Assembly (NCBI GenBank): GCA_024226335.1
Contig: JAAELY010000341.1
Coordinates: 1 to 43,823, forward strand
Direction of reading: 5' to 3'
DNA from: a bacterium
Lineage (GTDB): Bacteria > Myxococcota_A > UBA9160 > SZUA-336
DNA: 43,823 bases
Part shown: positions 1-43,823 of the stretch, in pieces
Numbering within the stretch: the first letter of the stretch is position 1
Layout of the letters: each line of letters opens with the position of its first letter
The notes under the pieces: model-generated
Database searches by the model: none
Seen by the model: the letters and a program-made list of their open reading frames with translations, nothing else
What the model was told of the DNA's origin: nothing
Program-made: the position numbers and the translations under genes

Positions 1-453
1 CATCGGGCCGAGTTCAAACCCGAGGTACGAGTCCCAGTCTGCGGCCATGCGAGCCTGCGCCCCGACCCAGTCTGACCCGCCGAGCGCGTTCAACCCGTGC
101 GACGGAAAGAGGACGGGCGTACCCCCGCGCGATGCAATCTCTTCGACGGCGCGGTGGTACGCGGGCTCGTCGAGCGAGTCGCCCGGTTTGTCGGCGACGA
201 ACGCACCCGCGACGAAGTCATCCACACAGGCCTGCGTCGCGTCGAGGATCTTGACTCGGGTGGCGGCGTCCAGCGAGTGCACATAGCCCGTGTCCATGTT
301 CACCGCAGGCACGAGCCCGGACTCGGCGGTGCGCGCCACGTGAGCTTCGAAACCGGCCCAGTCGATGTCGCCCGTCGCGCTGAACGGAAGCAGAACCGCA
401 GACATGCCCGCAATCTTGCGGCGTGGTCGCAGGCGCTCGTGGGCGAGTGTCAT
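1..453 (-). CDS. Dihydrodipicolinate synthase (DapA)-family lyase/aldolase, 3' end beyond window
   Basis: This is the N-terminal 151 residues of a TIM-barrel protein; the rest lies beyond the left edge. The opening (KIAGMSAVLLPF, then GDIDWAGFEAHV) matches the first strand and helix of the DapA/N-acetylneuraminate lyase family. Members form a Schiff base with a 2-keto acid through a lysine that would lie in the missing half, so the activity cannot be confirmed here. The ATG at 451-453 overlaps the stop of the upstream DUF2264 gene by four bases (ATGA), which implies translational coupling. It is the last visible gene of the minus-strand operon that starts at 4029. With a hydroxyacid dehydrogenase and a sugar isomerase-type protein as neighbours, a sugar-acid aldolase is a reasonable inference. 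Confidence 0.8.
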   Translation of the reverse strand, partial: MTLAHERLRPRRKIAGMSAVLLPFSATGDIDWAGFEAHVARTAESGLVPAVNMDTGYVHSLDAATRVKILDATQACVDDFVAGAFVADKPGDSLDEPAYHRAVEEIASRGGTPVLFPSHGLNALGGSDWVGAQARMAADWDSYLGFELGPM

Positions 454-2246
454 CGCGGCGCGACCTCGTCCAGCCAGGCGAGCAACGCGGTCACGTCGCG
501 GGGTGCTGCGTCGGCTGCCACGGACTCGTCATCGGTGCTGGCGCCGATCGCACACACGAGATCGTGAACCCCCGGCTCGAGATCGCCTGCGAGCCGGGGA
601 ATGACACTGAACGGGTGGGCCAGATTCGTATTGGGAGGCTGCGCAGAGCAGGTGGCCTCTCGATCGCCGACCAGGTCGACGGCCGCCGTCGCGCCGTGGG
701 GCGAACTCGCTCGCGTCGCTCCGGACTTCGACAGCTCATCGAATCGACCGGGCACTTCGAGCCCCAACGCGAAACCGGTCTCGATCGTGCGCAGGCGACG
801 ATCGGTCACGACCCGATGGGCGCGCAGATGCCACGGCGCCCCTCCCGACAAGACCGAGTGTACGGTCACGCCCTGGCATGGCGACCAGCGCGAATAGACC
901 CGCGTGTCGCGAACCTCGTGGCTCTCGACGGTCTCTCGCGCATAGCGCTGGCCACTGGCTGGGTCCTCGAATACGATCGTAGAGTCGCCCAGGCCCCGGG
1001 CCGGGTCAGCGCCGAGCGCGAAACGCGTCGAGTACGCCATGCGACTGTACTTCGCGATCCCCTGATTGAAGTAACTCATCCCGTCGTGACCGCCGCTCAC
1101 TGCGACGCTCTGGCAGGCATCGCGCGCGACGACCATGCCCGCTCGGGGCAAGGCGTGCGGTTCGCCCGGTGGGGGCGCCGGTTCTTCCGCGACCGTCCAG
1201 AAGGGGTGGTCTTCGGGCGCGGCCAGACACAGGAAAGCCTTCAGCGCCCAGTACGGTGAACCCGCGGAGCTGTACTCCTCGCGCATCCACGGATTGTTGT
1301 AACACCAGCCCAGACTCAGTACGCCGTCGCGATCGGAGATCGGGTGCTGCGACCACCAGCGCAGGTGACGCAATAACTGTCCCTTGATCCGCCCCCAGGG
1401 CAGCGCTTCTTCGTCGGCGAGGACCAGGGCCGACCAGAAAGCGGCGGCGGCGAAGCGATAGGTCAGGCTGCGACCAAAGGACAGAGTTCCCCCGTCCGCG
1501 TCGAACCAGGTCTCGAAATCCGGCGCGTACAAGCGCGCGCGTTCGCGGAACCTGGCCGAACGCGGATCCTGCGGTCGCGCGTAGGCGTAGATGAGCCCGT
1601 AGGCGTGGATCGCCCAGGCCACATAGTGATCGCGGCTTCGCCCGAGACCGTCCATATACCAGCCATCGCCCAGGTAGTAACTGTCGATCTTGTCGAGCGA
1701 GGCTTCGACTGCGGCTTCGTCGGTCGGTCGTCCGACTCGCTCCAGACCCAGGTTCACCAGTACGCGGAAGAACTGCCAGTTGTTCGGGAACGGGTCGTGC
1801 TGGTTGATTCGCCCGAGCCAGGCGACGAGATGGTCGCGGGCTTTCTCATCGAGCGGTTCCCAGAGGACCTCCGGTACCAGAAGGAGGCCGAAGCCAACCG
1901 CGGCCTGTTCGACCATGGCCTGGGTGGCGCTCTCATACATGGACCAGTGTTCCGGGTGGTCCGGATCGGATCCTGCGGCCAGGCCGCGAACCCAGGGTTC
2001 CCAGTGATCCCACGTCCCGCCCCCGGCCACCAGGGGAGCCAGACCCCAAAGGGGCCGGGCATAACCTTCGAACTCGGCATCGGTGTGGCTGAAGGCCGCG
2101 GCATAACTTCCGAGCCGGACGCGCGCACCACCCGGACTGAAGTGCGGGAGAAGCGGAGTCACGAGATCGCGTACGGCGCGCTGCAGATCGCTGCGCGAGC
2201 GCAAGGGGTTTCCGGCGAGTGGATTCGCTCGGGGATCGGTCGTCAT
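450..2246 (-). CDS. DUF2264 domain-containing protein
   Basis: A 598-residue cytosolic protein with no signal peptide. It is rich in Trp and Tyr, with the aromatic motifs NNWQFF near residue 155 and GDGWYMDG near 193 that are typical of the DUF2264 family. The family is usually found in polysaccharide or uronate utilisation loci. Its N-terminal part is thought to be an alpha/alpha toroid like that of several glycan-degrading enzymes, but the reaction is not established. I chose the ATG at 2244-2246 because it overlaps the upstream TGA (ATGA) and has GAGGAG five bases ahead; a GTG two codons earlier is also possible. The downstream DapA-like gene also starts in a four-base overlap, so the set is translated as a unit. 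Confidence 0.85.
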   Translation of the reverse strand: MTTDPRANPLAGNPLRSRSDLQRAVRDLVTPLLPHFSPGGARVRLGSYAAAFSHTDAEFEGYARPLWGLAPLVAGGGTWDHWEPWVRGLAAGSDPDHPEHWSMYESATQAMVEQAAVGFGLLLVPEVLWEPLDEKARDHLVAWLGRINQHDPFPNNWQFFRVLVNLGLERVGRPTDEAAVEASLDKIDSYYLGDGWYMDGLGRSRDHYVAWAIHAYGLIYAYARPQDPRSARFRERARLYAPDFETWFDADGGTLSFGRSLTYRFAAAAFWSALVLADEEALPWGRIKGQLLRHLRWWSQHPISDRDGVLSLGWCYNNPWMREEYSSAGSPYWALKAFLCLAAPEDHPFWTVAEEPAPPPGEPHALPRAGMVVARDACQSVAVSGGHDGMSYFNQGIAKYSRMAYSTRFALGADPARGLGDSTIVFEDPASGQRYARETVESHEVRDTRVYSRWSPCQGVTVHSVLSGGAPWHLRAHRVVTDRRLRTIETGFALGLEVPGRFDELSKSGATRASSPHGATAAVDLVGDREATCSAQPPNTNLAHPFSVIPRLAGDLEPGVHDLVCAIGASTDDESVAADAAPRDVTALLAWLDEVAPR

Positions 2247-3022
2247 ACACACTCCTCATCGATCCAGCCGGCGAGGACGGCGGCGTCGCGACGCAGGGCT
2301 TTTGGATCATCGTCGGGCAGGTATTCGAGGAACGCACAACGCGGTACGGGGAAAGTGCGTTCTTGTGCCGCCTGGCGCAGCGCAGCCCGCCACATGGGTT
2401 CCAGAAAATCGAGCGGCCGTCGCTGCGCGGGCGTCGGATCCCATGAGAAGACGTGCAGATGGGCCAGTCGGTCCTGCACACGCGCGAGTTCGGCCAGCGA
2501 ATCTTCGGCCTTTGCACCGGCCACGGGTTGCCAGTACGTGAAGACGTTTGTTCCCGCACCTTCCAGTAGAGCGAGGGTGCTGGCCGCGGTCTCGGTAAGA
2601 GTACCGGGGTGGAACTCGAGGCCAATCGCAAGTCCGCGCCCGGCCGCGCGCACACCCGCCTCGCGGACGGCATCGGTGACATTAGCGCGCTCTTGCGCAG
2701 TCGAGTCCGGACCCGTTCCAAACGCCGCCCAGATGCGCAGAGTACTCGCCCCCAGCGCTTCGGTCGTGTCGAGGAGTGCGTCGAGTTCGGCGTCTTCGCT
2801 CTTTCCGGCGAAGTAATAGGAGCCGTACGAAGGGCAACTCAGGCCGGCGTCGCGACAACGCCGCGCGAGAGCGCCTGCCGCGGTCGGGTCGCCCGGAGGC
2901 ACGTGGGCGTCGGAACCCCATTCCAGGGCCCGGAGACCGGATTCCTCCGCCATACGCAGAACCGCGTCCACTTCGTGTTTGCGAAAGCTGATCGAGCACA
3001 ACCCCGGCAACACGACGCTCAC
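2243..3022 (-). CDS. Sugar phosphate isomerase/epimerase-like TIM barrel (AP2Ec family)
   Basis: A 259-residue protein of the xylose-isomerase-like TIM barrel superfamily (AP endonuclease 2 fold). Near residue 34 it has EWG followed by H40, and near 134 GLEFHPG, which supplies a conserved acid and histidine. The segment around 188-195 (HLHVFSWD) carries further likely metal ligands. Family members isomerise or epimerise sugars, sugar acids or inositols with a divalent metal; the substrate here is unknown. The start is a GTG that overlaps the TGA of the hydroxyacid dehydrogenase gene (GTGA), so it belongs to the same operon. A role in the same sugar-acid pathway as its neighbours is inferred. 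Confidence 0.82.
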   Translation of the reverse strand: MSVVLPGLCSISFRKHEVDAVLRMAEESGLRALEWGSDAHVPPGDPTAAGALARRCRDAGLSCPSYGSYYFAGKSEDAELDALLDTTEALGASTLRIWAAFGTGPDSTAQERANVTDAVREAGVRAAGRGLAIGLEFHPGTLTETAASTLALLEGAGTNVFTYWQPVAGAKAEDSLAELARVQDRLAHLHVFSWDPTPAQRRPLDFLEPMWRAALRQAAQERTFPVPRCAFLEYLPDDDPKALRRDAAVLAGWIDEECV

Positions 3023-4029
3023 GCCTGGCGCTCCAGTTCGGTGCGGCGCACTTCGTGATGCAGAGCTTCACCGCGAGCCAGGCGGCCGATCTCGTCGATG
3101 GCGAGCTGAGTCATGCGCGGGATCTCCGTGCCGAGCGAACCGGCGATATGGGGTGTCAGGAAGACATTGCTCAAGCCGCGCAGCGGAGAGTTATCGGGCA
3201 GTGGCTCCGGCTCGGAGGTATCGATGACCGCGCGAAGACGCCCGGAAACCAGCTCCACCTCGAGTGCTTCTGCGTTGCAGATCCGACCCCGTGCGGTGTT
3301 GATCAGTGTCGCCCCGTCGCGCATCCGCGCGAGTTCTCGCTTGCCGATCATTTCGGTCGTCTCGGGAATGAGCGGCGCGTGCAAGCTCACGACGTCGGAG
3401 CGTTCGAGGAGTTCGTCGAGACCGACCGGCTCGGTCGCCATGGCGCGGGCCTCGGCTTCGTCCAGATACGGATCAAAGAGCAGAACCCTCAGATCGAAAG
3501 GTGCGAGCATCTCGATCACACACCGACCGACGCGCGATGCACTGACGATCCCGACCACCTTGTTGCGATTGCCGACGTCGAACCCGACGCGTGCGGCGGC
3601 AGCCCCACTCGCGTGGTAACGCTGGTTGGAAGCGAAGGCGTCCTTGTTCGCGAGCAGGATCGCGGCGAGCGTGAACTCGGCGACGGGCACTGCGTTGGCG
3701 GCGGCCGCAGAACAGACCCGCACACCTCGCTCCCACAACTCCGGGGTGACCATTTCTTTAACCGTTCCGGCGGCGTGGGCGATGAGTTCGAGATTCGGAG
3801 CCAGATCGAGAGCCGCGGCGTCGATCGCCGGGCACCCCCAGCCCGTCAGCAGAACCGTCGCGTCGCGCAGCCTTTCGGCCGCGCCCTCGACCGCAAACCC
3901 CGCGAGCGGGGTCCGATCCGGCAGATCGGCGATCGCCTCCAGGGCGCTCCACTCCGTCTCGCCGCAGAGCAGGGATTCCAGTCCCGGGATGAAGACCGGC
4001 ACGACCACCGGACGCCGCGTCGCAGGCAT
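3019..4029 (-). CDS. D-isomer-specific 2-hydroxyacid dehydrogenase
   Basis: A 336-residue NAD(P)-dependent dehydrogenase that interconverts a 2-hydroxyacid and a 2-ketoacid. The catalytic triad of the family is visible: Arg247 in NTARGR, Glu273 or Glu275 in DTSEPEP, and His294 in TPHIAG. The dinucleotide-binding loop near residue 160 reads GIVSASRVG, a relaxed form of the usual GxGxxG. The reading frame is open further upstream, but the ATG at 4027-4029 is preceded by AAGGA and gives the normal family length. It is the first gene of the minus-strand operon and is divergent from a TetR regulator, with a palindrome between them. Regulation by that TetR protein is inferred. Confidence 0.9.
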   Translation of the reverse strand: MPATRRPVVVPVFIPGLESLLCGETEWSALEAIADLPDRTPLAGFAVEGAAERLRDATVLLTGWGCPAIDAAALDLAPNLELIAHAAGTVKEMVTPELWERGVRVCSAAAANAVPVAEFTLAAILLANKDAFASNQRYHASGAAAARVGFDVGNRNKVVGIVSASRVGRCVIEMLAPFDLRVLLFDPYLDEAEARAMATEPVGLDELLERSDVVSLHAPLIPETTEMIGKRELARMRDGATLINTARGRICNAEALEVELVSGRLRAVIDTSEPEPLPDNSPLRGLSNVFLTPHIAGSLGTEIPRMTQLAIDEIGRLARGEALHHEVRRTELERQA

Positions 4030-4044
4030 GCAAATTCCTTTACA

Positions 4045-4062
4045 ACTAACTAGTTGGTTAGT
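4045..4062. promoter_or_regulatory. Palindromic TetR-type operator in divergent promoter region
   Basis: The 50-base gap between the divergent dehydrogenase and TetR genes contains ACTAAC-TAGTTG-GTTAGT, two perfect 6-base arms around a 6-base centre. This resembles operators of TetR repressors in acyl-CoA or steroid-type regulons, which often read ACTAAC..GTTAGT. Its position would let one bound dimer control both directions. Confidence 0.6.
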
Positions 4063-4079
4063 ACACTGTCCGGAACGAA

Positions 4080-4778
4080 ATGGCAAGTACACGATCTCTC
4101 GGCCCAGGGGCCGCAAAGGCCACGAACAAGCCCGCGAAAGCCTCGCGAGCCGCTGCCCGGACTCGCCGACGCGAACCCGGGGACGCTCGCCGCTCGATCC
4201 TCGATGCGGCGACAAGCGAGTTCTCGGTCCACGGTCTGGCGGGCGCCCGGGTCGATCGCCTGGCCGCAGCCGCCGGGCTGAACAAGGCGATGATCTACCA
4301 CTACTTCGGCGACAAGGAGGGCCTGTACCTGGCGGTGCTCGAGCGCGCCTACGCGGGAATTCGCGAGGCCGAAGCTCAGCTCGACTGGACCGACGCGCCG
4401 CCCGCAGAAGCGGTCCGTCGCCTGGTTCATTTCACCTGGGACTACTTCGTGGCCCACCCCGAGTTCCTGTCTCTGCTGAACACAGAGAACCTGCAACGAG
4501 CCAGATACGTGCGCCGCTCGGAACACGTAGCGCATCTGCAGTCGTCGCTTGTCGATGGGCTTCGCGCGGTGATCGCGCGCGGCGAGGCGAGCGGTGAATT
4601 CCGAAGAGACGTAGATCCTGTTCAGCTGTACTGGTCGATCGCTGCGCTCGGCTACTTCTATCTTTCGAATCGCCATACGCTCGCGGTCAGCTTCGAACGC
4701 GAACTCGACTCGCCGGAAGCTCTCGCCGCGCGACGCGATCACGTAACGGATGTCATTCTCGGCTACCTGCGTCCGTAG
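4080..4778 (+). CDS. TetR/AcrR family transcriptional regulator
   Basis: A 232-residue one-component regulator. After a basic, alanine-rich lead of about 38 residues comes a TetR helix-turn-helix, with FSVHGLAGARVDRLAAAAGL and then KAMIYHYFGDKEGLY as the recognition helix and its distal turn. The C-terminal two thirds is a helical ligand-binding domain of the type annotated TetR_C_6-like; its ligand is unknown. It starts at the ATG beside the operator palindrome at 4045-4062 and is divergent from the dehydrogenase operon. Autorepression and control of that operon are the simplest reading. The long basic N-terminus is longer than in most TetR proteins. Confidence 0.92.
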   Translation: MASTRSLGPGAAKATNKPAKASRAAARTRRREPGDARRSILDAATSEFSVHGLAGARVDRLAAAAGLNKAMIYHYFGDKEGLYLAVLERAYAGIREAEAQLDWTDAPPAEAVRRLVHFTWDYFVAHPEFLSLLNTENLQRARYVRRSEHVAHLQSSLVDGLRAVIARGEASGEFRRDVDPVQLYWSIAALGYFYLSNRHTLAVSFERELDSPEALAARRDHVTDVILGYLRP

Positions 4779-4838
4779 ACAGATACCAGAGTTGCTCACG
4801 GTGCCGAGGCCGAGCCGTCAACGTCGGCAGCGCACGCG

Positions 4839-4857
4839 CCGAACCTATTCGGTTCGG
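4839..4857. terminator. Stem-loop between convergent genes, possible weak bidirectional terminator
   Basis: CCGAACC-TATTC-GGTTCGG is a perfect 7-base stem with a 5-base loop, placed between the convergent TetR and thiolase-like genes. No run of T follows on either side, so intrinsic termination would be weak. The rest of the 134-base gap shows nothing else recognisable. Confidence 0.35.
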
Positions 4858-4912
4858 TTCGACCTCCGAGAGCGGCTTCGGCGTTTCTGCGAGCGGCGAA
4901 AGGTTCAGAGAT

Positions 4913-6385
4913 CTACGACACGCTCAGCTTGCCCTTGCCGTCGATGTTCCCGCTTCGGCCACAGAATTCCTCCCGCATCATCGCCTCTAGCACGGCTGGA
5001 TCTTCTACCGTTCCCCAGGTGCGTCGACCGTCCTCTGTAAGACATGCCACGTGGGCGATTCTGGGTTGGCCGGACTTGTGCGCGACGGTATAGGCCTCCA
5101 CGACGACCGGTCCCTCCCAGTCAATCAGTGCTTCGCGCAACGGACTTGCATCCGCCTGTTCCTGGAGGTTCTCGTAGCGAAAGCCGCCCTCGGGCTGTTC
5201 GGTGGAGTAGATCGCGAAGGCGTGTTTGGCCAACCACCCGCCATTGCCGTGAACCAGACCCCTGGAACCGCGATCCTCGCGGACGACTTCGGCCATGCGT
5301 GTGATGGCGTGAAGCGTGGCGCTGTTCAGCGGCCCGCCGCCAAACGTCAGTCCTCCGGTCACGGTAAGGGGGCGATTTTCGGGAACACCGAGTTCGTTTG
5401 CAGCGACCTGAACCGAGGACGGAAAGCAGCTGTAGAGATCCAGATGCTCGATCTCTTCGATCGTCTTGTTCGCGAGTTCGAGTACGCGTTTTCCCGCGAT
5501 CCGCACTGCGGGCGAGCGGTGAAACTCCTTCCGGTTGGACAGGAAGAGACTGTCGTTGGCCTCGGTTGCGGAGTGCGGGAAAACGAGCTTGTCCTCGGGC
5601 ACACCCGCCTCCCGTGCGGTTTTCAGCGAGCAGACAATGACGCCGGCGGCCATGTCGACCCGGGCATTGGCATTCATCAGTCGCGTGTAGGGATAGGAAA
5701 TCATCGGATTGTCCGGCGAAGCCCGACCGATCTCCTGCGCCGTGTACGGTTTGCGAATCCAGGCATTGGGGTTGTCACGAGCGACCTCGTTGAAACCCGC
5801 CCAGAGTTCAGCGATCCGCTCTTCGTGAGTCGTCAGGGACTCGCCTTTCGCAGCGCGAAGCGCGCTGTCGATGATGGCGAAGATATCGCTGGCGCTGTTC
5901 ATGCCGCGCGCAAGTTCGGCATCGTGAAAGATCGCCTTGTCCAGATCGACCATGCGATCGGGAACACCGGGCGCTTCGGTTTCCGTCAGTTCGACGCCCT
6001 GGCGTTGAGCCTGCCCCACGCTGCGACCTTTCTCGCCGCTGGTCACCAGCGCGACCCCGCAACGCCCCGCTTGAATCTCGCGGGCCGCGTCGATCACGCA
6101 GGCCTGCGCGTAGTTTCCGCCGTAGGGAGTGCCGACGGTCTCGTCCGGCATCGCGCTGAGTCTGCGCGCGATCTCACGTCCGGGATCTCCGTACGCCCAG
6201 GCACCGCGAAGCACGTAGATCGAATTCGCTCGCTGCAGGAGTTTCGGGGCTCCGGCGTCTTCGCCGGCCTGCTCGAGCGCGGCCACCATCATCTGCAGGG
6301 GTTCGGCCGCTTTGCGCGGATCCTCCAGACGCTGCAGAATCTGGCCCACGCCGACGATGACCGGGACTTCTTGCGATGAACTCAT
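4913..6385 (-). CDS. Thiolase-like protein type 1 (acetyl-CoA acetyltransferase-like) with extra C-terminal domain
   Basis: A 490-residue member of the thiolase superfamily. The fold is recognisable, but the degradative thiolase catalytic residues are not conserved. The position of the nucleophilic Cys (N-x-x-C) reads NYAQ at 91-94. The GHP motif reads GGGP at 349-352. The C-terminal CxG loop reads HGNGGW near 379. About 90 residues beyond the thiolase core (from about 400) match the additional beta-rich C-terminal domain of mycobacterial TLP1. A CoA-ester binding or unusual lyase role is more likely than classical thiolysis. The start at 6385 is set by AGGAG just upstream; the open frame extends further but without family similarity. 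It is divergent from an F420-type protein gene. Confidence 0.85.
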   Translation of the reverse strand: MSSSQEVPVIVGVGQILQRLEDPRKAAEPLQMMVAALEQAGEDAGAPKLLQRANSIYVLRGAWAYGDPGREIARRLSAMPDETVGTPYGGNYAQACVIDAAREIQAGRCGVALVTSGEKGRSVGQAQRQGVELTETEAPGVPDRMVDLDKAIFHDAELARGMNSASDIFAIIDSALRAAKGESLTTHEERIAELWAGFNEVARDNPNAWIRKPYTAQEIGRASPDNPMISYPYTRLMNANARVDMAAGVIVCSLKTAREAGVPEDKLVFPHSATEANDSLFLSNRKEFHRSPAVRIAGKRVLELANKTIEEIEHLDLYSCFPSSVQVAANELGVPENRPLTVTGGLTFGGGPLNSATLHAITRMAEVVREDRGSRGLVHGNGGWLAKHAFAIYSTEQPEGGFRYENLQEQADASPLREALIDWEGPVVVEAYTVAHKSGQPRIAHVACLTEDGRRTWGTVEDPAVLEAMMREEFCGRSGNIDGKGKLSVS

Positions 6386-6427
6386 TCTCTCTCCTGGGAT
6401 TGCTTGCGCAGCTGATATATTGCCTCG

Positions 6428-6934
6428 GTGGAAGAAAAAGTGGATCCCGAGCGTCAGGCCTCTGCCGAGAGTGACTTCGTCGTCTGGCTCTCCACCTCCC
6501 CCGTCTTCACCTGGCTGATCAAGAACGTGGCAGCGCGGCTGGATCCGCTGATCTTCCGGGCCACAAACGGTCGCTTGACTTCGCTGGGCCCTCCGACCAT
6601 GCCCATGCTCACGATGACCGCGATCGGCCGCAAGTCCGGCCAGCCGCGATCCGTACACCTCGCCTGCCTGGAGCACGAAGGGGATCAACTGGTCGTGGCC
6701 AGTGCCATGGGTCAGCAGAAGCACCCGGCCTGGCGCTACAACATCGACGCAAACCCCCAGGTCGAGGTACAGATGCGCGGCGAGCGCTTCAACGCGCGGG
6801 CCCGGGTGTTGAGTGACTCAGAGAAACAGAAGGTCTGGGACGACGTGCGACACGCCATTCCACAGATGAAAGTCTACGAGAAGAGAACCGAGCGGAAGAT
6901 TCGCGTGTACCGCTTGAACCGAATCGGTTCCTGA
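6428..6934 (+). CDS. Deazaflavin (F420)-dependent nitroreductase-fold protein (DUF385/Ddn family)
   Basis: A 168-residue split beta-barrel protein. The family signature is clear: AIGRKSGQPRSVHL near residues 64-77, then VVASAMG and KHPAWRYNIDANPQVEV. Relatives such as mycobacterial Ddn use F420H2 to reduce quinones, nitro compounds or enones; the substrate here is unknown. The start is a GTG with no clear Shine-Dalgarno, chosen because the next Met lies inside the conserved core. It is divergent from the thiolase-like gene, and nine bases separate it from the next gene, so it heads the plus-strand CoA-metabolism operon. F420 use is inferred from family membership. Confidence 0.88.
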   Translation: MEEKVDPERQASAESDFVVWLSTSPVFTWLIKNVAARLDPLIFRATNGRLTSLGPPTMPMLTMTAIGRKSGQPRSVHLACLEHEGDQLVVASAMGQQKHPAWRYNIDANPQVEVQMRGERFNARARVLSDSEKQKVWDDVRHAIPQMKVYEKRTERKIRVYRLNRIGS

Positions 6935-6943
6935 GGAGATCCC

Positions 6944-8020
6944 GTGACGCAGATGTACAAGGTCATCCAGTGGGCAACGGGTGTCGTGGGAAGTGCGGCC
7001 CTGCGCGGAATCGTACGGCATCCCAAGCTCGAACTCGTCGGAGTCAAGGTCTATAGCGATGCCAAGAAGGGGCTCGATGCCGGAGAGATCGTCGGTATCG
7101 ATGAGACCGGAGTCATCGCGACACAGGACGTGGCCGAGATCATGGCGCTCGACGCCGATTGCGTGATCTACTGCCCGCTCCCCTGGGATCTGGGCGAGAT
7201 GTGTCGTCTGCTGGAGTCCGGCAAGCACGTGATCACGCCCTGCCCTTACTGGTTTCCCTTCATCCAAAGCCCCGACGTTTCGGCCGCGATTGCCGCCGCG
7301 TGCAAGACGGGCGGTGTCAATATGCACGCCTCGGGATGCAATCCCGGCGGCATCGCCGAGCGCTTCCCTCTGACCTTCACCGGCTGGTGTAATCAGATCG
7401 ATCGCATCACCATGACCGAATGCGGAGATTGCCGAACCTACAGTTCGGAAGGCGTCATGCGCAACGTGATGAACCTGGGCCGAACCCCCGACGAGGCCAT
7501 GAGCAACCCTCTCAAGGCAATGCTGGCCAATAGCTGGTATGAGCCGATCGACATGATTGCCGAAGGCCTGGGAAGCAAGGTGATTTCCTACGAAGCGAAG
7601 CACGACTTCATCCTGGCCAATCAACCTATCGAGACCGCGGTCGGCATCATCGAGGAAGGCACGATCGCATTGAACCACTACAGGCATATCGGAACGACGC
7701 GAGAAGGCACCGAGATCATTCAGGAACAGATCTGGTACGTGGACGACATCAAACAGACGCGCCTGCAATCCAAGATGGACATCCCGCGCGAATCCGGCTG
7801 GCGAATCAAACTCGAAGGCGATGTGAACCTGAACATCGATATCGATTTCCCAGCTGAGCTGACACAGGATGAGCGTGTGGCGCAGGGACTGAGCACGACG
7901 GCTTTTCACCTGGTGAACTCCGTACCCCTGGTGTGTGAAGCGGATAATCCTGGGCTCAAGACTTTCCTGGATCTACCCATGATCACCGGATGCATGGGAA
8001 CTCACGCAACAGATCGCTGA
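6944..8020 (+). CDS. DapB-like / NAD(P)H-dependent amine dehydrogenase family protein
   Basis: A 358-residue protein with an N-terminal Rossmann segment (VIQWATGVVGSAALRGI) like dihydrodipicolinate reductase and 2,4-diaminopentanoate dehydrogenase. The middle carries the conserved HASGCNPGGIAERFP region. Proteins of this shape are common in lipid- and steroid-degrading bacteria, where they are annotated as dihydrodipicolinate reductase, but they are too long and too divergent for lysine synthesis. The substrate is unknown. The GTG start has GAGGAGAT a few bases ahead; an ATG three codons later is the alternative. It follows the F420-type gene by nine bases and precedes the CoA transferase by 59, so a shared transcript is likely. 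Confidence 0.82.
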   Translation: MTQMYKVIQWATGVVGSAALRGIVRHPKLELVGVKVYSDAKKGLDAGEIVGIDETGVIATQDVAEIMALDADCVIYCPLPWDLGEMCRLLESGKHVITPCPYWFPFIQSPDVSAAIAAACKTGGVNMHASGCNPGGIAERFPLTFTGWCNQIDRITMTECGDCRTYSSEGVMRNVMNLGRTPDEAMSNPLKAMLANSWYEPIDMIAEGLGSKVISYEAKHDFILANQPIETAVGIIEEGTIALNHYRHIGTTREGTEIIQEQIWYVDDIKQTRLQSKMDIPRESGWRIKLEGDVNLNIDIDFPAELTQDERVAQGLSTTAFHLVNSVPLVCEADNPGLKTFLDLPMITGCMGTHATDR

Positions 8021-8079
8021 ATGACAACACGGATCGGGTCAACTAACGAATCCTGATCGCGGTTCGCGAGGGGAACAAC

Positions 8080-10455
8080 ATGCGCGGGCTGAAAGACATA
8101 CGGGTCATCGACGGCTCGAGCCATATCGCCGGGCCGTATTGTGGCAAGCTCTTTGCGGACGCCGGTGCGGATGTCATCAAGCTGGAAACGGCGACAGGTG
8201 ATCCATTGCGCGGCTGGTCGGTCAATGGAGTCGATCTCGGCCCTGAAGACGCTGCGCTATTCCGGTATCTGAACGCATCGAAGCGAAGCGTCGTCGGCTC
8301 CCTCATCGATGGAGAATGCGATGACCTGATCGCGAGCGCGGACCTGCTGATCGAAGACCTGTCCGTCCAAGCCTACGATCGCAACGCAGTTCTCGAACGC
8401 CATCCCGGCCTGGTGATCCTCACGATCACGCCGTTTGGTTTGACGGGTCCGCTGGCCGACCGACCAGCCAGTGACTTCAGTATTCAGGCTGAATGCGGAT
8501 CGCTAGGTGGGCGGCAGCGTATCGGTGGTGAGCCTTTTCAGGCGGGTGGAGGTGTAGCCGCGTGGGCCGGAGGCTGTTTCGCCTCGGTTCCTGCGCTGGC
8601 CGCGGTCCGAAGAGCGCAGGCGACGGGCCAGGGCGAGCACGTCGACTTTTCACTGCACGAAGTGACCGGGATGGCGACGAACTGCTACCTCGATCTGATG
8701 TGGAGCATCCTCGGCCGACCGCCGGTATCGGGTGCGCTGCCCAATATCGAAACACCTTCGATCGAACCCACCAGCGATGGCTTCGTCGGCTTCACCACCT
8801 ACACACCGAAACAGATGTCCGACTTCATGCTCTTGATCGAACGCCCCGATCTCCATGAGTCAGGCGAATTCGATCAGTTCGGTCAGCGTCTCGGACGCTT
8901 CGAGGAGTGGGAGAAGGTCCTCCACGCCTACACCCAGAAGCACACGAGCCACGAGATCATCGAACGCGCCCACGAGTTGCGGATACCCGTCGCACCGATC
9001 TGCAATGGCCAGACGGTACTCGAGCAGGATCAGACCCAGGCGCGCGGAGTCTTCGTCGAGGATCCATCGGGCGGATTCAAACGACCGATTCCTCCGTATC
9101 GCATCGATCATCAGTCGCTCCCGAGCGCGCGCACCGCACCGCGTCTCGGCGAGCACGACGGCCGGATCGAAGCGCGAAACCCGCAGAGACCGCAACCCGA
9201 GGGAAACCGACGCCTGCCACTGGAGGGCATGCGCATCATCGATGTCACCACATGGTGGGCCGGCCCGATCGCCACGCAGATGCTGGCGATGCTCGGCGCC
9301 GACGTCATTCACGTCGAATCCATCCAGAAGATCGACGGCTGTCGGAGCGTGGGCAGCACTTTCGCGGCTCAACAGGAAGCCTGGTGGGAGTGCAGCTTCA
9401 TCTACCTGTCGGCCAACACGAACAAGCGCGGCCTGACGTTGGACCTTTCCAGCCCCAAGGGGATGGAGGTGCTCGAAAAGCTGATCCTCGACGCCGACGC
9501 CCTGGTGGAGAACTACAGCCCGCGCGTGATGGACGGCTTCGGCGTCAGCTGGGAAAGGATTCAGGAACTCAATCCCCGCTGTCACTATGTTCGCATGCCG
9601 GCCTTCGGTCTGGACGGACCGTTGCGCGAAAACGTGGGCTTCGCCGCGACCATGGAGCAGATGAGCGGTCTGTCGTGGTTGACCGGACACCTCGAGGATC
9701 AACCGCGGATCCAACGCGGCCCGTGCGACCCGGTTGCGGGTGTACACGCCGCGTTCGCCTTGCTGGTCGCCATGGCCGAGCGCGATCACAGCCAACGCGG
9801 TCACTTCATCGAATGTTCAATGCTCGAAGCCGCACTGAACATCACCGCCGAGCAGGTGATCGAGCACACGGCCTACGGGAATCTGATGAGTCGGCAGGGG
9901 AATCGCAGTCCAGAAGCCGCACCCCAGGGACTGTACGCGTGTCGCGATCACCAGCTCGCCGAAAACCCGCAGTGGCTCGCGCTATCGGTCACCAGCGAAA
10001 CGCAATGGCGGGCGCTCGTGGAGCTACTCGGACGACCGGAATGGGCCACCAAGATCGACGCAGATCTACCTTCGCGACGCGCCCTCCATGACGAGATCGA
10101 CGAAGGACTGCGCAATGCATTCGCGCAACGCGACAGGGACACGTGGATCGAAGAGCTTCTCGCCGTCGGCGTGCCAGCCGCCGCGATCCTCGATCCCCGT
10201 TCGCTATCCACCCACCCGCACTACCTGGCACGTGGCTTCGTAGAGGAACTCGAGCATCCGGTCATCGGTCGCCAGTTGACGATGGGCGCACCCTTCCGCT
10301 TCGCCAGCGTCGAGCGCTGGCTGAACTGCGCAGCACCGACCCTCGGCCAGCACAACGACGAGATCCTGCGCGAACTCGGTTACAGCAAAGACGAGATCGA
10401 CAACCTGGCAGCCGAAAAGATCATCGGAACTCTGCCCGAAGCTCACTCCCGGTGA
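8080..10455 (+). CDS. Fused two-domain family III CoA transferase (CaiB/BaiF)
   Basis: A 791-residue protein made of two family III CoA transferase domains in tandem (about 1-365 and 378-775). Each begins with the family opening, LKDIRVIDGSSHIAGPYC and then LEGMRIIDVTTWWAGPIA. These enzymes move CoA between acids through an aspartyl thioester. The first half has the expected aspartate, Asp189 in HVDFSL. The corresponding residue in the second half is Glu578 in FIECSM. Normal family members are about 400 residues and form interlocked homodimers, so the fusion may be a pseudo-heterodimer with one atypical site. The ATG has GAGGGGAAC upstream. The stop overlaps the next gene by four bases. Confidence 0.92.
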   Translation: MRGLKDIRVIDGSSHIAGPYCGKLFADAGADVIKLETATGDPLRGWSVNGVDLGPEDAALFRYLNASKRSVVGSLIDGECDDLIASADLLIEDLSVQAYDRNAVLERHPGLVILTITPFGLTGPLADRPASDFSIQAECGSLGGRQRIGGEPFQAGGGVAAWAGGCFASVPALAAVRRAQATGQGEHVDFSLHEVTGMATNCYLDLMWSILGRPPVSGALPNIETPSIEPTSDGFVGFTTYTPKQMSDFMLLIERPDLHESGEFDQFGQRLGRFEEWEKVLHAYTQKHTSHEIIERAHELRIPVAPICNGQTVLEQDQTQARGVFVEDPSGGFKRPIPPYRIDHQSLPSARTAPRLGEHDGRIEARNPQRPQPEGNRRLPLEGMRIIDVTTWWAGPIATQMLAMLGADVIHVESIQKIDGCRSVGSTFAAQQEAWWECSFIYLSANTNKRGLTLDLSSPKGMEVLEKLILDADALVENYSPRVMDGFGVSWERIQELNPRCHYVRMPAFGLDGPLRENVGFAATMEQMSGLSWLTGHLEDQPRIQRGPCDPVAGVHAAFALLVAMAERDHSQRGHFIECSMLEAALNITAEQVIEHTAYGNLMSRQGNRSPEAAPQGLYACRDHQLAENPQWLALSVTSETQWRALVELLGRPEWATKIDADLPSRRALHDEIDEGLRNAFAQRDRDTWIEELLAVGVPAAAILDPRSLSTHPHYLARGFVEELEHPVIGRQLTMGAPFRFASVERWLNCAAPTLGQHNDEILRELGYSKDEIDNLAAEKIIGTLPEAHSR

Positions 10456-10943
10456 AGACGATCGACAAGACACGGGTGCTCGAGGCGCTGCGCAAACGGA
10501 TCGCTGATGCACTCGACGGTTTGACCGACTCGCAGAAAACGACCGCGGCCGGTGCAACTCACGAAGAGACACGCGCCGAAGATCCGAAGGACACGCGCGC
10601 CGTCGAGGCGAGCTACCTCGCCCGCGGACTCGCGCGGCGTGTCGAGGCGTTGGAAGCGGAAGCAGCGCGACTCGCGAGCATGACGCTCGCGAGCTTCGAA
10701 CCCGACGATGCAGTGGCCATGACCGCGCTCATCGAGATCGAGGATCAGCTCAGCGGTCCTTCCATCGTTTTCCTCATTCCGGCCGGCGCCGGTGAAACGC
10801 TGGACGTGGATGGAACGATGATCCGTCCCGTGACACCGGGCTCACCCATGGGGCGGGCGTTGCTCGGAAAATGCGCTGGCGATGACATCGAACTGGAGCT
10901 ACCGGCCGGGACTCGACATCTCAGCATTTCGTGGGTTGTCTGA
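10452..10943 (+). CDS. GreA/GreB-like protein
   Basis: A 163-residue protein. Residues 1-80 form a charged helical hairpin-like region containing AGATHEETRAEDPKDTRAVE, and residues 95-163 form a beta domain ending in SPMGRALLGKCAGDDIELEL. That ending matches the C-terminal FKBP-like domain of Gre transcript-cleavage factors. The acidic residues at the presumed coiled-coil tip could act like the Asp/Glu pair of GreA, but this is inference. It lacks the standard GreA N-terminus, so it is a divergent paralogue rather than the housekeeping factor. The GTG start overlaps the CoA transferase stop (GTGA), an odd location inside a catabolic operon. Confidence 0.72.
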   Translation: MKTIDKTRVLEALRKRIADALDGLTDSQKTTAAGATHEETRAEDPKDTRAVEASYLARGLARRVEALEAEAARLASMTLASFEPDDAVAMTALIEIEDQLSGPSIVFLIPAGAGETLDVDGTMIRPVTPGSPMGRALLGKCAGDDIELELPAGTRHLSISWVV

Positions 10944-10972
10944 GCGAAGAGCCCAACCGGGGTCGGAGCATT

Positions 10973-10986
10973 TCCCATACATGGGA
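10973..10986. promoter_or_regulatory. Inverted repeat upstream of acyl-CoA dehydrogenase gene
   Basis: TCCCAT-AC-ATGGGA has perfect 6-base arms and lies about 80 bases ahead of the dehydrogenase start, in the 121-base gap after the GreA-like gene. It could be a repressor operator. There is no independent evidence for binding. Confidence 0.3.
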
Positions 10987-11064
10987 TCGATGTGTTATCT
11001 CCGAACGCGGAAAACGGATCCCGCGTCTCGTCCAGAGCAGCGGCCGCATTTGGAGGAATTACCG

Positions 11065-12258
11065 ATGCCCGACGCATCTCTCGAAGCGTTCCGCTCGGAA
11101 CTCGTCGAATGGCTGGAAGCGAACTGTCCGGCTTCACTTCGACCCGGCGCCACATCGACGAAAGAAGACCGCGATTCCTGGCAACAGGTCTATATCGAGC
11201 GCGGTTATACGATGCCAACCTGGCCGCGCGAATACGGCGGCGGAGGCCTTTCGAAGGACGAAGCCCGGGTTTTGAGCCATGAGATGGGACGCTTCGCAAA
11301 CTGGGTCCCGGTGGCCAGCTTCTTTGGCACCTCGATGCTGGGACCCGTTCTGCTCGAGTTCGGCAACGAAGAGCAGAAGAAGGAGCACCTGCCCAAGATC
11401 GTGAGCTGTGAGATCCAGTGGTGCCAGGGGTACAGCGAGCCGGGGGCCGGTTCCGACCTCGCCAGTCTGCAGACCCGCGCGGTGCGCGACGGCGACAAGT
11501 ACATCATCAACGGTTCGAAGATCTGGACGACGGGCGCGAACAACGCCGACTGGATTTTCTGTCTGACCCGCACCGATCCAGATGCGGCCAAGCACGATGG
11601 CATCAGCTTCATCCTTTTCGATCTGCGCCAGCCGGGCGTCACGATCTCGCCGATCCAGCTGATCAGCGGCGCCTCCGAGTTCTGCCAGGTTTTCTTCCAG
11701 GACGTCAAAGCCGAGGCTCGCAACCTGGTCGGCACACTGAATGGCGGCTGGACGATCGCCAAGCGCCTGCTCCAGCACGAACGGGCCATGCTCTCAGGCG
11801 GCACCGGAGGAGGAGGAGAGCGCCCCCAGGCCAAGAAGGGTCCGGTACCCGCTCCGACCAGTGCGTTGGCGGAAGCCGCGCGAGCCCATCTCGGTGAAAA
11901 GCAGGGTCAGTTGGCGGATTACCCGCTGCGCGATCGCATCGCCCAGAACGAGATGGACGCACTCTGCTTCGGGCTCACACTCAAGCGCAGCGGTGAGCAG
12001 GCGAAAGCCGGACAGGGTCCAGGACCGGCGACCTCCATGTTCAAGCTCTATGCGAGCGAATTGAACAAACGCCGCTCAGAGATATTGATGTCGGTGCGCG
12101 GCGCAGCGGCTCTGGGCTGGAGCGGCGATGAGTTCACCCCGCTCGACATCATGGAAACCCGTGGCTGGTTGCGCTCCAAGGGAAACTCGATCGAAGGCGG
12201 CACCTCCGAGGTGCAATTGAACGTCATCGCCAAGCGCGTTCTGGGCCTGCCGGACTGA
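11065..12258 (+). CDS. Acyl-CoA dehydrogenase, catalytic (alpha-type) subunit
   Basis: A 397-residue FAD-dependent acyl-CoA dehydrogenase that introduces an alpha-beta double bond into an acyl-CoA. The FAD and substrate core is visible: WCQGYSEPGAGSDLASLQ near residue 120 and KIWTTGANNADWIFCLTR near 153. The C-terminal RSKGNSIEGGTSEVQ holds the glutamate at the position of the catalytic base. The ATG has GGAGGAAT upstream; the longer open frame lacks family similarity. The next gene encodes a second, smaller acyl-CoA dehydrogenase that lacks this glutamate. This matches the alpha2beta2 enzymes known from steroid side-chain degradation. An insertion of Gly, Pro and Lys-rich sequence near residue 245 is longer than in typical fatty acid enzymes. 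Confidence 0.92.
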   Translation: MPDASLEAFRSELVEWLEANCPASLRPGATSTKEDRDSWQQVYIERGYTMPTWPREYGGGGLSKDEARVLSHEMGRFANWVPVASFFGTSMLGPVLLEFGNEEQKKEHLPKIVSCEIQWCQGYSEPGAGSDLASLQTRAVRDGDKYIINGSKIWTTGANNADWIFCLTRTDPDAAKHDGISFILFDLRQPGVTISPIQLISGASEFCQVFFQDVKAEARNLVGTLNGGWTIAKRLLQHERAMLSGGTGGGGERPQAKKGPVPAPTSALAEAARAHLGEKQGQLADYPLRDRIAQNEMDALCFGLTLKRSGEQAKAGQGPGPATSMFKLYASELNKRRSEILMSVRGAAALGWSGDEFTPLDIMETRGWLRSKGNSIEGGTSEVQLNVIAKRVLGLPD

Positions 12259-12324
12259 GCGACCGGACCCGAACACGCAGCTACTTCCCGATTTCTTTCG
12301 ACGCGATTCAAAGTGAGGACAGAC

Positions 12325-13464
12325 ATGAGCCTGGTACTGAGCGAAGAACAGGAACTCATCCAGCAGGCAGCTTCCGAGTTCCTGAAGGAGCAGACGCCGA
12401 TCACACACCTGCGCGAGATGCGAGACAGCGAGGATCCGGTCGGCTTTTCAAAAGCGCTCTGGAAAGAGATGGCGGAACTCGGCTGGGCCGGCATCCCCTT
12501 TTCCGAAGATGTAGGCGGTGCAGGCCTGGGCCTGGCCGAACTCGGTGTGATCGTCGAGGAATGCGGACGCACTCTGTCCCCCTACCCTTTTCTATCGAGC
12601 GTCGTTCTGGCCGGCGGGGCGATTGCGCTCGGCGGTAGCGAAGCCCAGAAGCAGGAAATCCTGACGGGCCTCTGCAAGGGTGAAACTCTGCTCGCCCTCG
12701 CCTTCCAGGAGACCGGGCGCTTTTCGCCCTGGGCCATCGGCACCAAGGCGGAAAAAGCCGGAGATGGATTTCGGATTTCGGGCGAGAAGCTCTTCGTACT
12801 CGACGGCCACGTCGCCGACCATCTGGTGGTGGCCGCGCGAACCAGCGGCAGTTCGGGCGAAGAAAACGGCATCACACTCTTTCTGGTAGATCCCTCGACG
12901 CAGGGTTGCACGGTCACCCGCTCGAGCATGATCGACAGTCGCAACGCGGCGCGAGTCGCGCTCTCGGACGTGACGGTCACCTCCAGCGCCGTACTCGGCG
13001 AAGTCGATCGGGGTGCGGAAATCCTGAACGCGGTTTTCGATCGAGCCACAGCGATTCTTTCGGCTGAAATGGTGGGAATCATCTCCGAGGTCTTCGAACG
13101 CACCGTCACCTATCTGAAAGAACGCGAGCAGTTCGGAGTGCGGATCGGCACCTTCCAGGCGCTGAAACACCGCGCCGCTGAGATGTTCTGCGAAGTAGAA
13201 CTGGCCCAGGCGGTCGTACTCGACGCCCTTCGGGCTCTGGACGAAGACCGGCCACACGCTTCGCGTGTGGTGAGTGCGGCCAAGGCGCGCTGCTCGGACG
13301 CTGCCAGTCTCATCACCTGCGAAGGCTTGCAGATGCACGGGGGCATCGGCATGACGGACGAAGAGGACATCGGCCTGTTTCTCAAGCGCGCGAAGACGGC
13401 CGAACTGAGCTTCGGCGATGCGGCCTTCCATCGCGACCGCTTCGCCCGCCTGACCGGATTCTGA
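12325..13464 (+). CDS. Acyl-CoA dehydrogenase, probable non-catalytic partner (beta-type) subunit
   Basis: A 379-residue acyl-CoA dehydrogenase-fold protein. The family core is present (CEGLQMHGGIGMTDEEDIGLF at the C-terminus in two segments). However, the stretch equivalent to the catalytic EGG(T/S) of the preceding gene reads AELSFGDAAFHR and has no glutamate in that position. The FAD-contacting middle region is also less canonical. In bacterial heterotetrameric acyl-CoA dehydrogenases one subunit lacks the base, and pairing with the 11065-12258 product is the natural inference. The ATG at 12325 is preferred because GAGGA lies five bases ahead; a GTG four codons earlier overlaps that ribosome site. 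Confidence 0.88.
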   Translation: MSLVLSEEQELIQQAASEFLKEQTPITHLREMRDSEDPVGFSKALWKEMAELGWAGIPFSEDVGGAGLGLAELGVIVEECGRTLSPYPFLSSVVLAGGAIALGGSEAQKQEILTGLCKGETLLALAFQETGRFSPWAIGTKAEKAGDGFRISGEKLFVLDGHVADHLVVAARTSGSSGEENGITLFLVDPSTQGCTVTRSSMIDSRNAARVALSDVTVTSSAVLGEVDRGAEILNAVFDRATAILSAEMVGIISEVFERTVTYLKEREQFGVRIGTFQALKHRAAEMFCEVELAQAVVLDALRALDEDRPHASRVVSAAKARCSDAASLITCEGLQMHGGIGMTDEEDIGLFLKRAKTAELSFGDAAFHRDRFARLTGF

Positions 13465-13551
13465 GACCGGCTCGGCGAGGCCGCAGCACCGGGCCAGCCA
13501 AGGATCGTCGAAGGCTCTACTGCGTGGGACGAAGCGCCTTGCCTGGTGTTC

Positions 13552-13579
13552 GCGACTGGTGCAAGCTGGCACTAGTCGC
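13552..13579. promoter_or_regulatory. Long inverted repeat between acyl-CoA dehydrogenase and P450 genes
   Basis: GCGACTGGTGC and GCACTAGTCGC form an 11-base stem with one mismatch around the 6-base loop AAGCTG. It sits in the 205-base gap ahead of the P450 gene. No T-run follows, so an operator for a dimeric regulator or an RNA hairpin is as likely as a terminator. Nothing else is recognisable in the gap. Confidence 0.4.
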
Positions 13580-13669
13580 CCCCGGAACGGGCGGCTCGCC
13601 AATGCCGGTTGGTACGAATCCTGCGTCGGAAGGGGTCGGGCACCGCCGGACACGAGGAGTTCGAAAACG

Positions 13670-14902
13670 ATGTCCCAGATCGATCCCCACCGCCTGGTCG
13701 ACCCTCAATCCTATGCCGCAAACGGCTACCCGTTTGCCGAATGGGCCCAACTCCGCCGAGAGTCCCCGCTCCAATTGTTCGAACCCGAGGGCTGGCCAGC
13801 CTTCTGGGCGGTCACGAAACATGCGGACATCGTGGAAATATCCAAGCAGCCGGAGCTCTTTCTGAACGGTCCGGGGATGACCCTGGTGCGGGACCGCGGA
13901 CAGGATTCTGCAACCCAGCAGACGATCAAGACGATCATCAATATGGATCCTCCGGAGCACCGGAAGTACCGCGGGATTGCCAGTCCGTTTTTCACGCCGA
14001 GAGCTCTGCAGGGTCTCGACGGCCTGGTCGAGGAAACGGCGCGAACGCTGGTCGACGCTCTGGGACCCCAGGGCGAATGTGACTTCATTAACGAGATCGC
14101 CTCGACCTACCCGCTCAAAGTCATCTGCCGGATTCTGGGTGTGCCCGAAGCCGATGAGCCCTTCATCCTGAAACTCACCAACCAGCTCTTCGGTACCGAA
14201 GATCCGGAGTTCCAGCGCGAAGGTGAACGCATGGAGGCACTCCGCGAACTCTTCATGGAGTTCTGGGAGTATTTCGGCAAGGTGATGGCGGACCGCCGCG
14301 CAAATCCGCGTGACGACCTGGCCAGCATCTTTGCCAATGCGAAGATCGACGGCGAGCCGATGGGTGAGCTCGAGACAATGGGCTATTGCCTGGTGACATT
14401 CACGGCCGGGCACGAAACGACCCGAGGCGCCATCGGCGGCGGCATGCGCGTCCTGATCGATCAACCCGACCAACTAGCTTTATGGCAACGCAAGCCCGAG
14501 ATCACACCTACGGCGATCGACGAGATCGTCCGCTTCGTGACGCCGGTCAACCACATGGTGCGAACGGCCTCCGAAGACTGCGAACTGAGTGGTCAACAGA
14601 TCAGAGAAGGACAGCGACTGGTTCTGTTTTACGGCTCTGCCAATCGCGATGAAGACATCTTCGAGCGACCCGACGAACTCGACCTGGAACGGGACCCGAA
14701 TCCGCACCTGGGATTCGGCATCGGCGAGCATTTCTGTCTGGGAGCGAACCTGGCCCGCAAGACGAGCGGTGCGATCTTCACGGAACTGGTCACACGACTC
14801 GAATCGATCGAAATCACGGGAAAGGTCGAGCGAACCGCTTCGAACCTGGTCCCGGGACTGAAGCATCTGCCCATCCGCTACCGACTCTCGGCGGCGGGCT
14901 GA
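13670..14902 (+). CDS. Cytochrome P450
   Basis: A 410-residue soluble bacterial class I P450 with no membrane anchor. All signatures are present: the I-helix oxygen-activation motif AGHETT at 246-251, the K-helix ExxR as Glu285-Arg288, and the heme loop FGIGEHFCLG with ligand Cys356. It hydroxylates an unknown, probably hydrophobic, substrate using electrons from a ferredoxin that is not encoded in this window. The upstream acyl-CoA dehydrogenases suggest a terpenoid, sterol or branched alkyl substrate, by inference. The ATG at 13670 has AGGAG at 13654-13658, a rather long spacing. The open frame extends upstream without P450 similarity. Confidence 0.96.
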   Translation: MSQIDPHRLVDPQSYAANGYPFAEWAQLRRESPLQLFEPEGWPAFWAVTKHADIVEISKQPELFLNGPGMTLVRDRGQDSATQQTIKTIINMDPPEHRKYRGIASPFFTPRALQGLDGLVEETARTLVDALGPQGECDFINEIASTYPLKVICRILGVPEADEPFILKLTNQLFGTEDPEFQREGERMEALRELFMEFWEYFGKVMADRRANPRDDLASIFANAKIDGEPMGELETMGYCLVTFTAGHETTRGAIGGGMRVLIDQPDQLALWQRKPEITPTAIDEIVRFVTPVNHMVRTASEDCELSGQQIREGQRLVLFYGSANRDEDIFERPDELDLERDPNPHLGFGIGEHFCLGANLARKTSGAIFTELVTRLESIEITGKVERTASNLVPGLKHLPIRYRLSAAG

Positions 14903-14926
14903 GCCAACAACGAAAGGACGCACGAC

Positions 14927-16174
14927 GTGGCGCGAATTATCTTCACAGGAGCAAATCTGGTCGACGGGAAAAGTGCCGCGCGGCGCGATGCAACGATCGT
15001 CGTCGAAGATGACCGCATAACATCTGTTGGAGATGATGCCGTCAAACCGGGGCCCGGAGATCGCCTGGTCGAACTCAACGGCGATACCCTGATGCCGGGA
15101 ATGCATACGTGTCATTACCACGCCAGCTATCAAGACTACGGACTGGACATTTTTCCGATCGGAATCGACCAGCCGGGAGGCGTGCTGCTCCTGCGCTCCG
15201 CCAACGCGGTTCGTTCCGCATTGATGACCGGTTTCACGTCGATCGTAGGAGCCGGTGGCGGTGACGACATCGACGCCCAGCTCGTGATCGCGATCGAAGA
15301 AGGCATCATTCCCGGTCCGCGCATCCTGCCCTGCAGTCGCGACTTCGGAACGCGCGGCGGCTACATCGATCTGTCGAACTGGTGGTGGAAGCTCGGCAAC
15401 ACCGGAGCAAGTCTACTCCTGTCCGGACCCGACGAATTTCGGGATGGTGCGCGTAACGAAATGAAGCGCGGTGCCCAGATGATCAAGATGTATGTGACCG
15501 GCGGACACGGCAATACCAAGACCGCCACTTCGGAGTACAGCCGAGACGAACTCGAGGCCGTGGTTCGAACCGTTCACGAGCGAGGTCGGCTGGTGCGGGC
15601 GCATTGCGCCTGGAAATCCGAAATGCTCCAGTGCATCGAACTCGGCGTCGATGTGATCGACCACGGCGACGAGATCGATGATGAAGTGATCGCCGCCATG
15701 GTCGAGGCGGGAACCTTCCTGGTGCCCAGCGCTCTCTTCCTGGAGAAGCTACTGGGGATCGAAGAGCTTCGCGTTCCGGGTACCGAGGAACTGATCGAAA
15801 CGACCGAACGGGAACTCGAAAACTTGAAGAAGTGGGTTCCCCGCGCCCAGAAGGCGGGCGTCCGACTCCTGCTCGGCGACGACTACGGCGCGGCTCCCCT
15901 GCCCCACGGAAACTACACCGAAGAGATGGAGTTCTACGTCAAGCACTTCGGCATCTCGCCGCTCGAGATCATTCGTTGGGCGACAGTGAACGGAGCGGAA
16001 CTCGAGGGAGTGACCGATGAACTCGGCACGGTCGAGGAAGGCAAGCTCGCCGACCTGCTCGTGGTCAACGGAGATCCCAGTGTCGACATCAGCGTCCTGC
16101 GCGACCCGCAGAATCTGCGCATGATCATGAAGGGCGGGGAACTCGTGAAGGACGAGCTCCCGGCTGCGAGCTAG
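14927..16174 (+). CDS. Metal-dependent amidohydrolase (imidazolonepropionase/prolidase-like)
   Basis: A 415-residue amidohydrolase-superfamily TIM barrel with the usual small beta-sandwich at both ends. The metal-site residues are present: His63 and His65 in HTCHYH, Lys187 in MIKMYVTGG, His226 in VRAHC, His246 in DHGDEID, and Asp318 in LLLGDDYG. The lysine suggests a carboxylated bridging ligand and two metals, as in Xaa-Pro dipeptidase-like members. The substrate is unknown. No signal peptide is seen. The GTG start has AAAGGACG upstream. It follows the P450 by 24 bases and is probably in the same transcript. Confidence 0.9.
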   Translation: MARIIFTGANLVDGKSAARRDATIVVEDDRITSVGDDAVKPGPGDRLVELNGDTLMPGMHTCHYHASYQDYGLDIFPIGIDQPGGVLLLRSANAVRSALMTGFTSIVGAGGGDDIDAQLVIAIEEGIIPGPRILPCSRDFGTRGGYIDLSNWWWKLGNTGASLLLSGPDEFRDGARNEMKRGAQMIKMYVTGGHGNTKTATSEYSRDELEAVVRTVHERGRLVRAHCAWKSEMLQCIELGVDVIDHGDEIDDEVIAAMVEAGTFLVPSALFLEKLLGIEELRVPGTEELIETTERELENLKKWVPRAQKAGVRLLLGDDYGAAPLPHGNYTEEMEFYVKHFGISPLEIIRWATVNGAELEGVTDELGTVEEGKLADLLVVNGDPSVDISVLRDPQNLRMIMKGGELVKDELPAAS

Positions 16175-16179
16175 ACATC

Positions 16180-16590
16180 TTGATCGCATCGGCTCCATCT
16201 GAAGCGAAGTTCGAACTCTTCGTAAACGATCCAATTACCTCGATCGAGTTCTACGAGGCGGCGGGTTTCGAAATCGTCGAAGCCAAGTCCGACGGCTACA
16301 CGACCCTTCGCACGGGACCGATCGTGATCTCTCTTTCGCCGCTCTCTACCTGGATTCCCTTGCGCTGGCTGTCCGTACTTCGGGGACCGCCACTGGGCAC
16401 CGAGATCGTGCTCTACGCCGATCGACTCGAAGATACGCAACGGCGCCTGACCGAAGCCGGATTCAAGCCCACTCCAGTCGTGCTTCAAGAATGGGGCCTG
16501 CGCGACTTTCGGGTTCGAGATCCGGAGGGCTACTACATCCGCTTCACGGAAGGGCGCGCCGCGACGCTGGCGCCGACTGGCTCCGAATAG
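16180..16590 (+). CDS. VOC family (glyoxalase/bleomycin-resistance-like) protein
   Basis: A 136-residue protein with the beta-alpha-beta-beta-beta repeats of the vicinal oxygen chelate fold. The opening FELFVNDPITSIEFYEAAGFEIVE and the closing LRDFRVRDPEGYYIRFTE (given in segments of the conserved core) are typical. Such proteins are dioxygenases, lyases or binding proteins, and no specific role can be assigned. The only plausible start is a TTG at 16180, six bases after the amidohydrolase stop, with no strong ribosome site. It closes the catabolic block. Confidence 0.8.
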   Translation: MIASAPSEAKFELFVNDPITSIEFYEAAGFEIVEAKSDGYTTLRTGPIVISLSPLSTWIPLRWLSVLRGPPLGTEIVLYADRLEDTQRRLTEAGFKPTPVVLQEWGLRDFRVRDPEGYYIRFTEGRAATLAPTGSE

Positions 16591-16797
16591 CCGGGAGCCT
16601 GCGAAATCCCCCGGATTCCGCGCTCCGAACGATGAACCTGCCGCTTGCTGAGCGCCTGAAACCGGGCCGCCCAGCGGAGCTTCATCTCCCCTTCATATTC
16701 GCTTAACCGCGCTCTCATCCACCGCCCCGATGATGTCATCAGGTGAGCCCGATGCACCCGGTGGACGATCCGTCGGAGAGAACTTGTGGGAGAGCAG

Positions 16798-17196
16798 ATG
16801 CGCGCGACCAAATTCAGATTTCTGGCACTTGCAGCCGTCGCGGTCTTTGCGTCGGGCTGCTTCTCGGTGCGACACAGCTACAACGGCGACAAGATCCTGA
16901 CCACGGACGGGAGCATACCGGGGGTCACGCTACGACCCGCCGGGCACTTTGAAGCTCACGATCGACAGTTCTTCTGGCTTCACGGCGGCATTCCGGTGGG
17001 GGAAAACCTCAACGGCGCAGCACTGGCTGCAAAAGCGGCCGGAGAACACGATGGCGTCGTCAATCTGAAACTCTCGGATGGTCAAGACTTTACGGACATG
17101 GCGATCTCCCACGTAGCCTGCGTGCTCACTCTTCTATGTGGGACCTGGTCGGTGTGGGTCGAAGGCGATGTGGTCGACCTGGAGGACGGGCGATGA
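16798..17196 (+). CDS. Small lipoprotein, Bor-like
   Basis: A 132-residue exported protein with an N-terminal signal (RATKFRFLALAAVAVFASGC) ending in a lipobox-like ASGC; Cys18-20 region is the likely lipidated residue. The rest resembles Bor-type outer-membrane lipoproteins in layout: a short Trp/Phe motif QFFWLHGGIP and a C-terminal hydrophobic stretch ISHVACVLTLLCGTWSVWV. The similarity is weak, so the name is tentative. The ATG at 16798 is preceded by GGGAGAG. It is the first gene of the long envelope operon, after a 207-base gap in which I see no confident promoter. Its stop overlaps the next start (ATGA). Confidence 0.68.
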   Translation: MRATKFRFLALAAVAVFASGCFSVRHSYNGDKILTTDGSIPGVTLRPAGHFEAHDRQFFWLHGGIPVGENLNGAALAAKAAGEHDGVVNLKLSDGQDFTDMAISHVACVLTLLCGTWSVWVEGDVVDLEDGR

Positions 17197-17570
17197 AGAC
17201 GGCAAGCTTCAGAATTGCACTCGGACTCGCGATCGCCGGGTTGTGCAGCGGTTGTATGTTCAAGGTGAGCCACGAGTTGCCGCCGAAGACCTACTTCGGC
17301 AAGCTTCCCAACGCTCCTGCAGCCACGGAGCAGAAGTTCGAACGCCAGGGTCACAAGAACTGGTGGCTCGCGGGCCTGGTGCCGTACTCGGACTGGGGCA
17401 CTCGGGATCTACTCGCATCAAGTAGCGGCGTACAGCGCATCGAGGATCTGGAGATCGAAACGACGTTCGACACGTTCGATACGATCGTGTGGGTGATTCC
17501 GGGTTTTGCCTACGGGTATTACCTCTGGGCACCACGCTCGATCAAGGTCAAAGGTGTCGAGGTCCGGTGA
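17193..17570 (+). CDS. Small predicted lipoprotein of unknown function
   Basis: A 125-residue protein with a signal sequence ending in LCSGC, so it is probably lipidated at that cysteine. Recognisable features are KNWWLAGLVPYSDWGTRDLL in the middle and the hydrophobic IVWVIPGFAYGYYLW near the end. The overall layout (signal, Trp-rich turn, short hydrophobic C-terminal hairpin) repeats that of the preceding lipoprotein, so the two may be distant relatives. I do not recognise a family. The start overlaps the preceding stop and has GGAGG upstream, which indicates coupled expression. Confidence 0.72.
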   Translation: MKTASFRIALGLAIAGLCSGCMFKVSHELPPKTYFGKLPNAPAATEQKFERQGHKNWWLAGLVPYSDWGTRDLLASSSGVQRIEDLEIETTFDTFDTIVWVIPGFAYGYYLWAPRSIKVKGVEVR

Positions 17571-17584
17571 CGAGGTGCTTCGAG

Positions 17585-18808
17585 ATGACGATGGCGCGTT
17601 TGCTGGCGGTGCTCTTGTTCCTGCTACCGCTTGGCGCATTCGCAGGGGCGCTCGAGCGCGTCGACCTGCACGCGAGCAAGATCGAGGGCTGTAAAGGACT
17701 CCCCCTTCCGAGTACAGATCGCTCGTTGCGCATCTCTGGAAGCCGCGCGGTCGATGTAGACGCCCGCTACTGGGTTCTCGATCGCCCGGCAGCTTTTGAA
17801 AACGGTGTGGCCGTCACGCGTTATCGCGTAGGCGAGGGCCTGCTGCGGATCGAATCTCGACTCGCTTCGGATTTCACGCAGGAAGTCGTGTCGATCCGTG
17901 TGGAGCGAACGATCGAGCCATCATATCTGGCGATCTATCTGGCCGGAGTCACGCTGCCGTGCGAGCGACAAACGCGTTACTCGGTGAAGCGGGGCAAGGA
18001 CACCGACGGCGACATCGAGCAGCTCGCCGAGTTCGACCGGAACCTGCACCAGGCCGAGGAGCTCGGGTACGATCGGCTTTTCAGCGAGGCCGAAGCCCTG
18101 CTGCGCCGCGCGATTGAGTTACGTCCCGACGACTCCGCTGCGCATTGGATGATGTCGCGCCTGAGTTATCTGCACCTGGAAGCGCGCGCGAGTGAGTTGC
18201 CGAGTTCTCAACGCGTTCAAGGCTACGAAGAGGCGGAGGTCTGGGCCGACCAGGCGGTCGCCCGCGCTCCCCTGAAAGCCGAGGGGTATCTCTGGCAGGG
18301 AGTCGCGCGCGGGCGCATCGCGACCAGCCTGGGCAATATTCGAATCGCTCTCCAGGGAGCCTTCGGAGGCCGGGGACCCAAGTGGCTGGAACAGACGCTG
18401 GCCAGGGCGGCTTCGCTGCAGGACGACTATCGCTTCTTTGGCTTCTCGACGCGCGCGGACGCACTGTACGCCCTGGCACAGTTCTACCGGCTCGCCCCGG
18501 ACGCCTGGTATATGAGCGTCGTCGGAACGCGTGGCGACCTGGATCGTTCCATCGAACTCCTCGAGCAGGCCGTGGAGATCCAGCCGGTGCGAATCGAGTA
18601 CCGCAAGGAACTGGCCGTCGGATTGCTGTGTCGCGGTAGCAGCGACGATATCGCTGCGGCGCGGTCACAACTCGAAGCGATCCTGCGGCTTCCCGCGATC
18701 AGCGCGATCGACGGCATCGACCACGCGCACGCGCGAGCCATGCTCGGCGAAAGCCCACAGAACATCTGCTGGTACTCGCGGGATGGCTTCCAGAAAGCGG
18801 ACTCGTGA
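17585..18808 (+). CDS. Secreted TPR-repeat protein
   Basis: A 407-residue protein with a cleavable signal peptide (ARLLAVLLFLLPLGAFAGA). Residues about 20-140 form a beta-rich domain of unknown type with two cysteines. From about residue 150 onward there are helical tetratricopeptide-like repeats, such as FSEAEALLRRAIELRPDDSA and RSIELLEQAVEIQPVRIEY. TPR arrays usually scaffold protein complexes, so a periplasmic assembly role for the exporter encoded downstream is inferred. The start is the ATG at 17585 with GAGG upstream; a second ATG two codons later is possible. The stop overlaps the next gene. Confidence 0.78.
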   Translation: MTMARLLAVLLFLLPLGAFAGALERVDLHASKIEGCKGLPLPSTDRSLRISGSRAVDVDARYWVLDRPAAFENGVAVTRYRVGEGLLRIESRLASDFTQEVVSIRVERTIEPSYLAIYLAGVTLPCERQTRYSVKRGKDTDGDIEQLAEFDRNLHQAEELGYDRLFSEAEALLRRAIELRPDDSAAHWMMSRLSYLHLEARASELPSSQRVQGYEEAEVWADQAVARAPLKAEGYLWQGVARGRIATSLGNIRIALQGAFGGRGPKWLEQTLARAASLQDDYRFFGFSTRADALYALAQFYRLAPDAWYMSVVGTRGDLDRSIELLEQAVEIQPVRIEYRKELAVGLLCRGSSDDIAAARSQLEAILRLPAISAIDGIDHAHARAMLGESPQNICWYSRDGFQKADS

Positions 18809-19296
18809 GGCGCGTCGCAAAGTTCTCGCTGCTGATCTGCATCATGGCCTTTGCCGTGAATCCGGCATTCTCGCAGGAACCGAAATCGGACAAGGGCCGC
18901 GTCTGGCAGATCAACGGTATTCGACTCGAACAAGACCAGATCGAACGACTGGCTCTCGACATGGCCGAGCGCACCGTAAAGGCCGTCGAGGAGAAGGTCG
19001 AGGGAATCGCCCTGGAAGACAGCCAGCGGAGCGCAATGCGCAAAGCCTACCGCAAGGTCTCACTGGACGTTTACGACGAAGTCGTGCGTGTCGTGAGTGA
19101 AGAAGCGACGAGTAATGCGCAGAAGGAGACGCGGGTACGCGAACTCATACTCGCCGGGCAGAAGCGCAGTCACGCGCTCCTGGTCGAAGTTCTCGACGAT
19201 CGTCAGATGCGTCTGTACTCGAAGTGGGAGGACCAACAGGTGGAAGCATTCCAGAGCAAACGCTGGGAAAATCGACGCCGGCGGAGACGGCGCTGA
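18805..19296 (+). CDS. Secreted helical protein of unknown function
   Basis: A 163-residue protein with a signal peptide cleaved near AFSQEP. The mature part is almost entirely charged helix (QIERLALDMAERTVKAVEEK and later KETRVRELILAGQKRSHALL). It ends in a strongly basic tail with a run of arginines. The layout resembles small periplasmic helical proteins such as Spy/CpxP-like or outer-membrane-associated factors, but no motif supports a name. The GTG start overlaps the TPR gene stop (GTGA). The stop and the next ATG share one base, so it is embedded in the operon. Confidence 0.65.
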   Translation: MRRVAKFSLLICIMAFAVNPAFSQEPKSDKGRVWQINGIRLEQDQIERLALDMAERTVKAVEEKVEGIALEDSQRSAMRKAYRKVSLDVYDEVVRVVSEEATSNAQKETRVRELILAGQKRSHALLVEVLDDRQMRLYSKWEDQQVEAFQSKRWENRRRRRRR

Positions 19297-19976
19297 TGCT
19301 CCGCACGACACTCCTGCTAACACTCCTCCTGCTCGCGCCCAGCTCCGCTCACGCCGACGGATCGAACTCCGGAACATTGGACTCCGGAACATTAGACTGG
19401 GAGGTGCAAGAAGATCCCGCGGGGCCCGGTCTGACCTGGCTTCGCGGAGCGCGCGATGGAGTACTCGGACTCTTCGACACAGTCACCGACCTGCAGCTCA
19501 GCCTGTTCTCGGAGACGTCACTGCTTTTGGGTACGGTGGTCATGGCCGCTTCCGACACTGTAGGAGTCGTGGATGACAACCCGGTCACCCAATACGTCTT
19601 CAAGGCCGTAGCCAGCAAGTCGCTGGCCAAGACCGCCTACCTGCTGAATCTCGCCGGGAGCGAGGCCATTCTGGGAAGCCACGGATTGGAGAAGGAGTGG
19701 TACATCGAGGCGGCTCTGACCGAACTCAACCCGCTGCTCGGCGGCGATCCGGTAGGTCCAGCCATTCTGTTGGACCCACTCGACTTCTTCGATGACCGCA
19801 TGGTGCACACTGCGGTGTACCGCTCTCGTATCCCAGGGACGGTGGCCCTCGCCTCGCTCGGAGCCGACGGTCTGCTGCGACCGCTGAGTTGCCTGGCGCG
19901 CATCGCCGGTCTACACAAACCTGCGGATGCGCTGCAGGCCAGCGCGACGGCCTTGATGCGCCGGGCCATCGATTGA
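19296..19976 (+). CDS. Secreted protein of unknown function
   Basis: A 226-residue exported protein with signal peptide LRTTLLLTLLLLAPSSAHAD. The mature N-terminus has a near-perfect tandem repeat of five residues (SGTLD, SGTLD) encoded by two 15-base copies at 19366-19395 that differ at one base. The rest is amphipathic, with a Phe/Asp-rich stretch LDPLDFFDDRMVHTAVYRSR, and may associate with membranes. I do not recognise a family. It shares one base with the preceding stop (TGATG), and its own stop overlaps the TTG start of the RND exporter, so it is likely a co-produced partner of that exporter. Confidence 0.65.
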   Translation: MLRTTLLLTLLLLAPSSAHADGSNSGTLDSGTLDWEVQEDPAGPGLTWLRGARDGVLGLFDTVTDLQLSLFSETSLLLGTVVMAASDTVGVVDDNPVTQYVFKAVASKSLAKTAYLLNLAGSEAILGSHGLEKEWYIEAALTELNPLLGGDPVGPAILLDPLDFFDDRMVHTAVYRSRIPGTVALASLGADGLLRPLSCLARIAGLHKPADALQASATALMRRAID

Positions 19977-22261
19977 GGAACTTCTCGAGCGCCGTCGAGC
20001 GTCTGGTTTCCGCTAGCGGAGCACTCTTGCTCGGTGCTGCGCTCCTGCTCACGCTGGGGCTCGGAATCGGATACGCGCAACTCGGCTGGACCAACGATCC
20101 CGAGGTCATCACTCTGGAAGGCTCGGATGATCTGGACTTCTACCGGGGCTTCGTCGAGCGCTGGGGCAGCGATGAACTGATCGTACTGGCCTACCCGGTC
20201 GAAAATGCTTTTGCACCGGCACGCCTGAAACAACTGCGCTCGCTGACCGATGCGCTGCTCGACCTGGATTCGGTCCGCTGGGTTGCATCCCTGGACACGG
20301 CATTCCAGATCGATACTGGCCCCTTCGGACCCTATGCGCGCCCACTGGTACCCGACGATGTCGAGTCCGCCGCCAGCCTGCGTGCGGAAGCACTTTCCAG
20401 CCCCTTCGTTCGCGATGCGCTGGTCTCGGCCGACGGTCGCGCATTGCTTCTGGCCGTCCAGCTGGCAGGTGCAGACCTGGACAACTCGGAGATCGAACGT
20501 TCGGTACTCGCCGGAATCGATCGAGTTCTAGAAGATCCCGAGTTCGCCGATCTACAGGTACACCGGGCAGGCTCTCCGGTATTCAATCGCGCGCTGACCG
20601 AACTCAACCAGCGGGACAATGCGCTTTTCACCCCGCTCGCGCTGGTGATCATCGCCCTCCTGCTCTCGGCGCTTTTCCGCAGTGTGCTGCCGACGGCCCT
20701 GGCACTTGGCGTCGTAGGGATGAGTCTGGTCTGGACTCTGGGCGTCATGGGCTGGCTGGGCGTTTCGATGAACATCACGACATCGTTGCTCCCTCCACTT
20801 CTGATGGTGATCGCCGTGGCCGACGCCGTACACATCATCGCCGCCTACATCGAAAGGCTGGGCGAAGGCGACTCCCGCGCCCAGGCCCTGCACTGGACGC
20901 TTTTCGAAGTCGCACCCGCATGCTTCTGGACCTCGCTGACGACGGCACTCGGCTTCGCGTCGCTCCTGCTCGTACGCATCGAAAGCGTGCGCGTGTTCGG
21001 AGTATTCGCCGTGCTCGGCGTCTGGATGGCCTTCGCAGTTGCGGTCATCGTGCTTCCGGCGGCGCTGATTCGTCTGCCTCTGGAGGGCGCGGCGCGACGA
21101 CGTGCAGAGCTTCCCGTACTGCGCAGACTGGCCGGACTAGCATCGCGGCCGTGGACGGCGATCGTCGTGCTGGTTGTCGCACTGATCATCGGAGCGATCG
21201 GTGCTCCGAGAATCGAGGTCGCAACGCACGATGGCGAGTTCTTCCAAGCCTCCCACCCCGTAAACCTGGCCTATCGTTTCATCGAATCGAAGCTGCAAGG
21301 CGTGACTCCGCTGGAAATCGAGATTCGCGCACCGGAACCCGGAGCATTGCGAAGTCCGGCGGCGCTGCGCGGAATTCAGCACCTGCAAGCCCATCTTCAG
21401 GGACGTGAAGAGCTGACCGCGGGTACTTCGATCATCGATCTGATCCTGAGCACCTCCCCGGGAATCGATCTGGCGGACGACGCGGCCCTGGAACGCGCGC
21501 TCTTCCTGCTTCAGACGATCGCTCCTGAGGAAGTCGAACGCTTCCTGCACGAGGACGCAACGCTGGGCCGGATCAGTTCACGAGCAATGGCCATGACGTC
21601 GGCACAGAGTGAAGCTTTGATCGAAGGGCTGGAATCCCGGGCGGCCGAACTCTTCGACGCGGACTGGCAAGTGCGCTTCACCGGGCTGGTTCCGGTGTTT
21701 TCGCAGATGGAGCAATATCTGGTCGAAGGTCAGTTGCGCAGCTATCTGTTCGCGATCTTCGGCATCGGAGTCGCACTCTGGGTGATCTTCCGCTCGCTCT
21801 TCCTGGCCGTGCTCGCACTGGTAGCCAATCTGGTGCCGATCGGCATTGCGGCCGGCGTCATGGGCCTGGCCGAGATGCGCCTCGACGTGGCGACGATCAT
21901 GGTCGCGTCGGTCGCGCTGGGCATCATCGTCGACGATACGATCCACGTGCTCCACGCTTTTAATCGCGCGCTCGCACAGGGACTGGAGGTCGAACCTGCG
22001 GTATCCCGGGCACTCGAAGTCGCTGGACGGCCGGTACTGCTCACGTCGCTGATTCTGGTCTGCGGATTTGCGGCGCTCGGGCTTTCGGATTTCCAGCCGA
22101 CCGGGCATTTCGGGCTTCTGGTCAGCATCGCGGTAGCGGGTGCGCTCGTCGCAGACCTGATTGTGCTGCCCGCAGCACTCATGCGCCTGCCAGCCCACAT
22201 AACAAGTTCGATCGGAAAAGGTATTCCGGACGAGAGTCCAGACAGGAGCCTCAAGGCATGA
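19973..22261 (+). CDS. RND superfamily exporter (MMPL/HpnN-type, sterol-sensing-like)
   Basis: A 762-residue inner-membrane protein with the duplicated RND layout: TM1, a periplasmic loop, a five-helix bundle, then the same again. Each half has an acidic motif in its fourth helix, IAVADAVHIIAAY in the first and IIVDDTIHVLHAF in the second, the expected proton-relay positions. The size and loop lengths fit the MMPL/HpnN or COG1033 group, which exports lipids or hopanoids, rather than tripartite AcrB-type drug pumps. I take the TTG at 19973 as the start because it overlaps the previous stop (TTGA); an ATG 28 codons upstream lies inside the preceding gene. It is the transporter of this operon. 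Confidence 0.88.
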   Translation: MRNFSSAVERLVSASGALLLGAALLLTLGLGIGYAQLGWTNDPEVITLEGSDDLDFYRGFVERWGSDELIVLAYPVENAFAPARLKQLRSLTDALLDLDSVRWVASLDTAFQIDTGPFGPYARPLVPDDVESAASLRAEALSSPFVRDALVSADGRALLLAVQLAGADLDNSEIERSVLAGIDRVLEDPEFADLQVHRAGSPVFNRALTELNQRDNALFTPLALVIIALLLSALFRSVLPTALALGVVGMSLVWTLGVMGWLGVSMNITTSLLPPLLMVIAVADAVHIIAAYIERLGEGDSRAQALHWTLFEVAPACFWTSLTTALGFASLLLVRIESVRVFGVFAVLGVWMAFAVAVIVLPAALIRLPLEGAARRRAELPVLRRLAGLASRPWTAIVVLVVALIIGAIGAPRIEVATHDGEFFQASHPVNLAYRFIESKLQGVTPLEIEIRAPEPGALRSPAALRGIQHLQAHLQGREELTAGTSIIDLILSTSPGIDLADDAALERALFLLQTIAPEEVERFLHEDATLGRISSRAMAMTSAQSEALIEGLESRAAELFDADWQVRFTGLVPVFSQMEQYLVEGQLRSYLFAIFGIGVALWVIFRSLFLAVLALVANLVPIGIAAGVMGLAEMRLDVATIMVASVALGIIVDDTIHVLHAFNRALAQGLEVEPAVSRALEVAGRPVLLTSLILVCGFAALGLSDFQPTGHFGLLVSIAVAGALVADLIVLPAALMRLPAHITSSIGKGIPDESPDRSLKA

Positions 22262-23586
22262 TGTATTCGAGTACGCTGGTTTCGACACTCAACAAACTTC
22301 GCCTCCTTCCGATCACAAAGCGGCGTCTGTACATGACCCCGGCGAAGCTGGAAAGCGTTCAGTTGCGCATGCTGCAACGCACGCTTTTCGACGCTTACCG
22401 TCACGTACCGCTCTACACCGAGAAGTTCGACAAGGCGCGATTTCTTCCAGATGACCTGCGGAGCCTGAGCGACTTGGCTCGTTTTCCGATCACGGAGAAA
22501 GACGAAGTCCGCGACGCGTTTCCGAACGGATGCATCCGACGGGGTACCGATCTGGCGCAATGCCGCATCCAGCAGACCTCGGGATCCTCGGGTCAATGCA
22601 TGGAGATCGCACTCGATCGCAAGAGCGACGACCACCGCACCCTGTTCACCGAAAGAGTCTACCGACTGCAGGGGTTCACTTTCTGGCGGCGGGCCGCCTA
22701 TCTCTTCCCCTATCCGCTTCCGCTGCAGAAGAACCTCGGCTTGTACCGCAACAAGCACATTTCGACGGAATCGCCGCCGGAACAGATCGTGGCAACACTT
22801 CGCGACTGGCGACCTCATCTGCTGGCGGCCACACCCAGCGATCTTCTCGATTTGTGCGAGAAGGTCGATGACGACATGACGCAACTGGGAATCAAGGCCA
22901 TCTCGGTGCACTCCGAACCCATGTCCGCAGATGAGAAGGCGTTCGTTTCGGGGCGCTTTGGCTGTCGGATCACCACCAACTACTACTGCAACGAAGCCTG
23001 GGCAATCGGCGCAGAGTGCAAGAGCGGTTCGCTGCATCAGTTTCCGGACAGCACCGTCGTGGAAATCGTCGATGACCGCGGCCACCCGATGCCGCGCGGC
23101 CAGATCGGACACGTGCTGGTCACTTCACTACACAACTACGCGCAGCCGTTCATCCGCTACCGTCTCGGAGACATGGCCGCGTGGGATCCTTCAAATGAAC
23201 CCTGTGCTTGCGGTCTGGTTCTGCCTCGCCTGCTCGCATTGGAGGGTCGTGACGATGACTACATCGAGTACCCCGACGGTCGACGCGTTCGTCCGTCCAA
23301 TCTCACGGTCGCTGTGAAGAGCCCCTGCTTCGAATACCCGGGAGAACAGATCTTCCGCGACTACCGGATCACCCAGGACTCTGACAGGAGCGTGACGGTC
23401 TATCTGGTTCCCGGCCGTGACCGCGAGCACTTCGACGAGTGCGCAAAACTGGGTCGCGCAAATCTCGCAACCGTTCTCGGAGAACCTTTCAGCGTATTCC
23501 TCGAAGTCTGCGACGGCCTCGATCGAGGCACCGGCGGCAAGCGCAAGATCGTGGAACGCCTGTTTCGGCGGGAGCCAAACGGGTGA
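22258..23586 (+). CDS. PaaK-like adenylate-forming CoA ligase
   Basis: A 442-residue member of the phenylacetate-CoA ligase/CapK group of acyl-adenylating enzymes. The N-terminus has RHVPLYTEKF. The phosphate-binding loop is QQTSGSSGQCMEIALDR near residue 103. Further family blocks include NYYCNEAW near 240 and YAQPFIRYRLGDMAAW near 283. These enzymes activate an aromatic or aliphatic acid as the adenylate and transfer it to CoA or another acceptor. Its length fits complete family members. Location inside an exporter operon rather than a phenylacetate catabolic cluster argues for a biosynthetic substrate. Two adjacent ATG codons are possible; the first overlaps the exporter stop and has AGGAG upstream. 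Confidence 0.85.
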   Translation: MMYSSTLVSTLNKLRLLPITKRRLYMTPAKLESVQLRMLQRTLFDAYRHVPLYTEKFDKARFLPDDLRSLSDLARFPITEKDEVRDAFPNGCIRRGTDLAQCRIQQTSGSSGQCMEIALDRKSDDHRTLFTERVYRLQGFTFWRRAAYLFPYPLPLQKNLGLYRNKHISTESPPEQIVATLRDWRPHLLAATPSDLLDLCEKVDDDMTQLGIKAISVHSEPMSADEKAFVSGRFGCRITTNYYCNEAWAIGAECKSGSLHQFPDSTVVEIVDDRGHPMPRGQIGHVLVTSLHNYAQPFIRYRLGDMAAWDPSNEPCACGLVLPRLLALEGRDDDYIEYPDGRRVRPSNLTVAVKSPCFEYPGEQIFRDYRITQDSDRSVTVYLVPGRDREHFDECAKLGRANLATVLGEPFSVFLEVCDGLDRGTGGKRKIVERLFRREPNG

Positions 23587-24566
23587 CTCCCGCCGATCTG
23601 CACAGATTGAGCTTCGACTTCCGCGCGGCGCGCGCAGTGTATGCGGGCGTAGAACTCGGGATCTTCGAAGCCCTGGCAGCCGGTCCGGTCGATGTGAAGA
23701 CACTGTCCGAGAGACTCCCTGCGGATCCTCGGGGACTGCGCGTTCTTCTGGACGCGCTGACGGCACTCGATCTGCTGCTGCGCAATGACGATCACTACTC
23801 CCTTGGCGACTCTGCAGCCGTCGCACTCGTTCCCGACTCCGAGGGTTATCTGGGCAACCTCTTCCTGCACGATCTCTGGCACTGGACCAGCTGGGCGGGA
23901 CTGGACGCGGTGGTTCGCGATGGCGCACCGCAGCCGGATCGCCAGCACGATCGACATCTGAGTGATCCCGCGGTTCTCACCCGCTTCCTGCCCAATTTCA
24001 ACCTTGCCATGGAACAGAGTGGGCGGGAATTTCTGACTCCGCTTGCAGACCTGATCGCCGACCTCGAACCCGAATCCATTCTGGATCTCGGAGGGGGTGG
24101 CGGTGTGTTGTTGCTGGAACTGTTGGAGCGTCTACCCCGGGTGCGAGCCGTACTTGTCGAGCACGGCTTTGCGCTAGAGCATGCGCGCAAGAATATCGAC
24201 GCCCACCCAGAGGGGAAGCGGCTCGAACTTCTCGATCTCGACTTCGAACAGAACGAGATCCCCTCGGGCCATGACGTCATCGTCCTGTCCCGCGTGATCA
24301 TGGGCTTCACAGCAGAACGGGCGGCCCTCGTACTGAAAAGAGCCGCCGAGCAGCTGGCACCGGGCGGCGCACTGGTCGTGGCCGACTTCGATTCGACCTC
24401 GCGCGTCGGTGCGCTGCTTTCCCTCGACATGCTGCTCAACACCGGTGGCGGAGTGCACGATGGTCGTCTGATCCTCGACTGGATGGGCCAGGCCGGGCTG
24501 GAAGACGAAAGCCGTGGACATCTACTGCCCTATTTCGGTTTCTGGATCGGAAGGAAGCTACCTTGA
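23583..24566 (+). CDS. SAM-dependent methyltransferase (O-methyltransferase family 2-like)
   Basis: A 327-residue enzyme with an N-terminal winged-helix dimerisation domain (YAGVELGIFEALAAGPVDVK, then ALDLLLRNDDHYSLG). A C-terminal Rossmann methyltransferase domain follows. SAM motif I is ILDLGGGGGVLLLEL near residue 163, and LAPGGALVVADFD near 262 is the post-motif strand. The architecture matches the plant-type and actinobacterial O-methyltransferases, such as acetylserotonin or hydroxyneurosporene methyltransferase, which act on phenolic or alcohol oxygens. The GTG start overlaps the preceding stop (GTGA). It probably modifies the same molecule that the PaaK-like enzyme activates. Confidence 0.86.
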   Translation: MTPADLHRLSFDFRAARAVYAGVELGIFEALAAGPVDVKTLSERLPADPRGLRVLLDALTALDLLLRNDDHYSLGDSAAVALVPDSEGYLGNLFLHDLWHWTSWAGLDAVVRDGAPQPDRQHDRHLSDPAVLTRFLPNFNLAMEQSGREFLTPLADLIADLEPESILDLGGGGGVLLLELLERLPRVRAVLVEHGFALEHARKNIDAHPEGKRLELLDLDFEQNEIPSGHDVIVLSRVIMGFTAERAALVLKRAAEQLAPGGALVVADFDSTSRVGALLSLDMLLNTGGGVHDGRLILDWMGQAGLEDESRGHLLPYFGFWIGRKLP

Positions 24567-25573
24567 AAGCGTTCGCCATCGCACTGAGCCTGCTATTCGC
24601 GTGTTGTACCGTCTCGGCCCGGGCCGAAGCAAGCGTGTACACGCCACCGCCCTGCCTCGACATGAGCTCGGCCGCGTCAGAAGAAGACCTCCTGCGCTGC
24701 TACGCACCTGTCTGGATCGCGCCCGAAACAGAAGCCAGCTACAACCGGATTGGATCGCCGGAGCTGTACCGCGGGTGGCTCGGTGGCACAAAGGCTCGTG
24801 TAGATACGAAACGGGCCACGATGTACGGCGAGATCCGACGCGATCAGATCGGCGATTCAGCGATCCTCCAGCTCGTCTATCGGATTCACTTCGAGAAGAT
24901 TCCCCTGCGCTTTTCGCGTTACTTCTTCGAAGCTCATCGCAACGCCGGACTGCTCGTGGTGGTAACGCTCGACGAACAGAGTCGCAGACCGCTCTTCCTC
25001 ACCGCAGTACATTCGTGTGGTTGTTACCGATACACACTTCCGACCGACCATCTGGAACGCTCGCAGCTTCCAGAGGAGTGGCCCGACGAAATCCGAATTT
25101 TCAGTCAACATCTACCCGGAGTTCTGGCCGTAGCCGGAAAGAAGGGAGCAAGACCCGTCATATCGCTGGCTCCCACCAGCCATCGCGTGACCGATCTGGA
25201 CTTCAGCAGTCAGCTTCCGGAAGGCGGCGCCGTCGAACTTCCACTGATCCCGATGGACTCCCTGCGGAATCTGCCGATCGAAGGTGATCGGGAGGGGCGC
25301 AGAGGTTCCTTCTTCTACTCGTCGGGTCCACTGCGCGGCCACGTTCGCGGTGCCTGGAATCCCATGGAGGGGCTGACACTTTTCGGGCTCCTGTCCCTCG
25401 ACCCGACGGTGGGAATGGACAAGGATTTTGGCGATCCGGAAGTGACCGGAACGACGTTCTACACTTCGCTGCCTTTCTGGAAGCACCAGCGCTCGCGCCT
25501 GGATCGCTTCGATTCGATCCTGCGCGACCTCGGCTTCCGGATGAGTGCGACGGAAACGGAAATGGCAGAGTGA
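24563..25573 (+). CDS. Secreted protein of unknown function, 336 residues
   Basis: An exported protein with a signal peptide ending near VSARAEAS. The mature part is mostly beta, with no transmembrane helix. Paired cysteines occur at CLDM and LLRCY near the N-terminus and as SCGCY in the centre. Recognisable stretches such as LYRGWLGGTKARVDTKR and YRIHFEKIPLRFSRYFFEAH are strongly patterned but belong to no family I know. A surface, outer-membrane or hydrolase-like role cannot be distinguished. The TTG start overlaps the methyltransferase stop (TTGA) and has AAGGAAG upstream, so it is part of the same coupled operon. Confidence 0.7.
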   Translation: MKAFAIALSLLFACCTVSARAEASVYTPPPCLDMSSAASEEDLLRCYAPVWIAPETEASYNRIGSPELYRGWLGGTKARVDTKRATMYGEIRRDQIGDSAILQLVYRIHFEKIPLRFSRYFFEAHRNAGLLVVVTLDEQSRRPLFLTAVHSCGCYRYTLPTDHLERSQLPEEWPDEIRIFSQHLPGVLAVAGKKGARPVISLAPTSHRVTDLDFSSQLPEGGAVELPLIPMDSLRNLPIEGDREGRRGSFFYSSGPLRGHVRGAWNPMEGLTLFGLLSLDPTVGMDKDFGDPEVTGTTFYTSLPFWKHQRSRLDRFDSILRDLGFRMSATETEMAE

Positions 25574-25641
25574 GGCTCGCGGAAAGACGTGCGCACAAAC
25601 GACTCCGGAGTTGATATTCACGACGTGGGCTTTCTGGCTTC

Positions 25642-26529
25642 GTGAGATTCCTTCGACTCGCCCTCCCGTGGGCCATCGGCGTCGGCATCTTCTTCGTGCT
25701 CTTCTGGCGGATCGATGCAGCCGAAACGCTGGCCGCACTGAAGGCCGGCGATCTTCTTCGCTACGCGCCGATCGCCTGTGGCTTCATCGCCCTGTGGTTG
25801 GCGATTGACGCGTACATACTCCACTGGCTGTTCTCGCGCATCGCAGGCCCGTTGAGTTTCGTGGAGATGGTCCGAATGCGAGCCGAGACCTACCCGGTCA
25901 TGGTCGTCTCGTTCGATCTGGCCAGCGCTGCACTCGTGGCCGCGATTTGTCGGCGTACCGGTTCGCCGGTGACGCGCGTCGCCGGCGGAATGCTGGTGCA
26001 CTATTTGGGAGATCTGGCCGCAGTCACGGGTCTGGCCTTCACCGCGTCGGTCTTCGTCGACTCTCCGCTCATCGCTGGACTGCGACCATTGCTGGCCGTA
26101 TTGTTCATAGGCTTCAGCGCCGTATTGCTGGCGGGTCGACTCGGCCGGGGCGTGCTTCGCGGGCGCCCTGTCGTCGAGTCCCTGAGCGAACTGTCCGTCT
26201 CTGAAGTCGCTCGATTGATCGGCTCGCGGGTGATCTTTCAGGCGAGCTTCGCCGGATTCGTGTGGCTGACGCTTCCGAGCTTCGGCCTCGAGGTTTCCGC
26301 ACTCGACGCCGCCGCGCGTATGCCGATCGTACTCAGCATCGGTGCGCTGCCGATCACGCCAGGGGGATTGGGTACGACCCAGGCGGCGATCAGCGGATTT
26401 TTTGGCGAGTTCGGCGACCCCGCAAAGGTTCTGGCCTACGGCCTGGTCTACGGTTTCACGCTGATCGCCCTGCGCCTGCCTCTGGGTCTCGGCGTATGGC
26501 TGCTATCGGGCCGACTCGAAAGCAGATGA
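25642..26529 (+). CDS. LPG synthase-like integral membrane protein (UPF0104/YbhN-type)
   Basis: A 295-residue polytopic inner-membrane protein with about seven hydrophobic helices. The C-terminal signature LPITPGGLGTTQAAISG near residue 233 is the conserved motif of the lysylphosphatidylglycerol-synthetase transmembrane family. It lacks the cytoplasmic aminoacyl-transferase domain of MprF, so it corresponds to the flippase-like half only. Members of this type are proposed to move lipids across the inner membrane. The start is a GTG, 68 bases after the preceding gene. It is the last plus-strand gene of the envelope operon, and the next gene is convergent. Confidence 0.82.
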   Translation: MRFLRLALPWAIGVGIFFVLFWRIDAAETLAALKAGDLLRYAPIACGFIALWLAIDAYILHWLFSRIAGPLSFVEMVRMRAETYPVMVVSFDLASAALVAAICRRTGSPVTRVAGGMLVHYLGDLAAVTGLAFTASVFVDSPLIAGLRPLLAVLFIGFSAVLLAGRLGRGVLRGRPVVESLSELSVSEVARLIGSRVIFQASFAGFVWLTLPSFGLEVSALDAAARMPIVLSIGALPITPGGLGTTQAAISGFFGEFGDPAKVLAYGLVYGFTLIALRLPLGLGVWLLSGRLESR

Positions 26530-26547
26530 ATCGCGCGAACAGATCGT

Positions 26548-27579
26548 TCAGGACATTCCGAGCGAGAGCAGGTTCTGCACCGGCTGGTACAGCTCTTCCA
26601 GATAGGTGATATCGGCTTCGTCGAGAGTGATCTCGGCGGCCGCCACCAACTGGTCGAGTTGTTCGACCTTCGACACTCCCACGACGGGCGAGGTGATCTC
26701 GGACTTGCTCAACAACCAGGCGACCGCAATCTGTGCGGGCGTGTTGCCGTACTTCGCGGCGACCTCGATGACGCGATCGGCGATATCGAAGATGTGCTCG
26801 CCGCGGTACAGACCCTGCGTGCGCGCGCGGTCGCCACCCTGAGAGCGATTGGTGCTGCCGTGGTCGAAGCCGCCTTTGTAGGCGCCCGCGAGAATTCCGC
26901 GAGCCAGGGGTGACCACGGCGTAAGCGCAACACCGGTCCTTTCACAGTACGGGTTCATCTCCCGCTCTTCTTCGCGGTAAACCAGGTTGTAGTGGTTCTG
27001 CATCGAGATGAACTTCGTCCAGGAGTTCGCCTGAGCGGTCAGCTGCAATTCAGTGAACTGCCAGGCGAACATCGAAGATGCGCCGAGGTACAACGCCTTA
27101 CCGGCCTTCACGACATCGTGCAGCGCTTCCAGTGTCTCTTCGATGGGAGGCTGGGCCTGCCCGGGAACGCCGTGGGGATGACGGTGAATCACCAGGTGAT
27201 CGAGATAGTCGTGCCCGAGTCGCTTCAGACTGGCGTCGACGGCCTCCATCACGTGCTTGCGAGACAGACCGCCCTGGTTCGCTCCCCGCCCCATGGGCAT
27301 GGAGATCTTCGTCGCGAGCACGTACTCGTCGCGCGGGAGCAACTCTCGCAGGAGTTTCCCGACGATCTCCTCGCAGGCCCCGAGCCCGTAGAAATCGGCA
27401 CAGTCGAAATAGAACAGGCCCCGCTCGATGGCTGCCTGGAAGATGGGTCGCGCGTCTTCCAGGCCCAGAGTCCAGTCACCCTGGTGGCCGCGACCGGGCT
27501 CGCCAAAGTTCATCGTGCCAAGGCATAGCTGCGACACGCGCAATCCACTGTTCTTTCCGAGTTGAACCGCCTTGAGCAT
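26548..27579 (-). CDS. Aldo/keto reductase
   Basis: A 343-residue NADPH-dependent oxidoreductase with an (alpha/beta)8 barrel. The catalytic tetrad is in place: Asp59 and Tyr64 in FDCADFYG, Lys91 in LATKIS, and His132 in LVIHRHPH. The C-terminal cofactor segment (SPVVGVSKVEQLDQ) is typical of the group related to potassium-channel beta subunits and YghZ. It reduces an aldehyde or ketone of unknown identity. I prefer the ATG at 27577-27579; a GTG four codons upstream is possible. It is convergent with the envelope operon and lies downstream of the LLM-type gene on the same strand. Confidence 0.92.
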   Translation of the reverse strand: MLKAVQLGKNSGLRVSQLCLGTMNFGEPGRGHQGDWTLGLEDARPIFQAAIERGLFYFDCADFYGLGACEEIVGKLLRELLPRDEYVLATKISMPMGRGANQGGLSRKHVMEAVDASLKRLGHDYLDHLVIHRHPHGVPGQAQPPIEETLEALHDVVKAGKALYLGASSMFAWQFTELQLTAQANSWTKFISMQNHYNLVYREEEREMNPYCERTGVALTPWSPLARGILAGAYKGGFDHGSTNRSQGGDRARTQGLYRGEHIFDIADRVIEVAAKYGNTPAQIAVAWLLSKSEITSPVVGVSKVEQLDQLVAAAEITLDEADITYLEELYQPVQNLLSLGMS

Positions 27580-27687
27580 GACCTTGCGCACTCCCGTCGA
27601 GGTAAGGGTTTTCCCGAGCGGCCATCATAACCCAGCGCGCCGGCCGCGCGGGACTCGGAGAATCAGTTCAGGGACAGTTCAGTCCCG

Positions 27688-28635
27688 TCAACCGATCCGC
27701 CTGCGGAAGGCTTCGACAATCGGCGAAAGAAAATCGCGCGCTGCGGAGAACTCCCTCGGGAGCTTCGGATGGATGCGCAGATCCGTAATGCCCGCCGCGA
27801 GCAGATCGGGCACGACCGACATCGTCTCTTCCAGGTCGATCCCTCCGGCGGCGGAGCGCACCAGCGGCAGGAAGCTCGTCACCTGAAACTTCTTCGGATC
27901 GCGACCGGCCGCCACGAGTGCTTCGCGGATGCGCGCGAGTCCCACGACTGGATCCGTCGCATCGGGCCCCCAGGGAATCCAGCCGCTGCCGAAACGCACG
28001 ATGCGCCGGAGCACATTCGGGTTGAGCGTTCCGCTGATCCAAAGCGGCACACCCCCGGACTGCAGCGGTTTGGGCACACAGTGGATGTTCTCGAAACTCA
28101 CTTCGTCCGAAGCGTAGCTGGCCGAGCGTTCGCGCCAGAGCGTCTGGCAGATGTCGAGAGTCCGATCCAGGCGTGCTCCGCGATGCTCCCACGGAACGCC
28201 ATTGGCCTCGTACTCCTCGCGTTGCCAACCCACGCCTACGCCCAGATCGAGCCGACCTTCGGAAAGTGCGTCGAGTGTCGCGCAGGTCTTCGCCAGATTC
28301 GCGGGCCGACGCAGACCGGCGATCAGGATCCCGGTCATCAGGCGCGCGCGCGTGGTGAGCGCGGCGCACATCGAAAGGACCACCAGCGGATCGAGCCAGG
28401 AGCCATCGGGACCGGTCGGTTGTCGGCCACCCTTTAGACCGCCTAGCTTTGGATCGCCGTAGGCTTCGAGGTTCTCGCCGAGAATCACGTGGTCCGAGAC
28501 GACGAGCCGATCGATACCCGCGACATCCGCGGCACGCGCCTGCTCGAGCAACGGCCTCCAGCCCCCGGCCTCGGGGTCGCTCCTGGCGAAGTTCAAAATC
28601 TGCATCGACAGCGCGGGCCTGGGCGCATCGGACAT
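27688..28635 (-). CDS. LLM class F420-type oxidoreductase
   Basis: A 315-residue bacterial luciferase-like TIM barrel. Conserved blocks include [20 protein letters not shown] near residue 43, [17 protein letters not shown] near 145, and the [13 protein letters not shown] region. This set matches the TIGR03619-type F420-dependent enzymes rather than FMN monooxygenases, although FMN use cannot be excluded from sequence. The substrate is unknown. The ATG at 28633-28635 has GGAAAG ahead of it; another ATG four codons upstream is equally in frame. It is divergent from the copper ATPase. Together with the DUF385 gene at 6428 it implies that the host makes F420. Confidence 0.86.
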
Positions 28636-28718
28636 CTGGCTTTCCATTCTTCTGGTTCGAGATCCCGGGGTCGGACTGGTCGGAGAAGATGCCTCGTCCC
28701 GCCCGGCGGTGCCGCCCG

Positions 28719-28747
28719 TTGTCGCGAGATGATCTTGGGGATACGCT
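28719..28747 (+). promoter_or_regulatory. Possible sigma-70-type promoter of copper ATPase gene
   Basis: TTGTCG, a 17-base spacer and TACGCT lie 47 bases ahead of the ATPase start in the divergent gap. Only about four of six and three of six bases match the consensus. No CueR-like dyad was found within the spacer, so this is a weak suggestion. Confidence 0.22.
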
Positions 28748-28793
28748 GGCATCCTGCGGGTGGCGACCTGCGAATCCGAAGCGGAGGAAAAGC

Positions 28794-31088
<2,295 letters not shown>

Positions 31089-31137
31089 CGGGCAGCTCGC
31101 GTGGTAGATTGTCCCATCACCGTCAGGAGAAGAACCG

Positions 31138-32112
31138 TTGAAAGCCGTCGTCTGTAAAGAATTCGGACCGCCCGAAAAGCTGGTCGTCGAAGAAGTGGAA
31201 GATCCCCGCCCCGGTCCCGGACAGGTCCTGATCGACATCAAGGCGGCGGCCGTTACGTTTCCCGACTGCCTGATGCTGGAGGACAAGTACCAGTTCAAGG
31301 CGACCCCGCCGTTCATTCCCGGCGGAGAAGTCGGAGGCGTGATCGCAGAGCTCGGCGAAGGCGTCGAGGGATTCTCTGTAGGCGATCGCGTGATGGGCAG
31401 TCTGAGCATGGTCGGCGGCTTCGCCGAAAGAGCCGTCGCGGCCGCCGGTGCGACGCGGCTTCTACCGGACGGCGTGGGTTTCGCAGAATCGACCGGCCTG
31501 ATGTACGCCTACGGAACGGGCTACTACGGACTGAAGTACCGCGGGGACCTGCAAGCCGGTGAAACGCTCCTGGTACTGGGTGCGGGCGGAAACGTAGGTC
31601 TGGCTGCGGTCGAACTCGGCAAACTGATGGGTGCGCGGGTGATCGCGGCGGCCTCGAGCGACGAGAAACTCGAGTTGTGTCGCAATAGAGGTGCTGACGG
31701 AACGATCAACTACGCGACCGAGAATCTGAAAGAACGCACGAAGGCGCTGACCGACGGCCGGGGAGCCGATGTGGTGTACGACGCGGTCGGAGGCGACTAC
31801 GCCGAGGCTGCACTGCGCGCAACCGCCTGGGGCGGACGCTTCCTGGTGATTGGCTTCACTGCGGGCATCCCGAAGATTCCGCTGAATCTGGCTCTGCTCA
31901 AGAGCTGTCAGATCGTGGGCGTGTTCCTGGGAGCGATGGTCGCGCGCGAGCCTGAAACACGCGACGCGATCATGCGCGACCTGCTCGACTTCACGGCATC
32001 GGGCAAGCTGAAACCGCACGTCTCCAGACGTTATTCGCTCGACGACGCCCACCAGTCGCTACGCGATCTACTGGATCGCAAAGCCCTGGGCAAAGTCGTC
32101 ATCGAGCCCTAG
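31138..32112 (+). CDS. NADPH:quinone oxidoreductase family (zinc-free MDR) protein
   Basis: A 324-residue medium-chain dehydrogenase/reductase. The N-terminal GroES-like domain has the MKAVVCKEFGPPEKLVVEEV opening, but no structural or catalytic zinc cysteines. The Rossmann domain has LGAGGNVGLAAVELGKLMGA near residue 146, and YDAVGGDYAEAAL and FTAGIPKIPLNLALLK follow. This is the layout of zeta-crystallin and YncB-like quinone or enone reductases. The substrate is unknown. The start is a TTG with AGGAGA eight bases ahead, 49 bases after the ATPase gene, so co-transcription is possible. Confidence 0.9.
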   Translation: MKAVVCKEFGPPEKLVVEEVEDPRPGPGQVLIDIKAAAVTFPDCLMLEDKYQFKATPPFIPGGEVGGVIAELGEGVEGFSVGDRVMGSLSMVGGFAERAVAAAGATRLLPDGVGFAESTGLMYAYGTGYYGLKYRGDLQAGETLLVLGAGGNVGLAAVELGKLMGARVIAAASSDEKLELCRNRGADGTINYATENLKERTKALTDGRGADVVYDAVGGDYAEAALRATAWGGRFLVIGFTAGIPKIPLNLALLKSCQIVGVFLGAMVAREPETRDAIMRDLLDFTASGKLKPHVSRRYSLDDAHQSLRDLLDRKALGKVVIEP

Positions 32113-32139
32113 CCCGGAGTTCTCACCCCGACGGATTCA

Positions 32140-33015
32140 TCAACCAATTCGCCGCGTGTCTTCGGGCTCGTCGATCACGGGGTTTTCGATCTCGCCGATA
32201 CCTTCGATTTCGATGCGTACGGCATCTCCCGACTTCAAGAGCACGGGCGGCTTCATGGCGATGCCGACTCCCGATGGCGTGCCCGTCGCGATCACGTCAC
32301 CCGGCTCGAGGGTGAACGCGGTCGAGAGATGCTCGACGAGTGTGTAGCAGTCGAAAATCAGTTGTTTGGTATTGGAATCCTGACGCAACTCGCCGTTGAC
32401 CCAGGTGCGAAGCGGGAGCCGATGCGGATCGCCGATCTCATCCTTGGTCACCAGCCAGGGACCGATCGGTCCGTGCGTGTCGAAGCTCTTGCCGATCGTC
32501 CAGGTGGGAATACGCAACTGCCAGTCGCGCACGGTCGCGTCGTTCACCACCAGATAACCGGCGATCACCTCGGCCGCATCGTCGCGCGAGACGTGCCGAC
32601 AGCGCTTGCCGATCACCATTCCGAGTTCGCCTTCGTAGTCCAGAACCTGCGAGGCGCGCGGCAGGTGAATCGGACCCGTCGGCCCGGTGACGCAGGTCGA
32701 CTGTTTGTTGAAAATCGTGGGGTGCTTGGGCGTTTCGATACCCGACTCCGCCACGTGATCGGCGTAGTTGAGTCCGACGGCCAGGAATTTGGGCGGGCGC
32801 GCGATCGGCGCTTCGAGCTTCACATCGGACAGGGCCATCCGGGAAGCGCTCGGCAATGCGGCATGGGCGGCCTGTAGCGCGGAATCGCCCGCTTCGAGAA
32901 AAGCGACCATCTCTTGGGGAAGATCGGGTGCGGCCACTGCCAGGTCGATGATCTGATCGCCTTCGACGACGCCGATGCGCGTCGAGCCTGCGTGAGTGAA
33001 CGTGGCGAGCTTCAT
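32140..33015 (-). CDS. Fumarylacetoacetate hydrolase family protein
   Basis: A 291-residue enzyme of the FAH family, which includes acylpyruvate hydrolases, 2-hydroxyhepta-2,4-diene-1,7-dioate isomerases and oxaloacetate decarboxylases. The metal site is visible as Glu128 and Glu130 in LDYEGELG and Asp159 in VVNDATVRD. Substrate-loop features include FLAVGLNYADHV near residue 77 and IFNKQST near 101. The C-terminal GDVIATGTPSGVG is the usual signature. It probably acts on a ring-cleavage or acylpyruvate product, which would fit the catabolic character of the host. The ATG has AGGAGG upstream. The open frame continues upstream without family similarity. Confidence 0.93.
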   Translation of the reverse strand: MKLATFTHAGSTRIGVVEGDQIIDLAVAAPDLPQEMVAFLEAGDSALQAAHAALPSASRMALSDVKLEAPIARPPKFLAVGLNYADHVAESGIETPKHPTIFNKQSTCVTGPTGPIHLPRASQVLDYEGELGMVIGKRCRHVSRDDAAEVIAGYLVVNDATVRDWQLRIPTWTIGKSFDTHGPIGPWLVTKDEIGDPHRLPLRTWVNGELRQDSNTKQLIFDCYTLVEHLSTAFTLEPGDVIATGTPSGVGIAMKPPVLLKSGDAVRIEIEGIGEIENPVIDEPEDTRRIG

Positions 33016-33164
33016 GTATGGCCTCCTGTGGTCGGCAACCGGGTTCGGTTTACTCATGCGAGTATGGCCGAGGTGCGCGCGGATGGCCAATCGAGTCGTG
33101 GCCGGCAATCCGGAAAAGGAGCTTGTACCTGCCCAGCGCCAGGAGGCGGAATACCCGCAGCCTG

Positions 33165-33404
33165 CTAGGCGGCGGGGTTGTTCTTCCGAACCGGTTCTTC
33201 GTCCGGACTGGCAGGGGGCTTCTTCATGCTGGCGAGCATCATCGTCCCCAGACCCAGGAGGATCTCGTCCCCCATCGGGATCATGTCGGGGATCACGAGG
33301 TCGAGCAGGAAAATGGAGCCGGTCAACAGGAACAGGGTGGGAAAGCGCAGCCCCTGGGCGTAGCGCATGAAGAACTGGATCAGCGGATTGCCGGTACTGG
33401 CCAT
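33165..33404 (-). CDS. Small membrane protein (DUF6116-like)
   Basis: A 79-residue protein with one long or two short hydrophobic segments: LRFPTLFLLTGSIFLLDLVI, then IPMGDEILLGLGTMMLASM. A polar basic/acidic tail ends KKPPASPDEEPVRKNN. The IPD-IP-DE-LLGL pattern resembles small proteins annotated DUF6116, although I am not certain of that assignment. The function is unknown. It is the last gene of the minus-strand series that starts with the glutamine synthetase-like gene at 37892, 55 bases after another tiny membrane protein gene. Confidence 0.7.
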   Translation of the reverse strand: MASTGNPLIQFFMRYAQGLRFPTLFLLTGSIFLLDLVIPDMIPMGDEILLGLGTMMLASMKKPPASPDEEPVRKNNPAA

Positions 33405-33459
33405 CCGCTGAAGATACAGGGTCGCAACGCGCTCGCACAGGATGTTCTGGAGCGGAGAC

Positions 33460-33636
33460 TCAGGTGTCCTTTTTGGACTCCGAAGCGGCGGCGACCAGCT
33501 CGCAGTCGTGCGAGAGGTGCGAGATCACGTAGATGCTCAGACAGACGGTGAAGAAGATCGTGCCTTCAAAGCCCCAGTAATAAACGGCGGGGCTGAGAAT
33601 GGCTGCGAATGCCAGTTCCTTGAGGCGGGTCATCAT
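33460..33636 (-). CDS. 58-residue small membrane protein, unannotated-size gene
   Basis: An open frame of 59 codons begins with two ATG codons at 33631-33636 and ends at a TGA at 33460-33462. The product has a hydrophobic central segment (GTIFFTVCLSIYVISHLSH) flanked by MTRLKELAFAAILSPAVYYWG and a charged tail ESKKDT. It is co-directional with its neighbours, lies 27 bases after the amidohydrolase gene and 55 before another small membrane protein gene. The clean alternation of hydrophobic and charged residues supports coding. The ribosome site is weak. The function is unknown. Confidence 0.6.
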   Translation of the reverse strand: MMTRLKELAFAAILSPAVYYWGFEGTIFFTVCLSIYVISHLSHDCELVAAASESKKDT

Positions 33637-33663
33637 CTGTCCAGCTCATCGGCCGGCGGGGAT

Positions 33664-34869
33664 CTACTCGTGAACCTCTGCTGGAGAAAACTTGCGCCCT
33701 CGCGCGAATACAGCTCGCGGATGCTGGAGGGCCGCCAGGTCGGCGGTCGGATCGGCCTCGACGATCAGGACATCTGCAGACAGACCCGGTCGCAGTGCGC
33801 CCGTGAGGTTGTCCAGGAGGAGCGCGCGCGCACTCTCCGAAGTCGCGCTGCGCAGGGCTTCGACGGGCGTCAGTGACGCGAAGCGCGCAAACACGGCCAG
33901 GGCGTTCGGTAGATGGTGGTGATGGACGTTGGGGATCCCAGCGTCGGTCGAAGCGATCAGGTGCACACCGCGCGTGCGAAGTTCGCGAAGCGCGCCCTGC
34001 ATGCGCGTCCCGAACTTCCCGAGTGATCCGTCTTCCTTGATGAAGCGCTTCCAACCGGTGTTCAGGGTCGGGGAAGCCCAGATTCCGGCGCGTGCCATTT
34101 CATCGATCACCTGTGGATCCACGTCGCTGGCAAAGCCCTCATCGCCCACGAAACTACAGTGCTCGATCGTGCGCACGCGCGCCTGTGCTGCGTGCGAGAT
34201 GCCTTCCGTACCGTGACAGTGCGCGGCGACCGAGCGGCCGTGGCTCGTGGATTCCTCGACCAGAGCGCGCATCTGGTCGACGGGGAATTGCGCGCTCCTG
34301 GGATCGGTTCCCTTCGTGATCACTCCGCCGGTTGCCATCACCTTGATCCAGTCCGCTCCGTGCTCGACCTGACGGCGCACGGTCTCGCGAATCTGCGCTT
34401 CGTTGGCGGATTCACCGCCCCAGAACCAGCAGTGTCCGCGCGGCGAAGTGATCGGCTGGCCCACGCATAACAGACGCGGACCGGGGACCTGGCCGCTGGC
34501 GATGCGATCTCGCAACTCCAGTTCGTGCCAGGCCGCTCCGCCGAGATCACGCGCTGTGGTGATGCCGGCTCGCAGCATGGCCTCGGCGCGTGTCTGCATG
34601 GCGCGCACGAGGTCTTCGAGGGGCAGGGCCAGCTGGGCGTCGGCGGAACGCACTTCCGGGTCGAGCGTCAGGTGCACGTGCGCGTCGATCAGTCCGGGTA
34701 GCGCGTAGGCGCCTTCGAAATCGATGACCTCGGCGTCCTGGCAGAGTGCTTGCTCTTGCCCGATTGCGGCAATGTATTCGCCTTCGATGCGCAGGATCTG
34801 GGGAGTCTCCGAGACCGCCTCTGAAACTCCGTCCCAGATTCGCAGCCCGGTCAAGGCAAGCGCGCTCAA
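33664..34869 (-). CDS. Metal-dependent amidohydrolase
   Basis: A 401-residue amidohydrolase-superfamily enzyme. The metal ligands are complete: His64 and His66 in LIDAHVH, Lys176 in DWIKVMATGG, His217 in VAAHCHG, His237 in IEHCSF, and Asp309 in IASTDAG. The composition matches the Xaa-Pro dipeptidase/Sgx9260-like branch, as does the gene at 14927, and the two may have related substrates. No signal peptide is seen. The start is a TTG that overlaps the RsgA stop (TTGA) with GGCGGGAAG upstream; the frame remains open further upstream inside RsgA but lacks similarity there. Confidence 0.9.
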   Translation of the reverse strand: MSALALTGLRIWDGVSEAVSETPQILRIEGEYIAAIGQEQALCQDAEVIDFEGAYALPGLIDAHVHLTLDPEVRSADAQLALPLEDLVRAMQTRAEAMLRAGITTARDLGGAAWHELELRDRIASGQVPGPRLLCVGQPITSPRGHCWFWGGESANEAQIRETVRRQVEHGADWIKVMATGGVITKGTDPRSAQFPVDQMRALVEESTSHGRSVAAHCHGTEGISHAAQARVRTIEHCSFVGDEGFASDVDPQVIDEMARAGIWASPTLNTGWKRFIKEDGSLGKFGTRMQGALRELRTRGVHLIASTDAGIPNVHHHHLPNALAVFARFASLTPVEALRSATSESARALLLDNLTGALRPGLSADVLIVEADPTADLAALQHPRAVFARGRKFSPAEVHE

Positions 34870-35762
34870 CTTCCCGCCTCGTTCAGGAGCTTGCGATAGC
34901 TCGAAAGACGCGACGCGCGAATCTTCCCGGCTTCGACGGCCGCGCGAACCGCGCAATCGGGTTCGGCATCGTGCGCGCAATCGCGAAAGCGGCACTCGTC
35001 CGAGTACCTGGCGAGTTCGGGATAGACCTCGCGGATCAGGCCGGTGTCGACCGGACCCGTGGCGATCTCTCGCACTCCGGGCGTGTCGACGGCAATCGCC
35101 CCATTGGCCAGCTTCAACCAGACCGCGCGCGTCGTCGTGTGGCGGCCTCGCTGGTACTTCTGACTGATCTCCTGGGTCTGGAGTCGGAGTTCGGGTTCCA
35201 GGGCATTGAGCAGGGATGACTTGCCCACTCCGCTGTGGCCGGCGAATACCGTGCTCTTGCCGGACATGCTGGCCTGAAGGGCTTCGAGACCCGCGCCCGA
35301 TTCGGCCGAGACCGGCAGCACCTCGATCACTTCTTCGTAGGCGCGAATCTCGTCGGGAAGCGCGGCCCCTTCGAGCAAGTCGATCTTGTTCACGACCAGC
35401 GTCGCATCCAGGCCACCCGCCAGTGCGGCCAATAGAAAACGATCGACGGCCCCGGCGCGGAAGGGCGGCTCCTTGACCGAAGCCACGATCGCCAGTCGGT
35501 CGATGTTCGCGGCGATCACCTGTTCTTTGTGCAATGCCCGCGGTCGCCGACGGGCCAGACGCGTGCGGCGCGGCAGCAGGTCGATGACGACCTCCCGCTC
35601 GAGTTCGAAGCTGACCTCGTCCCCGACGGCGAGCGACTTTTCCGCGTGGGCGTGCTTGCCCACAAGGCGAAGCGAAATCACGCGATCCGCGTGCACGACT
35701 TCACAACCGCCGCGGAAAACACCGATCACGGTGCCGGTCGCGACGTCTGTCGGCGCGCTCAA
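34866..35762 (-). CDS. rsgA: Ribosome small subunit-dependent GTPase A
   Basis: A 298-residue GTPase that helps mature the 30S ribosomal subunit. It shows the circularly permuted order of GTPase motifs unique to this family: G4 NKIDLL, then G1 GHSGVGKSSLLN, then G3 DTPGVRE. An N-terminal OB-fold (GTVIGVFRGGCEVV) precedes them. A C-terminal zinc-binding knuckle CRFRDCAHDAEPDC has the expected C-x4-C-x-H-x5-C spacing. The start is a TTG that overlaps the stop of the upstream PuuD-like gene (TTGA), so translation depends on the preceding gene. This is an unusual setting for a ribosome assembly factor. Confidence 0.95.
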   Translation of the reverse strand: MSAPTDVATGTVIGVFRGGCEVVHADRVISLRLVGKHAHAEKSLAVGDEVSFELEREVVIDLLPRRTRLARRRPRALHKEQVIAANIDRLAIVASVKEPPFRAGAVDRFLLAALAGGLDATLVVNKIDLLEGAALPDEIRAYEEVIEVLPVSAESGAGLEALQASMSGKSTVFAGHSGVGKSSLLNALEPELRLQTQEISQKYQRGRHTTTRAVWLKLANGAIAVDTPGVREIATGPVDTGLIREVYPELARYSDECRFRDCAHDAEPDCAVRAAVEAGKIRASRLSSYRKLLNEAGS

Positions 35763-36493
35763 CGATCTCCTCGCGCGCGGGCGACCACGGCGTCGAAGAG
35801 CCGTTTCTGAATCGGATCCTCAGGCACTTGCATCTCGGGGTGCCACTGTACACCCAGCGCCCAGGGATGGTCTTCGACCTCGATCGCCTCGACCACACCG
35901 TCGGCCGCGGATCCGACGACGCGCACGCCGCTTCCCAGGCGGCGAATCGCCTGGTGGTGCCAGGAACAGACGGGAAATTCCAGTTGGGCGTAGATCTTCT
36001 CCAGCGCACAACCCGCCTCCAGGCGGACCGGATGATGGGTGGGCAGACGCGGGGGCAGACGGTGCAGGACGGTCTCGCCAAACGTATCCGGAACGTGCAC
36101 TTCCAGATCCCCGCCCAGTACCAGATTCAGGACCTGTGCACCGCGACAGATCCCCAATACAGGCAGGTTCTCGCGTTCCAGGGCGGCCCGTGTGATGGTC
36201 ATCTCGAACTCGTCGCGCGCCGGGTTGATCATGTACACGGCTTCGTGCTCGGGACCCTGGTACAGCGCGGGGTCGAGATCACCACCCCCGGCGATGATCA
36301 ATGCGTCGAGGCGCGCGAGCAGAACACCGACGGGCGCGGCCGAAGGCGTGACCAGGACCGGCACGCCACCGGAAGCGGCAACTGCATCGACATAGGCCTG
36401 GGGCAGAGAGAACGCTGCCAGGAGTCCCTCGACTTCCGGACCGTAGGTCGTGATGCCGATGAGCGGCCGCTGTGTTTCGGACGAACTAGCCAC
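35759..36493 (-). CDS. Gamma-glutamyl-GABA hydrolase-like class I glutamine amidotransferase (peptidase C26, PuuD-like)
   Basis: A 244-residue class I glutamine amidotransferase fold hydrolase. The catalytic triad is Cys116 in LGICRGAQ with His218 and Glu220 in VQWHPE. IIAGGGDLDPALYQG near residue 66 is characteristic of the PuuD/YvdE branch, which removes a gamma-glutamyl group from GABA or similar amines. The gene directly follows a glutamine synthetase-like gene that would add the glutamyl group, which supports the assignment. The start is a GTG eight bases inside the upstream gene. The stop overlaps rsgA. Confidence 0.9.
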   Translation of the reverse strand: MASSSETQRPLIGITTYGPEVEGLLAAFSLPQAYVDAVAASGGVPVLVTPSAAPVGVLLARLDALIIAGGGDLDPALYQGPEHEAVYMINPARDEFEMTITRAALERENLPVLGICRGAQVLNLVLGGDLEVHVPDTFGETVLHRLPPRLPTHHPVRLEAGCALEKIYAQLEFPVCSWHHQAIRRLGSGVRVVGSAADGVVEAIEVEDHPWALGVQWHPEMQVPEDPIQKRLFDAVVARARGDR

Positions 36494-37892
36494 GCTCGAA
36501 GAATCGCTCCCGTTCCCAGGTCGTAACCGCCGAGTCGAACTTCGATTTCTCGGTATGCGCGAAGTGCAGGTAGTGCTCGATCACATCGTCGCCGAACGCC
36601 TTGCGCAGAAAACTACTCTTTTCGACCTCTTCGATCGCTTCGCCGAGGGTTCGCGGCACCTGCTCCAAGTCTTCCATTTCGTACAGATTGCCTGCGAAGA
36701 TGGGGGGTGGCTCGAGTTCTCGCTCGATGCCGTCGAGGCCCGCCGCGATCAGCGCTGCGAAAGCCAGGTAGGGATTGGCGTCGGCGCCCGGGATGCGGCA
36801 CTCGGTGCGCAACGACTTGCCGTGACCGACGATGCGGAAACCGGCCGTGCGATTGTCGAAAGCCCAACCGATCGCCGTCGGTGCAAACGTTCCGGCCACG
36901 AAGCGCTTGTACGAGTTGACGTTGGGCGCGAGGAAGAGCGTGATCTCGCGGGCGTGTTCGATCAGTCCCGCCAACCAGTGGCGGAACAGCGGTGAGGCAT
37001 CGATCTCGGTTCCCGGGATCGGTGTCTCGCTGCCCGCAAAGGCAGAGGTCGGCAGCTTGCCCGCATTCCACAGACTGGTGTGGACGTGCATGCTGCTACC
37101 GGCCATGGATTCGTCCCACTTCGCCATGAACGTGATCGATAGATCCTGAGCGGCTGCGATCTCCTTGGCCGCGTTCTTGTACAGCACGTGGCGGTCGGCC
37201 ATCTCGAGCATTTCGCAGTAGCGCAGGTTGATCTCCTGCTGTCCCGGACCCCATTCCCCTTTGCTGAACTCCACGGGGATTCCGGAGTCGTCGAGTTGGC
37301 GGCGGATCTCACCGACCAGCGGTTCGATCTGCGTGCCCTGGAGCACGTGATAGTCCTCGACGTAGTTCCCGTAGGTTTCGAGCTTCTGGTAGCCCTTCTC
37401 GCGCGCGCCCGCGTAGGAGTCGCGGAACGCGAAGAATTCCAGCTCCGACGCCCCCATCGCCGAGTATCCGAGATCCGAAAGCCGCTCCAGCTGGTTCTTC
37501 AGAATCTGTCGCGGCGCAACCGCCACGGGCTCGTTCTTCGCCTCGTCGACGATGTCGCAGATCACGATCGCGGTGCGGTCGAGCCAGCTCGCCACGCGCA
37601 GGGTCGACCAATCCGGCAGGCACTGGAAGTCGCCGTAGCCGGATTCCCAGGACGTGTAGGCATAACCGGGCACCGGGTCCATCTCCATATCGCAGGCCAG
37701 CAGGTAATCGCAGCAGTGCATACCGTGGTCGGCGGTCTCCTCGACGAAGAAATGACCCGTGATGCGCTTGCCGATCAAACGCCCGTAGAGGTCCGGAAAT
37801 ACCGTCAGGACGGTTTCGATCTCTTCGGTTTCGATTTTCGCCTCGAGCGCGTCCCGAGTGAGGCGTCCGAGTTCTGCGCGTCGTTTGTTCAT
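36486..37892 (-). CDS. Glutamine synthetase family protein (gamma-glutamylamine synthetase, PuuA-like)
   Basis: A 468-residue enzyme with the beta-Grasp plus catalytic domain layout of glutamine synthetases. Metal and substrate ligands appear as Glu150 and Glu152 in ASELEFF, Glu213 and Glu220 in GEWGPGQQEINL, His269 in GSSMHVH, and NSYKRF in the glutamate-binding loop. The adenylylation tyrosine region of GlnA is absent. It therefore ligates glutamate to an amine rather than making glutamine, as PuuA does with putrescine. The following PuuD-like hydrolase fits a gamma-glutamylated amine catabolic route, although no oxidase or aldehyde dehydrogenase is nearby. The ATG has GGGAG upstream and heads the operon. 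Confidence 0.92.
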   Translation of the reverse strand: MNKRRAELGRLTRDALEAKIETEEIETVLTVFPDLYGRLIGKRITGHFFVEETADHGMHCCDYLLACDMEMDPVPGYAYTSWESGYGDFQCLPDWSTLRVASWLDRTAIVICDIVDEAKNEPVAVAPRQILKNQLERLSDLGYSAMGASELEFFAFRDSYAGAREKGYQKLETYGNYVEDYHVLQGTQIEPLVGEIRRQLDDSGIPVEFSKGEWGPGQQEINLRYCEMLEMADRHVLYKNAAKEIAAAQDLSITFMAKWDESMAGSSMHVHTSLWNAGKLPTSAFAGSETPIPGTEIDASPLFRHWLAGLIEHAREITLFLAPNVNSYKRFVAGTFAPTAIGWAFDNRTAGFRIVGHGKSLRTECRIPGADANPYLAFAALIAAGLDGIERELEPPPIFAGNLYEMEDLEQVPRTLGEAIEEVEKSSFLRKAFGDDVIEHYLHFAHTEKSKFDSAVTTWERERFFERG

Positions 37893-37981
37893 GCGGCTCC
37901 CGTCTCCTGGCGGCCCGGCAGGCTGCCGGTAACTGGTTGTAACCGATCCCCGGGGCCCCAGCCAAGTGCTATAGATGAATC

Positions 37982-38866
37982 ATGAATAGCGGACTGCCCG
38001 GACCGACTTCGCACACGTATTTCTCTCAGCGGCTGCGGCTCCACTATGTGGACTGGGGCAATGAAGACGCCCCGCCGCTGCTGCTGGTGCACGGGGGGCG
38101 CGATCACTGCCGAAACTGGGATTGGGTCGTGGCGGCCCTGCGGGATCGCTATCACATCATCGCCCCGGATCTGCGCGGACACGGCGATTCCCAGTGGGTC
38201 ACGAGTACCGGCTACTCGATGATCGACTACGTCTACGATATCGCGCAGCTGATCGATCAGAAGAAGCTGGCCCCGCTCACGATCATCGGGCACTCCCTGG
38301 GAGGGGCCGTCAGTCTGATGTACTCGGGAATCTTCCCGGACAACGTCGTGCGCCTGGTCGCGGTCGAGGGCCTGGGCCCGTCTCCGGAAATGGCCAAGAA
38401 GCGCGTCCAGCGCCCCGCGCACGAACGCATGCAGGAGTGGGTCGAGTCGCATCGCAAGATGGCCGGGCGGCGACCCCGTCACTACGCGAGCATCGAAGAA
38501 GCGGTCTCACGCATGCAGGAAGCCAATCCGCACCTCACGCCGGAGCAGGCGCACCACCTGACAGTACACGGAGTGAACCAGAACGAAGACGGCAGCTATA
38601 GCTGGAAGTTCGACAACTACGTGCGCTCGTCTTCGCCCTATACCTTCAACCTGCGCGAAGCTCGGGAACTCTGGGGACGAATCCACTGCCCCACTCTTCT
38701 GGTGCGCGGGGTGGAGAGCTGGGCGAGCGATCCCGAAAAAGACGGTCGGGCGGCCCAACTGCCCAATGCGCGAGTGGTCAACATCGAAGGCGCCGCGCAC
38801 TGGGTACATCACGATCAACTCGAGACCTTCTTGTCGGAGGTCACGGCGTTTCTGGAGGAGTCGTGA
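37982..38866 (+). CDS. Alpha/beta hydrolase
   Basis: A 294-residue alpha/beta-hydrolase-fold enzyme. The nucleophile is Ser105 in IIGHSLGGAV, the base is His273 in GAAHWVHHD, and the acid is likely Glu245 or Asp250 after strand 6. The oxyanion loop is LVHGGRDHCRNWD near residue 35, and PDLRGHGDS follows. The overall form resembles epoxide hydrolases, C-C hydrolases and lipases, and the substrate cannot be read. No ribosome site is evident ahead of the ATG, but TATAGA lies seven bases upstream and could give a leaderless mRNA. It is divergent from the glutamine synthetase-like operon. Confidence 0.9.
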   Translation: MNSGLPGPTSHTYFSQRLRLHYVDWGNEDAPPLLLVHGGRDHCRNWDWVVAALRDRYHIIAPDLRGHGDSQWVTSTGYSMIDYVYDIAQLIDQKKLAPLTIIGHSLGGAVSLMYSGIFPDNVVRLVAVEGLGPSPEMAKKRVQRPAHERMQEWVESHRKMAGRRPRHYASIEEAVSRMQEANPHLTPEQAHHLTVHGVNQNEDGSYSWKFDNYVRSSSPYTFNLREARELWGRIHCPTLLVRGVESWASDPEKDGRAAQLPNARVVNIEGAAHWVHHDQLETFLSEVTAFLEES

Positions 38867-40043
38867 CCGGTCGATAGCGTTCGGTCAGCAAATCCTGACG
38901 GGTCTGAAGATCGACCTCGACTCCCCGCACGAAGACCCGCTCGGCCCAGGTCGTCAGTTCGAACGGATCTCCGTTCCAGACCACGAGATTTGCGAGCGCT
39001 CCCTTGCGCAGGGTTCCCGTGTCCTTCATCCCGAATACTCGCGCGGGATTGCGGGTGATTGCGGCCATCGCCGCTTCAGGGGGATAGTTATTGGCCACCG
39101 CCACGCCGGCGATATGGCGCAGGCGATGCGCCAGATGCGAGGCACCGGCCTGCGCGAAAACCACGCGGACCCCGGCCTGATGCAGGCGCAGGGCGTTGTC
39201 GGAGCGGCTTTGCAGGCGGGAAAAACTCGAAGGCAGGTTGAGCAGTGGGTTCACGATTACCGGCACCTTCGCTTTCGCGATCGCATCCGCGACACGCCAG
39301 CCCTCGGCGGCACCCGACAGAACGGCACTCAGGCGATGCTCGCGTGCAAACGCCAGGACCGTTTCGATGTCGCTGGCGCGATCGACCGCGAAGACCACGG
39401 GCAGCTCTCCGTCGAGTGCACGGCGCAGGACTTCGACATCGGCGGCCGACACCGAGAGGTTCCGCAGACGTCGGGCGATATAGGGACCGCGATTGCCGTG
39501 ATACACGCGCGCGTCCTGGAAGGCTTCGCGCAGGCGTAGGAAGGCCACTGAACGGGAACCGCGACCGCGACCCGAACCCACATTCACGTGCAAGGCCAGC
39601 GCCGCGCTTCGCACCGGTTGCTCTTCGATCAGATCCGCCCAGATCGAGACTCCGGAAACCAGTCCGCCCGACGGCATGACCACGGCCGAAGTAATTCCGG
39701 CTGCGCGGGCGGCGGGCAGCGTGAACGAAGCGGGGTTGAAGGTATCGACGACGCGCAAGGCCGCGCGAATCGGATCGTGGTCTTTGGGCAGAGTCGCTTC
39801 CACCGACGACGCCTCGAGCGAAACCTCGTTCACGCCCAGGCGCGAAGAGGCGTCGACGAATCCGGGTGTGATGATGCGACCGCGCACGTCGATCCGCTCG
39901 GCATCGGCCGGAATACTCAGATCGGTGCCGACCGCCTCCACGCGATTGCCTTCGATCAGAAGAGTCGCGTTTTCGATCGCGGGACCGGTCCCGGTGTGAA
40001 CGGTGCCTCCGACCAGAGCCAGCGTGAGCATCAGACGAATCAC
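38841..40043 (-). CDS. Amidohydrolase-family protein lacking metal ligands (probable pseudoenzyme)
   Basis: A 400-residue protein that is clearly an amidohydrolase by fold and by its closing segment (KDTGTLRKGALANLVVWNGDPFE in parts). However, the catalytic signature is gone. Where the partner gene has DPHSH, it reads DASSRLG at 64-70, so both strand-1 histidines are Ser and Arg. The final barrel aspartate region reads VVFAQAGAS. No HxH or lysine-ligand motif is visible elsewhere. It is therefore probably inactive or uses a different mechanism. The GTG start overlaps the stop of the active paralogue upstream (GTGA), which suggests that both form one complex. No signal sequence is evident, unlike the partner. 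The gene end overlaps the alpha/beta hydrolase end convergently by 26 bases. Confidence 0.85.
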   Translation of the reverse strand: MIRLMLTLALVGGTVHTGTGPAIENATLLIEGNRVEAVGTDLSIPADAERIDVRGRIITPGFVDASSRLGVNEVSLEASSVEATLPKDHDPIRAALRVVDTFNPASFTLPAARAAGITSAVVMPSGGLVSGVSIWADLIEEQPVRSAALALHVNVGSGRGRGSRSVAFLRLREAFQDARVYHGNRGPYIARRLRNLSVSAADVEVLRRALDGELPVVFAVDRASDIETVLAFAREHRLSAVLSGAAEGWRVADAIAKAKVPVIVNPLLNLPSSFSRLQSRSDNALRLHQAGVRVVFAQAGASHLAHRLRHIAGVAVANNYPPEAAMAAITRNPARVFGMKDTGTLRKGALANLVVWNGDPFELTTWAERVFVRGVEVDLQTRQDLLTERYRPVTTPPETP

Positions 40044-41413
40044 GGTCGCCTCCGAATCCCGAGTTCGAAATCCGAAATCGGTTCGCGCGCGTTGCTGCGC
40101 TCGTAGACCAGTTGTCCGGCGATATAGACCTGTTCGGCCTTCGAGTAGACGCTGAACGGATCACCGGACCAGATCACGAGGTCGGCCTGTTTGCCAGGCG
40201 AAAGACTGCCGGTGAGCTCGTCGATGCCCAACACCCAGGCCGCGTTGAGCGTGACCCAGCGCAGTGCGTGTTCTGGATCGATCTTCAGTCCGGCGCGCCG
40301 TCCGTAAGCCATGGCCTTGGCGGCCTGTTGGTTCATGCGTTGAATGTCGTAAGGCGAATCGGAATGCAATGCGACGCGCACACCCGCGCGATCCAGAAGA
40401 GCGGCACCCGCCGGTACGGCGTCGAGAAGTTCCATCTTCACGCCCCACCAGTCCGCCCAGACCACGGCCCCGACTTCGGCCTGGGCCAGTCGATCCGCGA
40501 TCTTATAGGCCTCGACCGCGTGGTGAAACGCGCGCGGCCGGATATCGAACTCCCCGAACAGGTCCAGCCGCAAGAGCATCTCGTCTGCGCGGTAGCAGTG
40601 GTTCTGGATCAAGATCTCACCCGATACGACACGCGCCAGTGCATCCTTGGCGTGGTCGAGCGGCTTGTTGGGATCCGCTTCGTAGTGCCTTGCGTTTTCG
40701 AGTTGCTGGCGCAGCATCGCGACTTCCGCCATGCGCGTGGCCGGCTTGCTCTTCTTGTGCTTGCCGTAGACGCGCTTGGGGTTTTCGCCGCACGCCATCT
40801 TCATGGTGGTGGGTGCGCCGGGAAAGCGCATCTCGCGCGCCGAAAGAGCCGGGCGCAGACGCAGGGTCACGCCCTGCCCGCCGACCAGATTCGCCGAACC
40901 CGGCAGGACGTGGATGGTGGTGACGCCGCCCGCGAGCGCGCGTTCGATCGCGGCATCTTGCGGCCAGAAACTCTCTTCGGCGCGAACTTCTGGCTTGAAG
41001 GGTCCGCTCGCCTCGTTGCCATCGGCATGGGGTGCAACCGACGGCACCGCATACACACCGATGTGGGAATGCGGATCGATCAGCCCGGGAGTGATCCAAC
41101 GGCCCGAGGCATCGATGCGCGTCGCGTCGGCGGGCGCGCTCAAGCCACGACCGACCGCGACAATCCGCTGCCCGCGCACCAGCACATCGGCCGGACGGAG
41201 CGTCGGGCCGTCCGCCGTCATGACCGTGGCCCCCTGCAAGAGCAGGACGGGCCCCTCGGCCTGGAGTGCGGAATTCGGCGTGGTTTCGGGTTCAGCAGAA
41301 GGAGTTGGGGACGAGGCCTGGAATATGCCGAGCGCACCGGGCAACGCACACCCGCTGCCCACCAGCGAGACCCCACAGAACACGAAAATCCCGACACGAA
41401 GAGAGAACTTCAT
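40040..41413 (-). CDS. Exported metal-dependent amidohydrolase (likely lipoprotein)
   Basis: A 457-residue protein with an N-terminal signal (KFSLRVGIFVFCGVSLVGSGC) ending in a lipobox-like SGC at Cys22, then a Pro/Ser/Glu linker to residue 50. The amidohydrolase domain has the complete strand-1 site His115 and His117 in LIDPHSHIG. It also has NHCYRADE, AFHHAVEAY and VALHSDSPYD, where the last holds the catalytic aspartate. It probably hydrolyses a cyclic amide or related substrate in the periplasm. It is coupled by a four-base overlap to the degenerate paralogue downstream. The start is the ATG near 41413; a hairpin lies in the gap upstream. Confidence 0.9.
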   Translation of the reverse strand: MKFSLRVGIFVFCGVSLVGSGCALPGALGIFQASSPTPSAEPETTPNSALQAEGPVLLLQGATVMTADGPTLRPADVLVRGQRIVAVGRGLSAPADATRIDASGRWITPGLIDPHSHIGVYAVPSVAPHADGNEASGPFKPEVRAEESFWPQDAAIERALAGGVTTIHVLPGSANLVGGQGVTLRLRPALSAREMRFPGAPTTMKMACGENPKRVYGKHKKSKPATRMAEVAMLRQQLENARHYEADPNKPLDHAKDALARVVSGEILIQNHCYRADEMLLRLDLFGEFDIRPRAFHHAVEAYKIADRLAQAEVGAVVWADWWGVKMELLDAVPAGAALLDRAGVRVALHSDSPYDIQRMNQQAAKAMAYGRRAGLKIDPEHALRWVTLNAAWVLGIDELTGSLSPGKQADLVIWSGDPFSVYSKAEQVYIAGQLVYERSNAREPISDFELGIRRRP

Positions 41414-41446
41414 GCGGGCAATACTAGCGTCCAGAGCGTGAGGTGA

Positions 41447-41493
41447 TGGCCCCCCGGAATGCGCGAGACGGATAGCGCGTTCCAGGGGGCCGC
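41447..41493. other. Long GC-rich stem-loop between divergent-side genes
   Basis: The arms GGCCCCC-GGAATGCGC and GCGCGTTCCAGGGGGCC pair over about 16 bases with one bulge and one wobble-type mismatch around a 10-base loop. It lies in the 126-base gap after the flagellar-like gene and before the amidohydrolase gene. There is no T-run on either strand. It could be an intrinsic-terminator-like or RNase-stabilising hairpin of the flagellar-like transcript. Confidence 0.4.
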
Positions 41494-41539
41494 ATCAGCC
41501 CGAAGCCGCCTTGTTCAGGTTAAGCTCAACGGGCGGAGA

Positions 41540-41845
41540 CTATGTTCGGATGTCGAGCAGACCTCCGATGAGGCCTAGTTCGGTCTCCAGCGCCCGGGCT
41601 GATGCTCTTGCCTGCACCGCAGCGAGATTCGACGTCACGATCTCGCGCGCCAGGTCGACCTCAGAAGGCTCTGTCGACCGGGTCACGGTGGTTCTGGCCC
41701 CACCACTCTGCACTTCGGATTGATGACTCCGAAGCGGCCTGAAACCCTCGGTGAGCATGTTCGCCACATTGTGGCTGGAGGCACGAATCTGCCTCTTGGC
41801 TGCATGGATGCCCGAGAGGGCCTTGGAAAGGCCAGAAGTCTGCAT
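41540..41845 (-). CDS. Mini flagellar basal-body rod protein (FlgB/FlgC-like)
   Basis: A 101-residue protein that fuses the two conserved ends of flagellar rod and hook proteins. The N-terminal helix is SKALSGIHAAKRQIRASSHN, continuing VANMLTEGF. The C-terminal helix is VDLAREIVTSNLAAVQARAS, ending LLDI. In FlgB, FlgC and FlgG these ends form the coiled-coil core that polymerises the rod, and they flank a larger central domain that is missing here. It could be a rod subunit variant or a remnant. The ATG has GGAGAG upstream, and a sigma-28-like promoter precedes it. No other flagellar gene is in the window. Confidence 0.8.
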   Translation of the reverse strand: MQTSGLSKALSGIHAAKRQIRASSHNVANMLTEGFRPLRSHQSEVQSGGARTTVTRSTEPSEVDLAREIVTSNLAAVQARASARALETELGLIGGLLDIRT

Positions 41846-41871
41846 TCACTCTCCACTGTTTTCTTGTTGGC

Positions 41872-41899
41872 GTATCGGTCCACAGATGTCACAACTTGA
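41872..41899 (-). promoter_or_regulatory. Sigma-28 (FliA)-like promoter of the flagellar rod-like gene
   Basis: On the minus strand TCAAGTTG, 12 bases, then ACCGATAC match the FliA consensus TAAAGTTT-N11-GCCGATAA at about six of eight positions in each box, with one extra spacer base. It lies about 27 bases before the ATG of the rod-like gene. The gene type supports the match. Confidence 0.42.
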
Positions 41900-42073
41900 G
41901 CATCGGGGAACACGGCCCGAAGCACGCACTCCGCGCGCAACTCGAAGAGCGCATCCGCCGGCCGAAACCGCAGAAATCGCGCCGGTCGGCGGCATGAGAC
42001 CAGATGTTCACCGGGCATGGCTCTCCGGTAAGCTATGTTAGGGGAACCCCGGGTCCCGCGGAGATGACCCCTC

Positions 42074-43087
42074 TTGAGTGATTCCACGCGATCTCGCCGG
42101 GCGCGGACAGCGACCCGTCCACCTTCACAAGCCCCTCGTCTACTCGACCGCGTTCGCACACGCATGCGCGTACGGCACTACAGTCTGCGGACGGAGAACG
42201 CATACGTCGGCTGGATCAAACGCTACATCCACCACCACGGCCTTCGCCATCCAGACGAGATGGGCAACATCGAAGTCGTGGAGTTCCTTTCGGATCTCGC
42301 CGTTCGCGGTGAGGTCTCTGCCTCGACCCAGAACCAGGCCCTGGCGGCGCTGATCTTCCTGTATCGGGAGATCCTGGGAAGGGAACTGGAAGGGCTCGAC
42401 AGCGCCGTACGAGCTCGCACCCCCAAGCACCTGCCCGTCGTGCTGACCCGGCAGGAGGTAAAAGCCGTGTTGGAGACACTTGACGGTGTGCAAGCCTTCG
42501 TTGCCGGCCTCCTGTACGGATCGGGCCTCCGCCTGCTCGAGTGTCTAGGGCTGCGAATTCACGATCTCGACCCCGACCGGCACCAGATTCTGGTACGCGA
42601 GCCAAAGGGCCGCCAGGATCGAGTCACTCTATTCCCCGACTCACTGCGACTCCCACTCCGCGACCACCTCGAACAGACCCGCGCACTCTACGACGCAGAT
42701 CGACGCAACGGCACCCCCGGCGTCGCCCTCCCCCACGCACTCGCGCGGAAGTATCCACAGGCCCCCTACGAGTGGGGCTGGACATGGATCTTCCCGGCCC
42801 CAAACCTTTCAATCGATCCCAGAAGCGGCATCCGACGCCGCCACCACCTTCACGAGAGTGGAATCCAACGAGCGGTCCGGCGAGCAGCAACACGAGCCCA
42901 CGTGACCAAGAGGGTCACACCTCATACGTTCCGCCACTCGTTTGCGACCCACCTCCTGGAAGACGGCGCGGACATCCGCACCGTCCAGACGCTCCTCGGA
43001 CACAAGGACGTGAAGACGACGATGATCTACACCCACGTCCTTGACCGCGGCCCCATGGCCGTCCAGAGCCCTTTCGACCGGCTATGA
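42074..43087 (+). CDS. intI: Integron integrase (IntI), site-specific tyrosine recombinase
   Basis: A 337-residue tyrosine recombinase that inserts and excises gene cassettes by recombining attC with attI sites. The N-terminal DNA-binding helices contain [20 protein letters not shown], typical of IntI. The catalytic set is complete: Arg153 in GSGLRLLE, Lys178, His284 and Arg287 in HTFRHSF, His310 in LLGHKD, and nucleophile Tyr319 in MIYTHV. The IntI-specific insertion that distinguishes these from XerC/D is present around 214-243 ([19 protein letters not shown]). Length and residue spacing match class 1 IntI, offset by seven. The start is a TTG. The gene runs toward, not away from, the AT-rich cassette-like segment downstream. 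The 228-base gap upstream holds only the promoter at 41872. Confidence 0.96.
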
Positions 43088-43130
43088 CCTCACCAGAACC
43101 AGCACACCCGCCTGCCAAAATAAATCTTTA

Positions 43131-43149
43131 TGCGACTCGAACTGTCGCA
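43131..43149. other. Small perfect hairpin downstream of intI, within possible attI region
   Basis: TGCGAC-TCGAACT-GTCGCA is a perfect 6-base stem with a 7-base loop, 44 bases after the integrase stop, at the boundary where base composition drops in GC. It could be part of attI or end the intI transcript. No T-run follows. Confidence 0.3.
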
Positions 43150-43229
43150 ATAACGCGCCGAATAAGACGAAACCGCTTGTAAGTAGCTGTTCTTTGGAAG
43201 AATATGATTTTGACGGTCGGACGTTATCC
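43148..43229 (+). other. Candidate attC/attI-like recombination site upstream of TIR cassette
   Basis: ATAACG at 43150-43155 pairs perfectly with CGTTAT at 43222-43227, and CCGA at 43158-43161 pairs with TCGG at 43217-43220. This is the nested outer and inner box geometry of an attC hairpin. The right end GTTATCC is close to the core G/TTRRRY. Spacers are shorter than in well-known attC sites, and the left core deviates (CAATAAC), so this is tentative. Confidence 0.25.
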
Positions 43230-43292
43230 GACTCAGCCGCGCATGGGGTGCGGTTGTCGAATAGTAGTTAGCAATAAAAAGGAGAATCAAAC

Positions 43293-43730
43293 ATGAAGGT
43301 ATTTTTAAGCTGGTCAGGAGGAAAAAGTCATAAAGTGGCTTTAGTCTTTCGTGATTGGTTCCCGTCAGTTATTCAATCCCTTGTTCCATATGTATCTTCC
43401 GAAGATATAGATAAAGGAACTCGTTGGAGTACTGATATAGCCAAAGAGCTTGAAGATTCGTCCTTCGGGATTTTGTGTGTTACCAAAGAAAACCTCACAG
43501 CACCTTGGCTAACATTTGAGGCAGGTGCATTGTCAAAAACAATGGATAAATCCTTTGTCAGTCCATTCTTGTTTGACATTAAGCGATCCGAAGTTGACGG
43601 GCCAATATTACAATTTCAATCTACAATCTTCAGTCAAGAGGATATGCTGAAGCTGGTAAAAACGCATAATAAGGCATGCGGTGCGGAACCTGTCAACGCC
43701 GATGAGACACTCGATTGTTTGATTTACTGA
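43293..43730 (+). CDS. TIR-domain protein, candidate NADase effector in AT-rich cassette
   Basis: A 145-residue protein formed by a single TIR domain. It opens MKVFLSWSGGKSHKVALVFR, and box-like SSEDIDKGTRWSTDIAKEL and FGILCVTKENL follow. Glu76 in WLTFEAGALSK matches the catalytic glutamate of NAD-cleaving bacterial TIRs. Relatives usually continue some tens of residues past LVKTHN; here the frame ends soon after, with a tail that coincides with the candidate attC arm. AAGGAG lies a few bases before the ATG. The segment 43110-43735 is much richer in A+T than everything else in the window, a sign of recent transfer. A role in phage defence is inferred from the family. Confidence 0.82.
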   Translation: MKVFLSWSGGKSHKVALVFRDWFPSVIQSLVPYVSSEDIDKGTRWSTDIAKELEDSSFGILCVTKENLTAPWLTFEAGALSKTMDKSFVSPFLFDIKRSEVDGPILQFQSTIFSQEDMLKLVKTHNKACGAEPVNADETLDCLIY

Positions 43731-43752
43731 GCAATTCCTCCTGTCGTTGATG
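43691..43752 (+). other. Candidate attC site at the 3' end of the TIR cassette
   Basis: TCAACG at 43693-43698 and CGTTGA at 43745-43750 are perfect complements that bracket the end of the TIR gene. The left arm continues CCGATGAGAC, close to the CGCCGAATAAGAC at the upstream candidate site. The right end GTTGATG approximates G/TTRRRY. If real, the cassette would span about 43224-43746. Confidence 0.25.
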
Positions 43753-43768
43753 ATTCGGGTGGGTTGAT

Positions 43769-43794
43769 CCAGACCGCTTCGGGAAGCGGACTGG
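43769..43794. other. GC-rich hairpin after the TIR cassette
   Basis: CCAG-A-CCGCTTC-GG-GAAGCGG-A-CTGG folds into a 7-base plus 4-base stem separated by one A/A mismatch. A second imperfect hairpin (GCTTCG with CGAAGC) follows to the right edge. They may be a second attC site, a regulatory hairpin or the start of host sequence; the window ends before this can be decided. The remaining bases to 43823 show nothing else. Confidence 0.25.
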
Positions 43795-43823
43795 GCTTCG
43801 GGGTGCCCCGGACGAAGCGTTCA

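Follow-up and report, generated by a model that had tools for sequence, protein, structure and literature searches.

Structure and conservation of the operon

Do the ten genes at 16798-26529 of the stretch of DNA analysed here (43,823 nucleotides, hereafter the window) form one functional system, and if so, what would this system make or move? A preliminary description, made from the sequence alone, had proposed that they activate, methylate, flip and export an aromatic or lipid-linked compound and knew of no characterised cluster with this set of genes; our literature search likewise found no description of the combination. The window corresponds to contig C341 in a genome bin (G000) of 5.75 Mb that is 97 % complete, and its list of open reading frames confirms ten ORFs on the + strand in this interval. 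They are given below with their orthologues in G003, G005 and G007, which belong to the window's family, and in G034, which belongs to another.

g1, 16798..17196, + strand: small lipoprotein, signal ending in ..FASGC; ORF; orthologue in G003 at 53-55 %; no family
g2, 17193..17570, + strand: small lipoprotein, signal ending in ..LCSGC; ORF with 4-base overlap; orthologue in G003 at 50 %
g3, 17567..18808, + strand: secreted protein with weak TPR repeats (Pfam TPR below cut-off); orthologues in three genomes
g4, 18805..19296, + strand: secreted protein, C-terminus rich in Arg, without a known family; orthologues in G003, G034 and G005 at 42-54 %
g5, 19296..19976, + strand: secreted protein of a family without match; present in 4 of 379 phylum genomes
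g6, 19973..22261, + strand: MMPL/HAE3-type RND transporter by model scores and full-length alignment; four orthologues
g7, 22258..23586, + strand: PaaK-like adenylate-forming enzyme, motifs kept; orthologues at 64 % (G003) and 52 % (G034)
g8, 23583..24566, + strand: SAM-dependent O-methyltransferase (Dimerisation and Methyltransf_2 domains), GGGxG kept; orthologues at 51 % and 35 %
g9, 24563..25573, + strand: secreted protein, probably a local addition; relatives only in G003
g10, 25642..26529, + strand: flippase-like membrane protein of the LPG_synthase_TM family (PF03706); orthologues in G003, G034, G005 and G007 at 36-47 %

The first nine genes (16798-25573) are coupled at all eight junctions, seven of which are 4-base overlaps (g1/g2, g2/g3, g3/g4, g5/g6, g6/g7, g7/g8 and g8/g9) and one a 1-base overlap (g4/g5), and g10 follows g9 after 68 bases. 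The tight coupling and the more distant tenth gene had both been described before; of the overlaps of up to eight bases that were also claimed, none of that length exists. The start of g3 may be the GTG at 17567, which gives the 4-base overlap with g2, or the ATG at 17585, which would leave a gap of 14 bases. A convergent aldo/keto reductase gene lies 18 bases beyond the end of g10. A scan for sigma-70-like promoters found none as against 2.1 expected by chance, and a scan for terminator-like sites found no more than the chance level. Elsewhere in the window, a large ORF at 28449-31088 resembles, by eye from its translation, a P-type ATPase for heavy metals (copper) whose N-terminal region is YHS-like, and the chain encoded at 8080-10452 combines two CoA-transferase family III stretches.

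The order of these genes is kept in a few distant relatives. G003 (MAG SZUA-336, QJZC01000008.1) carries nine of the ten (g1-g8 and g10) on a single contig, in unchanged order and within about 11 kb, G034 (MAG OFTM159, JAJDAP010000116.1) carries seven, g3-g8 and g10, in order within about 13 kb, and G005 has g3-g6 on a contig of 3.4 kb and the flippase gene on a separate contig of 5.4 kb. Since the order thus recurs in distant genomes at protein identities of about 35-64 %, g1-g8 and g10 are a conserved unit and not a product of chance. Beside the collinearity over two families and the coupled junctions, a gap in the bit scores of g6 speaks for this unit: a profile of g6 finds four members at 1006 bits or more among the phylum genomes, the next matches lying at 447 bits and below, and this drop marks g6 as a group of its own. 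That unrelated neighbours came together by chance, to which we give practically no weight for the cluster as a whole, is refuted for g1-g8 and g10 and is probably true of g9 only. The scattering of homologues that the preliminary description had named as the sign of an accidental order is likewise confined to g9.

The gene system is rare. Among 379 genomes sampled from the phylum, four have g5, and a scan of the genome_contigs collection with an alignment of g7 returned only the already known loci of G003 and G034. No g7 was found in G005 at E <= 1e-40, which may reflect a gap in the assembly, since the contig of G005 breaks off inside g6; g7 is also missing from G040, which shares its genus with G034, and this points to a patchy distribution. 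All loci are from MAGs, the G003 genome being 73 % complete, and the evidence comes from three or four genomes. If our assignment is right, g4, g5 and the g6 clade would serve as marker genes for spotting the system in other genomes.

We think that g9 probably joined the operon locally and is an accidental neighbour. Its relatives were found only in G003, where there are two copies that each stand alone, and it sits in the slot that is held by an SDR gene in the relatives; as its relatives stand alone, we reject g9 as a member of the system. Its structure model has a pLDDT of 48.7 and its fold search gave E values no better than 4e-3. Its best PDB matches are to the NLP (necrosis-inducing) fold family, with three structures at E 4e-3 to 2e-2, a weak lead as to the fold; the GHRHDWE motif of the NLP family is missing from g9, and no Pfam family matches it either.

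Predicted properties of the encoded proteins

The signal sequences of g1 and g2 both end in SGC, a feature conserved in G003, and thus agree with the earlier assignment of two lipoproteins. The two proteins are distant paralogues (20-26 % identity), and a Pfam search as permissive as E 10 gave neither of them a family that rises above noise. The TPR nature of secreted g3, stated without reserve before, shows in weak hits below the Pfam cut-off; its orthologues are 48 % (G003), 37 % (G034) and, over the part held, 62 % (G005) identical. The three further secreted proteins g4, g5 and g9 have signal-like N-termini as read from the translations and, like g1 and g2, matched no family in searches with domain models, in line with their earlier description as unknowns. 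The model of g5 is mostly helical and of low confidence (pLDDT 52.8), and we regard the models of both g5 and g9 as too poor to carry claims. Myoglobins came up weakly with the g5 profile (E about 0.01); these matches were taken as chance, since those listed all come from one over-represented family and cover short stretches. A distant paralogue of g5 (about 25 % identity) occurs in G005 (L030 5526-6233, contig C89), on a short contig that by eye carries genes for CoA-transferase-like, sulfatase-like and phosphate-binding-protein-like products and has no RND gene.

As to the pump, g6 matches the MMPL domain (PF03176) with 112 bits (cut-off 20.5) in two stretches, which places an MMPL domain in both halves of the protein, and it aligns with its orthologues over the full length. 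It scores 217 bits with the HAE3-like model TIGR00921, under the cut-off of 352. The MMPL part of the earlier designation as an MMPL/HpnN-type pump hence stands, whereas the HpnN part does not: g6 reaches 64.7 of the 751.85 bits required by TIGR03480 and 18.1 of the 1100 bits of a second HpnN model. Its closest solved relatives are MmpL lipid or siderophore exporters and NPC1. Genes for a tripartite RND adaptor (MFP) or an outer-membrane channel were found neither among the ten window proteins nor among the scanned extra genes of the relatives.

The adenylation motifs (Q)TSGSSG, NYYCNE, RYRLGD, GRDDD and GGKRKI are invariant in the three g7 orthologues, and the closest solved structures are PaaK ligases (4e-38), which upholds the PaaK-like assignment at the level of likeness. 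The protein lies outside the PaaK equivalog itself (108 of 646 bits with TIGR02155) and scores below cut-off also with NF045666 (117 bits) and with Pfam AMP-binding (24.5 bits, cut-off 29.9). Ranked by identity, its relatives drop from 64 % (G003) and 52 % (G034) to 31 %. As had been suggested, g8 is of the O-methyltransferase type, with Dimerisation (50.0 bits) and Methyltransf_2 (45.1 bits) domains both above cut-off and the SAM motif GGGxG kept in the orthologues; its closest solved relatives are mostly small-molecule and largely aromatic or polyketide methyltransferases (RedM, MmcR, phenazine and anthraquinone enzymes). Finally, g10 belongs to the LPG_synthase_TM family PF03706 (46.4 bits, cut-off 33.4), again as described before; a flipping activity is what this membership would predict.

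Additional genes in the relatives

In the relatives the cluster contains further members, namely two large cytosolic WD40 double propellers (WDa and WDb), a protein with an FGE domain, and an SDR. The order in G034 is 5-haem cytochrome c, cytochrome b, 13-haem cytochrome c, g3, g4, g5, g6, WDa, g7, WDb, FGE, g8, SDR, g10, and that in G003 is g1-g7, WDb, g8, SDR, g10, WDa, with FGE divergent and upstream of g1; the 5.4 kb contig of G005 carries SDR, the flippase gene, cytochromes and WDa. The three cytochromes are thus embedded in the cluster of G034 and G005 and absent from that of G003. The 5-haem cytochrome c is lipid-anchored, and there is a weak MtrC/MtrF domain match among the cluster cytochromes. 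In G003, and there only, ketosynthase and ACP genes (L031 588-2159, contig C25) adjoin FGE upstream of the operon; they are possibly housekeeping genes and possibly part of the system there.

The window genome presents a reduced picture. WDa and WDb lie away from the operon on contigs C193 and C82, WDa being split over the ends of the two; both contigs share the bin with the window, though a shared bin does not prove a single organism. A gene for a haem-b/4Fe-4S membrane protein lies 6 bases after WDb. A search of G000 found no FGE gene, no 5-haem gene and no orthologue-level SDR, the SDRs present being generic (148 bits as against 463-484), and the nearest relative of the 13-haem cytochrome is encoded elsewhere and is not the same protein. 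G000 also has adjacent genes for two multihaem cytochromes, one with 21 CxxCH motifs and the other with at least 31 (L076 6790-10640, contig C358); neither is an orthologue of the 13-haem cytochrome found in the cluster.

Two further genomes bear on the history of the cluster. G007 carries a remnant consisting of FGE and then, divergently, the tail of SDR, the flippase gene and the genes for the 5-haem cytochrome, cytochrome b and the 13-haem cytochrome, the genes expected between FGE and the truncated SDR being missing. The SDR fragment matches the last 47 residues of SDR, and its stop still overlaps the flippase start. The simplest reading, based on few genomes, is that G007 arose by deletion from a G003-like layout with the cytochromes of G005 downstream. 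In G063, a member of a third family, the genes for the 13-haem cytochrome and cytochrome b stand divergent to an HAE3 pump (32 % identity to g6) without the rest of the cluster, and the 5-haem gene lies about 2.5 kb past the pump. Judged by these gene contents, the operon of the window would represent about half of the full system. We found no description in the literature of an export operon combined with an electron chain and two WD40 proteins.

Proposed function

The explanation that we prefer, and to which we give somewhat less than an even chance, is that the window holds a trimmed trans-envelope system which modifies and exports a hydrophobic acyl or aromatic compound and which is redox-linked in the relatives. 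In such a system g7 would activate a carboxylic acid in the cytosol to an adenylate or thioester, g8, in the relatives together with SDR, would modify the activated product, and g10, as a member of PF03706, would shift the hydrophobic or lipid-borne product over the inner membrane. The g6 pump, with the TPR protein g3, with g4 and g5 and with the lipoproteins g1 and g2, would then carry it towards the outer membrane. In the relatives, electrons from the quinol pool probably travel outward by way of cytochrome b, the 13-haem cytochrome c and the lipid-anchored 5-haem cytochrome c, which suggests that the exported compound is there redox-active or acts with surface electron transfer. The WD40 double propellers may serve to keep the cytosolic enzymes in one assembly, a speculative role guessed from the fold, and the identity of the product and its redox role are speculative as well.

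Each enzymatic, transport and electron-transfer step of this scheme is deduced from protein families, and so is the aromatic or lipid-linked character of the compound. A hydrophobic acyl or aromatic compound is supported by the closest solved relatives of g7, g8 and g6, by the kept motifs of g7 and g8 and by the flippase-family protein. The coupled reading frames, the shared gene order, the interleaved genes of the relatives and the G007 remnant also favour our explanation, and for an RND protein with a TPR-like periplasmic partner that binds a lipid in a bacterium there is the precedent of BstA/BstC (PMC10942540). Against it stand the poor models of g5 and g9, the lack of adaptor and outer-membrane channel genes and the fact that the conserved members of the cluster include no enzyme for building a carbon skeleton. 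The redox coupling, moreover, is not essential everywhere, since the window genome lacks the 5-haem cytochrome, FGE and an orthologue-level SDR and its 13-haem relative differs; the G003 cluster is without cytochromes too. The logic of activation, methylation, flipping and export put forward in the preliminary description keeps its basis in a conserved unit of enzymes, pump and flippase; the WD40, FGE, SDR and cytochrome genes were not foreseen by it.

But could the operon not simply belong to one of the known systems that it resembles? Clusters for aryl polyenes (APE) unite acid activation, head-group methylation, RND/MMPL export and lipoproteins (PMC8253772), features that they and flexirubin clusters have in common with this operon, and g7 and g8 give scores with the FlxY and FlxJ models (79 and 38 bits) that are far under the cut-offs. 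A diverged or remnant aryl-polyene/flexirubin cluster, which such scores and the RND transporter and methyltransferase of these clusters might suggest, is nevertheless a very improbable reading and one that we reject: ketosynthase/CLF, ACP, dehydratase, acyltransferase, DUF3261 and a LolA-like gene are missing here, the synthase genes being absent from both the window operon and the G034 cluster, while the WD40, FGE and cytochrome genes of the relatives do not appear in the APE gene table of PMC8253772. The window genome carries a separate aryl-polyene-type cluster (contig C172, L093 about 2582-18460) that encodes ketosynthases, a ketoreductase and an AMP ligase together with two ACPs, a DUF3261 lipoprotein and an RND transporter of its own. 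More weight, if still that of an unlikely alternative, is due to a system for transport or maintenance of envelope lipids, as HpnN for hopanoids and BstABC for sterols, in which the enzymes would edit the lipid and the cytochromes would be bystanders. It would accommodate the relationship of g6, an MMPL/HAE3-branch protein, to HpnN and MmpL, the flippase-family g10, the secreted partners and the two lipoproteins, and it has a precedent in Methylococcus capsulatus, where BstA, an RND protein, and BstC, a helical and partly TPR-like periplasmic partner, both bind sterols (PMC10942540). The operon shares with BstA/BstB/BstC the pairing of an MMPL-family RND protein with a TPR-like periplasmic partner for a hydrophobic compound; it differs in having no PhnD-like BstB and no sterol genes and in having a ligase, a methyltransferase and a flippase-family protein instead. 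Similarly, g6 is of the same superfamily as HpnN (64.7 bits with TIGR03480) but stays far under the cut-offs of 752 and 1100 bits, and no hopanoid genes were recognised beside it. The cluster contains no lipid-synthesis gene, a PaaK-like ligase and a dimerisation-type O-methyltransferase are unusual for lipids, and cytochromes that are embedded in the clusters of G034 and G005 and retained in the remnant of G007 do not look like bystanders.

These same cytochromes would be the core of the cluster if it were an extracellular electron-transfer system whose enzymes make and export a redox shuttle, a reading we likewise consider unlikely. They stand in or beside the cluster in G034, G005 and G007, G063 has the same three genes close to an HAE3 pump with the rest absent, and even in G000 a haem-b/4Fe-4S membrane protein is encoded directly after WDb. 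The clustering of cytochrome b, a many-haem and a lipid-anchored multihaem cytochrome c recalls MtrC/MtrF and cytochrome c7/c554 conduits; here, however, no outer-membrane porin partner was recognised, and the operon is present without these cytochromes in G000 and G003. A regulatory or conflict-type system built on the WD40 and FGE modules is a good deal less probable. FGE-like domains are a known effector part and WD40 repeats are sensors in related complexes (PMC7159879), yet no STAND, AAA, protease or nuclease module was recognised in the clusters, and their constant core consists of transport and small-molecule enzymes.

We thus return to the export of a modified hydrophobic compound as the best explanation of the operon. 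Its most far-reaching form would be a redox-coupled export machine, in which a methylated aromatic or lipid-borne electron carrier is flipped, pumped and, in the relatives, charged by the haem chain, with the WD40 proteins as a platform; we think this doubtful. If the explanation that we prefer is right, one genetic unit of an uncultured bacterial lineage would join the synthesis of a small molecule to RND export of the lipid type and to electron transfer at the surface, and the WD40 and FGE modules would have an unexpected partner. If only the export half is right, the operon would still be an undescribed envelope cluster with a product that can be searched for.
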